Shown here in pieces: positions 1 to 64,000 of a stretch of 64,000 bases of DNA. This stretch comes from Lunularia cruciata (taxonomy: Eukaryota; Streptophyta; Marchantiopsida; Lunulariales; Lunulariaceae): NCBI GenBank assembly GCA_948567375.1, contig OX419762.1, positions 54,454,841 through 54,518,840 on the forward strand, in the 5' to 3' direction. Below the pieces are notes generated by a model. It saw only the letters and a list, made by a program, of their open reading frames with translations. It was not told the origin of the DNA and did no database searches. Within the stretch, counting starts at the first letter, position 1; the number at the start of each line of letters is the position of its first letter. A program made the translations under genes and the position numbers.

Positions 1-3000
1 CAAAGTTGATTTCCTTGAGCTTGATCAAAACACAGGTTCCTTCTCATTTCTTCTCCATTTGGTTTCAATTTGGTTTCAGCAAGGCACTTCTTCTTCAAAA
101 CTCATCCAAAATGAAAAATGTGTGTACCACAAAAGAGCAAAGGGTAACCAAAACAACCAAAGGACCCTGGGTGGTGAGATTTAATACATTGATTGATTAC
201 ATGCCCTATGTGAAATGGTGTTAGATGGACAGATCACAAATCAAGAAAGCTATAGAAAGAATCCAAGAGAAGAATTTGAATGCACTCAAATTGAACATTG
301 CGCTTGGAATGGAGTATCCACACCACCATGTGAGTTTGTCATTCTCAAATTGAAGTCTCCAAGTTTGCATTCTAAAATTTTGGATTGAAATTGCAATTCT
401 AGACTTCTTGTAACCCTATGCAGCCCCACTCAAACATCTATGGCCCAATGCAAACCACCAAGTTGGTTTGCACAGGCTGTGTAAGACATCTGATGGTTTT
501 CATGGACAAAGTGGTTTGCAGGATGTTATGATAGGTTTACATGATTAGCAATTTCATATTTGTATTGTAAAACATAAGAAGGCGACTTCTTTTGGGATAA
601 AGTACTCTATTGTACTCGGTTTGAGCATAGAATACTCTAGTGTTGTTTGTAAAATGAAAATAAAAGTTTAGGTGTATATGTGGTTTGAGTTTGAGCCTAC
701 TAATTTGAGTGTTTGAACATAGAGCACTTACATTTATCAATTTCAGCAAATAGGTCTATCTAATTAATTAATCCAATGCATGTACATTGATAGGAGTGTG
801 GTTAGGTGTCCTGAAATTAGAACTAAGTGTCCCTTGAACTATAATTGTGGGGATTGTGCACCATGTTTAACATAAGAGCACTATATTTCTAAACCACTTT
901 TTTGTTACGATGTGGAAGTGCACTTGTGTACTAAATTTGCACGAACATGGAACAAGGATACCCATCAAGGAAGCATTAAAAGGGGGAGTTAGTTTTGAGT
1001 CCTTATATGGTTTGAGAGGCATTTTTTTCCTAGAGGGAGCACACCTAAGTGGAAGACAATACCACAGATTTTGGTTGAAGATTAGTTCCCAATGAGGGAT
1101 CATAGTGCAAGAAGATATTTTGCTCAACATTGTATATAAACTACATTTAGGCCATTCTTCCATATGTTATGCTCTCTTCTTATTCTATCTAGGCATCCTA
1201 GAGAAGTACATGGGAATGTCATTTTGATAGTTAAGAATAAGGTAGAGCACTCTACCTCTATCTTCCATGATTGGGCAAAGCTTATTTTAGTCACTATTGA
1301 GTCTGAGCTAGTTGTAGTTCACAGACAACTTTTGTGACATGGTTCACACAAAAGTCAAATCCTCATCCACTTTTTCATGGAGAGAGAACTTGTGGGTGAA
1401 GAAGAGATTTTATATAGCCCCAAAGAGGTGGAAGAAGTTTATGGCATTGTGTGTGAAGATGACTGAGAAGAGGCACCTGATGACTATAATCATGACATCA
1501 AGGATGAGTGAGAGTGACTTGTATAGAGAGCATGGACATGTAGAGATATAGAGATATTTATATGTGTGTGGATTTATGGTGGAGCATGTGATGGATATGC
1601 TTGTATAAGAGTCTCCTCTAAAGTCATTGTCATTTTAAGTTGCATTGATATGCTTATGTTATAAGATGATGGGTATGAATGGTTGTGAGGTTTGATAATG
1701 TGTAGATTTTATGTACAGTTCATCATGCTCACTCTTCACATGCAAGCAACTTTCTCCACTTGAACCCCATGAGAGAATTCTTTATGCATTTGAGGCTTAT
1801 GAGAGCACTTTCCATGCTCACTCTTCCCATGAGAGTATTGCATGAGGTAGAGATAAGATCCTACTCCTTAAGGCACATTGCCTCTTGCAACTCCTAGCTT
1901 GAAGTGTTGTTGTGAAGCATATCCAAGATCATGAGACCAAGAGAGAAATAACACAAGGAAAGGTGCAGAGACAAGTTTGAAAATCAAATAATACTCTCCA
2001 AATTTAATGGTTCTAAATTTGAGTTTAATCTTTATATATAGAGGAGGAAATCTACTCATTTCCTTTCCATGGTCCCTGTCCTTATGAGTCTATAAAAAAT
2101 TCAATGTGGATGGGGTTGTCCATGTCCTTAGCAAGAGTTTAGCCAAGTTGGGATCCACATTCAATACGAATAAGAGTTAATGTGGGTTAGTGTGTTAGTA
2201 GGAGTCACCATAGAGTAAAGGTCAATGAAAGAACAGAAATAAGAGTTCAGGTGAGTTAGTAGGTTAGTAAGAGTCACATGGAGTACATGTCAATAGGTCA
2301 AGGAAAGAATAGAGGTTGAAGAAAAGAAGGAAAGGTCAAGAAATAAGAGTTCATGTGGGTTAGTGGGTTAGTAGGAGTCACACCAGAATAGAGCTCGAGG
2401 TCAAAGGAAAGAAAAGAAAAAAAGTCAAGGAAAATCAGAGGTAGCAACAAAACAATGAGTTTTTTTCTTAGAAATGATTTGGAAATTTTTGTCCTTAGAA
2501 ACAAAGAAATTAGAACATTGTCAAGAGAAAGTAAAGAAGGAAAATCATGTCCTTAAAAATGATTTAGAAAGTTGTCCTTAGAAACAAGGTCAGGAAATTA
2601 GAAATTGTATAGAAAGAAAGTTGTGGGCTCTATTGTTTGTATATAGCATTTGTCATTAGCAAAGGGTGGAGAAAGAATATCAAATTGCAATAGAGTAGAG
2701 AAGGAAAAATCAATGGGTTCTCTATATTCTCATGTTTAGTAAAAGTCACACACAAAATAAATCTCTAGTAGTGTTGAGAAGGAAAAACACTATAGATAGT
2801 AAAATTCATATAAGAAAGTACATAGGACAAGGAAAATACTCTTTAGTAGTGGAGAAGGTGGATCTTTGATTTTTGCAAATGTTTGCAAATACACAAATAT
2901 AGCTGAAGAAAAATGTACAAAGAATCTACACTTGCAAACAAAGCAAAGGAGTTGATGATCTACATAAGAGTACATGGTGGTAAGGGGTTTTGAGCTTTTG

Positions 3001-3504
3001 TTATGGAGTACATATAGTGATTTTTAGAGGGTGTTATAGAGGCTTCCTCAATATGCACTATTTGAGCACAAGGCAAGAGTTGACAAATGAGATAAAAAAA
3101 GGTAATGCAGGCCCATTTGTCAATGTTGCAAAGTGAGGTTGAATTTGACATTGACATCTGGGATTCTTTAGAGATTTTGATGATATGGTGTAGATTGCAA
3201 TGGTGCTCACATTGAACAATGTGCTATACTGTTAAGACGTAGGAATTTGCCCATACCCTTGCTATTTGGTGGACCAAACCATTGCAGATTTCCCTAGTAG
3301 ATATGTCAATATGCTTTTCAAAAATCTAGATCTAGTTCCTTTTAAAAAATTGATGAGGATGTAAATTCATTTTCTACATTGCTTGCTCTAGTTAAAGATC
3401 ATGAGGTATCCAAGGAGAAAAATGGGGGAATGAAGCATGGATCCAATTTGTTGTAGCCTTGGACAAGTTTGGTCGTAGTAGGAATACAATCTATATAGCT
3501 AGAG
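1..3504. other. Unrecognised non-coding stretch
   Basis: No reading frame here has recognisable motifs or unusual length; the longest is about 98 codons and stop codons are frequent in all frames. The DNA is AT-rich with short direct repeats (see 2172-2385). It is probably old decayed repeat or intergenic DNA. I cannot assign a function. Confidence 0.5.
2172..2385. repeat. Degenerate direct repeats built on 'aagagttnatgtgggttagt'
   Basis: Three imperfect copies of a unit of about 45 bp begin near 2172, 2241 and 2344. Each opens with aagagtt, carries a doubled gttagt core and ends near agtcaca. Spacing is about 69 and 103 bp, so the array is irregular. A second short repeat built around gtccttagaaa follows at about 2490-2590. 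Confidence 0.55.
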
Positions 3505-4967
3505 TGTAATACCAATAGCTAGACATATTAGCTAGAGGTGAAAATTAGCTTGGTAACAACTAGAAGGATGTTATGTATGATGGACTAGGTAGATCAGATA
3601 GAAGTGTCGCCAAATGAGTACTTCTACTACTAGGGTAGCAGCCAAAAATAACCTGAATTTGTAATACCAAAAGCTAGATATATCATCCAGAGGTGAAAAT
3701 TGGCTTGGTAACATCTGGTGTAATACTTCAAGGACAAGAGAAGAGAGAAAACACAGATTGCACACTCAAACATTCGATGCCCCAAGGGAGCACCTTCTCT
3801 TTATTATATAGACAAAGAGGATCTCCTCCAAGGAAGCTCCACCATAGGATTAGGGACACAGATAGGTGACATGTTAGCAAGCTCCACCCTTGGATTACTT
3901 ACTTGGATGGGTGACCTGTCTGGTCTAGGTCCTATCTGGTTGGTCAAACAAGCTTTGACCAGAGGGAATCTTTTAGGGAATCTTCCTATAGGAATCTCAG
4001 AATCATGTGAGTAAGGTAGTGTTGGAAAGCTCTCGACGAGACAAAGCAGGGGGGAGGGAAGGCCAGCCTTTCTTATGTTGGGGGGGGGATCCGCACATTT
4101 TTGAGGCCTAATTCATCCATTTAGGCCTCTGAAATTGCCTTCAAAGATTTCAGGCATATTTCGGTTCCTACTCTATTAGTAGAAGTCCCCTTTTGGTGAT
4201 ACCTCTTTCTGATCTGTTTAGTCCATCATGTGTAACATCCTTCCATATGTTACCAAACCAATTCTCACCTTTAAATCATATGTCTAACTATTGGTTCTAA
4301 GGTTCTCAAGTCTATTTCGGTTTTTGCCTTATTAGTAGAAGTACTCTTTTGGTGATACTTCTATCTGATCTATTTTGATCATCATGTATAACATCATTCT
4401 AGATGTTACTAAACCAAATTTCACATGTAGATCATATGGCTAACCCTTGGTATTACATCTGGGAGGATGTTATATATGATAGGCTAGGTAGAATCAGATA
4501 GAGGTGTCACCAAAAGAGGACTTTTACTCTTAGTGCAAGAGTAAAAAAATAGCCAATTTTGGAGGCCTAAACTGATGAATTAGACCTCAAAAATATGCAA
4601 ATTCTCCCAATCTGGCCTTTCCTCCCCCAAGTTTGTCTCATTAAGAGCTTTCCAATGGTACCTCACTCACGTGATTTGGAGATTTCTACAAGAAGATTCT
4701 CTAAAAATTCCCTTTGATCAAAGATAGTTTGACCAACTACATAGGATCAGAATCAACATGCCACCCATGTATGCAACTAATCTACAGGTAGAGGTCACTG
4801 CCATGTCACTTATCCATATATCTGATCCAAGGGTGGAGCTTCCTTTGAGGAAGTCCCCTTTGCTATATAATACAATCAAGGTGCTCCTTTGGGGCGTCAG
4901 AGGTTGAGTGTGAAACTGTTGTTTTTTCCTATGTTTCTCTAAGGTCTCTTATCCCTGGATGATTACA
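3505..4967 (+). repeat. Solo LTR L1 of a chromovirus-type family, interrupted by L2
   Basis: The sequence begins TGTAATACC and ends gattaca. Once the inserted L2 and its 5-bp target duplication are removed it is about 720 bp. It aligns along its length with the 3' LTR of element D (18563-19333), sharing the region that ends in ttggagcttcct...ctatataat and the terminal inverted TGTAATAC/GTATTACA ends. The near-duplicated flanks tagag (3500-3504) and taaag (4968-4972) support a solo LTR left by LTR-LTR recombination. Like other copies it has a duplicated unit of about 155 bp at its 5' end, the second copy starting at 3660. Confidence 0.8.
3719..4457 (-). repeat. Solo LTR L2, same family as L1, inserted in reverse
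   Basis: This is a 739-bp LTR with TGTAATAC and GTATTACA ends, flanked by a perfect 5-bp target-site duplication tctgg (3714-3718 and 4458-4462). It is the reverse complement of the D 3' LTR and carries the same internal duplication. Its insertion in opposite orientation inside L1 makes a long inverted repeat. The perfect duplication means it arrived after L1. Confidence 0.9.
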
Positions 4968-7268
4968 TAAAGGCACTAACTTGTGGGGTATTAATGTTGG
5001 GTCTACTACACAATTCACTTATAAAGTAATCATTGCAATTATAACAAATCTAGTAGAAGAGGTTGTGAGGCCTAACATGGAGGAGAGAGGAATGATCTCA
5101 CAAATGTTTGGAGCAAAAGGATTCACTAGATGTGTGGGATTGGTCAACAAAACTCTTTTTCCATTGGTTCAATGACAAAAGATTGATGATGAAACTTATT
5201 TTAGTTTGAAAGGATCTTACTCCATCAATAGACAAGTATCCATGACCATATGAGTTGAATAATTTACTTCTTTGGTGTTAAGGATACATTTGGTGTGGTA
5301 AATTTTAGTGTGGATCTTGTCCTTAGTGTTCACTAGATTCCATCAACATTAGATTGCTAGGATTATTGCATGCTCCATAGTGAGTTCTGTCACAAGTTCA
5401 TGAGTTTAGTATTTTATCTCACATTTGCATTTGAACCAAATATGAAGGAATATCTTACTCTTGCCATGAAATTACTTGTATAAAAATTTCAACCTATGTA
5501 GTGATTTGAATACAAGAGGAACCAATGAGTCCTTTGATCCACATCCATTTCTTTTTGGTAATTTTGCCTATTTGCCTATGAGTCATTTGGTACCTTCTTT
5601 TCAAAGTGAAATGCTCTTGAGATCAAATAGACTTCAACAAATGTGTAGCTTGCACTTGGGTGCTCAATGAGCACTATATAGGGATTTTTAAAGGTTGATG
5701 GCATTCATTGCATGAATTGAGAGTTTGACTAAAAAAGAATAAAAGTAGAGATAGATATTTTTTAAGGTGGATTAGTGTATGCATTATTTTTCATACCTTT
5801 TTGATAAAAAAAAAGAGACTTGTGGGAGGATGAAGAACTTGTAGAGAGTTCATAGGCAAAAAATCCAACTATAGCTCAAGATATATAGGAAGAAGACAGA
5901 CAAAGTTTTAGTAGAGAGAATACTAGATCACATGTTATGAGTGGTTGCCTTTCCTATAATAGAGTTGTTGGGTTTTTGAACCCCTTATCCTTCATATTGA
6001 GAACTTCTCAAGAGAGAGTATTAGAGACTTTGACACAATTCAAAGGATCATATTCCTCTTGAGAAACATGCACTTGGACTTGGACAAGGACACACATTTT
6101 GACAAGACTTTGACATAATGTATTATGTCACTTTTATTGAATTCATGAAATTTTCAATATGGAGATAGAGTTGCATGATCCTATCATTGGTCATGGAGTG
6201 CCTATGGTTCTAAATGATATGGTTTTATTCTTGGTCATGGAGTTCCTAAGATATGGTTTTAAGCGTTATGTTTGTGATATGGTTCTTGGTCATGGAGTTA
6301 CTATGATGGCTTAAAGGTTTAGGGTTCATGCAACTGGTATTCATACAACCATGCACAAGAAAATAACTCAACTAGTTGTACTGCACAAGACAATAAGCAT
6401 GTTACAAAGATTCTACTTCACTATGTAAGCTTGTCATAAAAATTCAACTTCACTTCTTGATGAGTAAAGCACAGCCACAACCATGCAAACCACTAGCATT
6501 TGCGCAAACCGCAGATGTTGTACAAACTACCTCCAAATGCGGTGTAAATTGTATGCCCAAAAGCATGCATTTTACATAGAATTTGAGGTGGTTTGTGTAG
6601 AGTGTGGATGGTGGGTTGCACGGCTTTAGGAGGCTTGGTTTGTGCAGTATTTAGGCTATTGTATTGTAGCCAATTCTCTAGTTTGTGCATTCTTTATATA
6701 ACCGGTTCTTTATCTATCTTTATATATCTATATCAGTCCTTTACTTCTTGACATCACACCCACAACATGAACATCTTTTTCTTTTGGTGTCCAACAAGGA
6801 CATATACAGCCAATTTTAGGGTGAATTTATTTGTCTCATCATGTTTAGCTTACATAATGAGATGAGAACTCTACTACCCATGCATAATAAATCTCCAAAA
6901 ATACATTTTATTTTAGCTCGATTCATGGCTAGAGTTTCTTTGCGTGGTTAAAGGGAAAATGCCACAAACTGATAAAGTTGGTATGAAAAAAGGATCTGCA
7001 ACTATCAATTACAAATCAGGAACCTTAAGTTTGACTACTTGGGCATACATGACTCATGTAGAACAAGATATTTATGAACTTTCATTGGTACAAAGTATAC
7101 AAAATGAACACTCAGCATAATATAATAAGTGTACAAAACAAGAATAAGTACAATGTGCAATACCAAGGTGTGGTCTACATCCTACCTAGGGCTGCACAAT
7201 CTACAGAATCATGAAATCTCCAATATAGGGTGGGTGGTATAAAGAAAGGACTAGAACACCACATCTAT
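4968..7268. other. Unrecognised stretch, no supportable gene
   Basis: Reading frames are short (65 codons or fewer) and show no motifs I recognise. The stretch is AT-rich, with a small direct repeat at 6187-6306 and a run of A's near 5808. It may contain very old transposon remains. Confidence 0.45.
6187..6306. repeat. Short direct repeat, three copies of 'ttggtcatggagt'
   Basis: The motif ttggtcatggagtncctatg occurs at 6187, 6231 and 6286 (spacing 44 and 55 bp), with atggtt-rich spacers between copies. It is a minor degenerate tandem array with no known role. Confidence 0.5.
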
Positions 7269-8158
7269 CTACTCTCACAAGGATGTATCTGAATGTCATG
7301 GAAGGCTTTTCCTAGAAGCTCATAAGTATCTGAACTATAATCCCTAAAATAGCCAAATATCCACTCCTCTTCTAGAAATTTAATAGCACCATGAGTAGAG
7401 ACTCTAAATCTATCTAGAGGATCTACAAGCCTATCTAATAAGGAGGTGCATGAAGCACTAGGTGTATCAATAGGAGCAAATCTCAGAGGATGTATAGCCC
7501 CATGAAGGTGGTTTCTATTTCAAGAAAGAACATTACTATTTATAGACAATATATCTCTATAAGATAAATGTAACAAGGTAAATGCACTATATGGTCTAAC
7601 CATGAACCCTCTATACACATCCAAATATCCATCCATCCTTGTCAGCAAGGCAAGACAAGAGATGTGCACTAGTGTGTACTCCTACTGGAAGACAACTACT
7701 ATCCCACATAGATTGCAATAGGACCTCCACCATCTTCTTTGGACCACTAGTCCCAAGGATAAGATTCAATACTCCATGAACTCCTTCAAATTAGGGTGTG
7801 GGATATACCATCATGAGGTACTAGCATTGTAATATTTCCCTCCTCTCATATTGGTCTCCACCCACCACTCCAAGAGTGGAGGTAATATAAGTCTTGTGGG
7901 ATCTCTCAAGTCAACAGGAGAATGCAAGTTCAATACTATAATCCTCCTCCTCAAATCTGTGTGGAAAAATATACATGGGATGAAAAATTTAGATATGCTC
8001 ATCCTCTCTCCAAGGTTGGTGAGCCTCAAGACTTCCTTCCTTGAGGAAATCATATGTAGTACCAAAAAATCACAAAGGGGTGGCCATATCATCACTTGTC
8101 CGAGGTCTCCAAGATACAATGTCCTCTCCTTCCTAGGCCTAACTATGAAAGTCAACAA
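7269..8158 (-). pseudogene. Decayed coding frame of unknown identity
   Basis: On the minus strand a single phase runs for about 297 codons with only a few stops (after STS, after FMEY, after VVFQ and after NVLS) and ends in HPCESR-stop near 7269. Between the stops the translation looks protein-like: mixed hydrophobic and charged residues with tryptophans, for example EEEWIFGYFRDYSS and DRLVDPLDRF. A phase this long with so few stops in AT-rich DNA points to a former gene or transposon ORF. I do not recognise the family, no start codon is clear, and I assign no function. It lies just outside the 3' LTR of element E and is probably independent of it. Confidence 0.4.
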
Positions 8159-8477
8159 ATTTGACTTCTACAAGTGGCTCTCTCAATTGGGTTAGAAGAT
8201 GAAGTCTAAGTAGCTCTAGTCTCACAATGTTTGCAATCTCTCCAGTCAGTGGTGGTGGTAGTAGCTCTAGTCTCACTAGTGTCATGCACATCTAAAGAGG
8301 AAGTAAGAGTAGTTGTAGTCTCATAGTGGATACATGAGGTATGAGTGCTCCTATGCAAACAGAGTGAGAGGGTTAATCTCTATAAGATCTTACCCATGAT
8401 CCCTAAACCCTACCCCACCATGCATGCTCACTATCATTTACGTACCAACATCAATGTGAGGGAACTACTTGGGGAAT
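8159..8477. other. Short unrecognised spacer before element E
   Basis: I see no coding frame. The phrase gtagctctagtctcac recurs near 8209 and 8270, so this is low-complexity spacer DNA. The flank just before the LTR at 8478 is ggaat. Confidence 0.4.
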
Positions 8478-8906
8478 TGTAACATCTCCTTTCCAACTAT
8501 ATAGTCTGTAAAAGATTGAGACCAAGGAGAGAATAGGAGAATGGAAGCTCATATTGGAACACTTGAATGAGGGAAAACTCTGAATGCCTAGCATGAGCTT
8601 CGGGTCTTGTATTTATAGGAATCATACAAAGCTCCTTGAGCCACTTTCTTGGAGTGCAAGCTAAGTTAATTGGGAAGCTTCTCAAGAAGCTTCCTTCTAG
8701 AAGCCGCTTACTTGGCATGCAAGCTAAGCTAGTTGGAAGCTCTAGAAACTTCCTTCTAGAAGCTACCTACTTGAGATGCAAGCTAAGCTAGCCGAGAAGC
8801 TTCCCAAGAAGCTTCTTAGATACTTCTAGAATATTCTAGGCTAATTTGTCTTATTTGCTACTTTGTTAGCCCTACTAACTTTGTCGTTAAACTCCATATA
8901 ATTACA
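8478..8906 (-). repeat. 3' LTR of chromovirus E
   Basis: This LTR of about 429 bp reads, on the minus strand, from TGTAATTATATGG to GAGATGTTACA, with TG/CA ends. A purine-rich tract (gcagtggaggaata) lies just upstream on the minus strand, as expected for second-strand priming. The body carries repeated gaagcttcttgagaagcttc-like inverted motifs and a taagctagcttagcttgca theme. The same LTR family, more diverged and on the plus strand, is the 5' LTR of F at 20010-20372. Confidence 0.75.
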
Positions 8907-9732
8907 TATTCCTCCACTGCTAGTTGGTGATGTCCTTGTCACCAATGAAGCTTCAAACTCTTGGATGGTCAATCATACATTTTGGAGATGAGAAAGAGGT
9001 TCCTTTGTGGCATCATGAAGGAGATACCCTTTCCAAAGGACCTTGTACTCCATGTGTTGTTGATGACCTTGTTGAATGTGGCGGCATGCAAGGATACGAT
9101 CAACTTTGTACTCCTCATGATCATTGATAGGGACAGGAGGAGGGGGATGTTGGACTTGAGAGGAAAAGAAGATGGGTTAGGAACAAAGAGTTTCAACTTG
9201 GAAACATAAAAGATAGGATGGATATGCATATGACAAAGCAAGTTTACAAACAAACTTGGGTATCAAGTGGGAGAGGGAGGTTATTGGATGAGAGCATGAC
9301 CTTATTACCAACTTGAAAGCTGAGATCACGACGATGGTGTTATTGCCAATTTTGAGCAACAACAAGATGAGATTTGGCTTGTTAGAGGGATTCAGAGATG
9401 GTAGTCAAGAAGGTGGAAGTATGAGGGATAGGAGATAGAAGAGGAGCAAGAAGGGAATTTGGAACAAGTGAGTCTTGGCCAAAATTGAGAAAGAAAGGAG
9501 AGAATCCGGTGCTTGCCTATTTAGAATTACTATAGGTTAACTTCATAGTTACAAGACATTCATCCTAATTGGTATGGTGAACATTGATAAAGGCACAAAG
9601 CATATCTTCCAAGGTGTGATTTGCACGTTCAATTTGCCCATCAATTTGTGGATGATAGGCCGTGGACAAAGCAAGCTTGGTGCCAAGTATCTGGAAGAGT
9701 GTTTGCCAAAACTTTCCAATGAAGCAAGGATC
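8907..9732 (-). pseudogene. Chromovirus E: integrase C-terminal part with decayed chromodomain
   Basis: Minus-strand translation from 9732 leftwards gives the end of a Ty3/gypsy integrase core: a DPCFIGKFW-like stretch, then STAYHPQIDGQIERANHT, in which the catalytic glutamate (IER) is kept. A degenerate C-terminal part follows (HPIFYVSKLK), then a chromodomain remnant (YKVDRILACR, later EYKVLWKGYLLHDATKEP) just before the polypurine tract. The usual tryptophan of the chromodomain WEP motif is lysine here. Stops and frameshifts are common. In chromoviruses this module directs integration to chromatin. The 5' part of the element is missing: the sequence is cut at 9732 by element A. Confidence 0.75.
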
Positions 9733-10411
9733 TATGAGCCGGCCTGTCTCTCACTCAGGATGAACCTCTGATGGCTATTATGGTAGCGCACCATGGACTA
9801 AGAAGGCAAGGAACCCCAACTCCATCATACTCCTCCAAGGCTAACACTCCAAGACTCAAGACATTGCTCACTAGAGAACTCAATGAGAGAGAGATAGTTG
9901 CAAATGAAAGGATGATGAGTACCTCCTCACTCCTTGTTTATATACTTGTGAAATAGTTACGTACCAAAGTTACTAATTACCGTAGTAACTCAAGTTACTA
10001 GACTAAAAGTCAAGTAAAGTCAAAAAGTAGAAAGGAATATCCATTCACATGGGCATATTCCCCTTATCTTGACCCAACCACTAAAGCAAGGATTCCTTCA
10101 CATGGGCTATCCTTGGACTAAAGAAGAATCCAAAACAAAAAGGCTTGCGGGCCCAAGAGTTCTCAACTCTTTCCCCAAAGCCAAACACCTAGGAATAATA
10201 CCAAGTCAACACACTAAAATCCAAAATAGTGGTGCTCATCTTTTCTACTTCCTCTAAAGTAAGGTCCCATCTATCTTAGCTATGACTAACTTTAGCTAAC
10301 CATGACTAATATAGAACCATCCTTTATCTCTATATAAATAATATCTCTTAAGTACTTGTAATACCAAGCTAAATATCACAATACCACACACATGCACAAA
10401 TGGGTGTTACA
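9733..10411 (-). repeat. 3' LTR of element A
   Basis: This is a 679-bp LTR whose minus strand reads TGTAACACCC ... GGCCGGCTCA plus two terminal bases. The outer end here reads TATGAGCC instead of the TGTGAGCC seen at the 5' LTR. Otherwise I saw no difference from 16856-17534 by eye. Confidence 0.9.
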
Positions 10412-10424
10412 TTTACCCCCGGAC
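10412..10424 (-). promoter_or_regulatory. Polypurine tract of element A
   Basis: The minus strand reads GTCCGGGGGTAAA directly against the TGTAACACC start of the 3' LTR, the position and composition expected of the plus-strand DNA primer. The same tract is present in B (38119-38131) and C (50134-50146). Confidence 0.85.
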
Positions 10425-10459
10425 TAAGTTTTCACTTTGTCCTCAAAGTGAAGGTCTCT

Positions 10460-13400
10460 CTACCTTCTATGGTACATCTTCAACTTATCATGGTTAATCC
10501 TATCAAAGTGTCTTCCTCCCAACTCCTTGAGATCATAGGTGTAATTGCCCCACACCTTCTCTACTATGAAAGGTCCAAAGTACTTAGGCAAAAACTTCTT
10601 TTGCACTCTCTTGAATCGAATGGAATCAAACAACATTACCCAATCACCTTCTTTGAAAGGCTCCACCTTCTTCTTGCCTTGCCTCTTGTCATAGCTCTCC
10701 TTTTGTTTCCTTTGGGCTTGCTCCACTTGAACCATAGCAACTGCTCTTGCCTCTTCCAACTCCATGAGTTGATCCTTCCTTGACTTCCCTGCATCACTTC
10801 CTTGTGCTTTCTTCAATCTCCTATGAATGCTTTGGAAGGTAGGAAGATCAAAGTGAATAGGTAAGGTAGACTCAATACCATACACCAATTGGAATGGAGA
10901 ATATCCAGTGGAAGTCTTCATGGTTGTCCTATACTCCCACAAAACTGCATGAATCCTCTTGTCCCAATGATGTTTAGCCCCCTCCATTTCTGCATCTTTG
11001 GCCAACATCATGCACAAGGTCTGACTGGTTCTCTCTGCCAAGCCATTGGAATTTGGCTTATAGGATGTAGTTACTCTATGTGTGATAGAGAAATGTCGTA
11101 GCATGGCTGTAGTAATGCTTCCTGTAAACTCTCCTCCTCTATCAGAAACCAACTCCAAAGGGCATCCAAACCTAGTGATAATGCGTTCATAAAGAAATCT
11201 ACCCACTTCATCTTCATTCTTGTCCCTCAATGGTCTAGCCTCAACCCACTTGGTAAGGTAATCAGTAACTACCACAATGTACCGATTGTTCCTTGGGGTT
11301 CTATTGAGAGGTCCTACAAAATCAATTCCCCACTTCTCAAAAGGTCCTAGCAATGGAATTGATCTAAGTGGTGGAGTGGATGTAGACTTTCTAGCAAAAG
11401 CTTGACAAACATGACAAGTTTTGCAATAATCAAGACAATCCTTGAAAATCCCTCTCCAATGGTAACCTGCATCTAGAATCTTGAAAGCAGTCACCTTTCC
11501 TGCAAAGTGTCCTCCACATACTAAACCTTCATGAAACTCCTTTATGAGTAGGATAGACTCTTCCTTACCCACTGCTCTTCGAAGTAGACCATCTGCTCCT
11601 TGGTGAAAAAGAATATCCTCCACCATTGTGTAAGGTCTAGATCTTGCTGCAAGGGCCTTCCTCTCCCTAGCATGCATCCCTTCTGGATAGTTACCTCTTG
11701 TCACAAAATCCACAATCTCCTTGTACTCCATTGGAATCTCTTGAGTGACTGAGATTGTCATGAGCTCCTCATCCGGGAAGGAATCATCTACTGGCTCATC
11801 TCCATCATGATCATAGGCTCTAGATAACAAATCAGCATTTGCATGTTTCTTTCCTGGCCTATCCTCAATTGTGTAGTCATACTCAGACAAGAGTATCATC
11901 CACCTTGCTAGTCTCCCTTCAACATTAGGCTTGTTGAAGATGTACTTCAAAGCCTTGTGATCCGTGATAATTGTGGCTTTCCCTCCAATCAAGTAGTGTC
12001 TAAACTTCTTGAGACCAAAGATCACTGCCAACCCTTCTCTCTCTGTGACAGAGTAGTTCTTCTCTGCTGAAACCATCTGCCTACTAGCATAAGCTATTGG
12101 ATGATCATGCCCATCTTGGTCTAATTGACTAAGAGTGCATCCTATAGCTACATTAGAAGCATCAGTGTAGAGGATGAAAGGCTTACTCCAATCAGGTTTA
12201 GCAAGAATTGGAGCAACAACAAGGGATTGCTTGAGCTCCTCAAAAGCTTTGAGAGCCTCCTTGTCTTCCAAAATCACCATGTAATCTACACCCTTCTTCA
12301 TGTAGATGGTCAATGCATAAGCCTTGTTGGAAAATGAGAAGATGAACCTCCTATAGTACCCAACCATTCCCAAGAATTGGCGTAACTTTGTCAAGCTTGA
12401 AGGGAATGGAAGGTCTGAGATGTTCCTCACCTTCTCAGGATCAACTGCTATTCCATCCTTGGAGATGATGTGCCCCAAAAGTAGACCTTCTTCACATCCA
12501 AAAATGCACTTCTCTGGGTTGAGTGATGCATTTGCCTCATCCAAGCATTGCAAGACTTTGATTAGGTGCTCAAAGTGCTCCTCCTTGCTCCCATAGACAC
12601 AAAAGTCATCAATGAAATCTCTCACAAATTTCCCAATGAAAGGTTCAAATACCTTGTTCATGAACCGTTGGAATGTGGCTGGAGCATTGCAAAGCCCAAA
12701 AGGCATGACCTTCAAAGCGTAAGTTCTCCAAGGTGTGGTGAATGTGGTGAGTTGTTGATGCTCTGGTGCAATCTTTATTTGGTTATATCCACTATAACCA
12801 TCTCCAAAACTGTACCTCTCATGACCTGCAACCTCCTCCAAGATCTCATCAATGAATGGCAATGGGTAGTAGTCCTTCTTGGTAACAGCATTAAGCTTCT
12901 TGTAATCCACACATACCCGAAGCTTGCCATTCTTTTTCTTCACAATGACAATTGAAGACACCCATTCTGAATTCTCCACCTCAAAGATAAATCCAGCCTC
13001 CTTGAGCTTATCAATCTCCTCCTTCACAACCAAAGATATTGGTGGGCTAATGCGACGTTGCTTTTGGCGGATTGGTCTTGCATGTGACTCCACCTCTATC
13101 TTGTGCTCCTCCAAGGTGACTTCCTTCAAATCCTTGTAACTAAAAGCAAACACATGGATGAACTTGCGGAAAATCTCCTCAAATCTCACCTTCTCCTCCT
13201 TGGTAACATTTGGGCCATACTTGAGGGTAGATAACCTTCTCTCTACCTCCTCAAGTGTCAATGGTGATTTATCTGGGTCCTTCAAAACCTCTGGCTTAGG
13301 TGCAAAATCCATAGCACACAAGGGATACACATCTGAATCAGATTCAGATTCATCTTCCTCCGTGGAAGTCTCCTCTTCCATGCTTGTGTCCACACCTGAA

Positions 13401-15286
13401 GCTCCTTCTTCAGAATCTGATTCCCAATAATTAGAAGATGGGGTATCTGAATGTGAAGTGTTGGTGGTGTTAGTCACAGGAACAGTGACTCTATGGTTTG
13501 ATGGCCCAATCCTCAAGTACCCTTTGTGCCATCGATCAGTTGTGCGTGCTGCTCTCAACCATGGCCTCCCAAGAAGTAAGTCATAGCTTGAATCCTTCAA
13601 GACTTGGAAAGTCATGAGATTTTGAACTCCCATAACTGAAACTACCACCTTATCCATCACCCCTACTGGTTGAACTTGTTGCTTGTTTGCCATGCTCACC
13701 ACAAATGTTGAAGGTCTTGAGGGTATCATACCCAACTTCTTCATCAACCTTTCTGACATGGCATTCACTGCTGATCCTCCATCAACCAATGCATCCTTGA
13801 TGTTGTGACCATTCACTCTCACATCAATCTTGGAGGCATATTCACAAGCCTCCCATGGTGCTGGCTTGGCATCCACCACCCCCATTGATACTGGAACTTT
13901 TGCCTTCTTCTTCTTTTTGCTCCTTGTAGAACTCAAACCACCTCTAAGCTCCTTTCTCAAGGTAGGGTTCAAAGCAATTAATTGGCCCACTGTGATGTTA
14001 GCCTTGTGACTACCAACATCCTCCAACACATTGTAGTTCCATTGTTGCTTTGAGATCAAGAAGTCCTCCATCCCCAACTTCTTCCTTGGAGTCTTTGTTG
14101 TTGATGGTGTTGAGGTGCGAGTGCTCCTAGTAGACATAGGAGTATCCTTGCTTGAAGTAAATCCTTGAGAAGAGTGAACATCCTCTGCAAAACGAGCTCT
14201 CTTCTTCTCTTGTGCCAAAAGCTCCAAATTAAGACCCTTGGAGTTTGAGCACTCTCCCTTCTCATACTTGCTCTCAACCACATCTATGGATGCTATCCCC
14301 TTACCTTTGTTGGGATTAGGAGCCACTTGGGTTTCACTACCTCCCTCTTTCCCTCTATTGGCTCCCTCATAACCCCTTCCTCCATGGTAAGTGGAATTTG
14401 GGCAATTCCTTTGGATATGGCCTCTTCCTCCACAACCAAAACAATTTCTATCATTGAAATTGTTGGCTGGTTGGCCTCCTCTATATGGATAGTTTCCATA
14501 ACTCCTAGGTCCTCTCCCTACATTCTGATCCACCTCTCTCTTCTCCCATAGTTGCACCACATTGATCTTGAGATCCGCAAGTTGTTCTGTGATGGTTTGG
14601 AGTGGATCTTTTGGTGGAGGTGCAAGAACTGGAGCAACTACTACTTGTGGTGCAACCCTTGTCACCAAAGTATCAGAAGTTCCACCATACTTGTAGCCTT
14701 GAGGAGGATGCACAACCTCCTTCACCACCAAATCACTCTCATCCCCTTCCAAACTCTCCTCCATACGAATTGCGATCTTGATAGCTTCAACCTTGGAAGA
14801 AGGTTTCTCATATCTCACCTTGCTTCTAATTTGTGGTCTCAATCCTCCCACAAAATTCTTGGTGAGCATGGCCCCTATGCCAATCATTGTAGTCTCCACA
14901 TCATCCCCACCCTTCCTCAACACTATGCGAAATCTGGACTCCAACTTTTCCACTCTTTCCACATAGACCCTCACTTTCTCTCCATCTCCTTGCTTGAGAA
15001 ATGTAACCTCACTCATCAATCTCTCATAACTCTCATCAGGAAGAAAGTTCTCAATGAGTGCTGAAGTCAAAGTCTCCCAAGACTCCTCTTCCCCCTCTCT
15101 CCTCTCTCTCTTTTGGTATTCTGACTCATACCATGTAAGTGCTGCATCCTCAAAGAAATCTGGTAATAATGAGGCCCACTCATTCTTCCTCCTCTCATTG
15201 TTTCCTATGCAAGCTCTCTTGAAGTCTCTCACAAAGGCCTCCACATCTTCTCCATCCTTGCCAAAGAAAACCGGAAGTTTCCCCAT
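10460..15286 (-). CDS. Gag-Pol polyprotein of element A (gag, protease, RT, RNase H, integrase)
   Basis: The 1608-residue ORF starts at an ATG (MGKLPVFFGK). Gag fills about residues 1-280 and ends in a CCHC knuckle at 282-295 (CFGCGGRGHIQRNC). A protease with VDGGSAVN (D502) and LLGRPWL near 571 follows. RT is at about 740-980; its catalytic box is FIDD (891-894) instead of the usual YxDD. RNase H shows TDAS near 1041. Integrase has an HHCC zinc site (H1252, H1260, C1291, C1294) and a DD35E triad (D1322, D1382, E1418), then a GPF-type C-terminus without a chromodomain. The stop lies 35 bp before the polypurine tract, so there is no env-like gene. Compared with copy B, RT has TPWRTYAL in place of TPWGTYAF, which may impair it. 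The polyprotein would build virus-like particles and copy and integrate the element. Confidence 0.95.
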   Translation of the reverse strand: MGKLPVFFGKDGEDVEAFVRDFKRACIGNNERRKNEWASLLPDFFEDAALTWYESEYQKRERREGEEESWETLTSALIENFLPDESYERLMSEVTFLKQGDGEKVRVYVERVEKLESRFRIVLRKGGDDVETTMIGIGAMLTKNFVGGLRPQIRSKVRYEKPSSKVEAIKIAIRMEESLEGDESDLVVKEVVHPPQGYKYGGTSDTLVTRVAPQVVVAPVLAPPPKDPLQTITEQLADLKINVVQLWEKREVDQNVGRGPRSYGNYPYRGGQPANNFNDRNCFGCGGRGHIQRNCPNSTYHGGRGYEGANRGKEGGSETQVAPNPNKGKGIASIDVVESKYEKGECSNSKGLNLELLAQEKKRARFAEDVHSSQGFTSSKDTPMSTRSTRTSTPSTTKTPRKKLGMEDFLISKQQWNYNVLEDVGSHKANITVGQLIALNPTLRKELRGGLSSTRSKKKKKAKVPVSMGVVDAKPAPWEACEYASKIDVRVNGHNIKDALVDGGSAVNAMSERLMKKLGMIPSRPSTFVVSMANKQQVQPVGVMDKVVVSVMGVQNLMTFQVLKDSSYDLLLGRPWLRAARTTDRWHKGYLRIGPSNHRVTVPVTNTTNTSHSDTPSSNYWESDSEEGASGVDTSMEEETSTEEDESESDSDVYPLCAMDFAPKPEVLKDPDKSPLTLEEVERRLSTLKYGPNVTKEEKVRFEEIFRKFIHVFAFSYKDLKEVTLEEHKIEVESHARPIRQKQRRISPPISLVVKEEIDKLKEAGFIFEVENSEWVSSIVIVKKKNGKLRVCVDYKKLNAVTKKDYYPLPFIDEILEEVAGHERYSFGDGYSGYNQIKIAPEHQQLTTFTTPWRTYALKVMPFGLCNAPATFQRFMNKVFEPFIGKFVRDFIDDFCVYGSKEEHFEHLIKVLQCLDEANASLNPEKCIFGCEEGLLLGHIISKDGIAVDPEKVRNISDLPFPSSLTKLRQFLGMVGYYRRFIFSFSNKAYALTIYMKKGVDYMVILEDKEALKAFEELKQSLVVAPILAKPDWSKPFILYTDASNVAIGCTLSQLDQDGHDHPIAYASRQMVSAEKNYSVTEREGLAVIFGLKKFRHYLIGGKATIITDHKALKYIFNKPNVEGRLARWMILLSEYDYTIEDRPGKKHANADLLSRAYDHDGDEPVDDSFPDEELMTISVTQEIPMEYKEIVDFVTRGNYPEGMHARERKALAARSRPYTMVEDILFHQGADGLLRRAVGKEESILLIKEFHEGLVCGGHFAGKVTAFKILDAGYHWRGIFKDCLDYCKTCHVCQAFARKSTSTPPLRSIPLLGPFEKWGIDFVGPLNRTPRNNRYIVVVTDYLTKWVEARPLRDKNEDEVGRFLYERIITRFGCPLELVSDRGGEFTGSITTAMLRHFSITHRVTTSYKPNSNGLAERTSQTLCMMLAKDAEMEGAKHHWDKRIHAVLWEYRTTMKTSTGYSPFQLVYGIESTLPIHFDLPTFQSIHRRLKKAQGSDAGKSRKDQLMELEEARAVAMVQVEQAQRKQKESYDKRQGKKKVEPFKEGDWVMLFDSIRFKRVQKKFLPKYFGPFIVEKVWGNYTYDLKELGGRHFDRINHDKLKMYHRR

Positions 15287-15521
15287 CTTAACCCCTCACT
15301 ATCTTTCTTTTCTCTTAATTTTTTTTTTCTCTTTTCTTTTCTCTCACTCTATTACTAATAGAGTATATACATGACTAACACCATCTGAGAATAATCCACT
15401 CTAGGGAACACAAAAGGTTCAGGTTGCTCCAAGATTTCTATAGCAACATCAAATCCTAGAGTGCATATTAATCTAACTCTCATGGATAGTTTATCCATAA
15501 GTTGAAAGATTATCTCCATCA

Positions 15522-15995
15522 CTAATCTTGAGAACTAGCTGATGAAGGTGGTAGTATTTCTGTAGCTGTACTAAGACTCTCTCCAAGATCCTTCACCAAA
15601 GTTTCCAAAAGTGCTTTTACTCCACTACACTCATGTCCTTTTGGAAGTCCTTCAACTCCACAAACCTCACACAACTCCTTGGTCTTAGATCTTCTCCCTC
15701 CCAATCTTGGTGAAGAAGGTCCAACATGCAAACCCAAGTCAAGTAAGCCTCTCCTTTCCCTCAATCTCTTGCTCTCAAAGGTTAATGGACATGAACTTGC
15801 CTTATGTCCCTTCTCTCCACATAGAAAGCACTTAGACTCACTCTTTCCTCCAAGTGGTGTAGGTTTTTGGATCCTCTCAACACTCTCTTCAAATTCTATT
15901 GTAAACTCTCTTTTCCTCAAATCCACCCCTACAATCACCTCAAACCCTTGGGGAACCTTGCATAATCTCAATTTCCACTCTTGATGACCCTCCAT
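15522..15995 (-). CDS. ORF0: accessory zinc-knuckle protein upstream of gag
   Basis: This is a 157-residue frame starting at the ATG of MEGHQEWKLRL; an in-frame TGA lies just upstream, so longer versions would need splicing or a GTG start. It carries a clear CCHC knuckle (CFLCGEKGHKASSC), an Arg-rich stretch (SKRLRERRG), a second Cys/His cluster (CEVCGVEGLPKGHEC) and a predicted-helical, Ser-rich tail ending SSASSQD. It sits 235 bp upstream of gag in the same direction. A full-length copy is in B, and decayed copies are in C and G at the same place, so it is a constant part of the family. Extra ORFs ahead of gag occur in Ogre/Tat-type elements. A nucleic-acid-binding role is likely from the knuckle; the exact function is unknown. 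Confidence 0.75.
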   Translation of the reverse strand: MEGHQEWKLRLCKVPQGFEVIVGVDLRKREFTIEFEESVERIQKPTPLGGKSESKCFLCGEKGHKASSCPLTFESKRLRERRGLLDLGLHVGPSSPRLGGRRSKTKELCEVCGVEGLPKGHECSGVKALLETLVKDLGESLSTATEILPPSSASSQD

Positions 15996-16834
15996 GTTCC
16001 CAAAGATGAATCTAAACACTCAAACATGCTTTTTGTTGATCTCAAACTTCTCATGCATGAGATCTCCACTCTGCAGAATTGACCCTTCCTCACAGTGTCA
16101 CTCAAATCTCCCAACAAATATGTCACAGTCCTCTGAAATTTTCCACACTTGATCACAACTCTAGGGCGTCCCTCCTTGCAAAATTTTAGATCTTTTCATC
16201 GAGCCATTTGGCCTAGACACCTTTCTATTCAGCACCCATATTTCAGATTTGGTCTGAAAACCACCCCCCTCACTTCAAAAACTCATAACGCACTGCGCAA
16301 AAATGATCTCTCTCTAATTTTTGTGGCACCATGTAGGATACAATGCACTGAATTTTCTTGGAAATTTTCAGGACAATTCACTAAAAATTGAAGAAATGGC
16401 AGACTCTGTACAATTTTCCAGAGAGCATGCAGTTGCGGGAGCACTTTACCCTATCAACTTTCAAAAATTCTACCCCAGTGCGCATAGAAGCTCTCTCAAT
16501 AATTTCAAGTGTGCTAACTGAAAGATAACCCAAGCTATCATGTGTAGAAATCTCAAGTCCAGATCTCAAACTTGAGATTTTGCCCAAAATCACCTTAATC
16601 CCCAAAATCTGCAATCCACCTCACACAATCTCTCCAATTCCTCTCATGTGTACAAGATGTACAAAATCACCTCAAAGACATCATAATGAACTACAGGGTA
16701 TACAAATGGATCTTGGTTCTCTAACATAAGTTCAGCCCTCTCCTCTCCTAATGTTCTCTCCAAGTGAGCTCTCATAGCCTCCTTCTGCCTAATGTAGAAT
16801 TGGACGCGGAACATTATCTTGCCTTCTAGAGAGG
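15996..16834 (-). other. 5' leader of element A
   Basis: This is about 840 bp of untranslated leader between the primer site and ORF0. It contains a short frame (start ATG near 16822, ending at 16644, MFRVQFYIRQKEAM...) right after the primer site. Leader sequence around this frame is kept in B, C and G, with changes that include loss of that ATG in B. It may be a regulatory upstream ORF, a first coding exon or packaging sequence; I cannot tell which. Confidence 0.5.
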
Positions 16835-16851
16835 TCCCGGCAACGGAACCA
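16835..16851 (-). promoter_or_regulatory. Primer-binding site, tRNA-Glu type
   Basis: The minus strand reads TGGTTCCGTTGCCGGGA four bases inside the 5' LTR. This complements the 3' end of a plant tRNA-Glu (acceptor end CAACGGAA plus CCA, recalled from general knowledge). The same site is in B (44206-44222), C (36767-36783) and G (52133-52149). Confidence 0.8.
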
Positions 16852-16855
16852 AAAA

Positions 16856-17534
16856 TGTGAGCCGGCCTGTCTCTCACTCAGGATGAACCTCTGATGGCTA
16901 TTATGGTAGCGCACCATGGACTAAGAAGGCAAGGAACCCCAACTCCATCATACTCCTCCAAGGCTAACACTCCAAGACTCAAGACATTGCTCACTAGAGA
17001 ACTCAATGAGAGAGAGATAGTTGCAAATGAAAGGATGATGAGTACCTCCTCACTCCTTGTTTATATACTTGTGAAATAGTTACGTACCAAAGTTACTAAT
17101 TACCGTAGTAACTCAAGTTACTAGACTAAAAGTCAAGTAAAGTCAAAAAGTAGAAAGGAATATCCATTCACATGGGCATATTCCCCTTATCTTGACCCAA
17201 CCACTAAAGCAAGGATTCCTTCACATGGGCTATCCTTGGACTAAAGAAGAATCCAAAACAAAAAGGCTTGCGGGCCCAAGAGTTCTCAACTCTTTCCCCA
17301 AAGCCAAACACCTAGGAATAATACCAAGTCAACACACTAAAATCCAAAATAGTGGTGCTCATCTTTTCTACTTCCTCTAAAGTAAGGTCCCATCTATCTT
17401 AGCTATGACTAACTTTAGCTAACCATGACTAATATAGAACCATCCTTTATCTCTATATAAATAATATCTCTTAAGTACTTGTAATACCAAGCTAAATATC
17501 ACAATACCACACACATGCACAAATGGGTGTTACA
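16856..17534 (-). repeat. 5' LTR of element A
   Basis: This 679-bp LTR has TGTGAGCC at its left end and TGTTACA at its right end in plus-strand orientation. It acts as the element promoter on the minus strand. The outer flank at 17535 begins ggactggctc, which is the integrase frame of element D. Confidence 0.92.
17060..17067 (-). promoter_or_regulatory. TATA box in the A 5' LTR
   Basis: The minus strand reads cacaagTATATAAAcaagg, a good plant TATA context. It is kept in the C and G LTRs. Transcription would begin about 30 bp further along the minus strand, putting most of the LTR in U3. Confidence 0.6.
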
Positions 17535-18549
17535 GGACTGGCTCAGCAAAATGATTCATGTATGCCCTACCACCAAGGAGGTGACCGCTCTACAACTAGC
17601 TCAACTATACTTAGATGCAGTCTTTGCTCACCATGGCTTGTCTAGAGTACTCATCATCGATAGAGGCACCCAATTCACCAGTTTGTTTTGGTGAACACTC
17701 TTTGGTTTCTTCAAAACCAAGTTGGCCATGTCTACAGCTTACCACCCACAAACAAATGGCCAAACAAAGCGGGCTAATCGCACGATTGAAGACATGTTAC
17801 GCGGCTTTACCTTAGAAGAGCAAGAGAGGTGGGACACCCTACTACCGTTGGTGGAATTCGCTTACAACAATTCAGTGAATGCCTCCACCCAGGTCACTAC
17901 GTTCTTCCTCATATATGGGGAGCATCCCTTCACACCTTCTAGCTTGATGAAGATCCATCCAGTGACTACCAAGGTTGATGCAGTCAACACATTTGTTTCT
18001 AGAATCCAACAAGGTGTGGAGAGCGCCAAGCACAAGTTACAGATTGCACAAAATCGACAAAAGCAGTATGCTAATGCACACCATAGGCACATGGAGTTCA
18101 ATGTTGGGGATCAAGTGTGGCTATTGACAACCAACCTCACATTAGTTAGATCTCGTAAGCTCAGACCTCGTTTTATTGGGCCTTTCTCGATTCTTCGTCG
18201 CATCGGCGCTATGGCCTATCACCTTGAGCTACCACCACACATGAAGATCCATCCAGTGTTCCATGTCTCCCTATTACGTAGATATGCTCCCCGATCAGGC
18301 CAAGGTACTTCCACACAAGACATCCGACCTTGTCCGACAGTCATTGATGGCACAGAGGAACATGAAGTGGAGCGGATTCTCCAAAAGCGCATGTGTGGTA
18401 CTCGCCATCCACGGGTGGAATATCTAGTACAATGGAAAGGTTACCCCCTCTATGAAGCAACCTAGGAACCCGCTGCCAATTTGGCACATGCACCGGTGTT
18501 GGTGCATGCATTTGAGCAACAATTGCACAACGAGGACGTTGCGTCTTAA
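17535..18549 (+). pseudogene. Chromovirus D: integrase core and chromodomain
   Basis: Plus-strand frame of a chromovirus integrase, starting abruptly at DWLSKMIHVCPTTKEV. The second catalytic Asp is visible in IIDRGTQFTS, but the catalytic Glu position reads QTNGQTKRAN, with Lys in place of Glu. A stop interrupts SLFW-stop-TLFG. The C-terminal part includes the GPF box (RPRFIGPFSILRRIG), HPVFHVSLLR and a chromodomain (VERILQKRM ... EYLVQWKGYPLYEAT) in which the next codon, normally Trp of WEP, is TAG (18463-18465). The frame then continues to a natural stop at 18547-18549, just before the polypurine tract aaaggaaggagg. The 5' part is absent, cut by element A. Confidence 0.88.
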
Positions 18550-18562
18550 AAGGAAGGAGGTC

Positions 18563-19333
18563 TATAATACCAAGGGTTAGCCATATGATCTAGATGTGAA
18601 ATTCGGTTTGGTAACATCTAGAATGATGTTATACATGATAGTCAAAATAGATCAGATAGAAGTATCACCAAAAGAGTACTTCTACTAATAGGGCAGAAAC
18701 CGAAATAGACTTGAGAACCTTAGAACCAATAGCTAGACATATGATTTAAAGGTGAGAATTGGTTTGGTAACATCTGGAAGGATGTTACACATGATGGACT
18801 AAACAGATCAGAAAGAGGTATCACCAAAAGAGGTATCACCAAAAGAGGTATCACCAAAAGAGGACTTCTATTAATAGAGTAGGAACCGAAATATGCCTGA
18901 AATCTTTGAAGGCAATTTTGGAAGCCTAAATGGATGAATTAGGCCTCGAAAATGTGCAATTCCCTCCCCCCCAATTGAGGAAAGGCTGGCCTTCCCTCCC
19001 CCTTGGTTTGTCTCGTCGAGAGCTTTCCAATGGTACCTTACTCATGTGATTCTGAGATTCTTACAGGAAGATTCCCTAAAAGATTCCCTCCGGTCAAAGC
19101 TCGTTTGACCAACCAGATAGGACCTAGACCAGACAGTTCACCCATCCAAGTAAGTAATCCAAGGGTGGAGCTTGTTGACATGTCACCTATTTGTGTCCCT
19201 AATCCTATGGTGGAGCTTCCTTGGAGGAGATCCTCTTTGTCTATATAATAAAGAGAAGGTGCTCCCTTGGGGCATCGAATGTTTGAGTGTGCAATCTGTG
19301 TTTTCTCTCTTCTCTTGTCCTCGGAGTATTACA
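18563..19333 (+). repeat. 3' LTR of chromovirus D
   Basis: This LTR of about 770 bp ends in gagtattaca; its start (expected TGTAATACC) reads tataatacc. It contains two diverged copies of a unit of about 155 bp at its 5' end, then a single-copy body with a ctatataataaag TATA-like stretch near 19240. The same family forms L1, L2 and L4. Confidence 0.85.
18816..18860 (+). repeat. Three tandem copies of a 15-bp unit
   Basis: The unit aggtatcaccaaaag is repeated three times without change inside the D LTR. Other LTRs of the family have one copy, so this is a recent local slippage event. Confidence 0.9.
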
Positions 19334-20009
19334 CACAAGTATGAGATTTTTCATGATGTAAGATTTTTTTAATATTATATGAGATTTTATATGATAAATT
19401 GTCAAATTTTGTAATTTTTTATTAGAGGTTGAGATTTCTATTATAAATTGAAATTTAACTAATTTTTTTAATCAAGGCATAAATATGAGATTTTTTATAT
19501 TGTTTGCATAATTGTTAAATTTTCCATTGTAATTACTAAATTTAGCTATCTATTAATAATTTATTTTTTATCAATATTTTAGATTTATTGTTATGGATTG
19601 AGATTAAATACTTTCTTGTCAAGGCAAAGGTATGAGATTTTCCCATATTATGGCTTTTTATATTATAAAGAAGTATGATCTTTTCCATTGAATTTGACTA
19701 TTGGCATAAGATTTTCCCATATTGAGTTTTTCAATATTATAGAGAAATATGAGATTTTCAAAATTGTAAGCAAGGGTGAGATTTCACATTGCTTCACATA
19801 TTGAAATGTCCCATATTGTAAGTAGGTGTGAGATATTTTTTGAATTTTGCAATTGATGAGATTTTCCACATTACAAGTAGGGATGAGAATTTTCATTGAT
19901 CTTGATTATTAGTGTAAGATTTTCTATTATAATTCGTCAATATCAATAAAGTGTGAATGAAAGCTGGAATCTTAGATATTTGGTTCTTAAACTAACTTAT
20001 AAGCCAATT
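19334..20009 (+). repeat. AT-rich degenerate repeat built on 'atgagattttcccatatt'
   Basis: A very AT-rich stretch in which forms of (t)atgagattttccca/catatt recur about ten times at irregular spacing (for example near 19340, 19630, 19690, 19750, 19850 and 19880). No coding frame is present. It may be a decayed minisatellite or part of an old element's untranslated region. Confidence 0.55.
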
Positions 20010-20372
20010 TGTAATAATATGGAGTTAGAAAAAGCTAAATATGGTTGAAAGGAGAAAAAATTAGCATAAATAAAATAAATTCTAGGATGTTTTAGAAGCA
20101 TACGAGAAGCTTCTAAGAATGTTATATTAATGTAAATATAATGTATGCCAAGTTGACAACTAGCTTAGCTTGCATGCAAAATAATGACTAGCTTAACTTG
20201 CACTCTAAGGTGGTTTCTAGAAGAAATATTCCTTGGAAGTTTCTTAGAACCTTATATATAAGTAGCTTATAACTACCAAAGCCCAAAATCAAGTTAAGCA
20301 TTTGAAGTTTCATTTATTTGAGTGTTCTAATGTGATCCTACATTCTCTTATTTCTCTCCTTGATATTTGATA
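20010..20372 (+). repeat. 5' LTR of element F
   Basis: The start TGTAATAATATGGAGTTAG matches the E LTR start (TGTAATTATATGGAGTTTA). The shared interior includes agcttagcttgcatgc, cttgcactct and the terminal tcttatttctctccttg. It is well diverged from E, so it is old. A tRNA-iMet-like primer site follows immediately. Confidence 0.7.
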
Positions 20373-20373
20373 T

Positions 20374-20385
20374 TGGTATTAGAGT
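20374..20385 (+). promoter_or_regulatory. Primer-binding site of element F, initiator tRNA-Met type
   Basis: tggtattagagt is two transitions away from the common TGGTATCAGAGC primer site of plant LTR retrotransposons and lies right after the F LTR. Confidence 0.7.
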
Positions 20386-20398
20386 AAGAATAGGATGG

Positions 20399-20955
20399 TG
20401 TAATACCATTAGCCAGATATATTATCTAGAAGTGGAAATTGGCTTGGTAATATCTGGAAAGTTATTATATATTGGTCTAATTAGATCAGATAGAGTTGTC
20501 ACCAAAAGAGTATTTTCACTAATAGTGCAAAGGTCAAAAATACCATGAAAACTTTAGAGCTAATTTTGGAAACCTAAACGGATATATTAGACCTAAAAAA
20601 ATGAAACATTGACCCTCTAAGGTAAAATATATTGTCTTCTCCCCTATGTTCATCTTGTTGAGAGCTTTCTAATGGTATCTCACCCATGTTGTTTTGAGCT
20701 TCCTATGAAAAGATTCCTTAAAAATTCTCTTGGTCAAACTTGTTTGATCGACCAAATAGGACAAGGCGTGGTGCTTGCTGACATGTCACCAATTTATGTA
20801 TACGATCCAAGGGTGGAGCTTCCTTTGAAAGGATCTTCTTTGCTATATAATAAATACAAGGTGCTCCTTTAGTGTATCAAAGAATTGGGGGTTGAAGTTT
20901 TGTGTTTCTTCTCTTGTGTTTCTCTTGGGGGTTCTTTTCTCCTTAGAATATTAAA
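20399..20955 (+). repeat. Solo LTR L4 of the D family inserted in F
   Basis: It begins TGTAATACCATTAGCC and ends near gaatattaaa. It has the family body (ccaagggtggagcttcct ... ctatataataaatacaaggtgctcc) but only one copy of the 155-bp 5' unit. Flanks gatgg (20394-20398) and aatgg (20955-20959) look like a 5-bp target duplication with one change; the last base is shared between LTR end and flank in my call. Confidence 0.75.
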
Positions 20956-21571
20956 ATGGTAGTAAAGCAAGTGTTTTAATCCAATTGAGTAGATCATTCC
21001 TCTTGGAGGAACATAAACTATTGAGCTATTAAACATGAACTAAATAATTTTGAGAGGAGAAAACATAGTGCAATCTATAGACTAGGTGTGTTTAGAGAGA
21101 AGATGGGATGGAGGCTCTTGGAAGAAAATTTCCTACACCTGACTTTCTATTCTTGAATCCATTTTACATCAAGATTATGTACATCCAATGTGAGCAAGTG
21201 AGAGTACATCTCATTTACCATTTTGGAGTAGAGTTCATGGACATAGTGAAGAATTCACCAAACCCGATGATTCTACTTGTGATGATATATGATAGAGAGT
21301 GGGATTTAAAAATCTAAATTCTATTGTAATGCAATGGATCTAAATATACCAAATCCTTTCCCTTTCAACACGCAAGTAGAAATCCATTATGTGGTTAGAC
21401 CAAAAGTGATATTTAGGGATTTTGTAGTTTGTAATTTTGATGAGGAATATTATCAATGAGTGATAGCCTTTGAGGTCCCAATGGTAGTCCAATAGTATAT
21501 ACCCAAGTGATCATATTAACCCTCTATTCAAGTAGGAAGTAGCGATTGAGTGTTTACCGTATGTACACGTC
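20956..21571 (+). other. Leader of element F
   Basis: About 600 bp between the primer site, interrupted by L4, and gag. No motif-bearing frame is visible. Confidence 0.45.
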
Positions 21572-22142
21572 ATGGAGCTGCAGCTGCAAGATTTGATGCA
21601 AGGAATGTAGAGGATGTTGAACAAGTTTCAAGAGATCAAGATGACAATGGAGACATTGAGAAGTCAAGTATGTACCTTCAAACAAGTAATGCAAGAAGAG
21701 AGCACATCCTAAAACCCAATACCAACAATTGAAGTACTTGGAGAGTCACTCATGTTGATAACATTGACCTCGATCAACAATGAAGCTACATTGTTACTAC
21801 GGATGAAGAAGACGTGCAACATTGAGCCTTACAAGGGAAAATCTTCCATGGGAGTAGTGGAAAATTAGATTTCAAGAATAGATTGATACTTTTATTATTT
21901 GTAACTAAGATCAACAATCATTTTATAGGCGTGTTTGCATGTGGGTACTTGACCAATAAAGCCCTCACATGGTATGATACTTGGGAACAATCATTGTTGG
22001 CTGAAGGGAGAGAGATCACTTGGACAACAATGCATGAAGTGCAATGGAAAGATTTATAATTTGTGAATTTTATGCAAATGAACCAAACCCGACTATGGGA
22101 GTTGAAGCAAAAGAACAATATACAAGAGTATGTGGAGGTTTT
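21572..22142 (+). pseudogene. Element F: decayed Gag fragment
   Basis: From an ATG (MELQLQDLMQ) the frame has several stops in the N-terminal part. It becomes clear from 21901, where one phase gives YLTNKALTWYDTWEQ, then ITWTTMHEVQWKDL and RLWELKQKNNIQEYVEVF. This is the retrotransposon Gag core pattern (a Lys-Ala-x-x-Trp-Trp-like helix followed by RLWELKQ and EYVxxF). It is cut at 22142 by the 3' LTR of element I, so the rest of F lies beyond the nested block. Confidence 0.75.
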
Positions 22143-22244
22143 TGTGCATATATACATCGCTACACAACATACATCACTATCAACATCATACACTATAGAA
22201 GCAAAACTCACACATAAGTCATACATAGACTCTAAAGTGCCACA
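22143..22244 (-). repeat. Short 3' LTR of element I (about 102 bp)
   Basis: On the minus strand it reads TGTGGCACTTTAGAG ... ATATATGCACA, with TG/CA ends, directly after a strong polypurine tract (gctaGGGGGGcaat, 22245-22258). Its far end abuts the F gag frame, so the boundary is set on both sides. The 5' LTR is outside the window and the size cannot be confirmed by pairing. Confidence 0.65.
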
Positions 22245-22413
22245 ATTGCCCCCCTAGCTAGCGGTTAGGTCACTCTAACTCCAGATAGCCATCTACTTCA
22301 AGTATATGGAATACCTTATGATGGGCAAAGATCAGGAGGCCAGGTGCTATGGAGCCTCATTGTTAGTCACCTTTTTTGAATCTATACCATATAAAGAATG
22401 AACTAACTATAGA

Positions 22414-22884
22414 TCAAGTACATCTAGGACATAACCACTGTCCATGAGGAACCACCACGAGGAGAGGAGTCATACATGCCATATGCCATCCTCTTGAACA
22501 ATTATCACACACTAACATAGTAATAGCTCCACCAAAAGAGCCACATAGCATAGACCTCAAGCTTGCACGTACAAGTGCCAAGCTTGGGTCCATAGTACCA
22601 TCAATGTTTGGGAGGTGGCATGGTGCACAATTGCGCACATGATCCTTACAAACAACACCATCATGTCCTTCTAACACAAGGACTCCAAATGGCAAAACAT
22701 CATGCACTCTCAAGATAGTGCGGCCTGTCAAAAAATCAAGTGTTGTTGGTGCTGCTTGCTAGAGATATAGTCTCTTGGATGAAATCAACAAATTGAAGGT
22801 CTATAACCTCCTCTTCAAATGGTAGCATAGCATAAAGTATCTTTATGCTGAGCAATCACAAAGTTCTCAAAGGCCATCAATATT
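22414..22884 (-). pseudogene. Element I: integrase C-terminus with PHD-like zinc finger
   Basis: The frame resumes after insertion H at ENFVIAQHKDTLCYATI, the tail of the integrase, with a frameshift. An intact run of 105 residues (22731-22414) then reads LPFGVLVLEGHDGV, VCKDHVRNCAPCHLPNIDG and a C-terminal finger: LCGS, LVCDNCSRGWHMAC, then QWLCPRC at the stop. The Cys/His order fits a PHD finger (C4HC3) except that the first Cys is Ser (RSMLC). PHD fingers read histone H3 tails. Here the finger takes the place that a chromodomain has in chromoviruses, which suggests a role in choosing integration sites. It is not a host gene: it is continuous with the integrase frame across H. Confidence 0.75.
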
Positions 22885-25800
22885 TGTGACAACCCGGAAA
22901 ATATCACTTTTGTGATAATCAGGTAAGTAAAGGTTGTTCCTGCAAAGATACAATTCAGAAATGTCCAAATACAAAGTGAAAAGTCACCATGCAGTTCTTC
23001 TTGGTTGCATCTTTAATCTCTCAGGTAGAAACCACATCTAGAAGAGAGTAACAAGCACTGATTTGTAGTCTCATCACAACAATTTGTCACTCTTAATCAC
23101 AACTCCATCAAATCTTTCCAAACAATCTTGATTGTGATGATTCAGGCTCTCCCAAAAATGGCACTTCACTGCAAAATGACTTCACCTCAAAATTGTGTTC
23201 CACCCCTCCACTGAAGGCACAACTTCCTTGATCAAAATTACTTCACATCAACACTACGCTACACTCACAAATGTAGAATACTACCAACACTACAATTCCT
23301 CTTAGATCTATCAAGGCATTGCTCCGTTTGCACTTCTCTCAAGATCAAACACACAAAATGAAGATCAAGGCTGCAGAATCCAACATACAACAAGCACACT
23401 AACTTGCACTTTGAAATTCTCCACACACTCACAGATACAATCACAAAGTTGATACTCAACATCAAGCTCAAGTGACGAGCACTAAAAACAGTACTTTGCT
23501 TTATCTACTCTCAAAAATAATGGGCACTAAACAACATATGATTGCGAATGCTACCTTTAAATAGTGAAGCAATCAACACTACTAACAACTATATAGCTTC
23601 CTAACAACTCTTCCTACCTGCAGATCCAAAATGATAGTGCACCTCTTCATATCTGCCTCTTCAAATCTCAAATCTGTTACTACTCCAATCCAATGACAAT
23701 CTTTTCATGGGCCTTCAATCCCGAAGTAACTTCACACACTACTCTATCCTCAGGTTTCACAACTCCTAATTCCTCTACCAATTCTAACTTTTCTCCTTCC
23801 TGATCTACAATTCCTATCACATGCATGCTTTCTAACTCTCTATCTCCCGACCCACTTTTCTTTGATACCTCCGATGGTAATTTTGAAGACATCTACACTC
23901 CTATGTTATCTACTTCGGGTTTTGCTCTTACATCCTTCCAAAGTTTATCTATCTCTAATTTCACTAAGTCTAATCTAATCGTAATATTGTCTTCTACTTC
24001 CAATATCTTTCTATCTATATGATTTTTGAGACTGATGAGTAAAGCGTTCAAGTCTTTATCCTTTGCACTTATCCTCCTCATCTCTTGCACCAACAACTTC
24101 AAATTGTGCAGTCTCGTCTCTTCAATTTGCATGCTGGCTTTTGTACTTAGCATTGCATTCATCTTTGTCACTATCTCCTTCAATGGCTCCAATCTCATTC
24201 TTCTCTCCCATTCTCAATATGCAAGCCAATCTTCTCTATACATTGCCAATTTTTCTTTGAACTCAGCTTTCATTGTCTCCTTCTCCTTCTCCTTCTCCTT
24301 TTGCACAATCTTCTCTTCAAGATTGCAAAGTAACTCTCTTAATCTTTCTTCCTCTCTATATCTTATTGTCAACTCTCTTTGCCAGAGTTGCTTCTTCTCC
24401 TCTACACTTTCCATCACTCTATCTAGCTCTTGCTCCTTCTCTGTCATTCTTGCCATAACATGGAAATTCTCTAGTATTGAATCAACAAAACTACTGCTTC
24501 AAGATTTCATTCTCCGCTTCTTGTCTTCCTCTTGCTATGACATTTTGCTCTATAATTCTCTCTCTACTCTCCACTTCTCTCTTCAAGTTCTTGATTACTT
24601 GATTCTGCACTATTGCATCTACTTGTAGTACTTCCCTTTCCTCCTCACCTCGGATTATACTCTTATTCAATTCCAAGTTCTCTTCTTCTAATCGAGCTAA
24701 CACCTATAATATAGTCTTCACCTCTAGACACTTTGACTGCATCTCCTTCTTCTTGTGTTCTAACTTCACTAACAACGGGAACACAATCTCCCTCAAATAC
24801 TCTACTCCTTTACTTGTATTTATTTTGACTTGCAGACTTGTCTCCTTCTTCACCTCTTCCTCACTCAACACTTGCCTTTTGAGCCACAGTTGCCTTATAG
24901 GAATGGATTCTTTGCTCCCCAAACTCCCATCCTCCTCTTCTCTTACCTTACTCGGCCCTACTTCATACTTTGCCTTACGTTTGGAACAAACTCCCCTCTA
25001 AATTGTAACTCTCTTCTCCTCTTGCTCTAGAACTTTGTCTTCTAGTTTTGAGTTACCTTTTTCCTCTATCTCCATCTTGGCTTCCTCCTCTTTGGGTATT
25101 GACTTCATCTCCACTCTATCATTTTTGTCACTACTTGTGTCTTCACTCTGTAGCGTGAACTTGGGTTCTTCCTCCTTCTCTGAGTCTTTTGACTTGCACT
25201 CGGCTTCTCCTTCCGACTCTTCTTCCGACAATGCGATTACCCCCAGTTCTTTCCTCAGGTTCACCTTTCTAGCCTTTCTGAGGGTGCGCTTTCTCTTCTT
25301 CTTCTTCTCCTTGTCGACTCCTCTTCTTAGACTTTGGAGTGCTTGCTTCCAATTGCACACTCTACCCCGTCTATGCGTAGTGCTCATCACTACTCCTGAT
25401 CTGAAGATTGTATTGCTGCTCCTCCGCATCAACATCTCTTCTCAAGTCGGGGTGGAAATAGAACACCATCTTGTTTTGCTTCGCCGCATTGAGCAAGTTC
25501 AGCCCCCGATAGAAATGGGCTGCAAACGGCACAATGTAATGTGGAGGCAACTTGTCTCGCAAATTCCACACCATTTGTCTTGTCCTCTAATGAAGACACT
25601 TTGCCCAGTAATTGGCTCTCTTGCAAACATCTCATGGAAGAACACAACTTGGTGCTTCATCACATAAGTCGTTCTTTCCGGCTTCAAGATTGCCATTAAA
25701 GCACTCACGATCTCCCTCTTGATAGGATCCTTATAGCTCTCTACTTTGTAGACATTCTTTGTGCGCTTCAAAGAGAAGGCATCTCTCACTTCTTGGGTTT

Positions 25801-26680
25801 CTTTAGCTACTTCTCACTTCCCCAAGAACGTGGCACCATGCTCTATGCCTGCTTCTCTCCCAATTACTAACCTCCAATCCGACTCTATCCATCGAGCCGG
25901 ATTTCCTCTCTTCCCTTCTTCCTAAGGGCCATCAAGACACTTACTCTTGATGATCTCAGTCATGAAACCTAGAAAGCTAACATTCCAGTTCCATGCCAAG
26001 CATGTGATCCGAAGCTTGCTCAGGATCTCAATTCTTGTGATCACATCTAACCTCCAAATTGCATGATTTCTCATTGCAAATTTAGAGTTCTTCTTCCTAC
26101 CTCCCATCTTTCTCTCTTCCACTTTGGGTTAGGGACTATTCTTCCTACTGATTCCCGGCTTAACTCTCTCAACTTCCTCTCAACACACTAGCACGGCTGC
26201 AACTACACTTCCCTTCCCACGATCTCCTATAAGCCAATCTCTTGACGGCAATGGAAAATTGCTTGTCATTGCTTTGTCTTTAGCCCAAATTTTATAGTGG
26301 CGTGCCTCCTCCATCTTTCTTCACTTTGAGTTTCTATTGAGAAATCATACCTCCTACGTGCTCATGTCATTGTCAATTCTTCTCAAGTGTATGACTGCTG
26401 TTTTTGTGAGTGGTACCTTCTTGAACATCTCACCCCAAAGGAAAGTTGTTACATTGTCCTTCCCTCGGGTTGAGCGCCCCCGGGACAAAGTTTCCTTACT
26501 TTGGTTTTTGGTTGACATGGCAATTCCGAGTACCTTGCCTTTTGACACAAAGTCACTTTACTTTGGGTTACAACCGAGGATACTTTTCTTTGCCTTCTTC
26601 TACTATACAGGCGCAATACGGCTTCTTTTGTACACTTCTTCTTCAAAATTACAAAAAAGAAAAAAAATGTGAGTACCACA
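22885..26680 (-). repeat. Giant 3' LTR of H (3796 bp) carrying an ORF
   Basis: On the minus strand it starts TGTGGTACTCACATTTTT right after the polypurine tract of H and ends CCGGGTTGTCACA. Matching ends delimit the copies at 27189-28857 and 55899-59597, each with its own target duplication, so these really are LTR boundaries. A TATA box (minus strand TATAAAAT, 26289-26296) lies about 390 bp into the LTR. The ORF follows (23680-26122), then about 795 bp of non-coding tail with cttttgattgtgatgattc-type sequence shared by all copies. Confidence 0.85.
23680..26122 (-). pseudogene. LTR-borne ORF in H: conserved N-domain, acidic linker, coiled coil
   Basis: The frame covers about 814 codons and is broken by several stops and shifts. 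N-terminal part: KMGGRKKNSKF, then HAIWRLDVITRIEIL and LAWNWNVSFLGF, ARWIESDWRLVIGREAG, KVESYKDPIKREI, TTYVMKHQVVFFHEMF and FYFHPDLRRDVDAEEQQYNL. The middle is Lys-rich then acidic (EKKKKRKRTLRKARK, then SEEESEGEAE). The C-terminal half is heptad-like and rich in Glu, Lys and Leu (LARLEEENLELNKS, KEQELDRVMESVEEKKQLW), a predicted long coiled coil. The same order recurs in the other copies at 59035-56723 and 62818-64000, the first much diverged, which suggests past selection on the protein. I do not recognise the family; Gag-like or structural roles are possible. Confidence 0.65.
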
Positions 26681-26695
26681 TACCCCCTCCTTCAA
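26681..26695 (-). promoter_or_regulatory. Polypurine tract of H
   Basis: The minus strand reads gaAGGAGGGGGTA directly before the TGTGGTAC start of the LTR. This fixes the orientation of H and identifies 26680 as an LTR boundary. Confidence 0.8.
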
Positions 26696-26782
26696 ATGTG
26701 TGTCCCCACAAACATAGACCTTGGGTGTCTTGGAGACTTCAAAGTCTATGTTCCAATATCTCCAAACTCTCCACCAGTTCAC

Positions 26783-27188
26783 TCAAGTGGCAAATGGTTG
26801 CCCTTCCAAGTTTGCAAGTTGAATGAACCCATTGTCATAAAGATGAAGAACTTGATAAGACCCCATCCATCTCAAATGCAGTTTGCATGGAAAAAATATT
26901 TGGCAATTGTCGTATAACAAAACCAAGTCTCCTTTGCGAACAGTCATAGGCTTGATGTGCTTATTGTGCTTGACTTTCCTCTGCTCTTGTACTTCTTTTG
27001 TGGTTTGCATTGCATTGTCTCTTTTCTCTTCTAACCACATCAGATGATGGATCCAAAGATCCTGGCTTTCTTCCTCCGACAATTGTTCTTCACAAAGAAT
27101 CCAAAATGTTGGTACTTCAAATTCAACTGGTAGTATGGGATGCAAGCCATATGTCAAGAAGTATGGAGTTTGTTTGGTTGTGATCTTT
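26783..27188 (-). pseudogene. Element H: integrase C-terminal part
   Basis: The frame begins right after the solo LTR insertion (ITTKQTPYFLTYGLHPILP, then VEFEVPTFWI) and runs through VRKGDLVLLYDN and LRWMGSYQVLHLY to ANLEGQPFAT before the frame decays ahead of the polypurine tract. It continues the integrase frame interrupted at 28858 (PVALWAY), so the two pieces are one gene. No chromodomain or PHD finger follows. Confidence 0.8.
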
Positions 27189-28857
27189 TGTGACAACCCG
27201 GAAAATATCACTTTTTGCGGTAATCAGGTAAGTAAAGTTTGTTCTCGCAGAGATACGAGTCAAAAATGTCTTAATAAAAAGTCAAACAGTAACATGCAGT
27301 TCTTCTTGGTTGTGTCTTTAATCTCTCAGGTAGAAACCACACCCAGAAGAGAGTAACAAGCACAGATTCACAGTCTTGTCATAAATTAGCACTCCTTAAT
27401 CACAACTCCATCAAATCTTTCCAAACAATCTTGATTGTGATGATTTAGGTTCTCCCAAAAATGGCACTTCATTGTAAAATGACTTTGCCTCAGAATTGTG
27501 TTCCACCCCTCCATTGAAGGCACAACTTCCTTGATCAAAATTGCTTCACATCAACTTTGCACTACACTCACAAATGCAGAATACTACCAACACTACAATT
27601 CCTCTCAGATCTGTCAAGGCATTGCTTTGATTGCACTTCACTCAGGATCAAACACACGGAATGAAGATCAAGGCTACGGAATCCAACATCCAACAAACAC
27701 TCTAACTTGCAAATGTGCTGCAAACGGCACAATGTAATGTGGAGGCAACTTATCCCACAAATTCCACACTATCTGCCTCATTTGCCCATAGAAGCACCTT
27801 GCCTAATTGATTGGCTCTCCTGCAAACATCTTATGGAAGAACACCGCTTGTTATTTCATCACATAAGTTGTTCTCTCCGGCTTCAAGATTGCCATAAGAG
27901 TACTCACAATCTCTCTCTTGACCGGATCCTTGTAACTCTCTACTTTGTACCCATTCTTTGTCCGCTTTGAAGAGAATGCATCCCTTACTTCTTAGGTTTC
28001 TTCGACTACCTCCCCCTTCCCCAAGAACATGGCACCCTACTCTGCACCTGCCTCTCTTCTGAGTACTAATCTCCAATCCAACTCTGTCCAATGAGCCGGA
28101 TTTCCTCTGTTCCCCTCTTCCTTGGGGCCATCAAGACATTTACTCTCAATTATCTTGGTCATGAATCTTGGAAAACTAACATTCCAGTTCTACGCCAAGA
28201 ATGTGATCCAAAGTCGGCTCAAGACTTTGATCCTTGCGATCACATCTAACCTCCAAATTGCATGATTTCTCACTGTGAATTCAGAGTTCTTCTTTCCTCC
28301 TCCCATCTTTCTTTCTTCCTCATTGTCTCTCGGGTTAGCTCTCTCAAATTCTCCTCTACACACTAGTGCGTCTTCAACTCTACTTCCCTTCCCATGATCT
28401 CTTGTAGGACGACTCCTCAACGGCAAAGGAAAATTTCTTGACATTACTTCGTCGTTAGCCCAATTTTTATAGAGTTGCGCCTTCTTTGTCTCCCTTCAAT
28501 TTGAGTTTCTATTGAGAAATCACACCTCTTGCAAGCGCCTGTCATTGTCAAGTGTACTTCACGCATATGACTGCCAGTTTTTGAACTGTCCCTTCTTGAA
28601 TTTCTTGCCCTGAAGAAAAGTTGTTATATTGTCCTCGCCTCGGGTTGAGCATCCCCAGATACAAAGACTTCTTACTTCGGGTTGTATGCTGACAGGGTAA
28701 GTTCGAGTACTTTGCCTTATGACCCAAAGCCACGTTACCTCGGGTTTCATCCCAAAGACTCTTTTCTTTGCCTTCTTTGGCCATACAGGCGCAATCCGAC
28801 TTCTCTACACACTTCTTCTTCTCCATTTAAAAAAAAACAAAAAATGTAGGTACCACA
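27189..28857 (-). repeat. Solo giant-family LTR with internal deletion, inserted in H
   Basis: This is 1669 bp with the family ends (TGTGGTACC start and GGGTTGTCACA end on the minus strand) and a perfect 5-bp target duplication tcttt (27184-27188 and 28858-28862). Relative to the 3.8-kb copy it lacks the middle: near 27710 the 3' tail joins directly to ORF sequence equivalent to 25517. A TATA-type motif is visible near 28465 (aatttttatag on the plus strand). Confidence 0.9.
27720..28444 (-). pseudogene. Remnant of the LTR-borne ORF in the solo LTR
   Basis: The start is well kept (MSRNFPLPLRSRPTRDHGKGS, KMGGGKKNSEFTVRNHAIWRLDVIARIKVL). The later N-domain is present but frameshifted (the KVESYKD, TTYVMK and LPPHY regions can be followed). 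The acidic and coiled-coil parts are deleted. It is clearly non-functional. Confidence 0.6.
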
Positions 28858-29822
28858 TCTTTTCTATTGTTCAATATGCCCATAATGCAACTGGTAACTT
28901 TGTATCCCAATCATAGGCATAATTGACAGTCACCTTATTCAGAATTCTACAAAGTAGCCTATTTGCCTTTTCCATTAAGCCATTCGCTTTTGGATTATAA
29001 GGGGTCATCTTCCAATGCTTAATCTGAAAGTATTTTGTTAATACATCCATCAAAAATTTCAAGAAATGTAATTTCAAGAAATGTGTCCCATGGTCACTGA
29101 CCAATTCTAGAGGACATCCGTATCGGGAGATGATGTTTCAAAAGAGAAATTCCACCACTATTTTTCCATCATCTCTACGAGTTGCTTCAGCTTCAACCAT
29201 CTTGGTAGCAGAGTGAATGCAAACCAAAATGTAGCATTTTCTCATGACTCGGGTTACCGGTTGTATTAGTCCCACAAAATCAATTCCCCATTTCTCAAAC
29301 AGGACCAAGGGTAAAATTGGTCTCAAAGGCCATTGAGAATTAGCCGTCGGCTTTCCTGTTCTCTGACAAGCGTCACAGCTTTGAATATGGGCATGCTTGT
29401 CTTTGTACATCGTAGGCCACCAGTACCCCAAAGAAAGAATCTTCTTTACCATATTCTTTAGAGCATAGTGTCCTCCCGATGCTTTGGAATGTAAAGACTC
29501 AATTATGCCTCCAACTTTGTATGACTCCAAGCACCACCAAAGTACTTTGTCTTTGCCCATCTTAAATAAAATGCTGTGTTTTAGTTGATACGGCCCAATT
29601 TTCCTAAGAAAGACTGCCCTTTGCTCCGGATCCAGCCCTTCAGGACACTAGAGAGTATGCAAATAATGATATTTGGCTGCATACCTCATACTTTACATTG
29701 TTATTAATTGATATAACTCTTCATCAGGGAACCAATTGTTGATTTTACATTCCTGGTCTTGAGTTTCTAACCTGGATAGGAAGTCCGCATTTGAATGCGA
29801 AGCTCCCTTCCTTACAAAATTA
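28858..29822 (-). pseudogene. Element H: RNase H end and integrase core
   Basis: It starts in the RNase H tail (KGASHSNADFLSRLE), then the integrase zinc site (HSKASGGHYALKNM with CDACQRTGK). The DDE core shows WGIDFVG for the first Asp, SDHGTHF for the second, and NGLMEKANRLL, where the Glu is kept. Stops and shifts break it, for example between EFLF and the SDHG segment. It ends at LPVALWAY where the solo LTR is inserted. RT, protease and gag are missing upstream. Confidence 0.82.
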
Positions 29823-29899
29823 CATACAGGTGCAATACAACTTCTCTTGTACACTTCTTCTTCAAAATAAAAATAAAAAACAAAAATGTGGGTACCACA
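29823..29899 (-). repeat. Stub of the H 5' LTR
   Basis: 77 bp match the start of the giant LTR (minus strand TGTGGTACCCACATTTTT ... cttgtac ... gcacctgta). It then changes abruptly to RNase H coding sequence, marking the internal deletion. Confidence 0.75.
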
Positions 29900-30980
29900 A
29901 CATCACTCTCTAAAAGATCTCTGCCCTATGAGAACATACGCTCATCCATACATTTGGGTCATCCAAGTCCAAAACTACTGTAGTATCTTGATGAATGGCT
30001 GTAGGTAAATCTAGATCTTATCCATAGAGTAGGAAGTAAGGAGAGAAGGATGCTAAGGAGGCTTGCCAGCTGGATCAATAGCCCATGGCCAACCAAGGTA
30101 ATTGGAGATCCCAATCTCCCAAGTGGCCTCTCTGCAAACCATACTTTTGCAATCTTCTCTTCACCGTCTAAACCACTCTCTCTGCTAAGCTATCTGCCTT
30201 AGGGCAATCTTGAGATGTAGTACAATGATCAATCAAAGCCTTGTCACACAAGACCTGCAACTCCCCCAAGAACTCTATTCCTTGATCAGTCAAAACCTCA
30301 ACTGGTGCACCAAAATGATTAAGAATTCAATCCAAGAATGAGTAAGCTGTCCCTTCACTAGACTTGTCAAGAAGTGCAACCAACTCAATCCACTTGGAGA
30401 AGTGCTCCACCATCACCAAGATGATGATGTCTCACAGTCAGCGATAAAGGTCCAGCAAATTCCAAACTCCAACGGTAACCCAATCCCATGATAGGTAATG
30501 GGTGTAATTGTGGCGTAGGAGCATTGAATGATGCTCTAATTTGATCACAAACCACCCAGCTGGCAACAAATTGCTGTACCTCGGTCTGCATACCATGTCA
30601 CCAATAATGAATCTAGAGTAAGCTATACGTATGCTTTGCTCCAAAATGTACTAGCTCCTCATGAGCATGATAGACCAATTGTGGTCTTTGAGATGGAAGT
30701 GGTACTACTCGCACTCTACCATCCTCCCATACACGCAAAAGGTGCCTACCTTCCAATCTGAACCATTTGGCTCATTGAAGAACACAATCTCTCTCCTTGG
30801 CTCCAATTGTGCCACCCACAACACCAATGCAAAGATAGTACATCACTAAGACATCATGATGAATGTCTTGCTGAACTGTACCAATATCTTCACTCTTTGG
30901 ATCTATGACCTCAATAACTCCTCTTGTATGCGCTGAGAGAGATACCACCAAAGCCTTAGAAACTATTCATAGAAAGGCCG
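29900..30980 (-). pseudogene. Element I: integrase
   Basis: Degenerate integrase frame. The zinc-site region reads LVYHAHEELVHFGAKHT, followed by VASWVVCDQIRASF, so the first Cys is lost. The core begins YRWSLEFAGPLSL, where the first catalytic Asp is Glu. Later segments AERVV and LQLPWLAMGY can be followed in shifting frames to VCSHRAEIF at 29900, where H interrupts. The frame resumes in phase-compatible form at 22884. Confidence 0.7.
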
Positions 30981-31149
30981 ATGCATGCCAACCTGGCACC
31001 ATCTCCTCATCTGTCTCACCATGCCAATGTGCTATGGTCTGATCCTATTGGCTGGGACATGGGCTTCTACTCAACCCATTTGTATCACGGTTCACCACTC
31101 CAGGTCTGTGAACAACCATGGAATCATACTCCTATAAAATCAGAGCCCA

Positions 31150-32365
31150 TCATGCAAGCTTCCTTGAAAGCTTGTCAGACTCCATCAACTTCTTCAACGG
31201 CTGATGATCAATGATGAGAATGAAGGGGTTACCAAATAGGTAACATTGGAAATGTGCTATTGCCCAAATTGTTGCCAAGCACTCTCCCTCATATGAACTA
31301 TACTTCACCTCCGCTGAATTGTTGGAGCAACTAGCATAGGCCACCACAAACTCCTTCCCCTCATCATCATGCTGGGTGAGCACCGCTCCAAACCCCAATA
31401 TACTCCAATCAATATGAACCTGAAATGGTCATCCTCTGATCGGTCTCCTCAAAATAGGAGCAAATGTCAACCTTTCCTTGAGCTCTACAAAAGCTCTCTC
31501 CTGCTCATCTCCCCAACACCACTCCTGTGTTAGCTTGGTCAGTTTCGTCAAGGCCTTGGCAATAGCACTAAATCCTCTAACATAGCGGTGATAAAAATTT
31601 GCCAACCTAAGGAATGCTCACACTCTGCTCACATCCGTAGGCCAAGGAATACATGCAATAGCCTCCACCTTGGTCTGCTGAACACCAAGTCCTCCGGGGG
31701 AGATAGTATGACCCAAATACTTAACCTGCTCATGGAAGAACCTACACTTCCTAGGATGTAATTTGAGTCCATGAGATCTCAACCTCTCAAACACCTCTAA
31801 CAACTGTCTCTCATGCTCCTCCATAGTAGTGCTATAGACCAAAATGTCATCAATATAACACCAAGTAAAATCCAATCCAACTAGGACCCTATCTATGACC
31901 CTTTAGAACTCAGCATGAGCATTCTTTAACCCAAACGGTAAGAAACTCCACTGATATAACACATCCTTGCCATGAGGATCAATAGCTTAGAATGCTGTCT
32001 TGGACTTATCCTCCTCCTTGATTAGCAATTGATGATATCCTGCTCAAAGATCCAAAGTACTGAAGACCTTTGCATGCCCAATCGCATCAAAAATCTCCTC
32101 CGGTGTAAGCATGGCATACCAATCAGCCTTGGTCTGTCGGTTGATAGGATGGTAATCTCCACACATTTGCCTATCCATGTAGTTTCCATGCATATCCTTC
32201 TTAATTGGCATCACTATTGTTGATGCATACTCTCCATGCGAGATCTCCACCAAACCAACCTCAAAAAAGTCACTACTCCGACTCTGGTTCATTGTCCTCT
32301 CCACATCACTCTATTGATAAGGACGTTGGAAAACTGGTGTATCGCTAGTCAGCTCAATCTATATA
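31150..32365 (-). pseudogene. Element I: reverse transcriptase and RNase H
   Basis: RT pieces in order: GLVEISHGEYASTIVMPIKKD, CGDYHPINRQTKAD, AKVFSTLDL, FLPFGLKNAHAEF, then the catalytic box YIDD (31846-31857, WCYIDDILVYS) and VKYLGHTISPGG. RNase H follows with LGFGAVLTQHDDEG, YSSYEGECLATIWA and IIDHQPLKKLM. Several stops and a few shifts interrupt it. The YIDD box differs from the FIDD of the A family and shows that I is a different lineage. Confidence 0.82.
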
Positions 32366-32859
32366 CTAGCTCCCTTTAGAGCACTCAAATCCTTCATATT
32401 GAAGGCAAAACAACTCGTGTGGTTCCTCAAGAACCTCCAAGAACCCTCCGTCTTTCCTCTCTAGTAAGCTTGGGTCCAAGATTTGGCTCCCAAGTATCCT
32501 CTGTAATTGTAGTAGGAGTGGAAGATGTACTGACTTGCTACTACATTGGGCCCTTAGGAGCAATAGTGTCATGCCTCTGACCACTAGAGGTCCCAACCTC
32601 TGTGTGAAAAACTCCCTCCACTCTGGCTGCAAGCTCCACACGTCCTCTAGTTGCATCCCAAGTGGACCAAGGGTGTAATCCAAGTAGCCCACGCTCACCT
32701 GGATGGACTCCAAGTAGACCACTCTCCCTAGTAGCTACTGGCTGCGTCCCAAGAATACCATGTCCACTTGGTCCATCGCCCCTAGCATGTGCCTGAATTG
32801 TCTTGATAGGCACATGGCTCACAAGTGTCTAAGTGGTGATGCCTATCAAGCGCATCCTA

Positions 32860-33850
32860 CATTGCTCTGCCAAGCCAAGGCTCATAATCTAGGTTAAAAA
32901 AATTCAAGTCCATAGCCTGACCTAACACCTAATGCTTGGATGCCTTTGACACCAATAGAACAGCGGTAATACCAATCTATTGCCTTCTCTCTCTCATCGG
33001 CATTGGGCTCCACCAACTACTGTAACTGTGAGTCTCAAACAAGTCCAAGTCCTTCCTCTCAAAAAGCATGAGAGCCTGGGAAACTCATGAGTGTGGGAAA
33101 TGCGGCTCTAGACTATCCAACTAGGTTCACCACTACCATAGGTGACCTATCAGCCACTACCATTGTCTAAGACTGACGCCCAACATCCAAGATATCATCA
33201 ACAAGGATGTGGTCAAGTCATTGAATCCCATCATAAGTATGCTATAGGACCTCTTTAGGTAAGAGGTTTGTCCACCAAAGACGAAGACAATGAGCCCGTG
33301 ATCCCACTTTGGTTGCATCCAACAATATAGTAGGTCCCATCCAAGAATGGACCTGATGTGTACTTGCCACCACTCTGGTGCAAGAATCACCCATCAAAGG
33401 AACATTCTCCAAAAGGTAAGTTGGAGAAACAGATTGATGAACCTGGAGATGTCATAGTATTTGTAACATCTCCCAAAACAACCAAAACAAGGATTCTGAA
33501 GACCCAAACCTTGGCCAGCACATGTATGTCCTTGACATGGCCATTAAAAAATCACCAAGTAAATAGGCCCATGTCTCTCCAGATCATGCGCCCCCAATAA
33601 GGAAATGTCTACTAGTAGGGCCTTCTAGTAACCTCTGATTGTTGATATTGGTTATAACTCTGGATACCGATAGGCCAAGTATGCCACATGATGTAGAGAA
33701 ACTCGCCTATCAATCTCATCTCTCTCTACATACAAATACCTTTGTACTCGTATACCCACTTATAATACTGTAGCTAGTCTAGTGCTAATCCCACCAAACA
33801 ACTCCAATAGACATATCCCCTCCATTGGATACTGCCAAGCAATGAGTGTG
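32860..33850 (-). pseudogene. Element I: DNMT3-like cytosine-5 DNA methyltransferase domain
   Basis: About 330 codons between protease and RT. Motifs in order: I, LLELFGGIST (33781-33840, SAM binding); a YLYVE segment; IV, WPCQGHTCAG with the catalytic PCQ at 33532-33540; FWEMLQIL; VI, YLLENVPL with ENV at 33401-33409; VIII-like, GSRAHCLRLWWTNLL near 33280; then VEPNADERE near 33010 and SLGLAEQ. The order and the SxAHxxR..W.NL form resemble DNMT3-type enzymes, which add methyl groups to cytosine in DNA. Motif I to PCQ is in one phase with stops (after VL, PEL, RGY and VIF). A frameshift near 33480 precedes ENV. The domain is collinear with the polyprotein, so it belongs to the element. Retrotransposon-encoded methyltransferases are known from charophyte algae and dinoflagellates, as I recall. 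This copy is dead. Confidence 0.85.
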
Positions 33851-33959
33851 GTATCCAGGGGTGTCAAAGTAATCAACTCTAGAGGCTCATCCTCACACTC
33901 ATCTCCTGATTGTATGAAGGCTCTACTCCAAGCCTATTGCACCAATTGATATGCATGTT

Positions 33960-35016
33960 GCTACAATGCCTCCTCTGAACTCCACAATGGAATATCCAAG
34001 GTGGATGGAACAATCCCACTCATACTCCAAATCTGAGTGATCTCCTTTGGTATTGGAGTATTCTCTACATGGGCGTTCTCCTCCAACAAGTCACCAAGCC
34101 AAGTAACTGCACCATTGAAAGCTAAAATTGATGGTGCCATGGTCTTGGATTGTAGTGAGCCAAGACTACAACTACTAAAGCATACTGGCAAGCAACATAC
34201 CCATCCCTCAGCAGACTGCCAACCTGGTCTATAAGAAGCTGTCTCCTCCCAATAATCATTACTGAAACCCATGAGGTATAACACTGCTCCCACAACTAGC
34301 ACATCATATGACTCAACTATTGTTGCAATAGCCTGAGCTCTCACCACCGAGCTATCAATCGGATGACCAGGCTGAACCTAGACAACAAGCTCCCCATGTG
34401 TGACATACTGTGTCAAACTAACACCTAGAGATGTCTGGATCTGAAATAGACACCTCTCTACATTGGTCTTCTGTAACTCCAAACCAACTACTATAGCCTT
34501 CTCTAACATAAGGGGTTGCGCACCAGAGTCTAACAAGACTTTTTGTGGTGTATAGACCTTCCCTAAAGGTCCCACCAAGTAGAAAATCCCCCTTTGGTTA
34601 TCCAATAGGACAACACCAAGTGTGAACCGCGCTCTCTCAAAGGCTGGTCTAGCTAGCAACTCCTCCACTCTAGTCGTTGTTGCCTGCCATAAACCATTGG
34701 TCATTGAATGGATCCCATGCTCCTCAACCAAGTCAGCTCCACTACCAACCACCTCTACTCTAGTAGTAGGAACCACATCATCTTTACTCTCATAAAGCAT
34801 GGCAGTTAACCGGAACACTAGAGCTAGGTCAACTCCCAATGTAAACATGTCATTGGTTGAAAATAAAGGGCATCGTATAATCAGCTGAGCCGCCCCCAAC
34901 ATTGTGCTAGACTCAGTCTGTGTAGTAGCAGGTGGCTGACTAGCAAGTAGTTGATCATGCACTCTATCACCACCTACCACACTTGCATTGGGACATCTAG
35001 GAGCCATGGATGTCAT
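33960..35016 (-). pseudogene. Element I: aspartic protease region
   Basis: An intact run of 212 codons (35016-34378) includes RFTLGVVLLDNQRGIFYLVG and the protease active site VLLDSGAQPL (DSG at 34522-34530). After a TAG the same domain continues (HPIDSSVVRAQAIATIVESY, VLVVGAVLYLMGF, WEETASYRPGW) to 33960, leading into the methyltransferase. The D-S-G triplet is intact. This protease would process the polyprotein. Its position directly ahead of the methyltransferase is unusual for Ty3/gypsy. Confidence 0.75.
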
Positions 35017-35399
35017 CTACAATGCCTCATGAAAGACTGCATGAAAGACTAGGGAACTCTGACTTGTCTCCCAACCTCTCCTCTTATGGGTCCAACTCCA
35101 TTAATGCTCCTCTAGGCTCTAGAGCACGTACTGCACTCCTAGTCATTGTTGTAGATGCATCCACCTGTGCCACTCCACACATGAAATCCAAAGCATCTCT
35201 ATCACCAACATATGAGATGGAAGCCTCAACACTCAAATCTGATCTCCTCTTAGCAATGGCCATACTAGCCAATCTTTGTTCCAACTACTCAATCGGAGTA
35301 GCCATAGCTGTATCAGAAGTAAGGGCAGGTACTACACCTCTACTAGGTGTAGATCCTCTACTACGACCTCAACCACCTCATCCTCCATGAACTAAAGCT

Positions 35400-36071
35400 C
35401 CTCTACTACTTGCTATAGCAGCCCTTCCACTCTGTAACTCTGGGTGTAGGTCACAACATTGGTCACTAGTGTGACCAAATCTGTGGCAATGCTCACACTA
35501 CCTTTGTGATGGATGTGATGTACCAAAGGTATTAAGTCCGCTGCCTTGCGTACACTCTCTTCTATGGTGAGGTCCACCACAAGTCCAACAAGCAACACCA
35601 CTACTCATTGGTTGCTGCTGATCCAAAAATGAAGGTAAGGGTCTAGCTCCACTAGGCCCTCCACTCGCTCCATAAGATTTGGGCTATCCACCCTGTCCTC
35701 AAAAACCAAGTGGGCGTGGTGCACTTTGGTGCACTCTAGAAGAAGTCACAACCGTGGATGAGGTCTCCCTACCAAATCCAGATGTCACCACTCTCTCCTC
35801 CACCATGTTGAGCTCAATATGCTCAGCCAAACCAAAGACCACTGCCAAAGTAGGCAAAGTAGCCTATAACAACATAACATCACAAACTCTACATTGCAAC
35901 TCCCTATCCAATATCCCATACCAAAACTAGACTGCATGAGCCTTAGTAACTCCCTTAGTGAAACTGATCAGCCACCTCATGCAAGTGTATGCCTTGTGTA
36001 GGCTCTCTCCAACCTTCCATTGGAACTCCTGCAAGCTCCCTAGCTTGTCAATCCGCACTCCTTGGTAGTTC
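35400..36071 (-). pseudogene. Element I: Gag C-terminal half with two zinc knuckles
   Basis: It starts YQGVRIDKLGSLQEFQWKV at the C insertion boundary, continues GESLHKAYTCMRWLISF and FWYGILDRELQCRV (Gag core pattern), then a low-complexity linker. It ends with two CCHC-like knuckles: CWTCGGPHHRREC and, after about 20 residues and a stop, CEHCHRFGHTSDQC. These would bind RNA. Frameshifts and stops are present. Confidence 0.75.
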
Positions 36072-36762
36072 TGTAACACCCATTTGTGCATGTGTGTGGT
36101 ATTGTGATATTTAGCTTGGTATTACAAGAACTTGAGAGATATTATTTATATAGAGATAAATGATGGTACTACATTAGTCATGATTAGCTAGATTTAGTCA
36201 TAGGTAATATAGAGGGAACCTTACTTTAGAGTAGGTGGAAAAGATGAGCACCACTATTTTGGATTCTAATGTGTTGACGGTATTATTCATAAGTGTTTGG
36301 CTTTGAGGAAAGAGTTGAGAACTCTTGGGCCCGCAAGGCTTTTTGTTTTAGATTCTTCTTTAGTCCAAGGATAGCCCATGTGAAGGAATCCTTGACTTAG
36401 AAGTTGGGTCAAGATAAGATCACATGCTTAGGAGAATATGCCCATGTGAATAGATATTCCTTTCTACTTTTTGACTTTACTTGAATTTTAGCCTAGTAAC
36501 TTGAGTTACTCCAGTAATTAGTTAATTTGGTATGTAATTATTTCACAAGTATATAAACAAGGGGTGAGGAGGTACTCATCATCCTTTCATTTGCATCTAA
36601 CTCTCTCTCATTGAGTTCTCTAGTGAGCAATGTCTTGAGTCTTGGAGTGTTAGCCTTGGAGGAGTATGATGGAGTTGGGGGTTTCTTGCCTTCTTAGTCC
36701 ATGGTGCGCTCCCATAATAGCCATCAGAGGTTCATTATGAGTGAGAGACAGGCCGGCTCACA
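36072..36762 (+). repeat. 5' LTR of element C
   Basis: 691 bp, TGTAACACCCATTTG to GGCCGGCTCACA. It keeps the 9-bp catttgtgc near its start that the C 3' LTR lacks. The TATA box is tatataaa in acaagtatataaacaagg near 36548. Confidence 0.9.
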
Positions 36763-36766
36763 TTTT

Positions 36767-36783
36767 TGGTTCCGTTGCCGGGA
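36767..36783 (+). promoter_or_regulatory. Primer-binding site of C, tRNA-Glu type
   Basis: tggttccgttgccggga lies four bases after the LTR end and is identical to the A site. The C leader follows to 37448, where B is inserted. Confidence 0.8.
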
Positions 36784-37448
36784 CCTCTCTAGAAGGCAAG
36801 ATGATATTCCGTGTTCAATTCTACATTAGGTAGAAGGAGGCTATGAGAGCTCACTTGGAGAGAACATTAGGAGAGGAGAGGGCTGAACTTATGTTAGAGA
36901 ACAAAGATCTATTTGTATACACTATAGTTCATGATGATGTCTTTGAAGTGATTTTGTACATCTTGTACACATGAGAGGATTTGGAGAGATTGTGTGAGGT
37001 GGATTGCAGATTTTGGGGATTAAGGTGATTTTGGGCAAAATCTCAAGTTTAAAATCTGAACTTGAAATTTCTACACATGATAGCTTGGGTTATCTTCAGT
37101 TAGCACAGTTGGAATTATTGTGAGAGCTATTATGAGCATTTGGTTAGAATTTTTGAAAGTTGATAGGGTAAACTGCTCTGCAACTGCATGCTCTGTAGAA
37201 AATTGTACAAAGTCTTCCATTTCTTTAAATTTAAGTGGATTATTGTGAAACTTTTCAAGAAAATTGAGTATGTTATAATCCAACTTCTGACTCAAAAATT
37301 AGACGTAGATAATTCTTGAGCAAGAAGTTATGAGTTTTTGAAGTGAGGGGGGTGGTTTTCAGACCAAATCTGAAATATGTGTGCTGAATAGAAAGGTGTG
37401 TAGGCCAAATGGCTTGATGAAAAGATCTGAAATTTTGCAGGGAGGGAC

Positions 37449-38118
37449 TGTGAGCCGGCCTGTCTCTCACTCAGGATGAACCTCTAATGGCTATTATGGT
37501 AGCGCACCATGGACTAAGAAGGCAAGGAACCCCAACTCCATCATACTCCTCCAAGGCTAACACTCCAAGACTCAAGACATTGCTCACTAGAGAACTCAAT
37601 GAGAGAGAGATAGTTGCAAATGAAAGGATGATGAGTACCTCCTCACCCCTTGTTTATATACTTGTGAAATAGTTACGTACCAAAGTTACTAATTACCGTA
37701 GTAACTCAAGTTACTAGACTAAAAGTCAAGTAAAGTCAAAAAGTAGAAAGGAATATCCATTCACATGGGCATATTCCCCTTATCTTGACCCAACCACTAA
37801 AGCAAGGATTCCTTCACATGGGCTATCCTTGGACTAAAGAAGAATCCAAAACAAAAAGGCTTGCGGGCCCAAGAGTTCTCAACTCTTTCCCCAAAGCCAA
37901 ACACCTAGGAATAATACCAAGTCAACACACTAAAATCCAAAATAGTGGTGCTCATCTTTTCTACTTCCTCTAAAGTAAGGTCCCATCTATCTTAGCTATG
38001 ACTAACTTTAGCTAACCATGATTAATATAGAACCATCCTTTATCTCTATATAAATAATATCTCTTAAGTACTTGTAATACCAAGCTAAATATCACAATAC
38101 CACACACATGGTGTTACA
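37449..38118 (-). repeat. 3' LTR of element B
   Basis: 670 bp. Next to the polypurine tract it lacks 9 bp (catttgtgc in element orientation) that the B 5' LTR still has. The C 3' LTR lacks the same 9 bp. Confidence 0.9.
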
Positions 38119-38166
38119 TTTACCCCCGGACTAAGTTTTCACTTTGTCCTCAAAGTGAAGGTCTCT

Positions 38167-41100
38167 CTACCTTCTATGGTACATCTTCAACTTATCATGG
38201 TTAATCCTATCAAAGTGTCTTCCTCCCAACTCCTTGAGATCATAGGTGTAATTGCCCCACACCTTCTCTACTATAAAAGGTCCAAAGTACTTAGGCAAAA
38301 ACTTCTTTTGCACTCTCTTGAATCGAATGGAATCAAACAACATTACCCAATCACCTTCTTTGAAAGGCTCCACCTTCTTCTTGCCTTGCCTCTTGTCATA
38401 GCTCTCCTTTTGTTTCCTTTGGGCTTGCTCCACTCGAACCATAGCAACTGCTCTTGCCTCTTCCAACTCCATGAGTTGATCCTTCCTTGACTTCTTTGCA
38501 TCACCTCCTTGTGCTTTCTTCAATCTCCTATGAATGCTTTGGAAGGTAGGAAGATCAAAGTGAATAGGTAAGGTAGACTCAATACCATACACCAATTGAA
38601 ATGGAGAATATCCAGTGGAAGTTTTCATGGTTGTCCTATACTCCCACAAAACTGCATGAATCCTCTTGTCCCAATGATGTTTAGCCCCCTCCATTTCTGC
38701 ATCTTTGGCCAACATCATGCACAAGGTCTGATTGGTTCTCTCTGCCAAGCCATTGGAATTTGGCTTATAGGATGTAGTTACTCTATGTGTGATAGAGAAA
38801 TGTCGTAGCATGGCTGTAGTAATGCTTCCTGTAAACTCTCCTCCTCTATCAGAAACCAACTCCAAAGGGCATCCAAATCTAGTGATAATGCGTTCATAAA
38901 GAAATCTACCCACTTCATCTTCATTCTTGTCCCTCAATGGTCTAGCCTCAACCCACTTGGTAAGGTAATCAGTAACTACCACAATGTACCGATTGTTCCT
39001 TGGGGTTCTATTGAGAGGACCTACAAAATCAATTCCCCACTTCTCAAAAGGTCCTAGCAATGGAATTGATCTAAGTGGTGGAGTGGATGTAGACTTTCTA
39101 GCAAAAGCTTGACAAACATGACAAGTTTTGCAATAATCAAGACAATCCTTGAAAATCCCTCTCCAATGGTAACCTGCATCTAGAATCTTGAAAGCAGTCA
39201 CCTTTCCTGCAAAGTGTCCTCCACATACTAAACCTTCATGAAACTCCTTTATGAGTAGGATAGACTCTTCCTTACCCACTGCTCTTCGAAGTAGACCATC
39301 TGCTCCTTGGTGAAAAAGAATATCCTCCACCATTGTGTAAGGTCTAGATCTTGCTGCAAGGGCCTTCCTCTCCCTAGCATGCATCCCTTCTGGATAGTTA
39401 CCTTTTGTCACAAAATCCACAATCTCCTTGTACTCCATTGGAACCTCTTGAGTGACTGAGATTGTCATGAGCTCCTCATCCGGGAAGGAATCATCCACTG
39501 GCTCATCTCCATCATGATCATAGGCTTTAGATAATAAATCAGCATTTGCATGTTTCTTTCCTGGCCTATCTTCAATGGTGTAGTCATACTCAGACAAGAG
39601 TATCATCCACCTTGCTAGTCTCCCTTCAACATTAGGCTTGTTGAAGATGTACTTCAAAGCCTTGTGATCCGTGACAATGGTGGCTTTCCCTCCAATCAAG
39701 TAGTGTCTAAACTTCTTGAGACCAAAGATCACTGCCAACCCTTCTCTCTCCGTGACAGAGTAGTTCTTCTCTGCTGAAACCATCTACCTACTAGCATAAG
39801 CTATTGGATGATCATGCCCATCATGGTCTAATTGACTAAGAGTGCATCCTATAGCTTCATTAGAAGCATCAGTGTAGAGGATGAAAGGTTTACTCCAATC
39901 AGGTTTAGCAAGAATTGGAGCTACAACAAGGGATTGCTTGAGCTCCTCAAAAGCTTTGAGAGCCTCCTTGTCTTCCAAAATCACCATGTAATCTACACCC
40001 TTCTTCATGTAGATGGTCAATGCATAAGCCTTGTTGGAAAATGAGAAGATGAACCTCCTATAGTACCCAACCATCTCCAAGAATTGGCGTAACTTTGTCA
40101 AGCTTGAAGGGAATGGAAGGTCTGAGATTTTCCTCACCTTCTCAGGATCAACTGCTATTCCATCCTTGGAGATGATATGCCCCAAAAGTAGACCTTCTTC
40201 ACATCCAAAAATGCACTTCTCTGGGTTGAGTGATGCATTTGCCTCATCCAAGCGTTGCAAGACTTTGATTAGGTGCTCAAAGTGCTCCTCCTTGCTCCCA
40301 TAGACACAAAAGTCATCAATGAAATCTCTCACAAATTTCCCAATGAAAGGTTCAAATACCTTGTTCATGAACCGTTGGAATGTGGCTGGAGCATTGCAAA
40401 GCCCAAAAGGCATGACCTTGAAAGCGTAAGTTCCCCAAGGTGTGGTGAATGTGGTGAGTTGTTGATGCTCTGGTGCAATCTTGATTTGGTTATATCCACT
40501 ATAACCATCTCCAAAACTGTACCTCTCATGACCTGCAACCTCCTCCAAGATCTCATCAATGAATGGCAATGGGTAGTAGTCCTTCTTAGTAACAACATTA
40601 AGCTTCTTGTAATCCACACATACCCGAAGCTTGCCATTCTTTTTCTTCACAATGACAATTGGAGACACCCATTCTGAATTCTCCACCTCAAAGATAAATC
40701 TAGCTTCCTTGAGCTTATCAATCTCCTCCTTCACAACCAAAGATATTGGTGGGCTAATGCGACGTTGCTTTTGGCGGATTGGTCTTGCATGTGACTCCAC
40801 CTCTATCTTGTGCTCCTCCAAGGTGACTTCCTTCAAATCCTTGTAACTAAAAGCAAACACATGGATGAACTTGCGGAAAATCTCCTCAAATCTCACCTTC
40901 TCCTCCTTGGTAACATTTGGGCCATACATGAGGGTAGATAACCTTCTCTCTACCTCCTCAAGTGTCAATGGTGATTTATCTGGGTCCTTCAAAACCTCTG
41001 GCTTAGGTGCAAAATCCATAGCACACAAAGGATACACATCTGAATCAGATTTAGATTCATCCTCCTCCGTGGAAGTCTCCTCTTCCATGCTTGTGTCCAC

Positions 41101-42659
41101 ACCTGAAGCTCCTTCTTCAGAATCTGATTCCCAATAATCAGAAGATGGTGTATCTGAATGGGAAGTGTTGGTGGTGTTAGTCACAGGAACAATGACTCTA
41201 TGGTTTGATGGCCCAATCCTCAAGTACCCTTTGTGCCATTGATCAGTTGTGCGTGCTGCTCTCAACCATGGCCTCCCAAGAAGTAAGTCATAGCTTGAAT
41301 CCTTCAAGACTTGGGAAGTCATGAGATTTTGAATTCCCATAATTGAAACTACCACCTTATCCATCACCCCTACTGGTCGAACTTGTTGCTTGTTTGCCAT
41401 GCTCACCACAAATGTTGAAGGTCTTGAGGGTATCATACCCAACTTCTTCATCAACCTTTCTGACATGGCATTCACTGCTGATCCTCCATCAACCAATGCA
41501 TCCTTGATGTTGTGACCATTCACTCTCACATCAATCTTGGAGGCATATTCACAAGCTTCCCATGGTGCTGGCTTGGCATCCACCACCCCCATTGATATTG
41601 GAACTTTTGCCTTCTTCTTCTTCTTGCTCCTTGTAGAGCTCAAACCACCTCTAAGCTCCTTTCTCAAGGTAGGGTTCAAAGCAATTAATTGGCCCACTGT
41701 GATGTTAGCCTTGTGACTACCAACATCCTCCAACACATTGTAGTTCCATTGTTGCTTTGAGATCAAGAAGTACTCCATCCCCAACTTCTTCCTTGGAGTC
41801 TTTGTTGTTGATGGTGTTGAGGTGCGAGTGCTCCTAGTAGACATAGGAGTATCCTTGCTTGAAGTAAATCCTTGAGAAGAGTGAACATCCTATGCAAAAC
41901 GAGCTCTCTTCTTCTCTTGTGCCAAAAGCTCCAAATTAAGACCCTTGGAGTTTGAGCACTCTCCCTTCTCATACTTGCTCTCAACCACATCTATGGATGC
42001 TATCCCCTTACCTTTGTTGGGATTAGGAGCCACTTGGGTTTCACTACCTCCCTCTTTCCCTCTATTGGCTCCCTCATAACCCCTTCCTCCATGGTAAGTG
42101 GAATTTGGGCAATTCCTTTGGATATGGCCTCTTCCTCCACAACCAAAACAATTTCTATCATTGAAATTGTTGGCTGGTTGGCCTCCTCTATATGGATAGT
42201 TTCCATAACTCCTAGGCCCTCTCCCTACATTCTGGTCCACCTCTCTCTTCTCCCATAGTTGCACCACATTGATCTTGAGATCCGCAAGTTGTTCTGTGAT
42301 GGTTTGGAGTGGATCTTTTGGTGGAGGTGCAAGAACTGGACCCTCACTTTCTCTCCATCTCCTTGCTTGAGAAATGTAACCTCACTCATCAATCTCTCAT
42401 AACTCTCATCAGGAAGAAAGTTCTCAATGAGTGCTGAAGTCAAAGTCTCCCAAGACTCCTCTTCCCCCTCTCTCCTCTCTCTCTTTTGGTATTCTGACTC
42501 ATACCATGTAAGTGCTGCATCCTCAAAGAAATCTGGTAATAATGAGGCCCACTCATTCTTCCTCCTCTCATTGTTTCCTATGCAAGCTCTCTTGAAGTCT
42601 CTCACAAAGGCCTCCACATCTTCTCCATCCTTGCCAAAGAAAACCGGAAGTTTCCCCAT
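38167..42659 (-). pseudogene. Gag-Pol of element B, disabled
   Basis: The start (MGKLPVFFGK) and most of the sequence match A closely. Three lesions are visible. A deletion at 42340/42341, equivalent to A 14634-14967 (334 bp), shifts the frame within gag. A stop replaces Glu after KKRARFA (near 41890). A stop replaces Gln after AYASR in RNase H (39784). Otherwise the zinc knuckle, the protease VDGGSAVN, the RT FIDD box, the TPWGTYAF motif that A has lost, and the integrase HHCC and DDE residues are intact. Such a copy could not make a full polyprotein. Confidence 0.92.
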
Positions 42660-42892
42660 CTTAACCCCTCACTATCTTTCTTTTCTCTCAATTATTTTTT
42701 TCTTTTTTTTTCTCTCACGCTATTACTAATAGAGTATATACATGACTAACACCATCTGAGAATAATACACTCTAGGGAACACAAAAGGTTCAAGTTGCTC
42801 CAAGATTTCTATAGCAACATCAAATCCTAGAGTGCATATTAAATTAACTCTCATGGATAGTTTATCCATAAGTTGAAAGATTATCTCCATCA

Positions 42893-43366
42893 CTAATCTT
42901 GAGAACTAGCTGATGAAGGTGGTAGTATTTTTGTAGCTGTACTAAGACTCTCTCCAAGATCCTTCACCAAAGTTTCCAAAAGTGCTTTTACTCCACTACA
43001 CTCATGTCCTTTTGGAAGTCCTTCAACTCCACAAACCTCACACAACTCCTTGGTCTTAGATCTTCTCCCTCCCAATCTTGGTGAAGAAGGTCCAACATGC
43101 AAACCCAAGTCAAGTAAGCCTCTCCTTTCCCTCAATCTCTTGCTCTCAAAGGTCAATGGACATGAACTTGCCTTATGTCCCTTCTCTCCACATAGAAAGC
43201 ACTTAGACTCACTCTTTCCTCCAAGTGGTGTAGGTTTTTGGATCCTCTCAACACTCTCTTCAAATTCTATTGTAAACTCTCTTTTCCTCAAATCCACCCC
43301 TACAATCACCTCAAACCCTTGGGGAAGCTTGCATAATCTCAATTTCCACTCTTGATGACCCTCCAT
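42893..43366 (-). CDS. ORF0 of element B, intact
   Basis: 157 residues from the MEGHQEWKLRL start, nearly identical to A (differences include Val/Leu near KLPQGF and Glu/Lys near the C-terminus). Both Cys/His clusters are kept. It stays open although gag-pol beside it is broken, but the element is too young for this to show selection. Confidence 0.75.
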   Translation of the reverse strand: MEGHQEWKLRLCKLPQGFEVIVGVDLRKREFTIEFEESVERIQKPTPLGGKSESKCFLCGEKGHKASSCPLTFESKRLRERRGLLDLGLHVGPSSPRLGGRRSKTKELCEVCGVEGLPKGHECSGVKALLETLVKDLGESLSTATKILPPSSASSQD

Positions 43367-44226
43367 GTTCCCCAAGATGAATCTAAACACTCAAACATGC
43401 TTTTTGTTGATCTCAAACTTCTCATGCATGAGATCTCCACTCTGCAGAATTGACCCTTCCTCACAATGTCACTCAAATCTCCTAACCAATATATCATTGT
43501 CCTCTGAAATTTTCCACACTTGATCACAACTCCACAGTGTCCCTCCCTGCAAAATTTCAGTTCTTTTCATCGAGCCATTTGGCCTAGACACCTTTCTATT
43601 CAGCACCCATATTTCAGATTTGGTCTGAAAACCACCCCCCTCACTTCAAAAACTCATATCGCCCTGCGCAAAAACGATCTCTCTCTAATGTTTGTGGCAG
43701 CAGGTAGGATACAATGCACTGAATTTTCTTGGAAATTTTCAGGACAATTCACTTAAAATTGAAGAAATGGCAGACTCTGTACAATTTTCCAGAGAGCATG
43801 CAGTTGCGGGAGCACTTTACCCTATCAACTTTCAAAAATTCTAGCCCAGTGCGCATAGAAGCTCTCTCAATAATTTCCAGTGTGCTAACTGAAAGATAAT
43901 CCAAGCTATCATGTGTAGAAATCTCAAGTCCAGATCTCAAACTTGAGATTTTGCCCAAAATCACCTTAATCCCCAAAATCTGCAATCCACCTCACACAAT
44001 CTCTCCAATTCCTCTCATGTGTACAAGATGTACAAAATCACCTCAAAGACATCATAATGAACTACAGGGTATACAAATGGATCTTGGTTCTCTAACATAA
44101 GTTCAGCCCTCTCCTCTCCTAATGTTCTCTCCAAGTGAGCTCTCATAGCCTCCTTCTGCCTAATGTAGAATTGGACGCGGAATATTATCTTGCCTTCTAG
44201 AGAGGTCCCGGCAACGGAACCAAAAA

Positions 44227-44903
44227 TGTGCCGGCCTGTCTCTCACTCAGGATGAACCTCTGATGGCTATTATGGTAGCGCACCATGGACTAAGAAGGCA
44301 AGGAACCCCAACTCCATCATACTCCTCCAAGGCTAACACTCCAAGACTCAAGACATTGCTCACTAGAGAACTCAATGAGAGAGAGATAGTTGCAAATGAA
44401 AGGATGATGAGTACCTCCTCACCCCTTGTTTATATACTTGTGAAATAGTTACGTACCAAAGTTACTAATTACCGTAGTAACTCAAGTTACTAGACTAAAA
44501 GTCAAGTAAAGTCAAAAAGTAGAAAGGAATATCCATTCACATGGGCATATTTCCCTTATCTTGACCCAACCACTAAAGCAAGGATTCCTTCACATGGGCT
44601 ATCCTTGGACTAAAGAAGAATCCAAAACAAAAAGGCTTGCGGGCCCAAGAGTTCTCAACTCTTTCCCCAAAGCCAAACACCTAGGAATAATACCAAGTCA
44701 ACACACTAAAATCCAAAATAGTGGTGCTCATCTTTTCTACTTCCTCTAAAGTAAGGTCCCATCTATCTTAGCTATGACTAACTTTAGCTAACCATGATTA
44801 ATATAGAACCATCCTTTATCTCTATATAAATAATATCTCTTAAGTACTTGTAATACCAAGCTAAATATCACAATACCACACACATGCACAAATGGGTGTT
44901 ACA
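44227..44903 (-). repeat. 5' LTR of element B
   Basis: 677 bp. It ends TGTGCCGG at the inner side, missing an AG present in A. The primer site lies at 44206-44222 and the leader, as in A, at 43367-44205. A handful of single-base differences separate it from the 3' LTR. Confidence 0.9.
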
Positions 44904-45076
44904 GGACACCCTGGAGTTGTGATCACGTGTGAAAATTTCAGAGGACTGCCACATACTGGTTGAGAGATCTGAGTGAAATTGTGAGGAAGGGTCAATTCTG
45001 CAGAGTGGAGATCTCATGCATGAGGAGTTTGAGAGCAACAAAAGCATGTTTGAGTGTTTAGATTCATCTTGGGAAC

Positions 45077-45563
45077 ATGGAGGGTCACCAAGAGTGGAAA
45101 TTGAGACTATACAAGGTTACCCCAAGGGTTTAAGGTGATTGTAGGGGTGGATTTGAGGAAAAAAGAGTTTACAATAGAATTTGAAGAGAGTGTTGAGAGA
45201 GAGTGTTGAGAGAATCCAAAAACCTATACCACTTGGAGGAAAGAGTGAGTCTAAGTGCTTTCTATGTGGAGAGAAGGGACATAAGACAAGTTCATGTCCA
45301 TTGACCTTTGAGAGCAAGAGATTGAGGGAAAGGAGAAGATAACTTGACTTGGGTTTGCATGTTGGACCTTCACCAAGATTGGGAGGGAGAAGATCTAAGA
45401 CCAAGAAGTTATGTGAGGTTTGTGGAGTTGAAGGACTTCCAAAAGGACATGAGTATAGTGGATTAAAATCACTTTTAGAGACTTTAGTGAAGGATCTTGG
45501 AGAGAATCTTAGTGCAGCTTCAGAAATACTACCACCTTCATTAGCTAGTTCTCAAGATTTGTG
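45077..45563 (+). pseudogene. ORF0 of element C, decayed
   Basis: It starts MEGHQEWKLRL-like but has a frameshift after KVTPRV, an internal duplication (gagagtgttgagagagagtgttgag) and a stop in the ERR region. The CCHC knuckle (CFLCGEKGHKTSSC) and the CEVCGVEGLPKGHE cluster can still be read in different frames. Confidence 0.75.
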
Positions 45564-45796
45564 ATGGGAGATAATATTTCTACTTATATATAAACTATCC
45601 ATGAGAGTTAGTTTAATATGCACTCTAGGATTTGATGTTGCTATAGAAATCTTGGAGCAACTTGAACCTTTAGTGTTCCCTAGGGTGGATTATTATCAAA
45701 TGGTGTTAGTCATGTACATACTCTATTAGTTCTAGAGTGAGAGAAAAGAAAAGAAAAAGAAAAATTGAGAGAAAAGAAAGATAGTGAGGGGTTAAG

Positions 45797-48700
45797 ATGG
45801 GGAAACTTCCGGTTTTCTTTGGCAAGGATAGAGAAGATGTGGAGGCCTTTGTGAGAGACTTCAAGAGAGCTTGCATAGGAAACAATGAGAGGAGAAAGAA
45901 TGAGTGGGCCTGATTATTACCAGATTTCTTTGAGGATGCAACACTTACATGGTATGAGTCAGAATACCAAAAGAGAGAGAGGAGAGATGGGCAAGAAGAG
46001 TCTTGGGAGACCTTGACTTCAGCCCTCATTGAGAACTTTCTCCTAGATGAGAGTTATGAGAGATTGATGAGTGAGGTTACCTTTCTAAAACAAGGAGAGG
46101 GAGAGAAAATGAGAGTCTATGTGGAAAGAGTGGAAAAGTTAGAGTCGAGATTTTGCATAGTGTTGAGGAAGGGTGGGGATGATGTGGAAACTTCTATGAT
46201 TGGCATAGGGGCCATGCTCACCAAGAATTTTGCGGGAGGGTTGAGACCACAAATTAGAAGCAAGGTGAGATATGAGAAACCTTCTGCCAAAGTTGAAGCT
46301 ATCAAAATCACAATTCATATGGAGGAGAGTTTGACAGGGGATGAGAGTGATTTGGTGGTGAAGGAAGTTATGCATCCTCCTCAAGGTTACAAGTATGGTG
46401 GAACTTCTGATACTTTGGTGGCAAGAGTTGCACCACAAGTAGTAGTTGCTTCAGTTCTTGCACCTCTACCAAAGGATCCACTTCAAACCATCATAGAACA
46501 ACTTGCAGATCTCAAAATCAATGTGGTGCAACTATGGGAGAAGAGAGAGGTGGATCAGAATGTAAGGAGAGGGCCTAGGAGTTATGGAAAATATCCATAT
46601 AGAGGAGGCAAACCAGCCAACAATTTCAATGATAGAAATTGTTTTGGTTGTGGAGGAAGAGGCCATATCCAAAGGAATTGCCCGAGTTCCACTTACCATG
46701 GAAGAAAGGGTTATGAGGGAGCCAATAGAGGGAAAGAGGAAGGTAGTGAAACCCAATTGGCTCCTAATACAAACAAAAATAAGGGTATAGCATCCATAGA
46801 TGTGGTTGAGAGCAAGTATAAGAAGGGAGAGTGCTCAAACTCCAAGGGTCTTAATTTGGAGCTTTTGGCACAAGAGAAGAAGAGAGCTCGTTTTGCAAAA
46901 GATGTTCACTCTTCTCAAGGATTTACTCCAAGCAAGGATACTCCTATGTCTAATAGGAGCACTTGCACCTCAACACCATCAACAACAAAGACTCCAAGGA
47001 AGAAGTTGGAGATGGAGGATTTCTTGATTTCAAAGCAACAGTGGAACTCCAATGTGCTAGTGGATGTTGGTAGTCACAAAGCTAACATCACAATAGGCCA
47101 ATTGATTGCTTTGAACCCTACCTTGAGAAAGGAGCTTAGAGGTGGTTTGAGTTCTAGAAGGCGCTTTAGGTGTGGACACAAGCATGGAGGAGGAGACTTC
47201 CACGGAGGAGGATGAATCTGAATCGGATTTAGATGTGTATCCCTTGTGAGCTATGGATTTTGCACCTAAGCCAGAGGTTTTGAAGGACCCAAATAAATCA
47301 CCATTGACACTTGAGAAGGTAGAGAGAAGGTTATCTACCCTCAAGTATAGCCCAAATGTTACCAAGGAGGAGAAGGTGAGATTTGGGGAGATTTTCCACA
47401 AGTTCATCCATGTGTTTGCTTTCAATTACAAGGATTTGAAGGAAGTCACCTTGGAGGAGCACAAGATAGAGGTGGAGTCACATGCAAGACCAATCCTCCA
47501 AAAGCAACATTGCATTAGCCCACCAATATCTTTGGTTGTGAAGGAGGAGATTGATAAGCTCAAGGAAGTCGGATTTATCTTTGAGGTGGAGAATTCAAAA
47601 TAGGTGTCTCCAATTGTTGTTGTGAAGAAAAAGAATGGCAAGCTTTGTGTATGTGTGGATTACAAGAAGCTCAATGCAGTTACCAAGAAAGACTAGTACC
47701 CATTGCCATTCATTGATGAGATCATGGAGGAGGTTGTAGGTCATGAGAGGTATAGTTTTGGAGATGGTTATAATGGATATAACCAAATCAAAATTGCACA
47801 AGAGCATCAACAACTGATCACATTCACCACACCTTGGGGAACTAACACTTTCAAGGTCATGCCTTTTGGGCTTTGCAATGCTCCAGCCACATTCCAATGG
47901 TTCATGAACAAGATATTTGAACCTTTCATTGGGAAATTTATGAGAGACTTAATTGATAACTTTTGTGTCTATGGGAGCAAGGAGGAGCACTTTGAGCACT
48001 TAATCAAGGTCTTGCAATGCTTGGATGAGGCAAATGCATCACTCAACCTAGAGAAGTGCATATTTGGATGTGAAGAAGGTCTAATTTTGGGGCACATCCT
48101 CTCCAAGGATGGAATAGTAGTTGATCTTGAGAAGGTGAGGAAAATCTCAGACCCTCCATTCCCTTCAAGCTTGACAAAGTTACGCCAATTCTTGGAGATG
48201 GTTGGATACTATAGGAGGTTCATCTTCTCATTTTCCAACAAGGCTTATGCATTGACCATCTACATGAAGAAGGGTGTAGATTACATGGTGATTTTGGGAG
48301 ACAAGAGGCTCTCAAAGCTTTTGAGGAGCTCAAGCAATCCCTTGTTGTAGCTCCAATTCAAGCTTAACCTGATTGGAATAAGCCTTTCATCCTCTACACT
48401 GATGCTTCTAATGAAGCTATAGGATGCACTCTTAGTCAATTAGATCAAGATGGGCATGATCGCCTAATAGCTTTTGCTAGTAGGCAGATGGTTTCAGCAG
48501 AGAAGAAGAACTTTGTCATGGAGAGAGAATGTTTGGTAGTGATCTTTGGTCTCAAGAAGTTTAGATATTATTTGATTGGAGGGAAAGCCACCATTGTCAC
48601 GGATCACAAGGGTTTGAAGTATATCTTCAACAAGCCTAATGTTGAAGGGAGACTAGCAAGGTGGATGATACTCTTGTCTGAGTATGACAACACCATTGAG

Positions 48701-50098
48701 GATAGGCCAGGAAAGAAATATGCAAATGCTGATTTGCTATCTAGAGCCTATGATCATGATGGAGATGAGCCAGTGGATGATTCCTTCCTGGATGAGGAGC
48801 TCATGACAATCTTAGTCACTCAAGAGGTTCCAATGGAGTACAAAGAGATTGTGGATTTTGTGACAAGAGGTAACTATCCAGAAGGGATGCATGCTAGGGA
48901 GAGGAAGACCTTTGCAGCAAGATCTAGACCTTACACAATGGTGGAGGATATTCTTTTTCACCAAGGAGCAGATGGTCTACTTCAAAGAGCAGTGAGTAAG
49001 GAAGAGTCTATCCTACTTTTAAAGGAGTTTCATGAAGGTTTAGTTTGTGGAGGACACTTTGCAGGAAAGGTGACTACTTTCAAGATTCTAGATGCAGGTT
49101 ACCATTGGAGAGGGATTTTTAAGGATTGTCTTGATTATTGCAAAACTTGTCATGTTTGTCAAGCTTTTGCTAGAAAGTCTACATCCACTCCACCGCTTAG
49201 ATCAATTCCATTGCTAGGACCTTTTGAGAAGTGGGGAATTGATTTTGTAGGTCCCCTCAATAGAACCCCAAGGAACAATCAGTACATTGTGGTAGTTACT
49301 GATTACCTTACCAAGTGGGTTGAGGCTAGACCATTGAGGGACAAGAATGAAGATGAAGTGGGTAGATTTCTTTATGAATGTATTATCACTAGGTTTGGAT
49401 GCCCTTTGGAGTTGGTTTCTGATAGAGGAGGAGAGTTTACATGAAGCATCACTATAGCCATGCTACATTTCTCTATCACACATAGAGTAACTACATTCTA
49501 TAAGCCAAATTCCAATAGCTTGGTAGAGAGAACCAATCAGACCTTGTGCATGATGTTGGCCAAAGATGCAGAAATGGAGGGGGCTAAATATCATTGGGAC
49601 AAGAGAATTCATGCAGTTTTGTGGGAGTATAGGACAACCATGAAGACTTCCACCGGGTTTTCTCCATTTCAATTGGTATATGGTATTGAGTCTACCTTAC
49701 CTATTCACTTTGATCTTCCTACCTTCCAAAGCATTCATAGGAGATTGAAGAAAGCACAAGGAGGTGATGCGGAGAAGTCAAGGAAGGATCAACTCATGGA
49801 GTTGGAAGAGGCAAGAGCAGTTGCTATGGTTCAAGTGGAGCAAGCTCAAAGGAAAGAAAAGGAGAGCTATGACAAGAGGCAAGGCAAGAAGGTGGAGCCT
49901 TTCAAAGAAGGTGATTGGGTAATGTTGTTTGATACTATTTGATTCAAGAGAGTTAAAAAGAAGTTTTTGCCTAAATACTTTGGACCTTTCATAGTGGAGA
50001 AGGTGTGGGGCAATTACACCTATGATCTCAAGGAGTTGGGAGGAAGAAAATTTGATAGGATTAACCATGATAAGTTGAAGATGTACCATAGAAAGTAG
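45797..50098 (+). pseudogene. Gag-Pol of element C, protease deleted
   Basis: It starts MGKLPVFFGKDRED; codon 39 is TGA. Gag then reads to the CCHC knuckle and on to GLSSRR near 47158. There it jumps to sequence equivalent to A 13404, so about 515 bp including the protease active site are gone and the frame shifts. RT has stops after ENSK (47601) and KKD; its catalytic box is LIDN, changed from FIDD. A one-base deletion near 48300 breaks RNase H. Integrase keeps the HHCC site but has stops after GGEFT (49442) and FDTI. It is a dead copy that can still be aligned end to end with A. Confidence 0.92.
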
Positions 50099-50133
50099 AG
50101 AGACCTTCACTTTGAGGACAAAGTGAAAACTTA

Positions 50134-50146
50134 GTCCGGGGGTAAA
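50134..50146 (+). promoter_or_regulatory. Polypurine tract of element C
   Basis: gtccgggggtaaa lies directly before the 3' LTR, identical to A and B. Confidence 0.85.
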
Positions 50147-50826
50147 TGTAACACCATGTGTGTGGTATTGTGATATTTAGCTTGGTATTACAAGTACTTG
50201 AGAGATAATATTTATATAGAGATAAAGGATGGTTCTACATTAGTCATGATTAGGTAGATTTAGTCATAGTTAAGATAGAGGGGACTTTACTTTAGAGGAG
50301 GTGGAAAAGATAACACCACTATTTTGGATTTTAGTGTGTTGACTTGGTATTATTCCTAGGTGTTTGGCTTTGAGGAAAGAGTTGAGAACTCTTGGGCCCG
50401 CAAGCCTTTTTTTTGGATTCTTCTTTAGTCCAAGGATAGCCCATGTGAAGGAATCCTTGACTTAGTGGTTGGGTCAAGATAAGATCACATGCTTAGGAGA
50501 ATATGCCCATGTGAATGGATATTCCTTTCTACTTTTTGACTTTACTTGAATTTTAGCCTAGTAACTTGAGTTACTCCAGTAATTAGTTAATTTGGTACGT
50601 AATTATTTCACAAGTATATAAACAAGGGGTGAGGAGGTACTCATCATCCTTTCATTTGCATATAACCCTCTCTCATTGAGTTCTCTAGTGAACAATGTCT
50701 TGAGTCTTAGAGTGTTAGCCTTGGAGGAGTATGATGGAGTTGGGAGTTTCTTGCCTTCTTAGTCCATGGTGCGCTACCATAATAGCAATCAAAGGTTCAT
50801 CTTGAGTGGAGACAGGCTGGCTCATA
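50147..50826 (+). repeat. 3' LTR of element C
   Basis: About 680 bp from TGTAACACCATGTG to GGCTGGCTCATA. It lacks 9 bp near its start relative to the 5' LTR and has many scattered substitutions. Confidence 0.9.
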
Positions 50827-51440
50827 GGTCTACCTCAAACACAGGAAGAATTCTACCATTGGGTTAAACCCTGGTGCCACACCACCTCTTGTAGCGGTAC
50901 CTCCAATCGTAGTAGCACTATCTCCAGCTAGTGCACCTCCACTAGCTCCACCAACACTACTGGAGTTAGAACTTGTAGGTACAACCAATCTACTCCTGGC
51001 CACCAAACCAAAAGTGATAAAGAGACATAGTTTGGAGAGTAATCTTGTCTCCATAACTCAATCTCCTCTAAATGAGCTCTCCTAAACTCATGGTAGTCAT
51101 CCATTGGCGGACCCTCCAAATGCTAAAACAACCTCTTCCATGCCATGAAGGGTGTAAACAAAGTCGGGTTCTGCATCTACTACAGATCATACCAACTATC
51201 AAACTCTTGGATGAAGTCATCCAACTCAATGGTACCCATTGTACTAGAGTAATGCCTAGGGCCTTTGGAGGCCCCATAAATCTCATCCATGTCCCACAAT
51301 AGCGGTGCAGACACACCAAGTGCACTCTCAACTGAATTAGCTCTTGTGTCAAACTCCAACTTAGAGTTAATCTCTTTCCTCATTGGGACCTGAGATATTG
51401 GCTGATACCGAGTGCCACTCCAAGTAAACCCACTGCGTAT
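50827..51440 (-). pseudogene. Element I: Gag N-terminal half
   Basis: Minus-strand pieces from 51383 leftwards: ELDDFIQEFDSWYDL, NPTLFTPFMAWKRLF, HLEGPPMDDYHEFRRAHLEE, WRQDYSPNYVSLSLL, a Ser/Gly/Ala-rich linker and FNPMVEFFLCLR. The frame stops at the C insertion and resumes at 36071 with YQGVRIDKL. Frames shift twice and a few stops occur. It is bounded on the right by the G 5' LTR at 51441, so the start of gag is not in the window or lies behind G. Confidence 0.7.
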
Positions 51441-52128
51441 TGTAACACCTATTTGTGCATGTGTGTGGTATTGTGATATTTAGCTTGGTATTATAAGTAC
51501 TTGAGAGATATTATTTATATAGAGATAAAGGATAGTTCTACATTAGTCATGATTAGCTAAAGTTATTCATAGCTAAGATAGAGGGGAACTTACCTTAAAG
51601 GAAGTGGAAAAGATGAGCACTACTATTTTGGATTCTAGTGTGTTGACGTGATAATATTCCTAGGTGTTTAGCTTTGAGGAAAGAGTTAAGACTCTTGGAC
51701 CCACAAACCTTTTTGTTTTGGATTCTTCTATAGTCCAAGGATAGCACATGTGAAGGAATCCTTGACTTAGTGGTTGGGTCAAGATAAGATCACATGCTAG
51801 TGGAATATGCTCATGTGAATGGATATTTCTTTCTAATTTTTGACTTTACTTGACTTTTAGTCTGGTAACTTGAGTTACTATGGTAATTAGTAACTTTGGT
51901 GCGTAACTATTTCACAAGTATATAAACAAGGGATGATGAGGTACTCATTATCCTTTCATTTGCAACTATCTCTCTCATTGAGTTCTCTAGTGAGCAATGT
52001 CTGGAGTCTTGGAGTGTTAGCCTTGGAGGAGTATGATGGAGTTGGGGTTCTTTGTCTTCTTAGTCCATGGTGCGTTACCATAATAGCCATTAAAGGTTCA
52101 TCTTGAGTGAGAGACAGGCTGGCTCACA
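51441..52128 (+). repeat. 5' LTR of element G
   Basis: 688 bp, TGTAACACCTATTTG to GGCTGGCTCACA, clearly diverged from A. It has the 9 bp that are missing from the B and C 3' LTRs. TATA region: tatataaacaaggg near 51920. Confidence 0.9.
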
Positions 52129-52132
52129 TTTT

Positions 52133-52149
52133 TGGTTCCGTTGCCGGGA
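52133..52149 (+). promoter_or_regulatory. Primer-binding site of G, tRNA-Glu type
   Basis: tggttccgttgccggga, unchanged from A even though the rest of G is diverged. Confidence 0.8.
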
Positions 52150-53001
52150 CCTCTCTAGAAGGCAAGATAATGTTCCGCGTATAATTCTATATTAGACAGA
52201 AAGAGGCTATGAGAGCTCACTTGGAGAGAACTTTAGAGGAGCATACTTACGATCAACTTTAGGGTTGAACTTATGTTAGAGAATTTGGACCTATTTATAT
52301 ACCCTGTAGTTCATTATGATTTCCTTGAGGTGATTTTGTACATCTTGTACACTTGAGAGGATTTGGAGAGATTGTGTGAGGTGGATTGCAGATTTTGGGG
52401 ATTAAGGTGATTTTGGGCAAAATCTCAAGTTTAGTATCTGGACTTGAAATTTCTATACATGATAGCTTGGGTTATCCTTCAGCTTTCATACTTAAAATTA
52501 TTGTGAGAGCTACTATGCACATTGGGCTAGAATTTTTGAAAGTTGATAGGGTAAACTGCTTCCGCAACTGCATGCTCTCTGGAAAATTATACAAAGTCTG
52601 CCATTTATTCAATTTTGACTGGATTGTTGTAAAAATTTTCAAGAAAATTGAATGCATTGTATCCTACCTGTTGACACACAAATTAGATGTAGATCATTTT
52701 TGAGCAGAGAGTTATAAGTTTTTAAAGCGAGGGGGTGGTTTTCAGACCAAATTTGAAATATGTGTGCTGAATAGAAAGGTGTCTAGGCCAAGTGGCTTAA
52801 TGAAAAGATCTAAAATTTTGCAAGGAGAGATGTCCTGAAGTTTTGATCAAGTGCACAAATTTTCAAAGGATTTTAAAATACTAGTTGCAAGATTTGACTG
52901 ACATTGTGGGAAAGGGCAATTCAGCAAAGTTTAGATCTCATGCATGAGGAGTGTGAGGGCAACAAAAAGCATGTTTGAGTGTTTAGACTCATCTTGGGAA
53001 C
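52150..53001 (+). other. Leader of element G
   Basis: About 850 bp alignable with the A leader; an extra ggagcatacttacgatcaact near 52235 interrupts the equivalent of the short MFRVQF frame. No intact coding frame remains. Confidence 0.55.
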
Positions 53002-53473
53002 ATGGAGGTTCACCAAGAGTGGAGATTGAGGCTATGAAAGGTTCCCCAAGGATTTAAGGTGATTGTAGGGGTGGATTTGAGGAAAAGAGAGTTTAGAATA
53101 GAATTTGAAGAGTGTTGAGAGGATGTAAAAATCTAAACCACTTGGAGGAAAGAGTGAGTCTTAGTGCTTTCTATGTGGAGAGAAGGGATACAAGGCAAGT
53201 TAATGTTCATTGACCTTTGAGAGCAAGAGATTGAGAGAAAGGAGAGGATTACTTCATTTGGGTTTGCATGTTGGACCTTCTTCACCAAGATTGGGAGGGA
53301 GAAGATCTAAGATCAAGGAGTTGGGTGAGGTTTGTAGTGTGGAAGGACTTCCAAAAGGACATAAGTGTAGTGGAGTGAAAGCTCTTTTGGAGACTATGGT
53401 GAAGGATCTTGGAGAGAGTCTTAGTATAGCTATAGAAATACTCTTACCTTCTTTAGCTAGTTCTCAAGATTAG
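53002..53473 (+). pseudogene. ORF0 of element G, decayed
   Basis: It starts at the equivalent ATG. Frameshifts affect the N-terminal half and the first knuckle region. The C-terminal 87 codons are open (53210-53473: SKRLRERRGLLHLGL, GEVCSVEGLPKGHKC, ending ASSQD), but the first Cys of the second cluster is Gly. Confidence 0.7.
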
Positions 53474-53579
53474 TGATAGAGATAATCTTTAAACTTATGG
53501 ATAAACTATCCATGAGAGTTTAATTAATATGCACTCTAGGATTCGATGTTGCTATAGAAATCTTGGAGTAACCTTAATC

Positions 53580-55057
53580 CTCTATAGGATAACTTCCATA
53601 ACTCCTAGGCCCTCTCTCTACATTTTGATCCACCTTTCTCTTCTCCCATAGTTGCACCACATTGATCTTGGGATCTGCAAGTTGTGCTATGATGGTTTGA
53701 AGTGGATCCTTTGGTGGAGGTGCAAGAACAAGAGCAACTACTACTTGTGTTGCAACCTTTGCCACCAAAGTATCAGAAGTTCCACCATACTTGTAACCTT
53801 GAGGAGAATGCACAACCTCCTTCACCACCAAATCACTCTCATCTCCTTCCAAACTCTCCTCCATACGAATTGCAATCTTGTTAACTTCAACCTTGGAGAA
53901 GGTTTCTCATATCTCACCTTGCTTCTAATTTGTGGTCACAATCCTCCCACAAAATTCTTGGTGAACATGGCTCCTATGCCAATCATAGTAGTCTCCACAT
54001 CATCCTCACCCTTATTGAACACTAGATGAAATCTGGACTCTAACTTTTCCACTCTTTCCATATAGACTCTCACTTTCTCTCCAACTCCTTGTTTGAGAAA
54101 GGTAATCTCACTCATCAATATCTCATAACTCTCATCTAGAAGAAATTTCTCAATGATTGCTGAAGTCATACTCTCCCAAGACTCTTCTTCTCCATCTCTC
54201 CTATCTCTCTTTTGGTATTCTGACTCATACCATGTAAGTGTTGCATCCTCAAAGAAATCTGGTAATAATCAGGCCCACTCATTATTCCTCCTCTCATTTT
54301 TTCTTGTGCAAGCTCTCTTGAAGTCTCTCACAAAGGCCTCCACATCTTCTCCATCCTTGGCAAAGAAAACCGAAAGTTTCCCCATCTTAATCCCTCATTA
54401 TCTTTCTTTTCTCTCAATTTTTTTCTCTTTTCTTTCTCTCACTCTATAACTAATAGAGTATGTACATGACTAAAAACTTTTGAGAATAATCCACCCTAGG
54501 GAACACAAAAGGTTCAGGTTACTCCAAGATTTCTATAGCAACATCAAATCCTAGAGTGCATATTAATCAAACTCTCATGGATAGTTTATCCATACGTAGA
54601 AAGATTATCTCCCATCACTAATCTTGAGAACTAGCTGATGAAGGTGATAGTATTTCTGTAGCTATACTGAGACTCTCTCCAAGATCCTTCACCAAGGTCT
54701 CCAAAAGTGCTTTTACTCCACTACACTCATGTCCTTTTGGAAGTCCTTCCACTCCACAAACCTCACACAACTCCTTGGTCTTAGATCTTCTCCCTCCCAA
54801 CCTCCTTCACCACCAAATCACTCTCATCCCCTTCCAAACTCTCCTCCATACAAATTTTAGTCTTGATATCTTCAACCTTGTATGAAGGTTTCTCATATCT
54901 CACCTTGCTTCTAATTTGTGGTCTCAATCCTCCCAAAAAATTCTTGGTGAGCATGGCCCCTATACCAATCATAGTAGTCTCCACATCATCCCCACCCTTC
55001 CTCAACACTATGCAAAATCTAGACTCTAACTTTTCCACTCTTTCCACATAGACTCTC
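53580..55057 (-). pseudogene. Inverted, rearranged gag and ORF0 block inside G
   Basis: Within plus-strand G this block reads on the minus strand. From right to left: a gag piece (55047-54800, MERVEKLESRF to DLVVKEV) is fused near 54799 to the ORF0 C-terminus (54800-54618). The spacer follows, then a gag start (ATG at 54383-54385) and gag up to RGPRSYGSYP at 53580. The plus-strand gag of G resumes at about 55081. ORF0-end and spacer sequence is therefore present twice in opposite orientation around the gag start, so this is more than a simple inversion. Stops and shifts are present. Confidence 0.75.
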
Positions 55058-55080
55058 CAAAGACTCTCCTAATATTTTCA

Positions 55081-55898
55081 CCAAAGGATCCACGTCAAAC
55101 CATCAGAGAACAACTTGCAGATCTCAAAATCAATGTGGGGAGAGGGCCGAGGAGTTATGGAAGTTATCCATATAGAGGAGGCCAACCAACCAACAATTTC
55201 AAGGAGAGAAATTGTTTTGGTTGTAGAGGAAGAGGTCACATCTAAAGGAATTGCCCAAATTCCACTTACCATGGAGGAAGGGGTTATGAGGGAGCCAATA
55301 GAGGGAAAGAGGGAGGTAATGAAACCCAAGTGGCTCCTAATACAAACAAAGGTAAGGGGATAGCATCCATAGATGTGGTTGAGAGAAAGTATGAGAAGGG
55401 AGAGTGCTCAAACTCCACGGGTCTTAATTTGGAGCTTTTGGCACAAGAGAAGAAGAGAGCTTGTTTTGCAAAAGATGTTCACTCTTCTCAAGGATTTACT
55501 CCAAGCAGGGATACTCCTATGTCTACTAGGAGCACCCACACATCAACACCATTAACAATAAAGACTCCAAGGAAGAAGTTGGAGATGGAGGATTTCTTGA
55601 TTTCAAAGCAACAATGGAACTACAATGTGTTGGAGGATGTTGGTAGTCACAAGGCTAACATCATAGTGGGCCAGTTGATTGCTTTGAACCCTACCTTGAG
55701 AAAGGAGCTTAGAGTTGGTTTGAGTTCTAGAAGGAGCAAGAGGAACAAGAAGGTAAAAGTTCCAATATCAATGGGAGTGGTGGATGCCAAGCCAACACCA
55801 TGGGAGGCTTGTGAATATGCATCCAAGATTGATGTGAGAGTGAATGGTCACAACATCAAGGGTGCACTTGTTGATGGAGGATCAGCAGTGAATGCTAT
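55081..55898 (+). pseudogene. Element G: Gag C-terminal part and start of protease
   Basis: It resumes at the EQLADLKINV region, lacks the next 14 or so residues relative to A (LWEKREVDQN), and shows the knuckle CFGCRGRGHI-stop-RNC. A long open run (55330-55898) covers the Lys/Ser linker and ends in the protease at LVDGGSAVNAI, where the giant LTR is inserted. Confidence 0.85.
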
Positions 55899-58800
55899 TG
55901 TGACAACCCGGCAAATATCACTTTTGCGGTAATTGGGTCAGTAAATTTTGTTCCCATAGAGATACTATCCAGAATTGGTCGAATACGAAGACAAAAGTCA
56001 CAATTGTAGTTCTTCTTGATGGCTTCTTTAATCTCTCAGGTAGAAACTACACCCAGAAGAGAGTAACAAGCTCACAATCTTGACAACTTGTCATGAATAC
56101 ACACACATAATCACAACATAGTAAATTCTGTCCAAACAACTCTTGATTGTGATGATTCAGATTCTCCCAAAGACGGCACTTCACTACAAAGAACGATTTT
56201 GTCTCAAAATTGTGTTCCACCCCTCCACTAAAGGCACAACTTCCTTGATTGAAATTGCTTCACATCAACTTTGTGCTGCACTCACCAATGCAGAATACTA
56301 CCAACTCTACAATTCCTCTCAGATTTGTCAAGGCATTGCTCCGATGCACTTCACTCAGGATCAAACACACAGAATGAAGATCAAGGCTACAGATTCCAAC
56401 ATCCACAAAGACAGTGACTTGCTCTTCGGAATTCCCCACACACTCACAAACACAAACACGGAATTGACAATCGGAATTAAGCTTAAGCAACAAGTACTAA
56501 GAACATCACTTCACTTTATCTATCTTCAGAAATTTGAATACTGAATAACATGAGACTGCAAATGCTCCCCTTAAATACTGAAGCAAACGACAGACTCACC
56601 TACCTAGGCACCGCTTCCTAACATCCTTTCCTATCTGTAGATCCTAAGTGACAATCTATCTCTTCATATCTGCCTCTTCCTATCTCAAAATCGACACTTA
56701 TCCCAATCCGATGACTACCTCATCATCGGCTTCCAAACCCGATGATCTTCTTACTATTTCTCCTTCTTTGAGTATGGCAAATTCCGCCCAAGTCCTTTAC
56801 TACTTCTACTACTTCTACACTACAATCTACAATTGAGCTCATGGGTAATCTATCTACACTCTTATCTCCTGACCCACTCTTCTCTACTGTGTCAATCATT
56901 AAGTCTGATGACACTTGTATTCCTACTTCTGCGACATTGGGTTTCTTCTCCACTGTCACACTATTCCGAATCTTCTCTAATTCCGAATTGACTAAATCTA
57001 GTCTAAGACTAACATTGTTCTCTACATCTAACATTTTCCTATCTACACGCTCCCTCAATCAAATCAATAAGGTGTTCATGTCCACATCCTTGGCCTTTCT
57101 CTTCTACGTCTCATGCACAAGTAACTTTAACTCATGTAGGCGAGCTTCCTCCAATCTCCTTTTAGCCTCCGTGCTCAAGATCGCTCTTAACTTTCCTGCA
57201 ACTTCCCCTACTGATTCCGATGCATATCCTTGAGAGCGCTCCACCTTCAACTCCTCACGATACATCTTCAACTTGTCTTCGTATTCTGCAGCGAGCATCT
57301 TCTTCTCCTCTGTATACTGCATGCTTTGTCCTTCCGCGCTCCTAACAAGTTCTCGTAATCGTTCTTCTTCTTCTTGCCTAGCTGCCAACTCTCTCTGCCA
57401 TGCTTGATCTTTCACTACGGCACTTTTCTTTAAGCTGTCCAACTCCTGCTCCATTACGATGTTCATCACCTTCAAATGAACATTCTTTATGTGCACATCA
57501 CTCACTTCTTCCTTCATCTTGTTGAGCCACATCGTTTGTTCCTTGAATTCTCCGGCTTGCCTTTGCAGTTCCTTTTCCTTTTCTGTGCAGCTCCCTTGTA
57601 GCATGGTCAGCATTTTCTTCATCAAGCCTTCCTCCCTCCGAAGTTCTTCCACTTCCTTGCTTCTTTGGACTTGTTGCTCCTGCAACTCCTTCACTTCACT
57701 TACCAGATACTTCACCATTTGCAATTCGTTCATCTCCTTCCTACAATCTTGGGGAATTACTCTTTGGTGCTCCTTCAACAATTCCAGCAATGGTGTTACC
57801 ACCTTCGTCAGATAGGATATCCCGCCAAATTTTTCTTCCTCTTCATTGCCATCTTCATCTAGAGTCTTCTCCTCCGTCATCGGCTCCTTCATCCAAAGTC
57901 ACGATCTTTGTACCTTCATCATGTCGGCACTTTCTTCATCTTGGCCTCTTGAACTCGGCCACGTGGGATTCTCTGCTTTCTCTTCTGCTCTTGACTTGTT
58001 TACTACCATTGTCTGACAAGCCTCACTTATTGCTGCCGATTGCTGGACCTCTGGCTCCCCATCGCTATCGCTCCCAGACTCCTCACTTTTCAAGGTGAGC
58101 TCCTCTTCTTTCGATTCCTCTTCTTGCGACTCAGTCTCTTCCCCAGACTCCGACCCCGATGATGCCTCTTTTACGATCTTCACCGTCTTCAACCTCAGCT
58201 GCCGAGTCTTCCTTTGCATGAGAGGCGACCTTGCTTCTTTGGGTTTGCCACGTTTCTTTGTCTTTGGACTGGTAATTTCTTCAACTTTCCACTGTCCGGT
58301 CTTTGCAAAGTATTCATCATTTGCTCGAAGATGTAGCATATACTGGAGCTCTTCCTTGTCTGCTTCTCATCGCAAATTGGGATGCATGTGCAACACCATA
58401 CGATGACGCTCTTCTTTGGTCAGTAAGTTCAGTCCGAAGTAGAAGTGGGCTACAAATGGTGCAAAATAATGTAGTGGCGAGCCTGTTTGCCAATTCACCA
58501 CCATCTGCCTCGTTTGGTGGTGAAAGCACTTCGCCCAATTCACTGGAGCTCCTGCAAACATCTGATGGAAGAAGACAACTTGTTGCATGTTCACGTAGGT
58601 GGTTTGTTTTGGCTTGAACATGGCCATCATTGCCCCCACAATACTTCTTCGTATCGGATCTCGATAGGACTCCACCTTGTAGCCATTCGTGGTTCTCGGA
58701 GCAAAGAACAAATTGCGGATTTCCGCTGCCTCCTCTGCAGCATCACACTTCCGATAGAAGGTGATCCCTGTTGGTTCTCTTGCTTCTCTTCCCAATACTA

Positions 58801-59597
58801 ACTTCCAATCCGACTCAGTCCATCGAGCCGGATTGCCTCTCTTCCCTTCCACCTCAGGACCCTCCTCACAATTATTGGCAGCGATCTCTACTATCACTCC
58901 CGAGAAACTGAAATTCCAGTTCCATGCTAAAAAGGTAATATGAAGTCTAATCAAGACCTCAATTCTAGCTACTTCATCTACCCTTTAGATTGCAAAACCT
59001 CTCACCACCAGCACGTTGGCAACCTTCTTGGCCATGATCTGTTCTCTCGTTCTACGATGTTGGAAGATGAGACCCTCTCTTGGACGAGACACTCTAACTC
59101 CCTCAGGGTTTTGAAAAATCTCACTCTCGATGGGCTTTTGGATATGCATTACTGCAGGATTACTACTCAAAGGGATTGGAAATTTACTCAAAGTATTCAA
59201 CTTTCCCTTGTGCAGTTGCAATTTTATATTGCCCCAAATTGTAGTCATTCTTCAGTCAATTTTGTCTGCAAATTTCTCTCTTCCGCGTGCACACTCGGTC
59301 ACTGTCAAGACATGCTTCTTCTGCCCCCGCCATTTCTTGAAATGTACTTTCTTGCCACGTACAGAGGTTGTTAAACGGTCTTCGTCTTTCTTGCGTCTTC
59401 CAACCCAAAGATGGTGATCTTTGGACTTTTTCCGGCGTACTCCTCTTCCGAGTACCTCCATCATCGGATCCGATGTCATCTTCTTTGGATTTCCTCCGAA
59501 GTTACTTCCGTCCATTCTTTGTTTGCAATTTGACTTTTAGTGCTTACTTTGTCTCTTAAACACTACTAACCATAGAAAAAAAAATGTGGGTACCATA
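55899..59597 (-). repeat. Solo giant LTR (3699 bp) inserted in G
   Basis: The ends match the H LTR (plus strand tgtgacaacccgg ... gtgggtaccata). Flanks gctat (55894-55898) and gccat (59598-59602) are a 5-bp target duplication with one change, and they rejoin the protease frame VNAM of G. Both sides are element G and no internal region is present, so it is a solo LTR. It is nearly the length of the H LTR but strongly diverged from it, so giant LTRs are a stable trait of the family. Confidence 0.9.
56723..59035 (-). pseudogene. LTR-borne ORF in the solo LTR, best-preserved copy
   Basis: About 771 codons from MAKKVANVLVV, with few breaks. The N-domain (58954-58367) is open: LAWNWNFSFSGV, ARWTESDWKLVLGREA, KVESYRDPIRRSI, TTYVNMQQVVFFHQMF, FAPFVAHFYFGLNLL and MVLHMHPNLR. 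The basic-acidic middle (58339-57899) follows, with KTKKRGKPKEARS then GSESGEETESQEEESKEEE. A 262-codon coiled-coil frame (57892-57104) includes LVSEVKELQEQQVQRSKEVE and RQEEEERLRELVRS. A C-terminal 111-codon piece ends at 56723. Stops separate the pieces. The domain order matches the H copy, and key Trp/His/Arg motifs are kept despite much divergence. It is probably a protein of about 85-90 kDa. Its function is unknown; a Gag-like or host-interacting role is speculation. Confidence 0.7.
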
Positions 59598-59602
59598 GCC
59601 AT

Positions 59603-62405
59603 GTTAGAAAGGTTGATGAAGAAGTTGGGTATGATACCCTCAAGACCTTCAACATTTGTGGTGAACAGGCAAACAAGCAACAATTTTGACCCATAGGGGT
59701 GATGGATAAGGTGATAGTTTTAGTTATGGGAGTTCAAAATCTCTTGATTTTCCAAGTCTTGAAGGATTCAAGCTATGATATACTTCTTGGGAGGCCATGG
59801 TTAAGAGCAACACACACAATTGATCAATGGCACAAAGGGTACTTGAGGATTGGGTCATCAAACCATAGAGTCATAGTTCATGTGACTAACACCACCAACA
59901 CTTCACATTCAGATACATCATCTTTTGATTATTAGGAATCAGATTCTAAAAAAGGAGCTTCAGGTGTGGACACACGCATGGAAGAGGAGACTTCCATTGA
60001 GGAAGATGACTCTGAATTGGATTCAAATGTGTATCCTTTGTGAGCTATGGATTTTGCACCTAAGCTAGAGGTTTTGAAGGACCCAGATAAATCACCATTG
60101 ATACTTGAGGAGGTAGAGAGAAGGTTAGCTACCCTCAAATATGGCCCAAATGTTACCAAGGAGGAGAAGGTGAGATTTGAGGAGATTTTCCACTAGTTCA
60201 TCCATGTGTTTTCTTTCAATTACAAGGATTTGAAGGAAGTCACCTTGGAGGAACATAAGATAGAGGTGGAGTCACATGCAAGACCAATCCGCCAAAAGCA
60301 ACATTGCATTAGCCCACCAATATCTTTGGTTGTGAAGGAGGAGATTGATAAGCTCAAGGAATCCGGATTTATCTTTGAGATGGAGAATTCAAAATGGGTG
60401 TCTCCAATTGTCATTGTGAAGAAAAAGAATAGCAAGCTTTGTGTATGTGTGGATTACAAGACGCTCAATGTTGTTACCAAGAAAGACTAGTACCCATTGC
60501 CATTCATTGATGAGATCTTGGAGGAGGTTGTAGGTCATGAGAGGTACAATTTTGGAGATGGTTATAATGGATATAACCAAATCAAGATTGCACCAAAGCA
60601 TCAACAACTCACCACATTCACCACACCTTGAGGAACTTACGCTTTCAAGGTCATGCCTTTTGGGCTTTGCAATGCTCCAACCACATTCCAACTGTTCATG
60701 AACAAGGTATTTGAACCTTTCATTGGGAAATTTATGAGAGACTTCATTGATGACTTTTGTATCTATGGGAGCAAGGAGGAGCACTTTGAGCACCTAATCA
60801 AGGTCTTGTAATGCTTGGATGAGGCAAATGCTTCACTCAACCTAGAGAAGTGCATATTTGGATGTGAAGAAGGTCTACTTTTGGGGCACATCATCTCCAA
60901 GGATGGAATAGCAGTTCATCTTAAGAAGGTGAGGAAAATCTCAGACCTTTTATTCCCTTCAAGCTTGACAAAGTTACGCTAATTCTTGGGGATGGTTGGA
61001 TACTATAGGAGGTCTATCTTCTCATTTTCCGACAAGGCTTATGCATTGACCATCTACATGAAGAAAGTTGTAGATTACATGGTGATTTTGGAGGACAAGG
61101 AGGCTCTCAAAGCTTTTGAGGAGCTCAAGCAATCCCTTTTTGTAGCTCCTATTCTTGCTAAACCTGATTGGAGTAAGCCTTTCATCCACTACATTGATGC
61201 TTCTAATGTAACTATAGGATGCACTCTTAGTCAATGAGACCAAGATGGGCATGATCATCTAATAGCTTATGCTAGAAGGCAAATGGTTTCAGCAGGAAAG
61301 AACTACTCTATCACAAAGAGAGAAGGATTGGCATTGATCTTTGGTCTCAAGAAGTTTAGACACTATTTGATTGGAGGGAAAGTCACCATTGTCACGGATC
61401 ACAAGGCCTTGAAGTACATCTTCAACAAGCCTAATGTTGAAGGAAGATTAGCAAGGTAGATGATACTCTTGTCTGAGTATGACTACACCATTGAGGATAG
61501 GCCAGGAAAGAAACATGCAAATGCTGATTTGTTATCTAGAGACTATGATCATGATGGAGATGAGCCAGTGGATGATTCCTTCCCAGATGAGGAGCTCATG
61601 ACAATCTCAATCACTCAAGAGGTTCCAAAGGAGTACAAGGAGATTGTGGATTTTGTGACAAGAGGTAACTATCTAGAAGGGATTTATGCTAGAGAGATGA
61701 AGGCCCTTGCAGCAAGATCAAGACCTTACACAATGGTGGAGAATATTCTTTTCCACCAAGGAGCAGATGGTCTACTTCAAAGAACAGTGAGTAAGGAAGA
61801 GTCTATCCTACTCATAAAGGAGTTTCATGAAGGTTTAGTGTATGGAGGACACTTTGCAGGAAAGGTGACTACTTTCAAGATTCTAGATATAGGTTACCAT
61901 TGGAGAGGGATTTTCAAGGACTGTCTTGATTATTGCAAAACTTGTCATGTTTGTCAATTTTTTGCTAGAAAATCTACTTTCACTCCTGCACTTAGATCAA
62001 TTCCATTGCAAGGATCTTTTGAGAAGTGGGGAATTGATTTTGTAGGTCCTCTCAATATAACCCCAAGGAACAATCAGTACATTGTGGTAGTTTCTGATTA
62101 CCTTACCAAGTGGGTTGAGGCTAGACCATTGAGAGATAAGAATGAAGATGAAGTTGGTAGATTTCTTTATGAACATATTATCACTAGGTTTGGATGCCCT
62201 TTGGAGTTGGTTTTTGATAGAGGAGGAGAGTTTACAAGAAGCATCATTATAGCCATGTTATGACATTTCTCTATCACACATAGAGTAACTACATCCTCTA
62301 AGCCAAATTCCAATGGCTTGGCAGAGAGAACCAATCAGACCTTGTGCATGATGTTGGCCAAAGATGCAGAAATGGAGGGGGCTAAACATCATTGGGACAA
62401 AGAGG
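59603..62405 (+). pseudogene. Element G: protease to integrase, decayed
   Basis: It continues the protease (RLMKKLGMIPSRPSTF, ILLGRPWLRA). RT keeps KKKNSKLCVCVDYK, the FIDDFCIYG catalytic box and PFGLCNAPTTFQ, but has stops after KKD, TTP and KVL. RNase H follows (IDASNVTIGCTL). The integrase has the HHCC site (C..C as CKTCHVCQ), first Asp WGIDFVGP and second Asp in VFDRGGEF, then a stop after IIIAML. It ends at KHHWDK, where the next giant LTR begins. Confidence 0.88.
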
Positions 62406-62790
62406 TGTGGTACCCTCATTTTTTTGTTTTTTCTTATTTATGGAGAAGAAGTGTATAGAGAATTCATATTGCACTTGTAGGAATTAGAAGGCAAAGAAAG
62501 GTGACCTCGGGTAATAACCCAAGGTAAAGTGACTTTGTGTCAAAAGACAAAGTACTCGGATTTTCCATGTCAGCCTGTAACCCAAAGTAAGAAGACTTTG
62601 TCTTGGGGGTGCTCAACTCAAGGCGAGGATAGTGTAACAACTTTCCTTTGGGTTTGGACATTCAAGAAGGTACCGTGCAAAAAAATAGCTGGCCTATAAA
62701 CGGGAGGAAATTGATAGTGACAAGAGCATGAAGAAGGTGTGATTTCTTGGTAGAAATTTGAAGTGAAGAGAGATAGAGGAAGCGCACCAC

Positions 62791-62798
62791 TATAAAAT
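62791..62798 (+). promoter_or_regulatory. TATA box of the giant LTR
   Basis: ccacTATAAAATttggg lies 385 bp into the LTR and 20 bp before the ATG of MTSNFPLPL. The same block is in H (26289-26296, minus strand). Transcription would start close to this ATG, so translation may begin at a later ATG (for example MGGRKKNSEF at about 62980). Confidence 0.6.
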
Positions 62799-62817
62799 TT
62801 GGGCTAGAGACAAAGCA

Positions 62818-64000
62818 ATGACAAGTAATTTTCCATTGCCATTAAGAAGTCATCTTGCAGGAGATCGTGGGAAGGGAAGTGTAGTCAAAGATGCACTAGT
62901 GTGTAAAGAGGAGGTCAAGAGAGTTAGTATGGGAATCAGTAGGAAGAATAGCCCCCAACCCAGAGTGGAAGAGAGAAAGATGGGAGGTAGAAAGAAGAAC
63001 TCTGAATTTGTAGTAAGAAATTGTGCAAATTGGAGGTTAGATGTGATCACAAGAATCGAGGTCTTGAGTAGGCTACGGATCACATTCTTGGCATGGAACT
63101 GGGACATTAGCTTTCCAAGTTTCATGACTGAGATCATCGAGAGTAAGTGTCTGGATGGCCCGAGGGAGAAGGGAAGAGAGGAAATCTAGCTTGATGGATA
63201 GAGTCAGATTGGAGGTTAGTACTCAAAAGAGAGGCGGGTGATGAGCAAGGATCCATGTTCTTGGGGAAGGGAGAAGTAGCTGAAGAAACCCAAGAGGTGA
63301 GAGATGCCTTCTCTTCAACATGCACGAAGAATGGCTACAAGGTTGAGAGCTATAAGGACTTGATGAAAAGAGGCATCATAGCAGCAAGGATGGCTATCTT
63401 GAAGCCGGAGCAAACCACTTATGTGATGAAGCATCAAGTGGTATTCTTTCACAAGAGTTTGCAGGAGAGCCGTTCAATTGGGCAAGTGTTTTCATTAGTG
63501 GGCAAGATAGATGGCGTGGAAATTGCAAGACAAGTTGCCTCCACACTACATGGTGCCATTTGCAGCCCACTTCTATTTGGGACTAACTTGTTGAACATGG
63601 CGGAGAGACACAAGATGGTGTCGCACTTCCACCCTAATTTGAGAAGAGATGCTGATGCGGAGGAGCAGCAATACATCTTGCAAATAAGGACAAGTGATAA
63701 GTACTACGCACAGACGGGGTAGAGTGTGTAGTTGAAGGTGAACACTCCAAAGTCGAAGAAGAGGAGTTGACAAGGCAAAGAAGAAGAAGCAGCAATGAGA
63801 CCTTGGAAGATGAGGAAAGTAAACCCAAGGAGAGGATTGGTGGTAATTGCATCATCGGAAGAGGAGTCAGAAGGAGAGGCCAAGTGCAAGGAAGAAGACT
63901 CAAACAAGGAGGAAGAACATGAACTCATGTTGCAGAGTGGGGAAATGAGCAGCAAGAGTGAAGATGGAGTGGAGATGCAATCGATACCCGAGGAGGACAA
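62818..64000 (+). pseudogene. LTR-borne ORF, partial (window edge)
   Basis: The first 124 codons are open (MTSNFPLPLRSHLAGDRGKGS ... KMGGRKKNSEFVV, IEVLSRLRITFLAWNWDISF). A frameshift and a TGA precede WIESDWRLVLKREAG. A second open run of 155 codons (63255-63722) has KVESYKDLMKRGI, TTYVMKHQVVFFH and FHPNLRRDADAEEQQYIL. The acidic linker continues to the edge (SSEEESEGEAKCKEED) in a shifted frame. The coiled coil would lie beyond 64000. Confidence 0.7.

What the first reader, a model, noticed from the sequence alone, without database searches (positions are those of the whole stretch)
32860..33850. DNMT3-like DNA methyltransferase built into a plant Ty3/gypsy polyprotein
Seen: the minus strand between protease and RT of element I carries SAM-binding ELFGGIST, catalytic PCQ (33532-33540), ENV (33401-33409) and a SRAHxxRLWWTNLL block, in the order and spacing of cytosine-5 methyltransferases. 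The last block resembles the DNMT3 form. Known, from memory: retrotransposons with captured methyltransferases have been described in charophyte algae and dinoflagellates. Inference: this is a related or further capture in a land plant, perhaps letting the element methylate its own DNA or alter host silencing.
Basis: partly seen in the sequence, partly recalled or inferred. Interest (0 to 1): 0.95.

Follow-up and report, generated by a model that had tools for sequence, protein, structure and literature searches.

The report
Jumping gene carrying a DNA methyltransferase
A land-plant genome holds many copies of a retrotransposon whose own protein includes a DNMT3-like DNA-methylating enzyme, and related elements turn up in liverworts, a moss and green algae, which suggests an old partnership between a jumping gene and the kind of enzyme that normally silences jumping genes.

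Summary
The minus strand at 33822-32889 encodes a decayed DNMT3-like cytosine methyltransferase between protease and RT of a Ty3/gypsy element; a profile built from other species finds it there only (E 5.8e-58 and 5.5e-36, two frames). At least 150 copies were scored in this genome; 20 of 20 fetched copies chosen by RT carry the domain. Layout: gag-protease-DNMT, an in-frame TAG in UAG-CAR-YYA context, then RT-RNaseH-integrase-PHD finger, with split repeats A...B-A-B and 4-bp target duplications in 5 of 6 copies. Relatives occur in Marchantia, Calypogeia, Sphagnum, Closterium, Tetraselmis, Monoraphidium and environmental DNA. RT places Klebsormidium elements in the same clade, so one old capture with later relocation is favoured, but AU tests do not settle it. 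Catalytic residues are nearly invariant and widely shared differences show purifying selection. Closest known: KnitGypsy-Dnmt3 (PMC5890265). Eight literature searches on this question listed no report from land plants that I recognised. What the enzyme does is inferred: methylation of the element's own cDNA is most likely.

The parts
50825..51442 (-). 5' part of the element (upstream part of gag), split off by nested insertions
   Evidence: blastn with copy L049, 89.6% over 618 bases
36073..50824 (.). nested insertions of other gypsy elements that interrupt the gag region (not part of the element)
   Evidence: gap between the two matching stretches; repeats and ORFs of another gypsy family inside
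29901..36072 (-). main body of the decayed element: gag, protease, DNMT, RT, RNase H, integrase
   Evidence: blastn with L049, 89.9% over 6188 bases
34003..34875 (-). protease region (limits by arithmetic from the ORF1 match), DSGA near 34533-34522
   Evidence: tblastn with ORF1 of L043, reading
32889..33822 (-). DNMT3-like cytosine-5 methyltransferase domain, broken by stops and frameshifts
   Evidence: profile of relatives, tblastn; motifs read
32541..32543 (-). TAG stop between the gag-protease-DNMT and RT-INT-PHD reading frames (context altered here: TAG TAG CAA GTC)
   Evidence: TAG in 35 of 36 distinct sister copies whose junction was found
31639..32229 (-). reverse transcriptase (limits by arithmetic)
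   Evidence: tblastn with ORF2 of L043, domains by Pfam in L043 and local profiles
31120..31515 (-). RNase H (limits by arithmetic)
29994..30705 (-). integrase, H2C2 and rve core (limits by arithmetic)
22879..29900 (.). nested insertion that cuts the element after the integrase (not part of the element)
   Evidence: gap between matching stretches
22417..22878 (-). end of ORF2 beyond the integrase core
22420..22560 (-). PHD finger (first Cys replaced in this copy)
   Evidence: tblastn, translation; Pfam PF00628 39.1 bits in L043
22144..22246 (-). repeat B1, downstream of ORF2

Best explanation
The window holds a dead copy of a high-copy Ty3/gypsy-type element of the KnitGypsy-Dnmt3 kind. SHOWN: a DNMT3-like methyltransferase is a regular part of the element, on the Gag side of a conserved UAG; RT, RNase H, integrase and a PHD finger follow; the ends are split repeats with TG..CA termini and 4-bp target duplications; catalytic residues are conserved and changes are under constraint. 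INFERRED: most ribosomes stop at the UAG and make Gag-protease-DNMT in bulk, while readthrough makes a minority product with RT and integrase, so the particle is rich in DNMT. During or after reverse transcription the DNMT methylates the element's own cDNA, so that it arrives pre-methylated. The PHD finger on the integrase reads a histone tail and steers or restrains insertion. The likely gain is protection of cDNA or quiet arrival in a host that would silence the copy anyway, in exchange for later reactivation. Likelihoods: identity about 0.97; one old capture inherited within one gypsy clade about 0.65; readthrough about 0.8; cDNA methylation as the main role about 0.45. The confidence below is for the whole.
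For: Profile and homologue hits. PDB ranking for the Calypogeia relative: DNMT3A/3B/3C fill the first 29 of 52 rows (best 8.4e-11), then plant enzymes (4onj/4onq, which I recall as tobacco DRM, and DRM2), then bacterial enzymes and DNMT2. The retro-DNMT profile scores human DNMT3A 93, own host DNMT3 77, 12 phage enzymes 42-66, own DRM fragment 31, own CMT fragment 7 bits. Catalytic Cys in 77 of 78 rows with a residue there, ENV Glu 81 of 81, motif VIII Arg 79 of 81 and 80 of 80. DNMT is 73% identical to Marchantia, against protease 55%, gag 64%, RT 79%. N:S of differences from L043: 117:52 in single copies, 17:19 in differences shared by 6 or more of 40 copies, p=0.0195; without CG/CHG transitions 95:46 against 5:13, p=0.0016. 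TAG in 35 of 36 distinct junctions found, CAR YYA in 36 of 36 (three duplicate loci removed by hand), and TAG CAA TCA in L080, whose DNMT is 51% identical. RT clade of 99 rows at 99* that holds the 48 DNMT-bearing rows of that tree and three Klebsormidium rows. Split repeats and target duplications. For the activity: the PMC5890265 abstract reports de novo CG methylation by retrotransposon DNMTs.
Against: No activity, expression or methylation data here. In 28 of 79 rows Glu stands for the Pro of PCQ: 18 of 37 type B and 10 of 42 type A rows, unusual for a C5 enzyme; the own, Marchantia P0001 and most type A sequences keep Pro. AU tests do not reject A or B lineages grouping with host DNMT3/DRM on their own (p 0.068 and 0.139). 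In the careful tree type A as a group has only 48/81 support. The tree is rooted by assumption on phage enzymes and HhaI and has few DNMT3 references. No Klebsormidium DNMT protein was recovered, so that link rests on RT and on a figure legend. Twelve copies of the family have CpG o/e 0.41-0.46, above two other gypsy copies of the window (0.11-0.12), which does not point to heavy self-inflicted CG methylation over time; but only one other family was compared. The constraint test is not significant for the short RT piece used as a control (p 0.098, and 0.58 without CG/CHG transitions).
Confidence: 0.6

Rival explanations
1. Separate captures: the bryophyte-type elements, the Klebsormidium elements and the type B elements each took a DNMT3 independently, in the spirit of the independent acquisition that PMC5890265 proposed for Klebsormidium.
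For: Two positions of the DNMT in the polyprotein; AU tests do not exclude A or B grouping with DNMT3/DRM (p 0.068, 0.139); many clade members show no DNMT in the same protein (51 of 99 rows).
Against: 81 retro-DNMTs are parted from two host DNMT3s by a branch at 100*, and A and B split once (SH-aLRT 91) in the quick DNMT tree; the careful tree puts 23 retro-DNMTs in one clade (97/97); the RT tree puts its 48 DNMT-bearing rows in one clade (99*), B nearly one clade within it; the PHD finger is shared by both types.
Confidence: 0.25
2. The DNMT acts on RNA, on an RNA:DNA hybrid, or as a nucleic-acid-binding part of the particle, and DNA methylation is not its point.
For: Position on the Gag side of the stop implies structural-protein amounts (inference). 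Pro to Glu in motif IV of 28 of 79 relatives. PMC5890265 (discussion read) raises RNA methylation for SymbioLINE.
Against: Closest to DNMT3, a DNA methyltransferase family, and far from DNMT2 in the PDB ranking; catalytic Cys and ENV Glu kept in nearly all rows.
Confidence: 0.2
3. The DNMT works in trans on the host or on rival elements, altering silencing rather than marking the element's own cDNA.
For: Many copies (at least 150 scored) could supply much enzyme; the PHD finger gives a chromatin link.
Against: The enzyme is fused to Gag and protease, so it is expected in particles (inference); copies decay at CG and CHG sites as targets of methylation would (0.26 and 0.245 per site against 0.11 for CHH), though which enzyme does that is unknown. 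Host effects were not testable.
Confidence: 0.15
4. A passenger: a DNMT sequence caught by chance in one copy or one dying subfamily.
For: The window copy itself is dead.
Against: 20 of 20 RT-chosen copies carry it; 73% identical to the Marchantia and Calypogeia elements; purifying selection.
Confidence: 0.02

Closest known systems
KnitGypsy-Dnmt3 of Klebsormidium nitens (de Mendoza et al. 2018, PMC5890265; first part of the text, passages with figure legends, and discussion read)
   Same: Gypsy domains with a DNMT3 in the polyprotein; intact motifs; purifying selection; repeats laid out like DIRS (A-coding-B-A-B) according to the figure legends; RTs of three K. nitens proteins fall in the same clade.
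   Different: Host is a land plant with at least 150 copies; UAG readthrough layout with DNMT on the Gag side, PHD finger on the integrase, 4-bp target duplications and wide distribution are not in the passages I read. The position of the DNMT in KnitGypsy is shown in a figure that is not held.
SymbioDIRS-Dnmt3 of Symbiodinium (same paper)
   Same: DNMT3-type domain in a retrotransposon polyprotein; two domain orders coexist; A..B-A-B repeats.
   Different: Integrates by a tyrosine recombinase; ours has a DDE (rve) integrase and target duplications.
Host plant DNMT3 and DRM (PMC6453930 and PMC12344493, passages read)
   Same: Same C5 methyltransferase motifs; own genome carries both.
   Different: The element's domain is a separate branch; DRM is rearranged, the element's is not; Pfam shows no companion domain of host DNMT3s in ORF1 of L043.
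Chromodomain gypsy elements (PMC3350952, seen in a search listing with its abstract only)
   Same: A chromatin-reader type module at the end of the polyprotein.
   Different: PHD finger in place of a chromodomain; DNMT added.

Membership tests
Ty3/gypsy LTR retrotransposon | RT-RNase H-integrase order with gypsy-type domains | tested here: met
   Pfam on L043 ORF2: RVT_1, RNase H, H2C2, rve in that order
Ty3/gypsy LTR retrotransposon | two identical complete LTRs, one at each end | tested here: not met
   5' end has A only, 3' end B1-A2-B2 in 5 of 6 copies examined; so it is gypsy by proteins, not by classic LTR layout
Ty3/gypsy LTR retrotransposon | integrase-type target-site duplication | tested here: met
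   4 bp in 5 of 6 copies examined; in the sixth, L045, no B2 follows A2 in the fetched stretch and the end was not found
DNMT3 family | C5 motifs I, IV, VI, VIII, X in unrearranged order | tested here: met
   counts over 81 rows; but Pro of PCQ only 46 of 79
DNMT3 family | closer to DNMT3 than to other C5 classes | tested here: met
   in the tree it is beside DNMT3+DRM and not nested inside, with the root assumed; AU tests leave A+phage open (p 0.145)
DNMT3 family | de novo DNA methylation activity | not testable with these tools
   needs enzyme assay
KnitGypsy-Dnmt3 | gypsy element with DNMT3-like domain in its polyprotein | tested here: met
KnitGypsy-Dnmt3 | A-coding-B-A-B repeats | tested here: met
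   (5 of 6 copies) against the legends
KnitGypsy-Dnmt3 | sequence clade with the K. nitens elements | tested here: inconclusive
   RT of P0094, P0149, P0163 lies in the clade; no K. nitens DNMT sequence was recovered
SymbioDIRS-Dnmt3 | tyrosine recombinase | tested here: not met
   rve integrase in ORF2 and no tyrosine recombinase family among the Pfam hits of the two ORFs of L043
TMV-type stop readthrough | UAG CAR YYA context (motif recalled) | tested here: met
   36 of 36 distinct junctions CAR YYA, 35 of 36 TAG; L080 TAG CAA TCA; the window copy itself has lost it
TMV-type stop readthrough | readthrough in cells | not testable with these tools
   needs a reporter or ribosome profiling

The most novel reading that the evidence does not exclude
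One capture of a DNMT3-like enzyme, before or near the split of chlorophyte and streptophyte green plants, founded a gypsy lineage that unites a DNA-methylation writer with a histone reader (PHD) and has kept both through green algae, liverworts and moss. In one branch, which includes the window's family, the writer was put under Gag-level expression by a UAG readthrough stop, so that each particle pre-methylates its own cDNA before insertion. The captures in green plants would then be one.
Probability: 0.35. Interest if true: 0.88.

Novelty: new variant of a known kind. Interest (0 to 1): 0.74.

Why it matters
Transposons are normally the targets of DNA methyltransferases. A widespread and recently multiplied lineage that carries such an enzyme as its own makes it testable whether self-methylation helps a transposon. 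It extends a case reported from one charophyte alga to land plants, including the model liverwort Marchantia polymorpha, where genetics is possible, and it questions whether the Klebsormidium case was an independent capture. The readthrough layout makes a clear prediction about dosage, and the PHD finger about insertion sites. It also warns annotators: 'DNMT3' counts in bryophyte genomes may include transposon proteins.

Tried and rejected
Pfam on raw window frames: no hits, because the copy is too broken; solved through relatives. Chance insertion of a host DNMT: rejected. Bacterial or phage origin: the phage C5 enzymes share the AGWPCQG..DPRSG block, but the profile scores human DNMT3A higher and over its whole length; AU test A+phage p 0.145, B+phage 0.031, so a phage-side origin is not formally closed. 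Viral-contig scans for relatives: P0020 nothing, A4 no relative, A3 gave 28 loci; 12 of these (L052-L063) went into the tree and the profile test and look like ordinary phage enzymes, the other 16 were not studied. Genome contigs: one locus, L080, in a cyanobacterial MAG, read as a eukaryotic contaminant. Copy counting by DNA pattern did not complete. The AU test of host DNMT3 with type A did not finish. CpG comparison: one comparison family only. First N/S count contained three duplicate loci and was replaced; the first C-to-T count contained duplicates and the window copy and was replaced (little change). A first wording that the Pro-to-Glu change belongs to type B was wrong and is mended. 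A first attempt at the motif script on phage loci stopped with an error after printing 12 of them.

Full report
OBSERVATION. The minus strand of the region was read in three frames. In raw form the copy is too broken for Pfam; against PDB sequences the N-half gives only DNMT3A/3C, 15 of 15 rows, weakly, and the C-half nothing relevant. With relatives the case is clear: 14 of 14 proteins found by the N-half and the stretch before it are Marchantia polymorpha, E down to 8.5e-55, 12 of 14 annotated with PF00145. A profile of 80 relatives without sequences of this genome finds only this place in the window's six frames at E 1 or better.

ELEMENT IN THE WINDOW. Copy L049 of the same genome maps the element: 51442-50825, 36072-29901 and 22878-22152, all minus, about 90% identical, with a further short match to 22144. 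The gaps are filled by other elements that nested into it. The PHD finger therefore lies at 22560-22420, far from the DNMT. The far 5' end was not found in the window.

FAMILY IN THE GENOME. The genome (565.8 Mb, 74 contigs) has a miR166 match over Rfam's threshold (62.4 against 60 bits), which marks a land plant (distribution of miR166 recalled). 150 places were scored with the window's DNMT N-half, 149 of them 79-83% identical to it at protein level (the window copy is the diverged one), from 9972 first-look candidates (a lower bound). 44 copies were scored by ORF2 of copy L043; the other 43 are 97-98% identical. By eye 9 of the 44 lie beside a DNMT match of the capped lists; of the other 35 I fetched the upstream stretch of 20, and 20 of 20 carry the DNMT. 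Of 40 distinct copies 14 have a DNMT stretch without stop or indel, 23 have an in-frame stop.

ANATOMY. Twelve 9-10 kb stretches show ORF1 (gag with zinc knuckles, protease, DNMT) and ORF2 (RT, RNase H, integrase, PHD), parted by one TAG in frame in 12 of 12 (in several copies the frames are broken elsewhere; Pfam was run on L043 and a piece of L042 only). An anchor before the stop found 39 junctions among the loci at hand, three of them duplicates of the same copies; of 36 distinct ones 35 have TAG (one TTG) and 36 of 36 are followed by CAR YYA. Copies with an altered anchor were not seen. The window copy reads TAG TAG CAA GTC. L080, a contig filed under a cyanobacterial MAG, carries a relative (DNMT 51%, RT 68%, PHD 63% identical) with the same two ORFs in one frame and TAG CAA TCA. 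UAG-CAR-YYA is the tobacco-mosaic-type readthrough context (recalled). The DNMT is thus on the Gag side of the stop. In other type A relatives DNMT and RT share one open frame (e.g. P0098, P0106), so the stop is not a feature of the whole clade.

ENDS. Repeat A (449 bp in L049) stands at the 5' end without B; B1 (about 110 bp, 125 in L049), 2 bp, A2 and B2 follow ORF2. Six copies were examined with their 3' ends: the B1/A2 junction has 2 bp in 6 of 6; B2 was found in 5 of 6 (not in L045, where no B follows A2 in the fetched stretch). L048, seen only in part, has a shortened A followed by B. The ends are TGTCA...GACA, and the flanks repeat 4 bp in the 5 copies with B2 (CCTA, CATA, CCTA, GACA, GCTA). 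A1 and A2 are 96.5-98.9% identical within the six copies. This is the DIRS-like A-coding-B-A-B layout that the legends in PMC5890265 state for SymbioDIRS and, in Fig. 4, for the K. nitens elements. With a DDE integrase it is odd; the B1-A2 join looks like a ready-made junction of the two ends that would let reverse transcription rebuild both (inference).

RELATIVES. The DNMT of Marchantia P0001 finds 63 proteins among 8000 scored candidates: 15 Marchantia, one each of Calypogeia fissa, Sphagnum fallax, Monoraphidium neglectum and a Spirochaetia MAG (read as contamination), and 44 without an organism's name. The RT-RNase H search gave 3988 hits of which 120 were listed, with Klebsormidium nitens (3), Closterium, Chara, entries labelled Tetstr1 (read by me as Tetraselmis striata), and DNMT-less elements of plants and animals. 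Local profiles found a DNMT in 95 of the 180 proteins; of the 117 first seen by RT in 32. Two orders exist: A, DNMT before RT; B, DNMT between RNase H and integrase. A protein without DNMT may be ORF2 alone, so absence is not shown. A PHD hit was found in 84 of 182 entries, 70 of them with the canonical spacing.

TREES. DNMT, quick tree (81 retro rows of at least 250 residues, 15 shorter ones left out, and two host DNMT3s): a branch at 100* parts retro from host, A (44) and B (37) split once, support 91. Careful tree of 40 rows (a chosen 23 of the 81): retro-DNMTs one clade 97/97; within it B 96/91, A only 48/81; DNMT3 and DRM 99/98; phage enzymes and HhaI on the other side 100/98, root placed there by assumption. 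AU tests: A with DNMT3/DRM p 0.068, B with DNMT3/DRM 0.139, A with phage 0.145, B with phage 0.031; so one origin is favoured but not forced. RT tree, quick (107 rows with a single complete RT and RNase H, plus a few added by hand): a 99-row clade at 99* holds all 48 DNMT-bearing rows of that tree and 51 in which no DNMT was seen, three Klebsormidium rows included; the 8 rows outside show no DNMT; B forms a 33-row clade at 99* with three rows in which no DNMT was seen. Other DNMT-bearing entries (e.g. P0079, P0101) were not in the RT tree. Horizontal transfer among algae and bryophytes could also explain the spread.

CONSTRAINT. Motif counts over 81 rows (rows with a residue there): Cys 77 of 78, ENV Glu 81 of 81, Asn 79 of 81, motif VIII Arg 79 of 81 and 80 of 80; Pro of PCQ 46 of 79 with Glu in 28, the Glu in 18 of 37 type B and 10 of 42 type A rows. 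DNMT identity to Marchantia and Calypogeia is 73%, between RT (79-80%) and protease (55-56%; in Calypogeia only 110 residues aligned). Among 40 copies, differences from L043 that occur in one copy are 117 N, 52 S, 19 stops; in two to five copies 66, 45, 12; in six or more copies 17, 19, 2 (single against six or more p 0.0195); without CG and CHG transitions 95:46:13 against 5:13:0 (p 0.0016). Gag-protease behaves alike (36 copies, p 0.0003 and 0.0007); the short RT piece is not significant (37 copies, p 0.098 and 0.58). Single-copy C-to-T changes run at 0.26 (CG), 0.245 (CHG) and 0.11 (CHH) per site in 41 copies, as expected if inserted copies are methylated at CG and CHG.

WHAT IT IS LIKE. 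By sequence the domain is DNMT3-like: PDB ranking, profile scores. It is not the host DNMT3, whose catalytic region is found in two exon stretches in this genome, nor DRM nor CMT.

MECHANISM. Shown: a regular, constrained domain with conserved catalytic residues, encoded with Gag and protease. Inferred: high dosage in particles through a readthrough stop; methylation of the element's own cDNA; a histone-guided integrase. PMC5890265 (abstract, passages and discussion read) reports de novo CG methylation by retrotransposon DNMTs and suggests cDNA methylation. Rivals are RNA or hybrid substrates, a trans effect on the host, and separate captures.

LITERATURE. Ten searches were made: eight on DNMTs in retrotransposons or in bryophytes, one on readthrough (88) and one on PHD fingers in gypsy elements (91). 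Passages were read in PMC5890265, PMC12344493, PMC6453930, PMC10952607, PMC5784723, PMC9516144, PMC8566409 and PMC8616336. None of the passages that I read describes a DNMT-bearing retrotransposon in a land plant; PMC12344493 mentions DNMT3 in LTR (it says Copia) and DIRS elements of streptophytes and dinoflagellates, citing the 2018 paper. Most subscription journals are missing from the library, and supplements were not searched.

Noticed in passing
relatives of both types, e.g. P0171 (B), P0079 (A): Motif IV reads GWECQ instead of PCQ in 28 of 79 rows (18 type B, 10 type A), while Cys, ENV and motif VIII stay. A Glu in place of the near-invariant Pro of C5 methyltransferases may mean another substrate or an altered mechanism.
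   Followed up: partly
L039-L042, L049 with L081-L086: DIRS-like split repeats in an element with a DDE integrase and 4-bp target duplications; how it is reverse transcribed is unexplained.
   Followed up: partly
window 10460-15295: Another gypsy element with a 1611-aa frame still open but CpG o/e only 0.11, far below twelve copies of the DNMT family (0.41-0.46).
   Followed up: no
window 25086-26680, 58254-59008, 62406-63997: Repeated stretches with open frames (NGYKVESY..) of unknown kind, 67-80% alike.
   Followed up: no
L080 (CADCWO010000201.1); P0063: Eukaryotic retroelement sequence filed under bacterial MAGs (cyanobacterium, Spirochaetia), probably contamination.
   Followed up: partly
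Marchantia proteins P0001-P0014: Transposon polyproteins stand as hypothetical proteins, one also under a 'DNA (cytosine-5' name, in databases, which may inflate DNMT counts in Marchantia.
   Followed up: no
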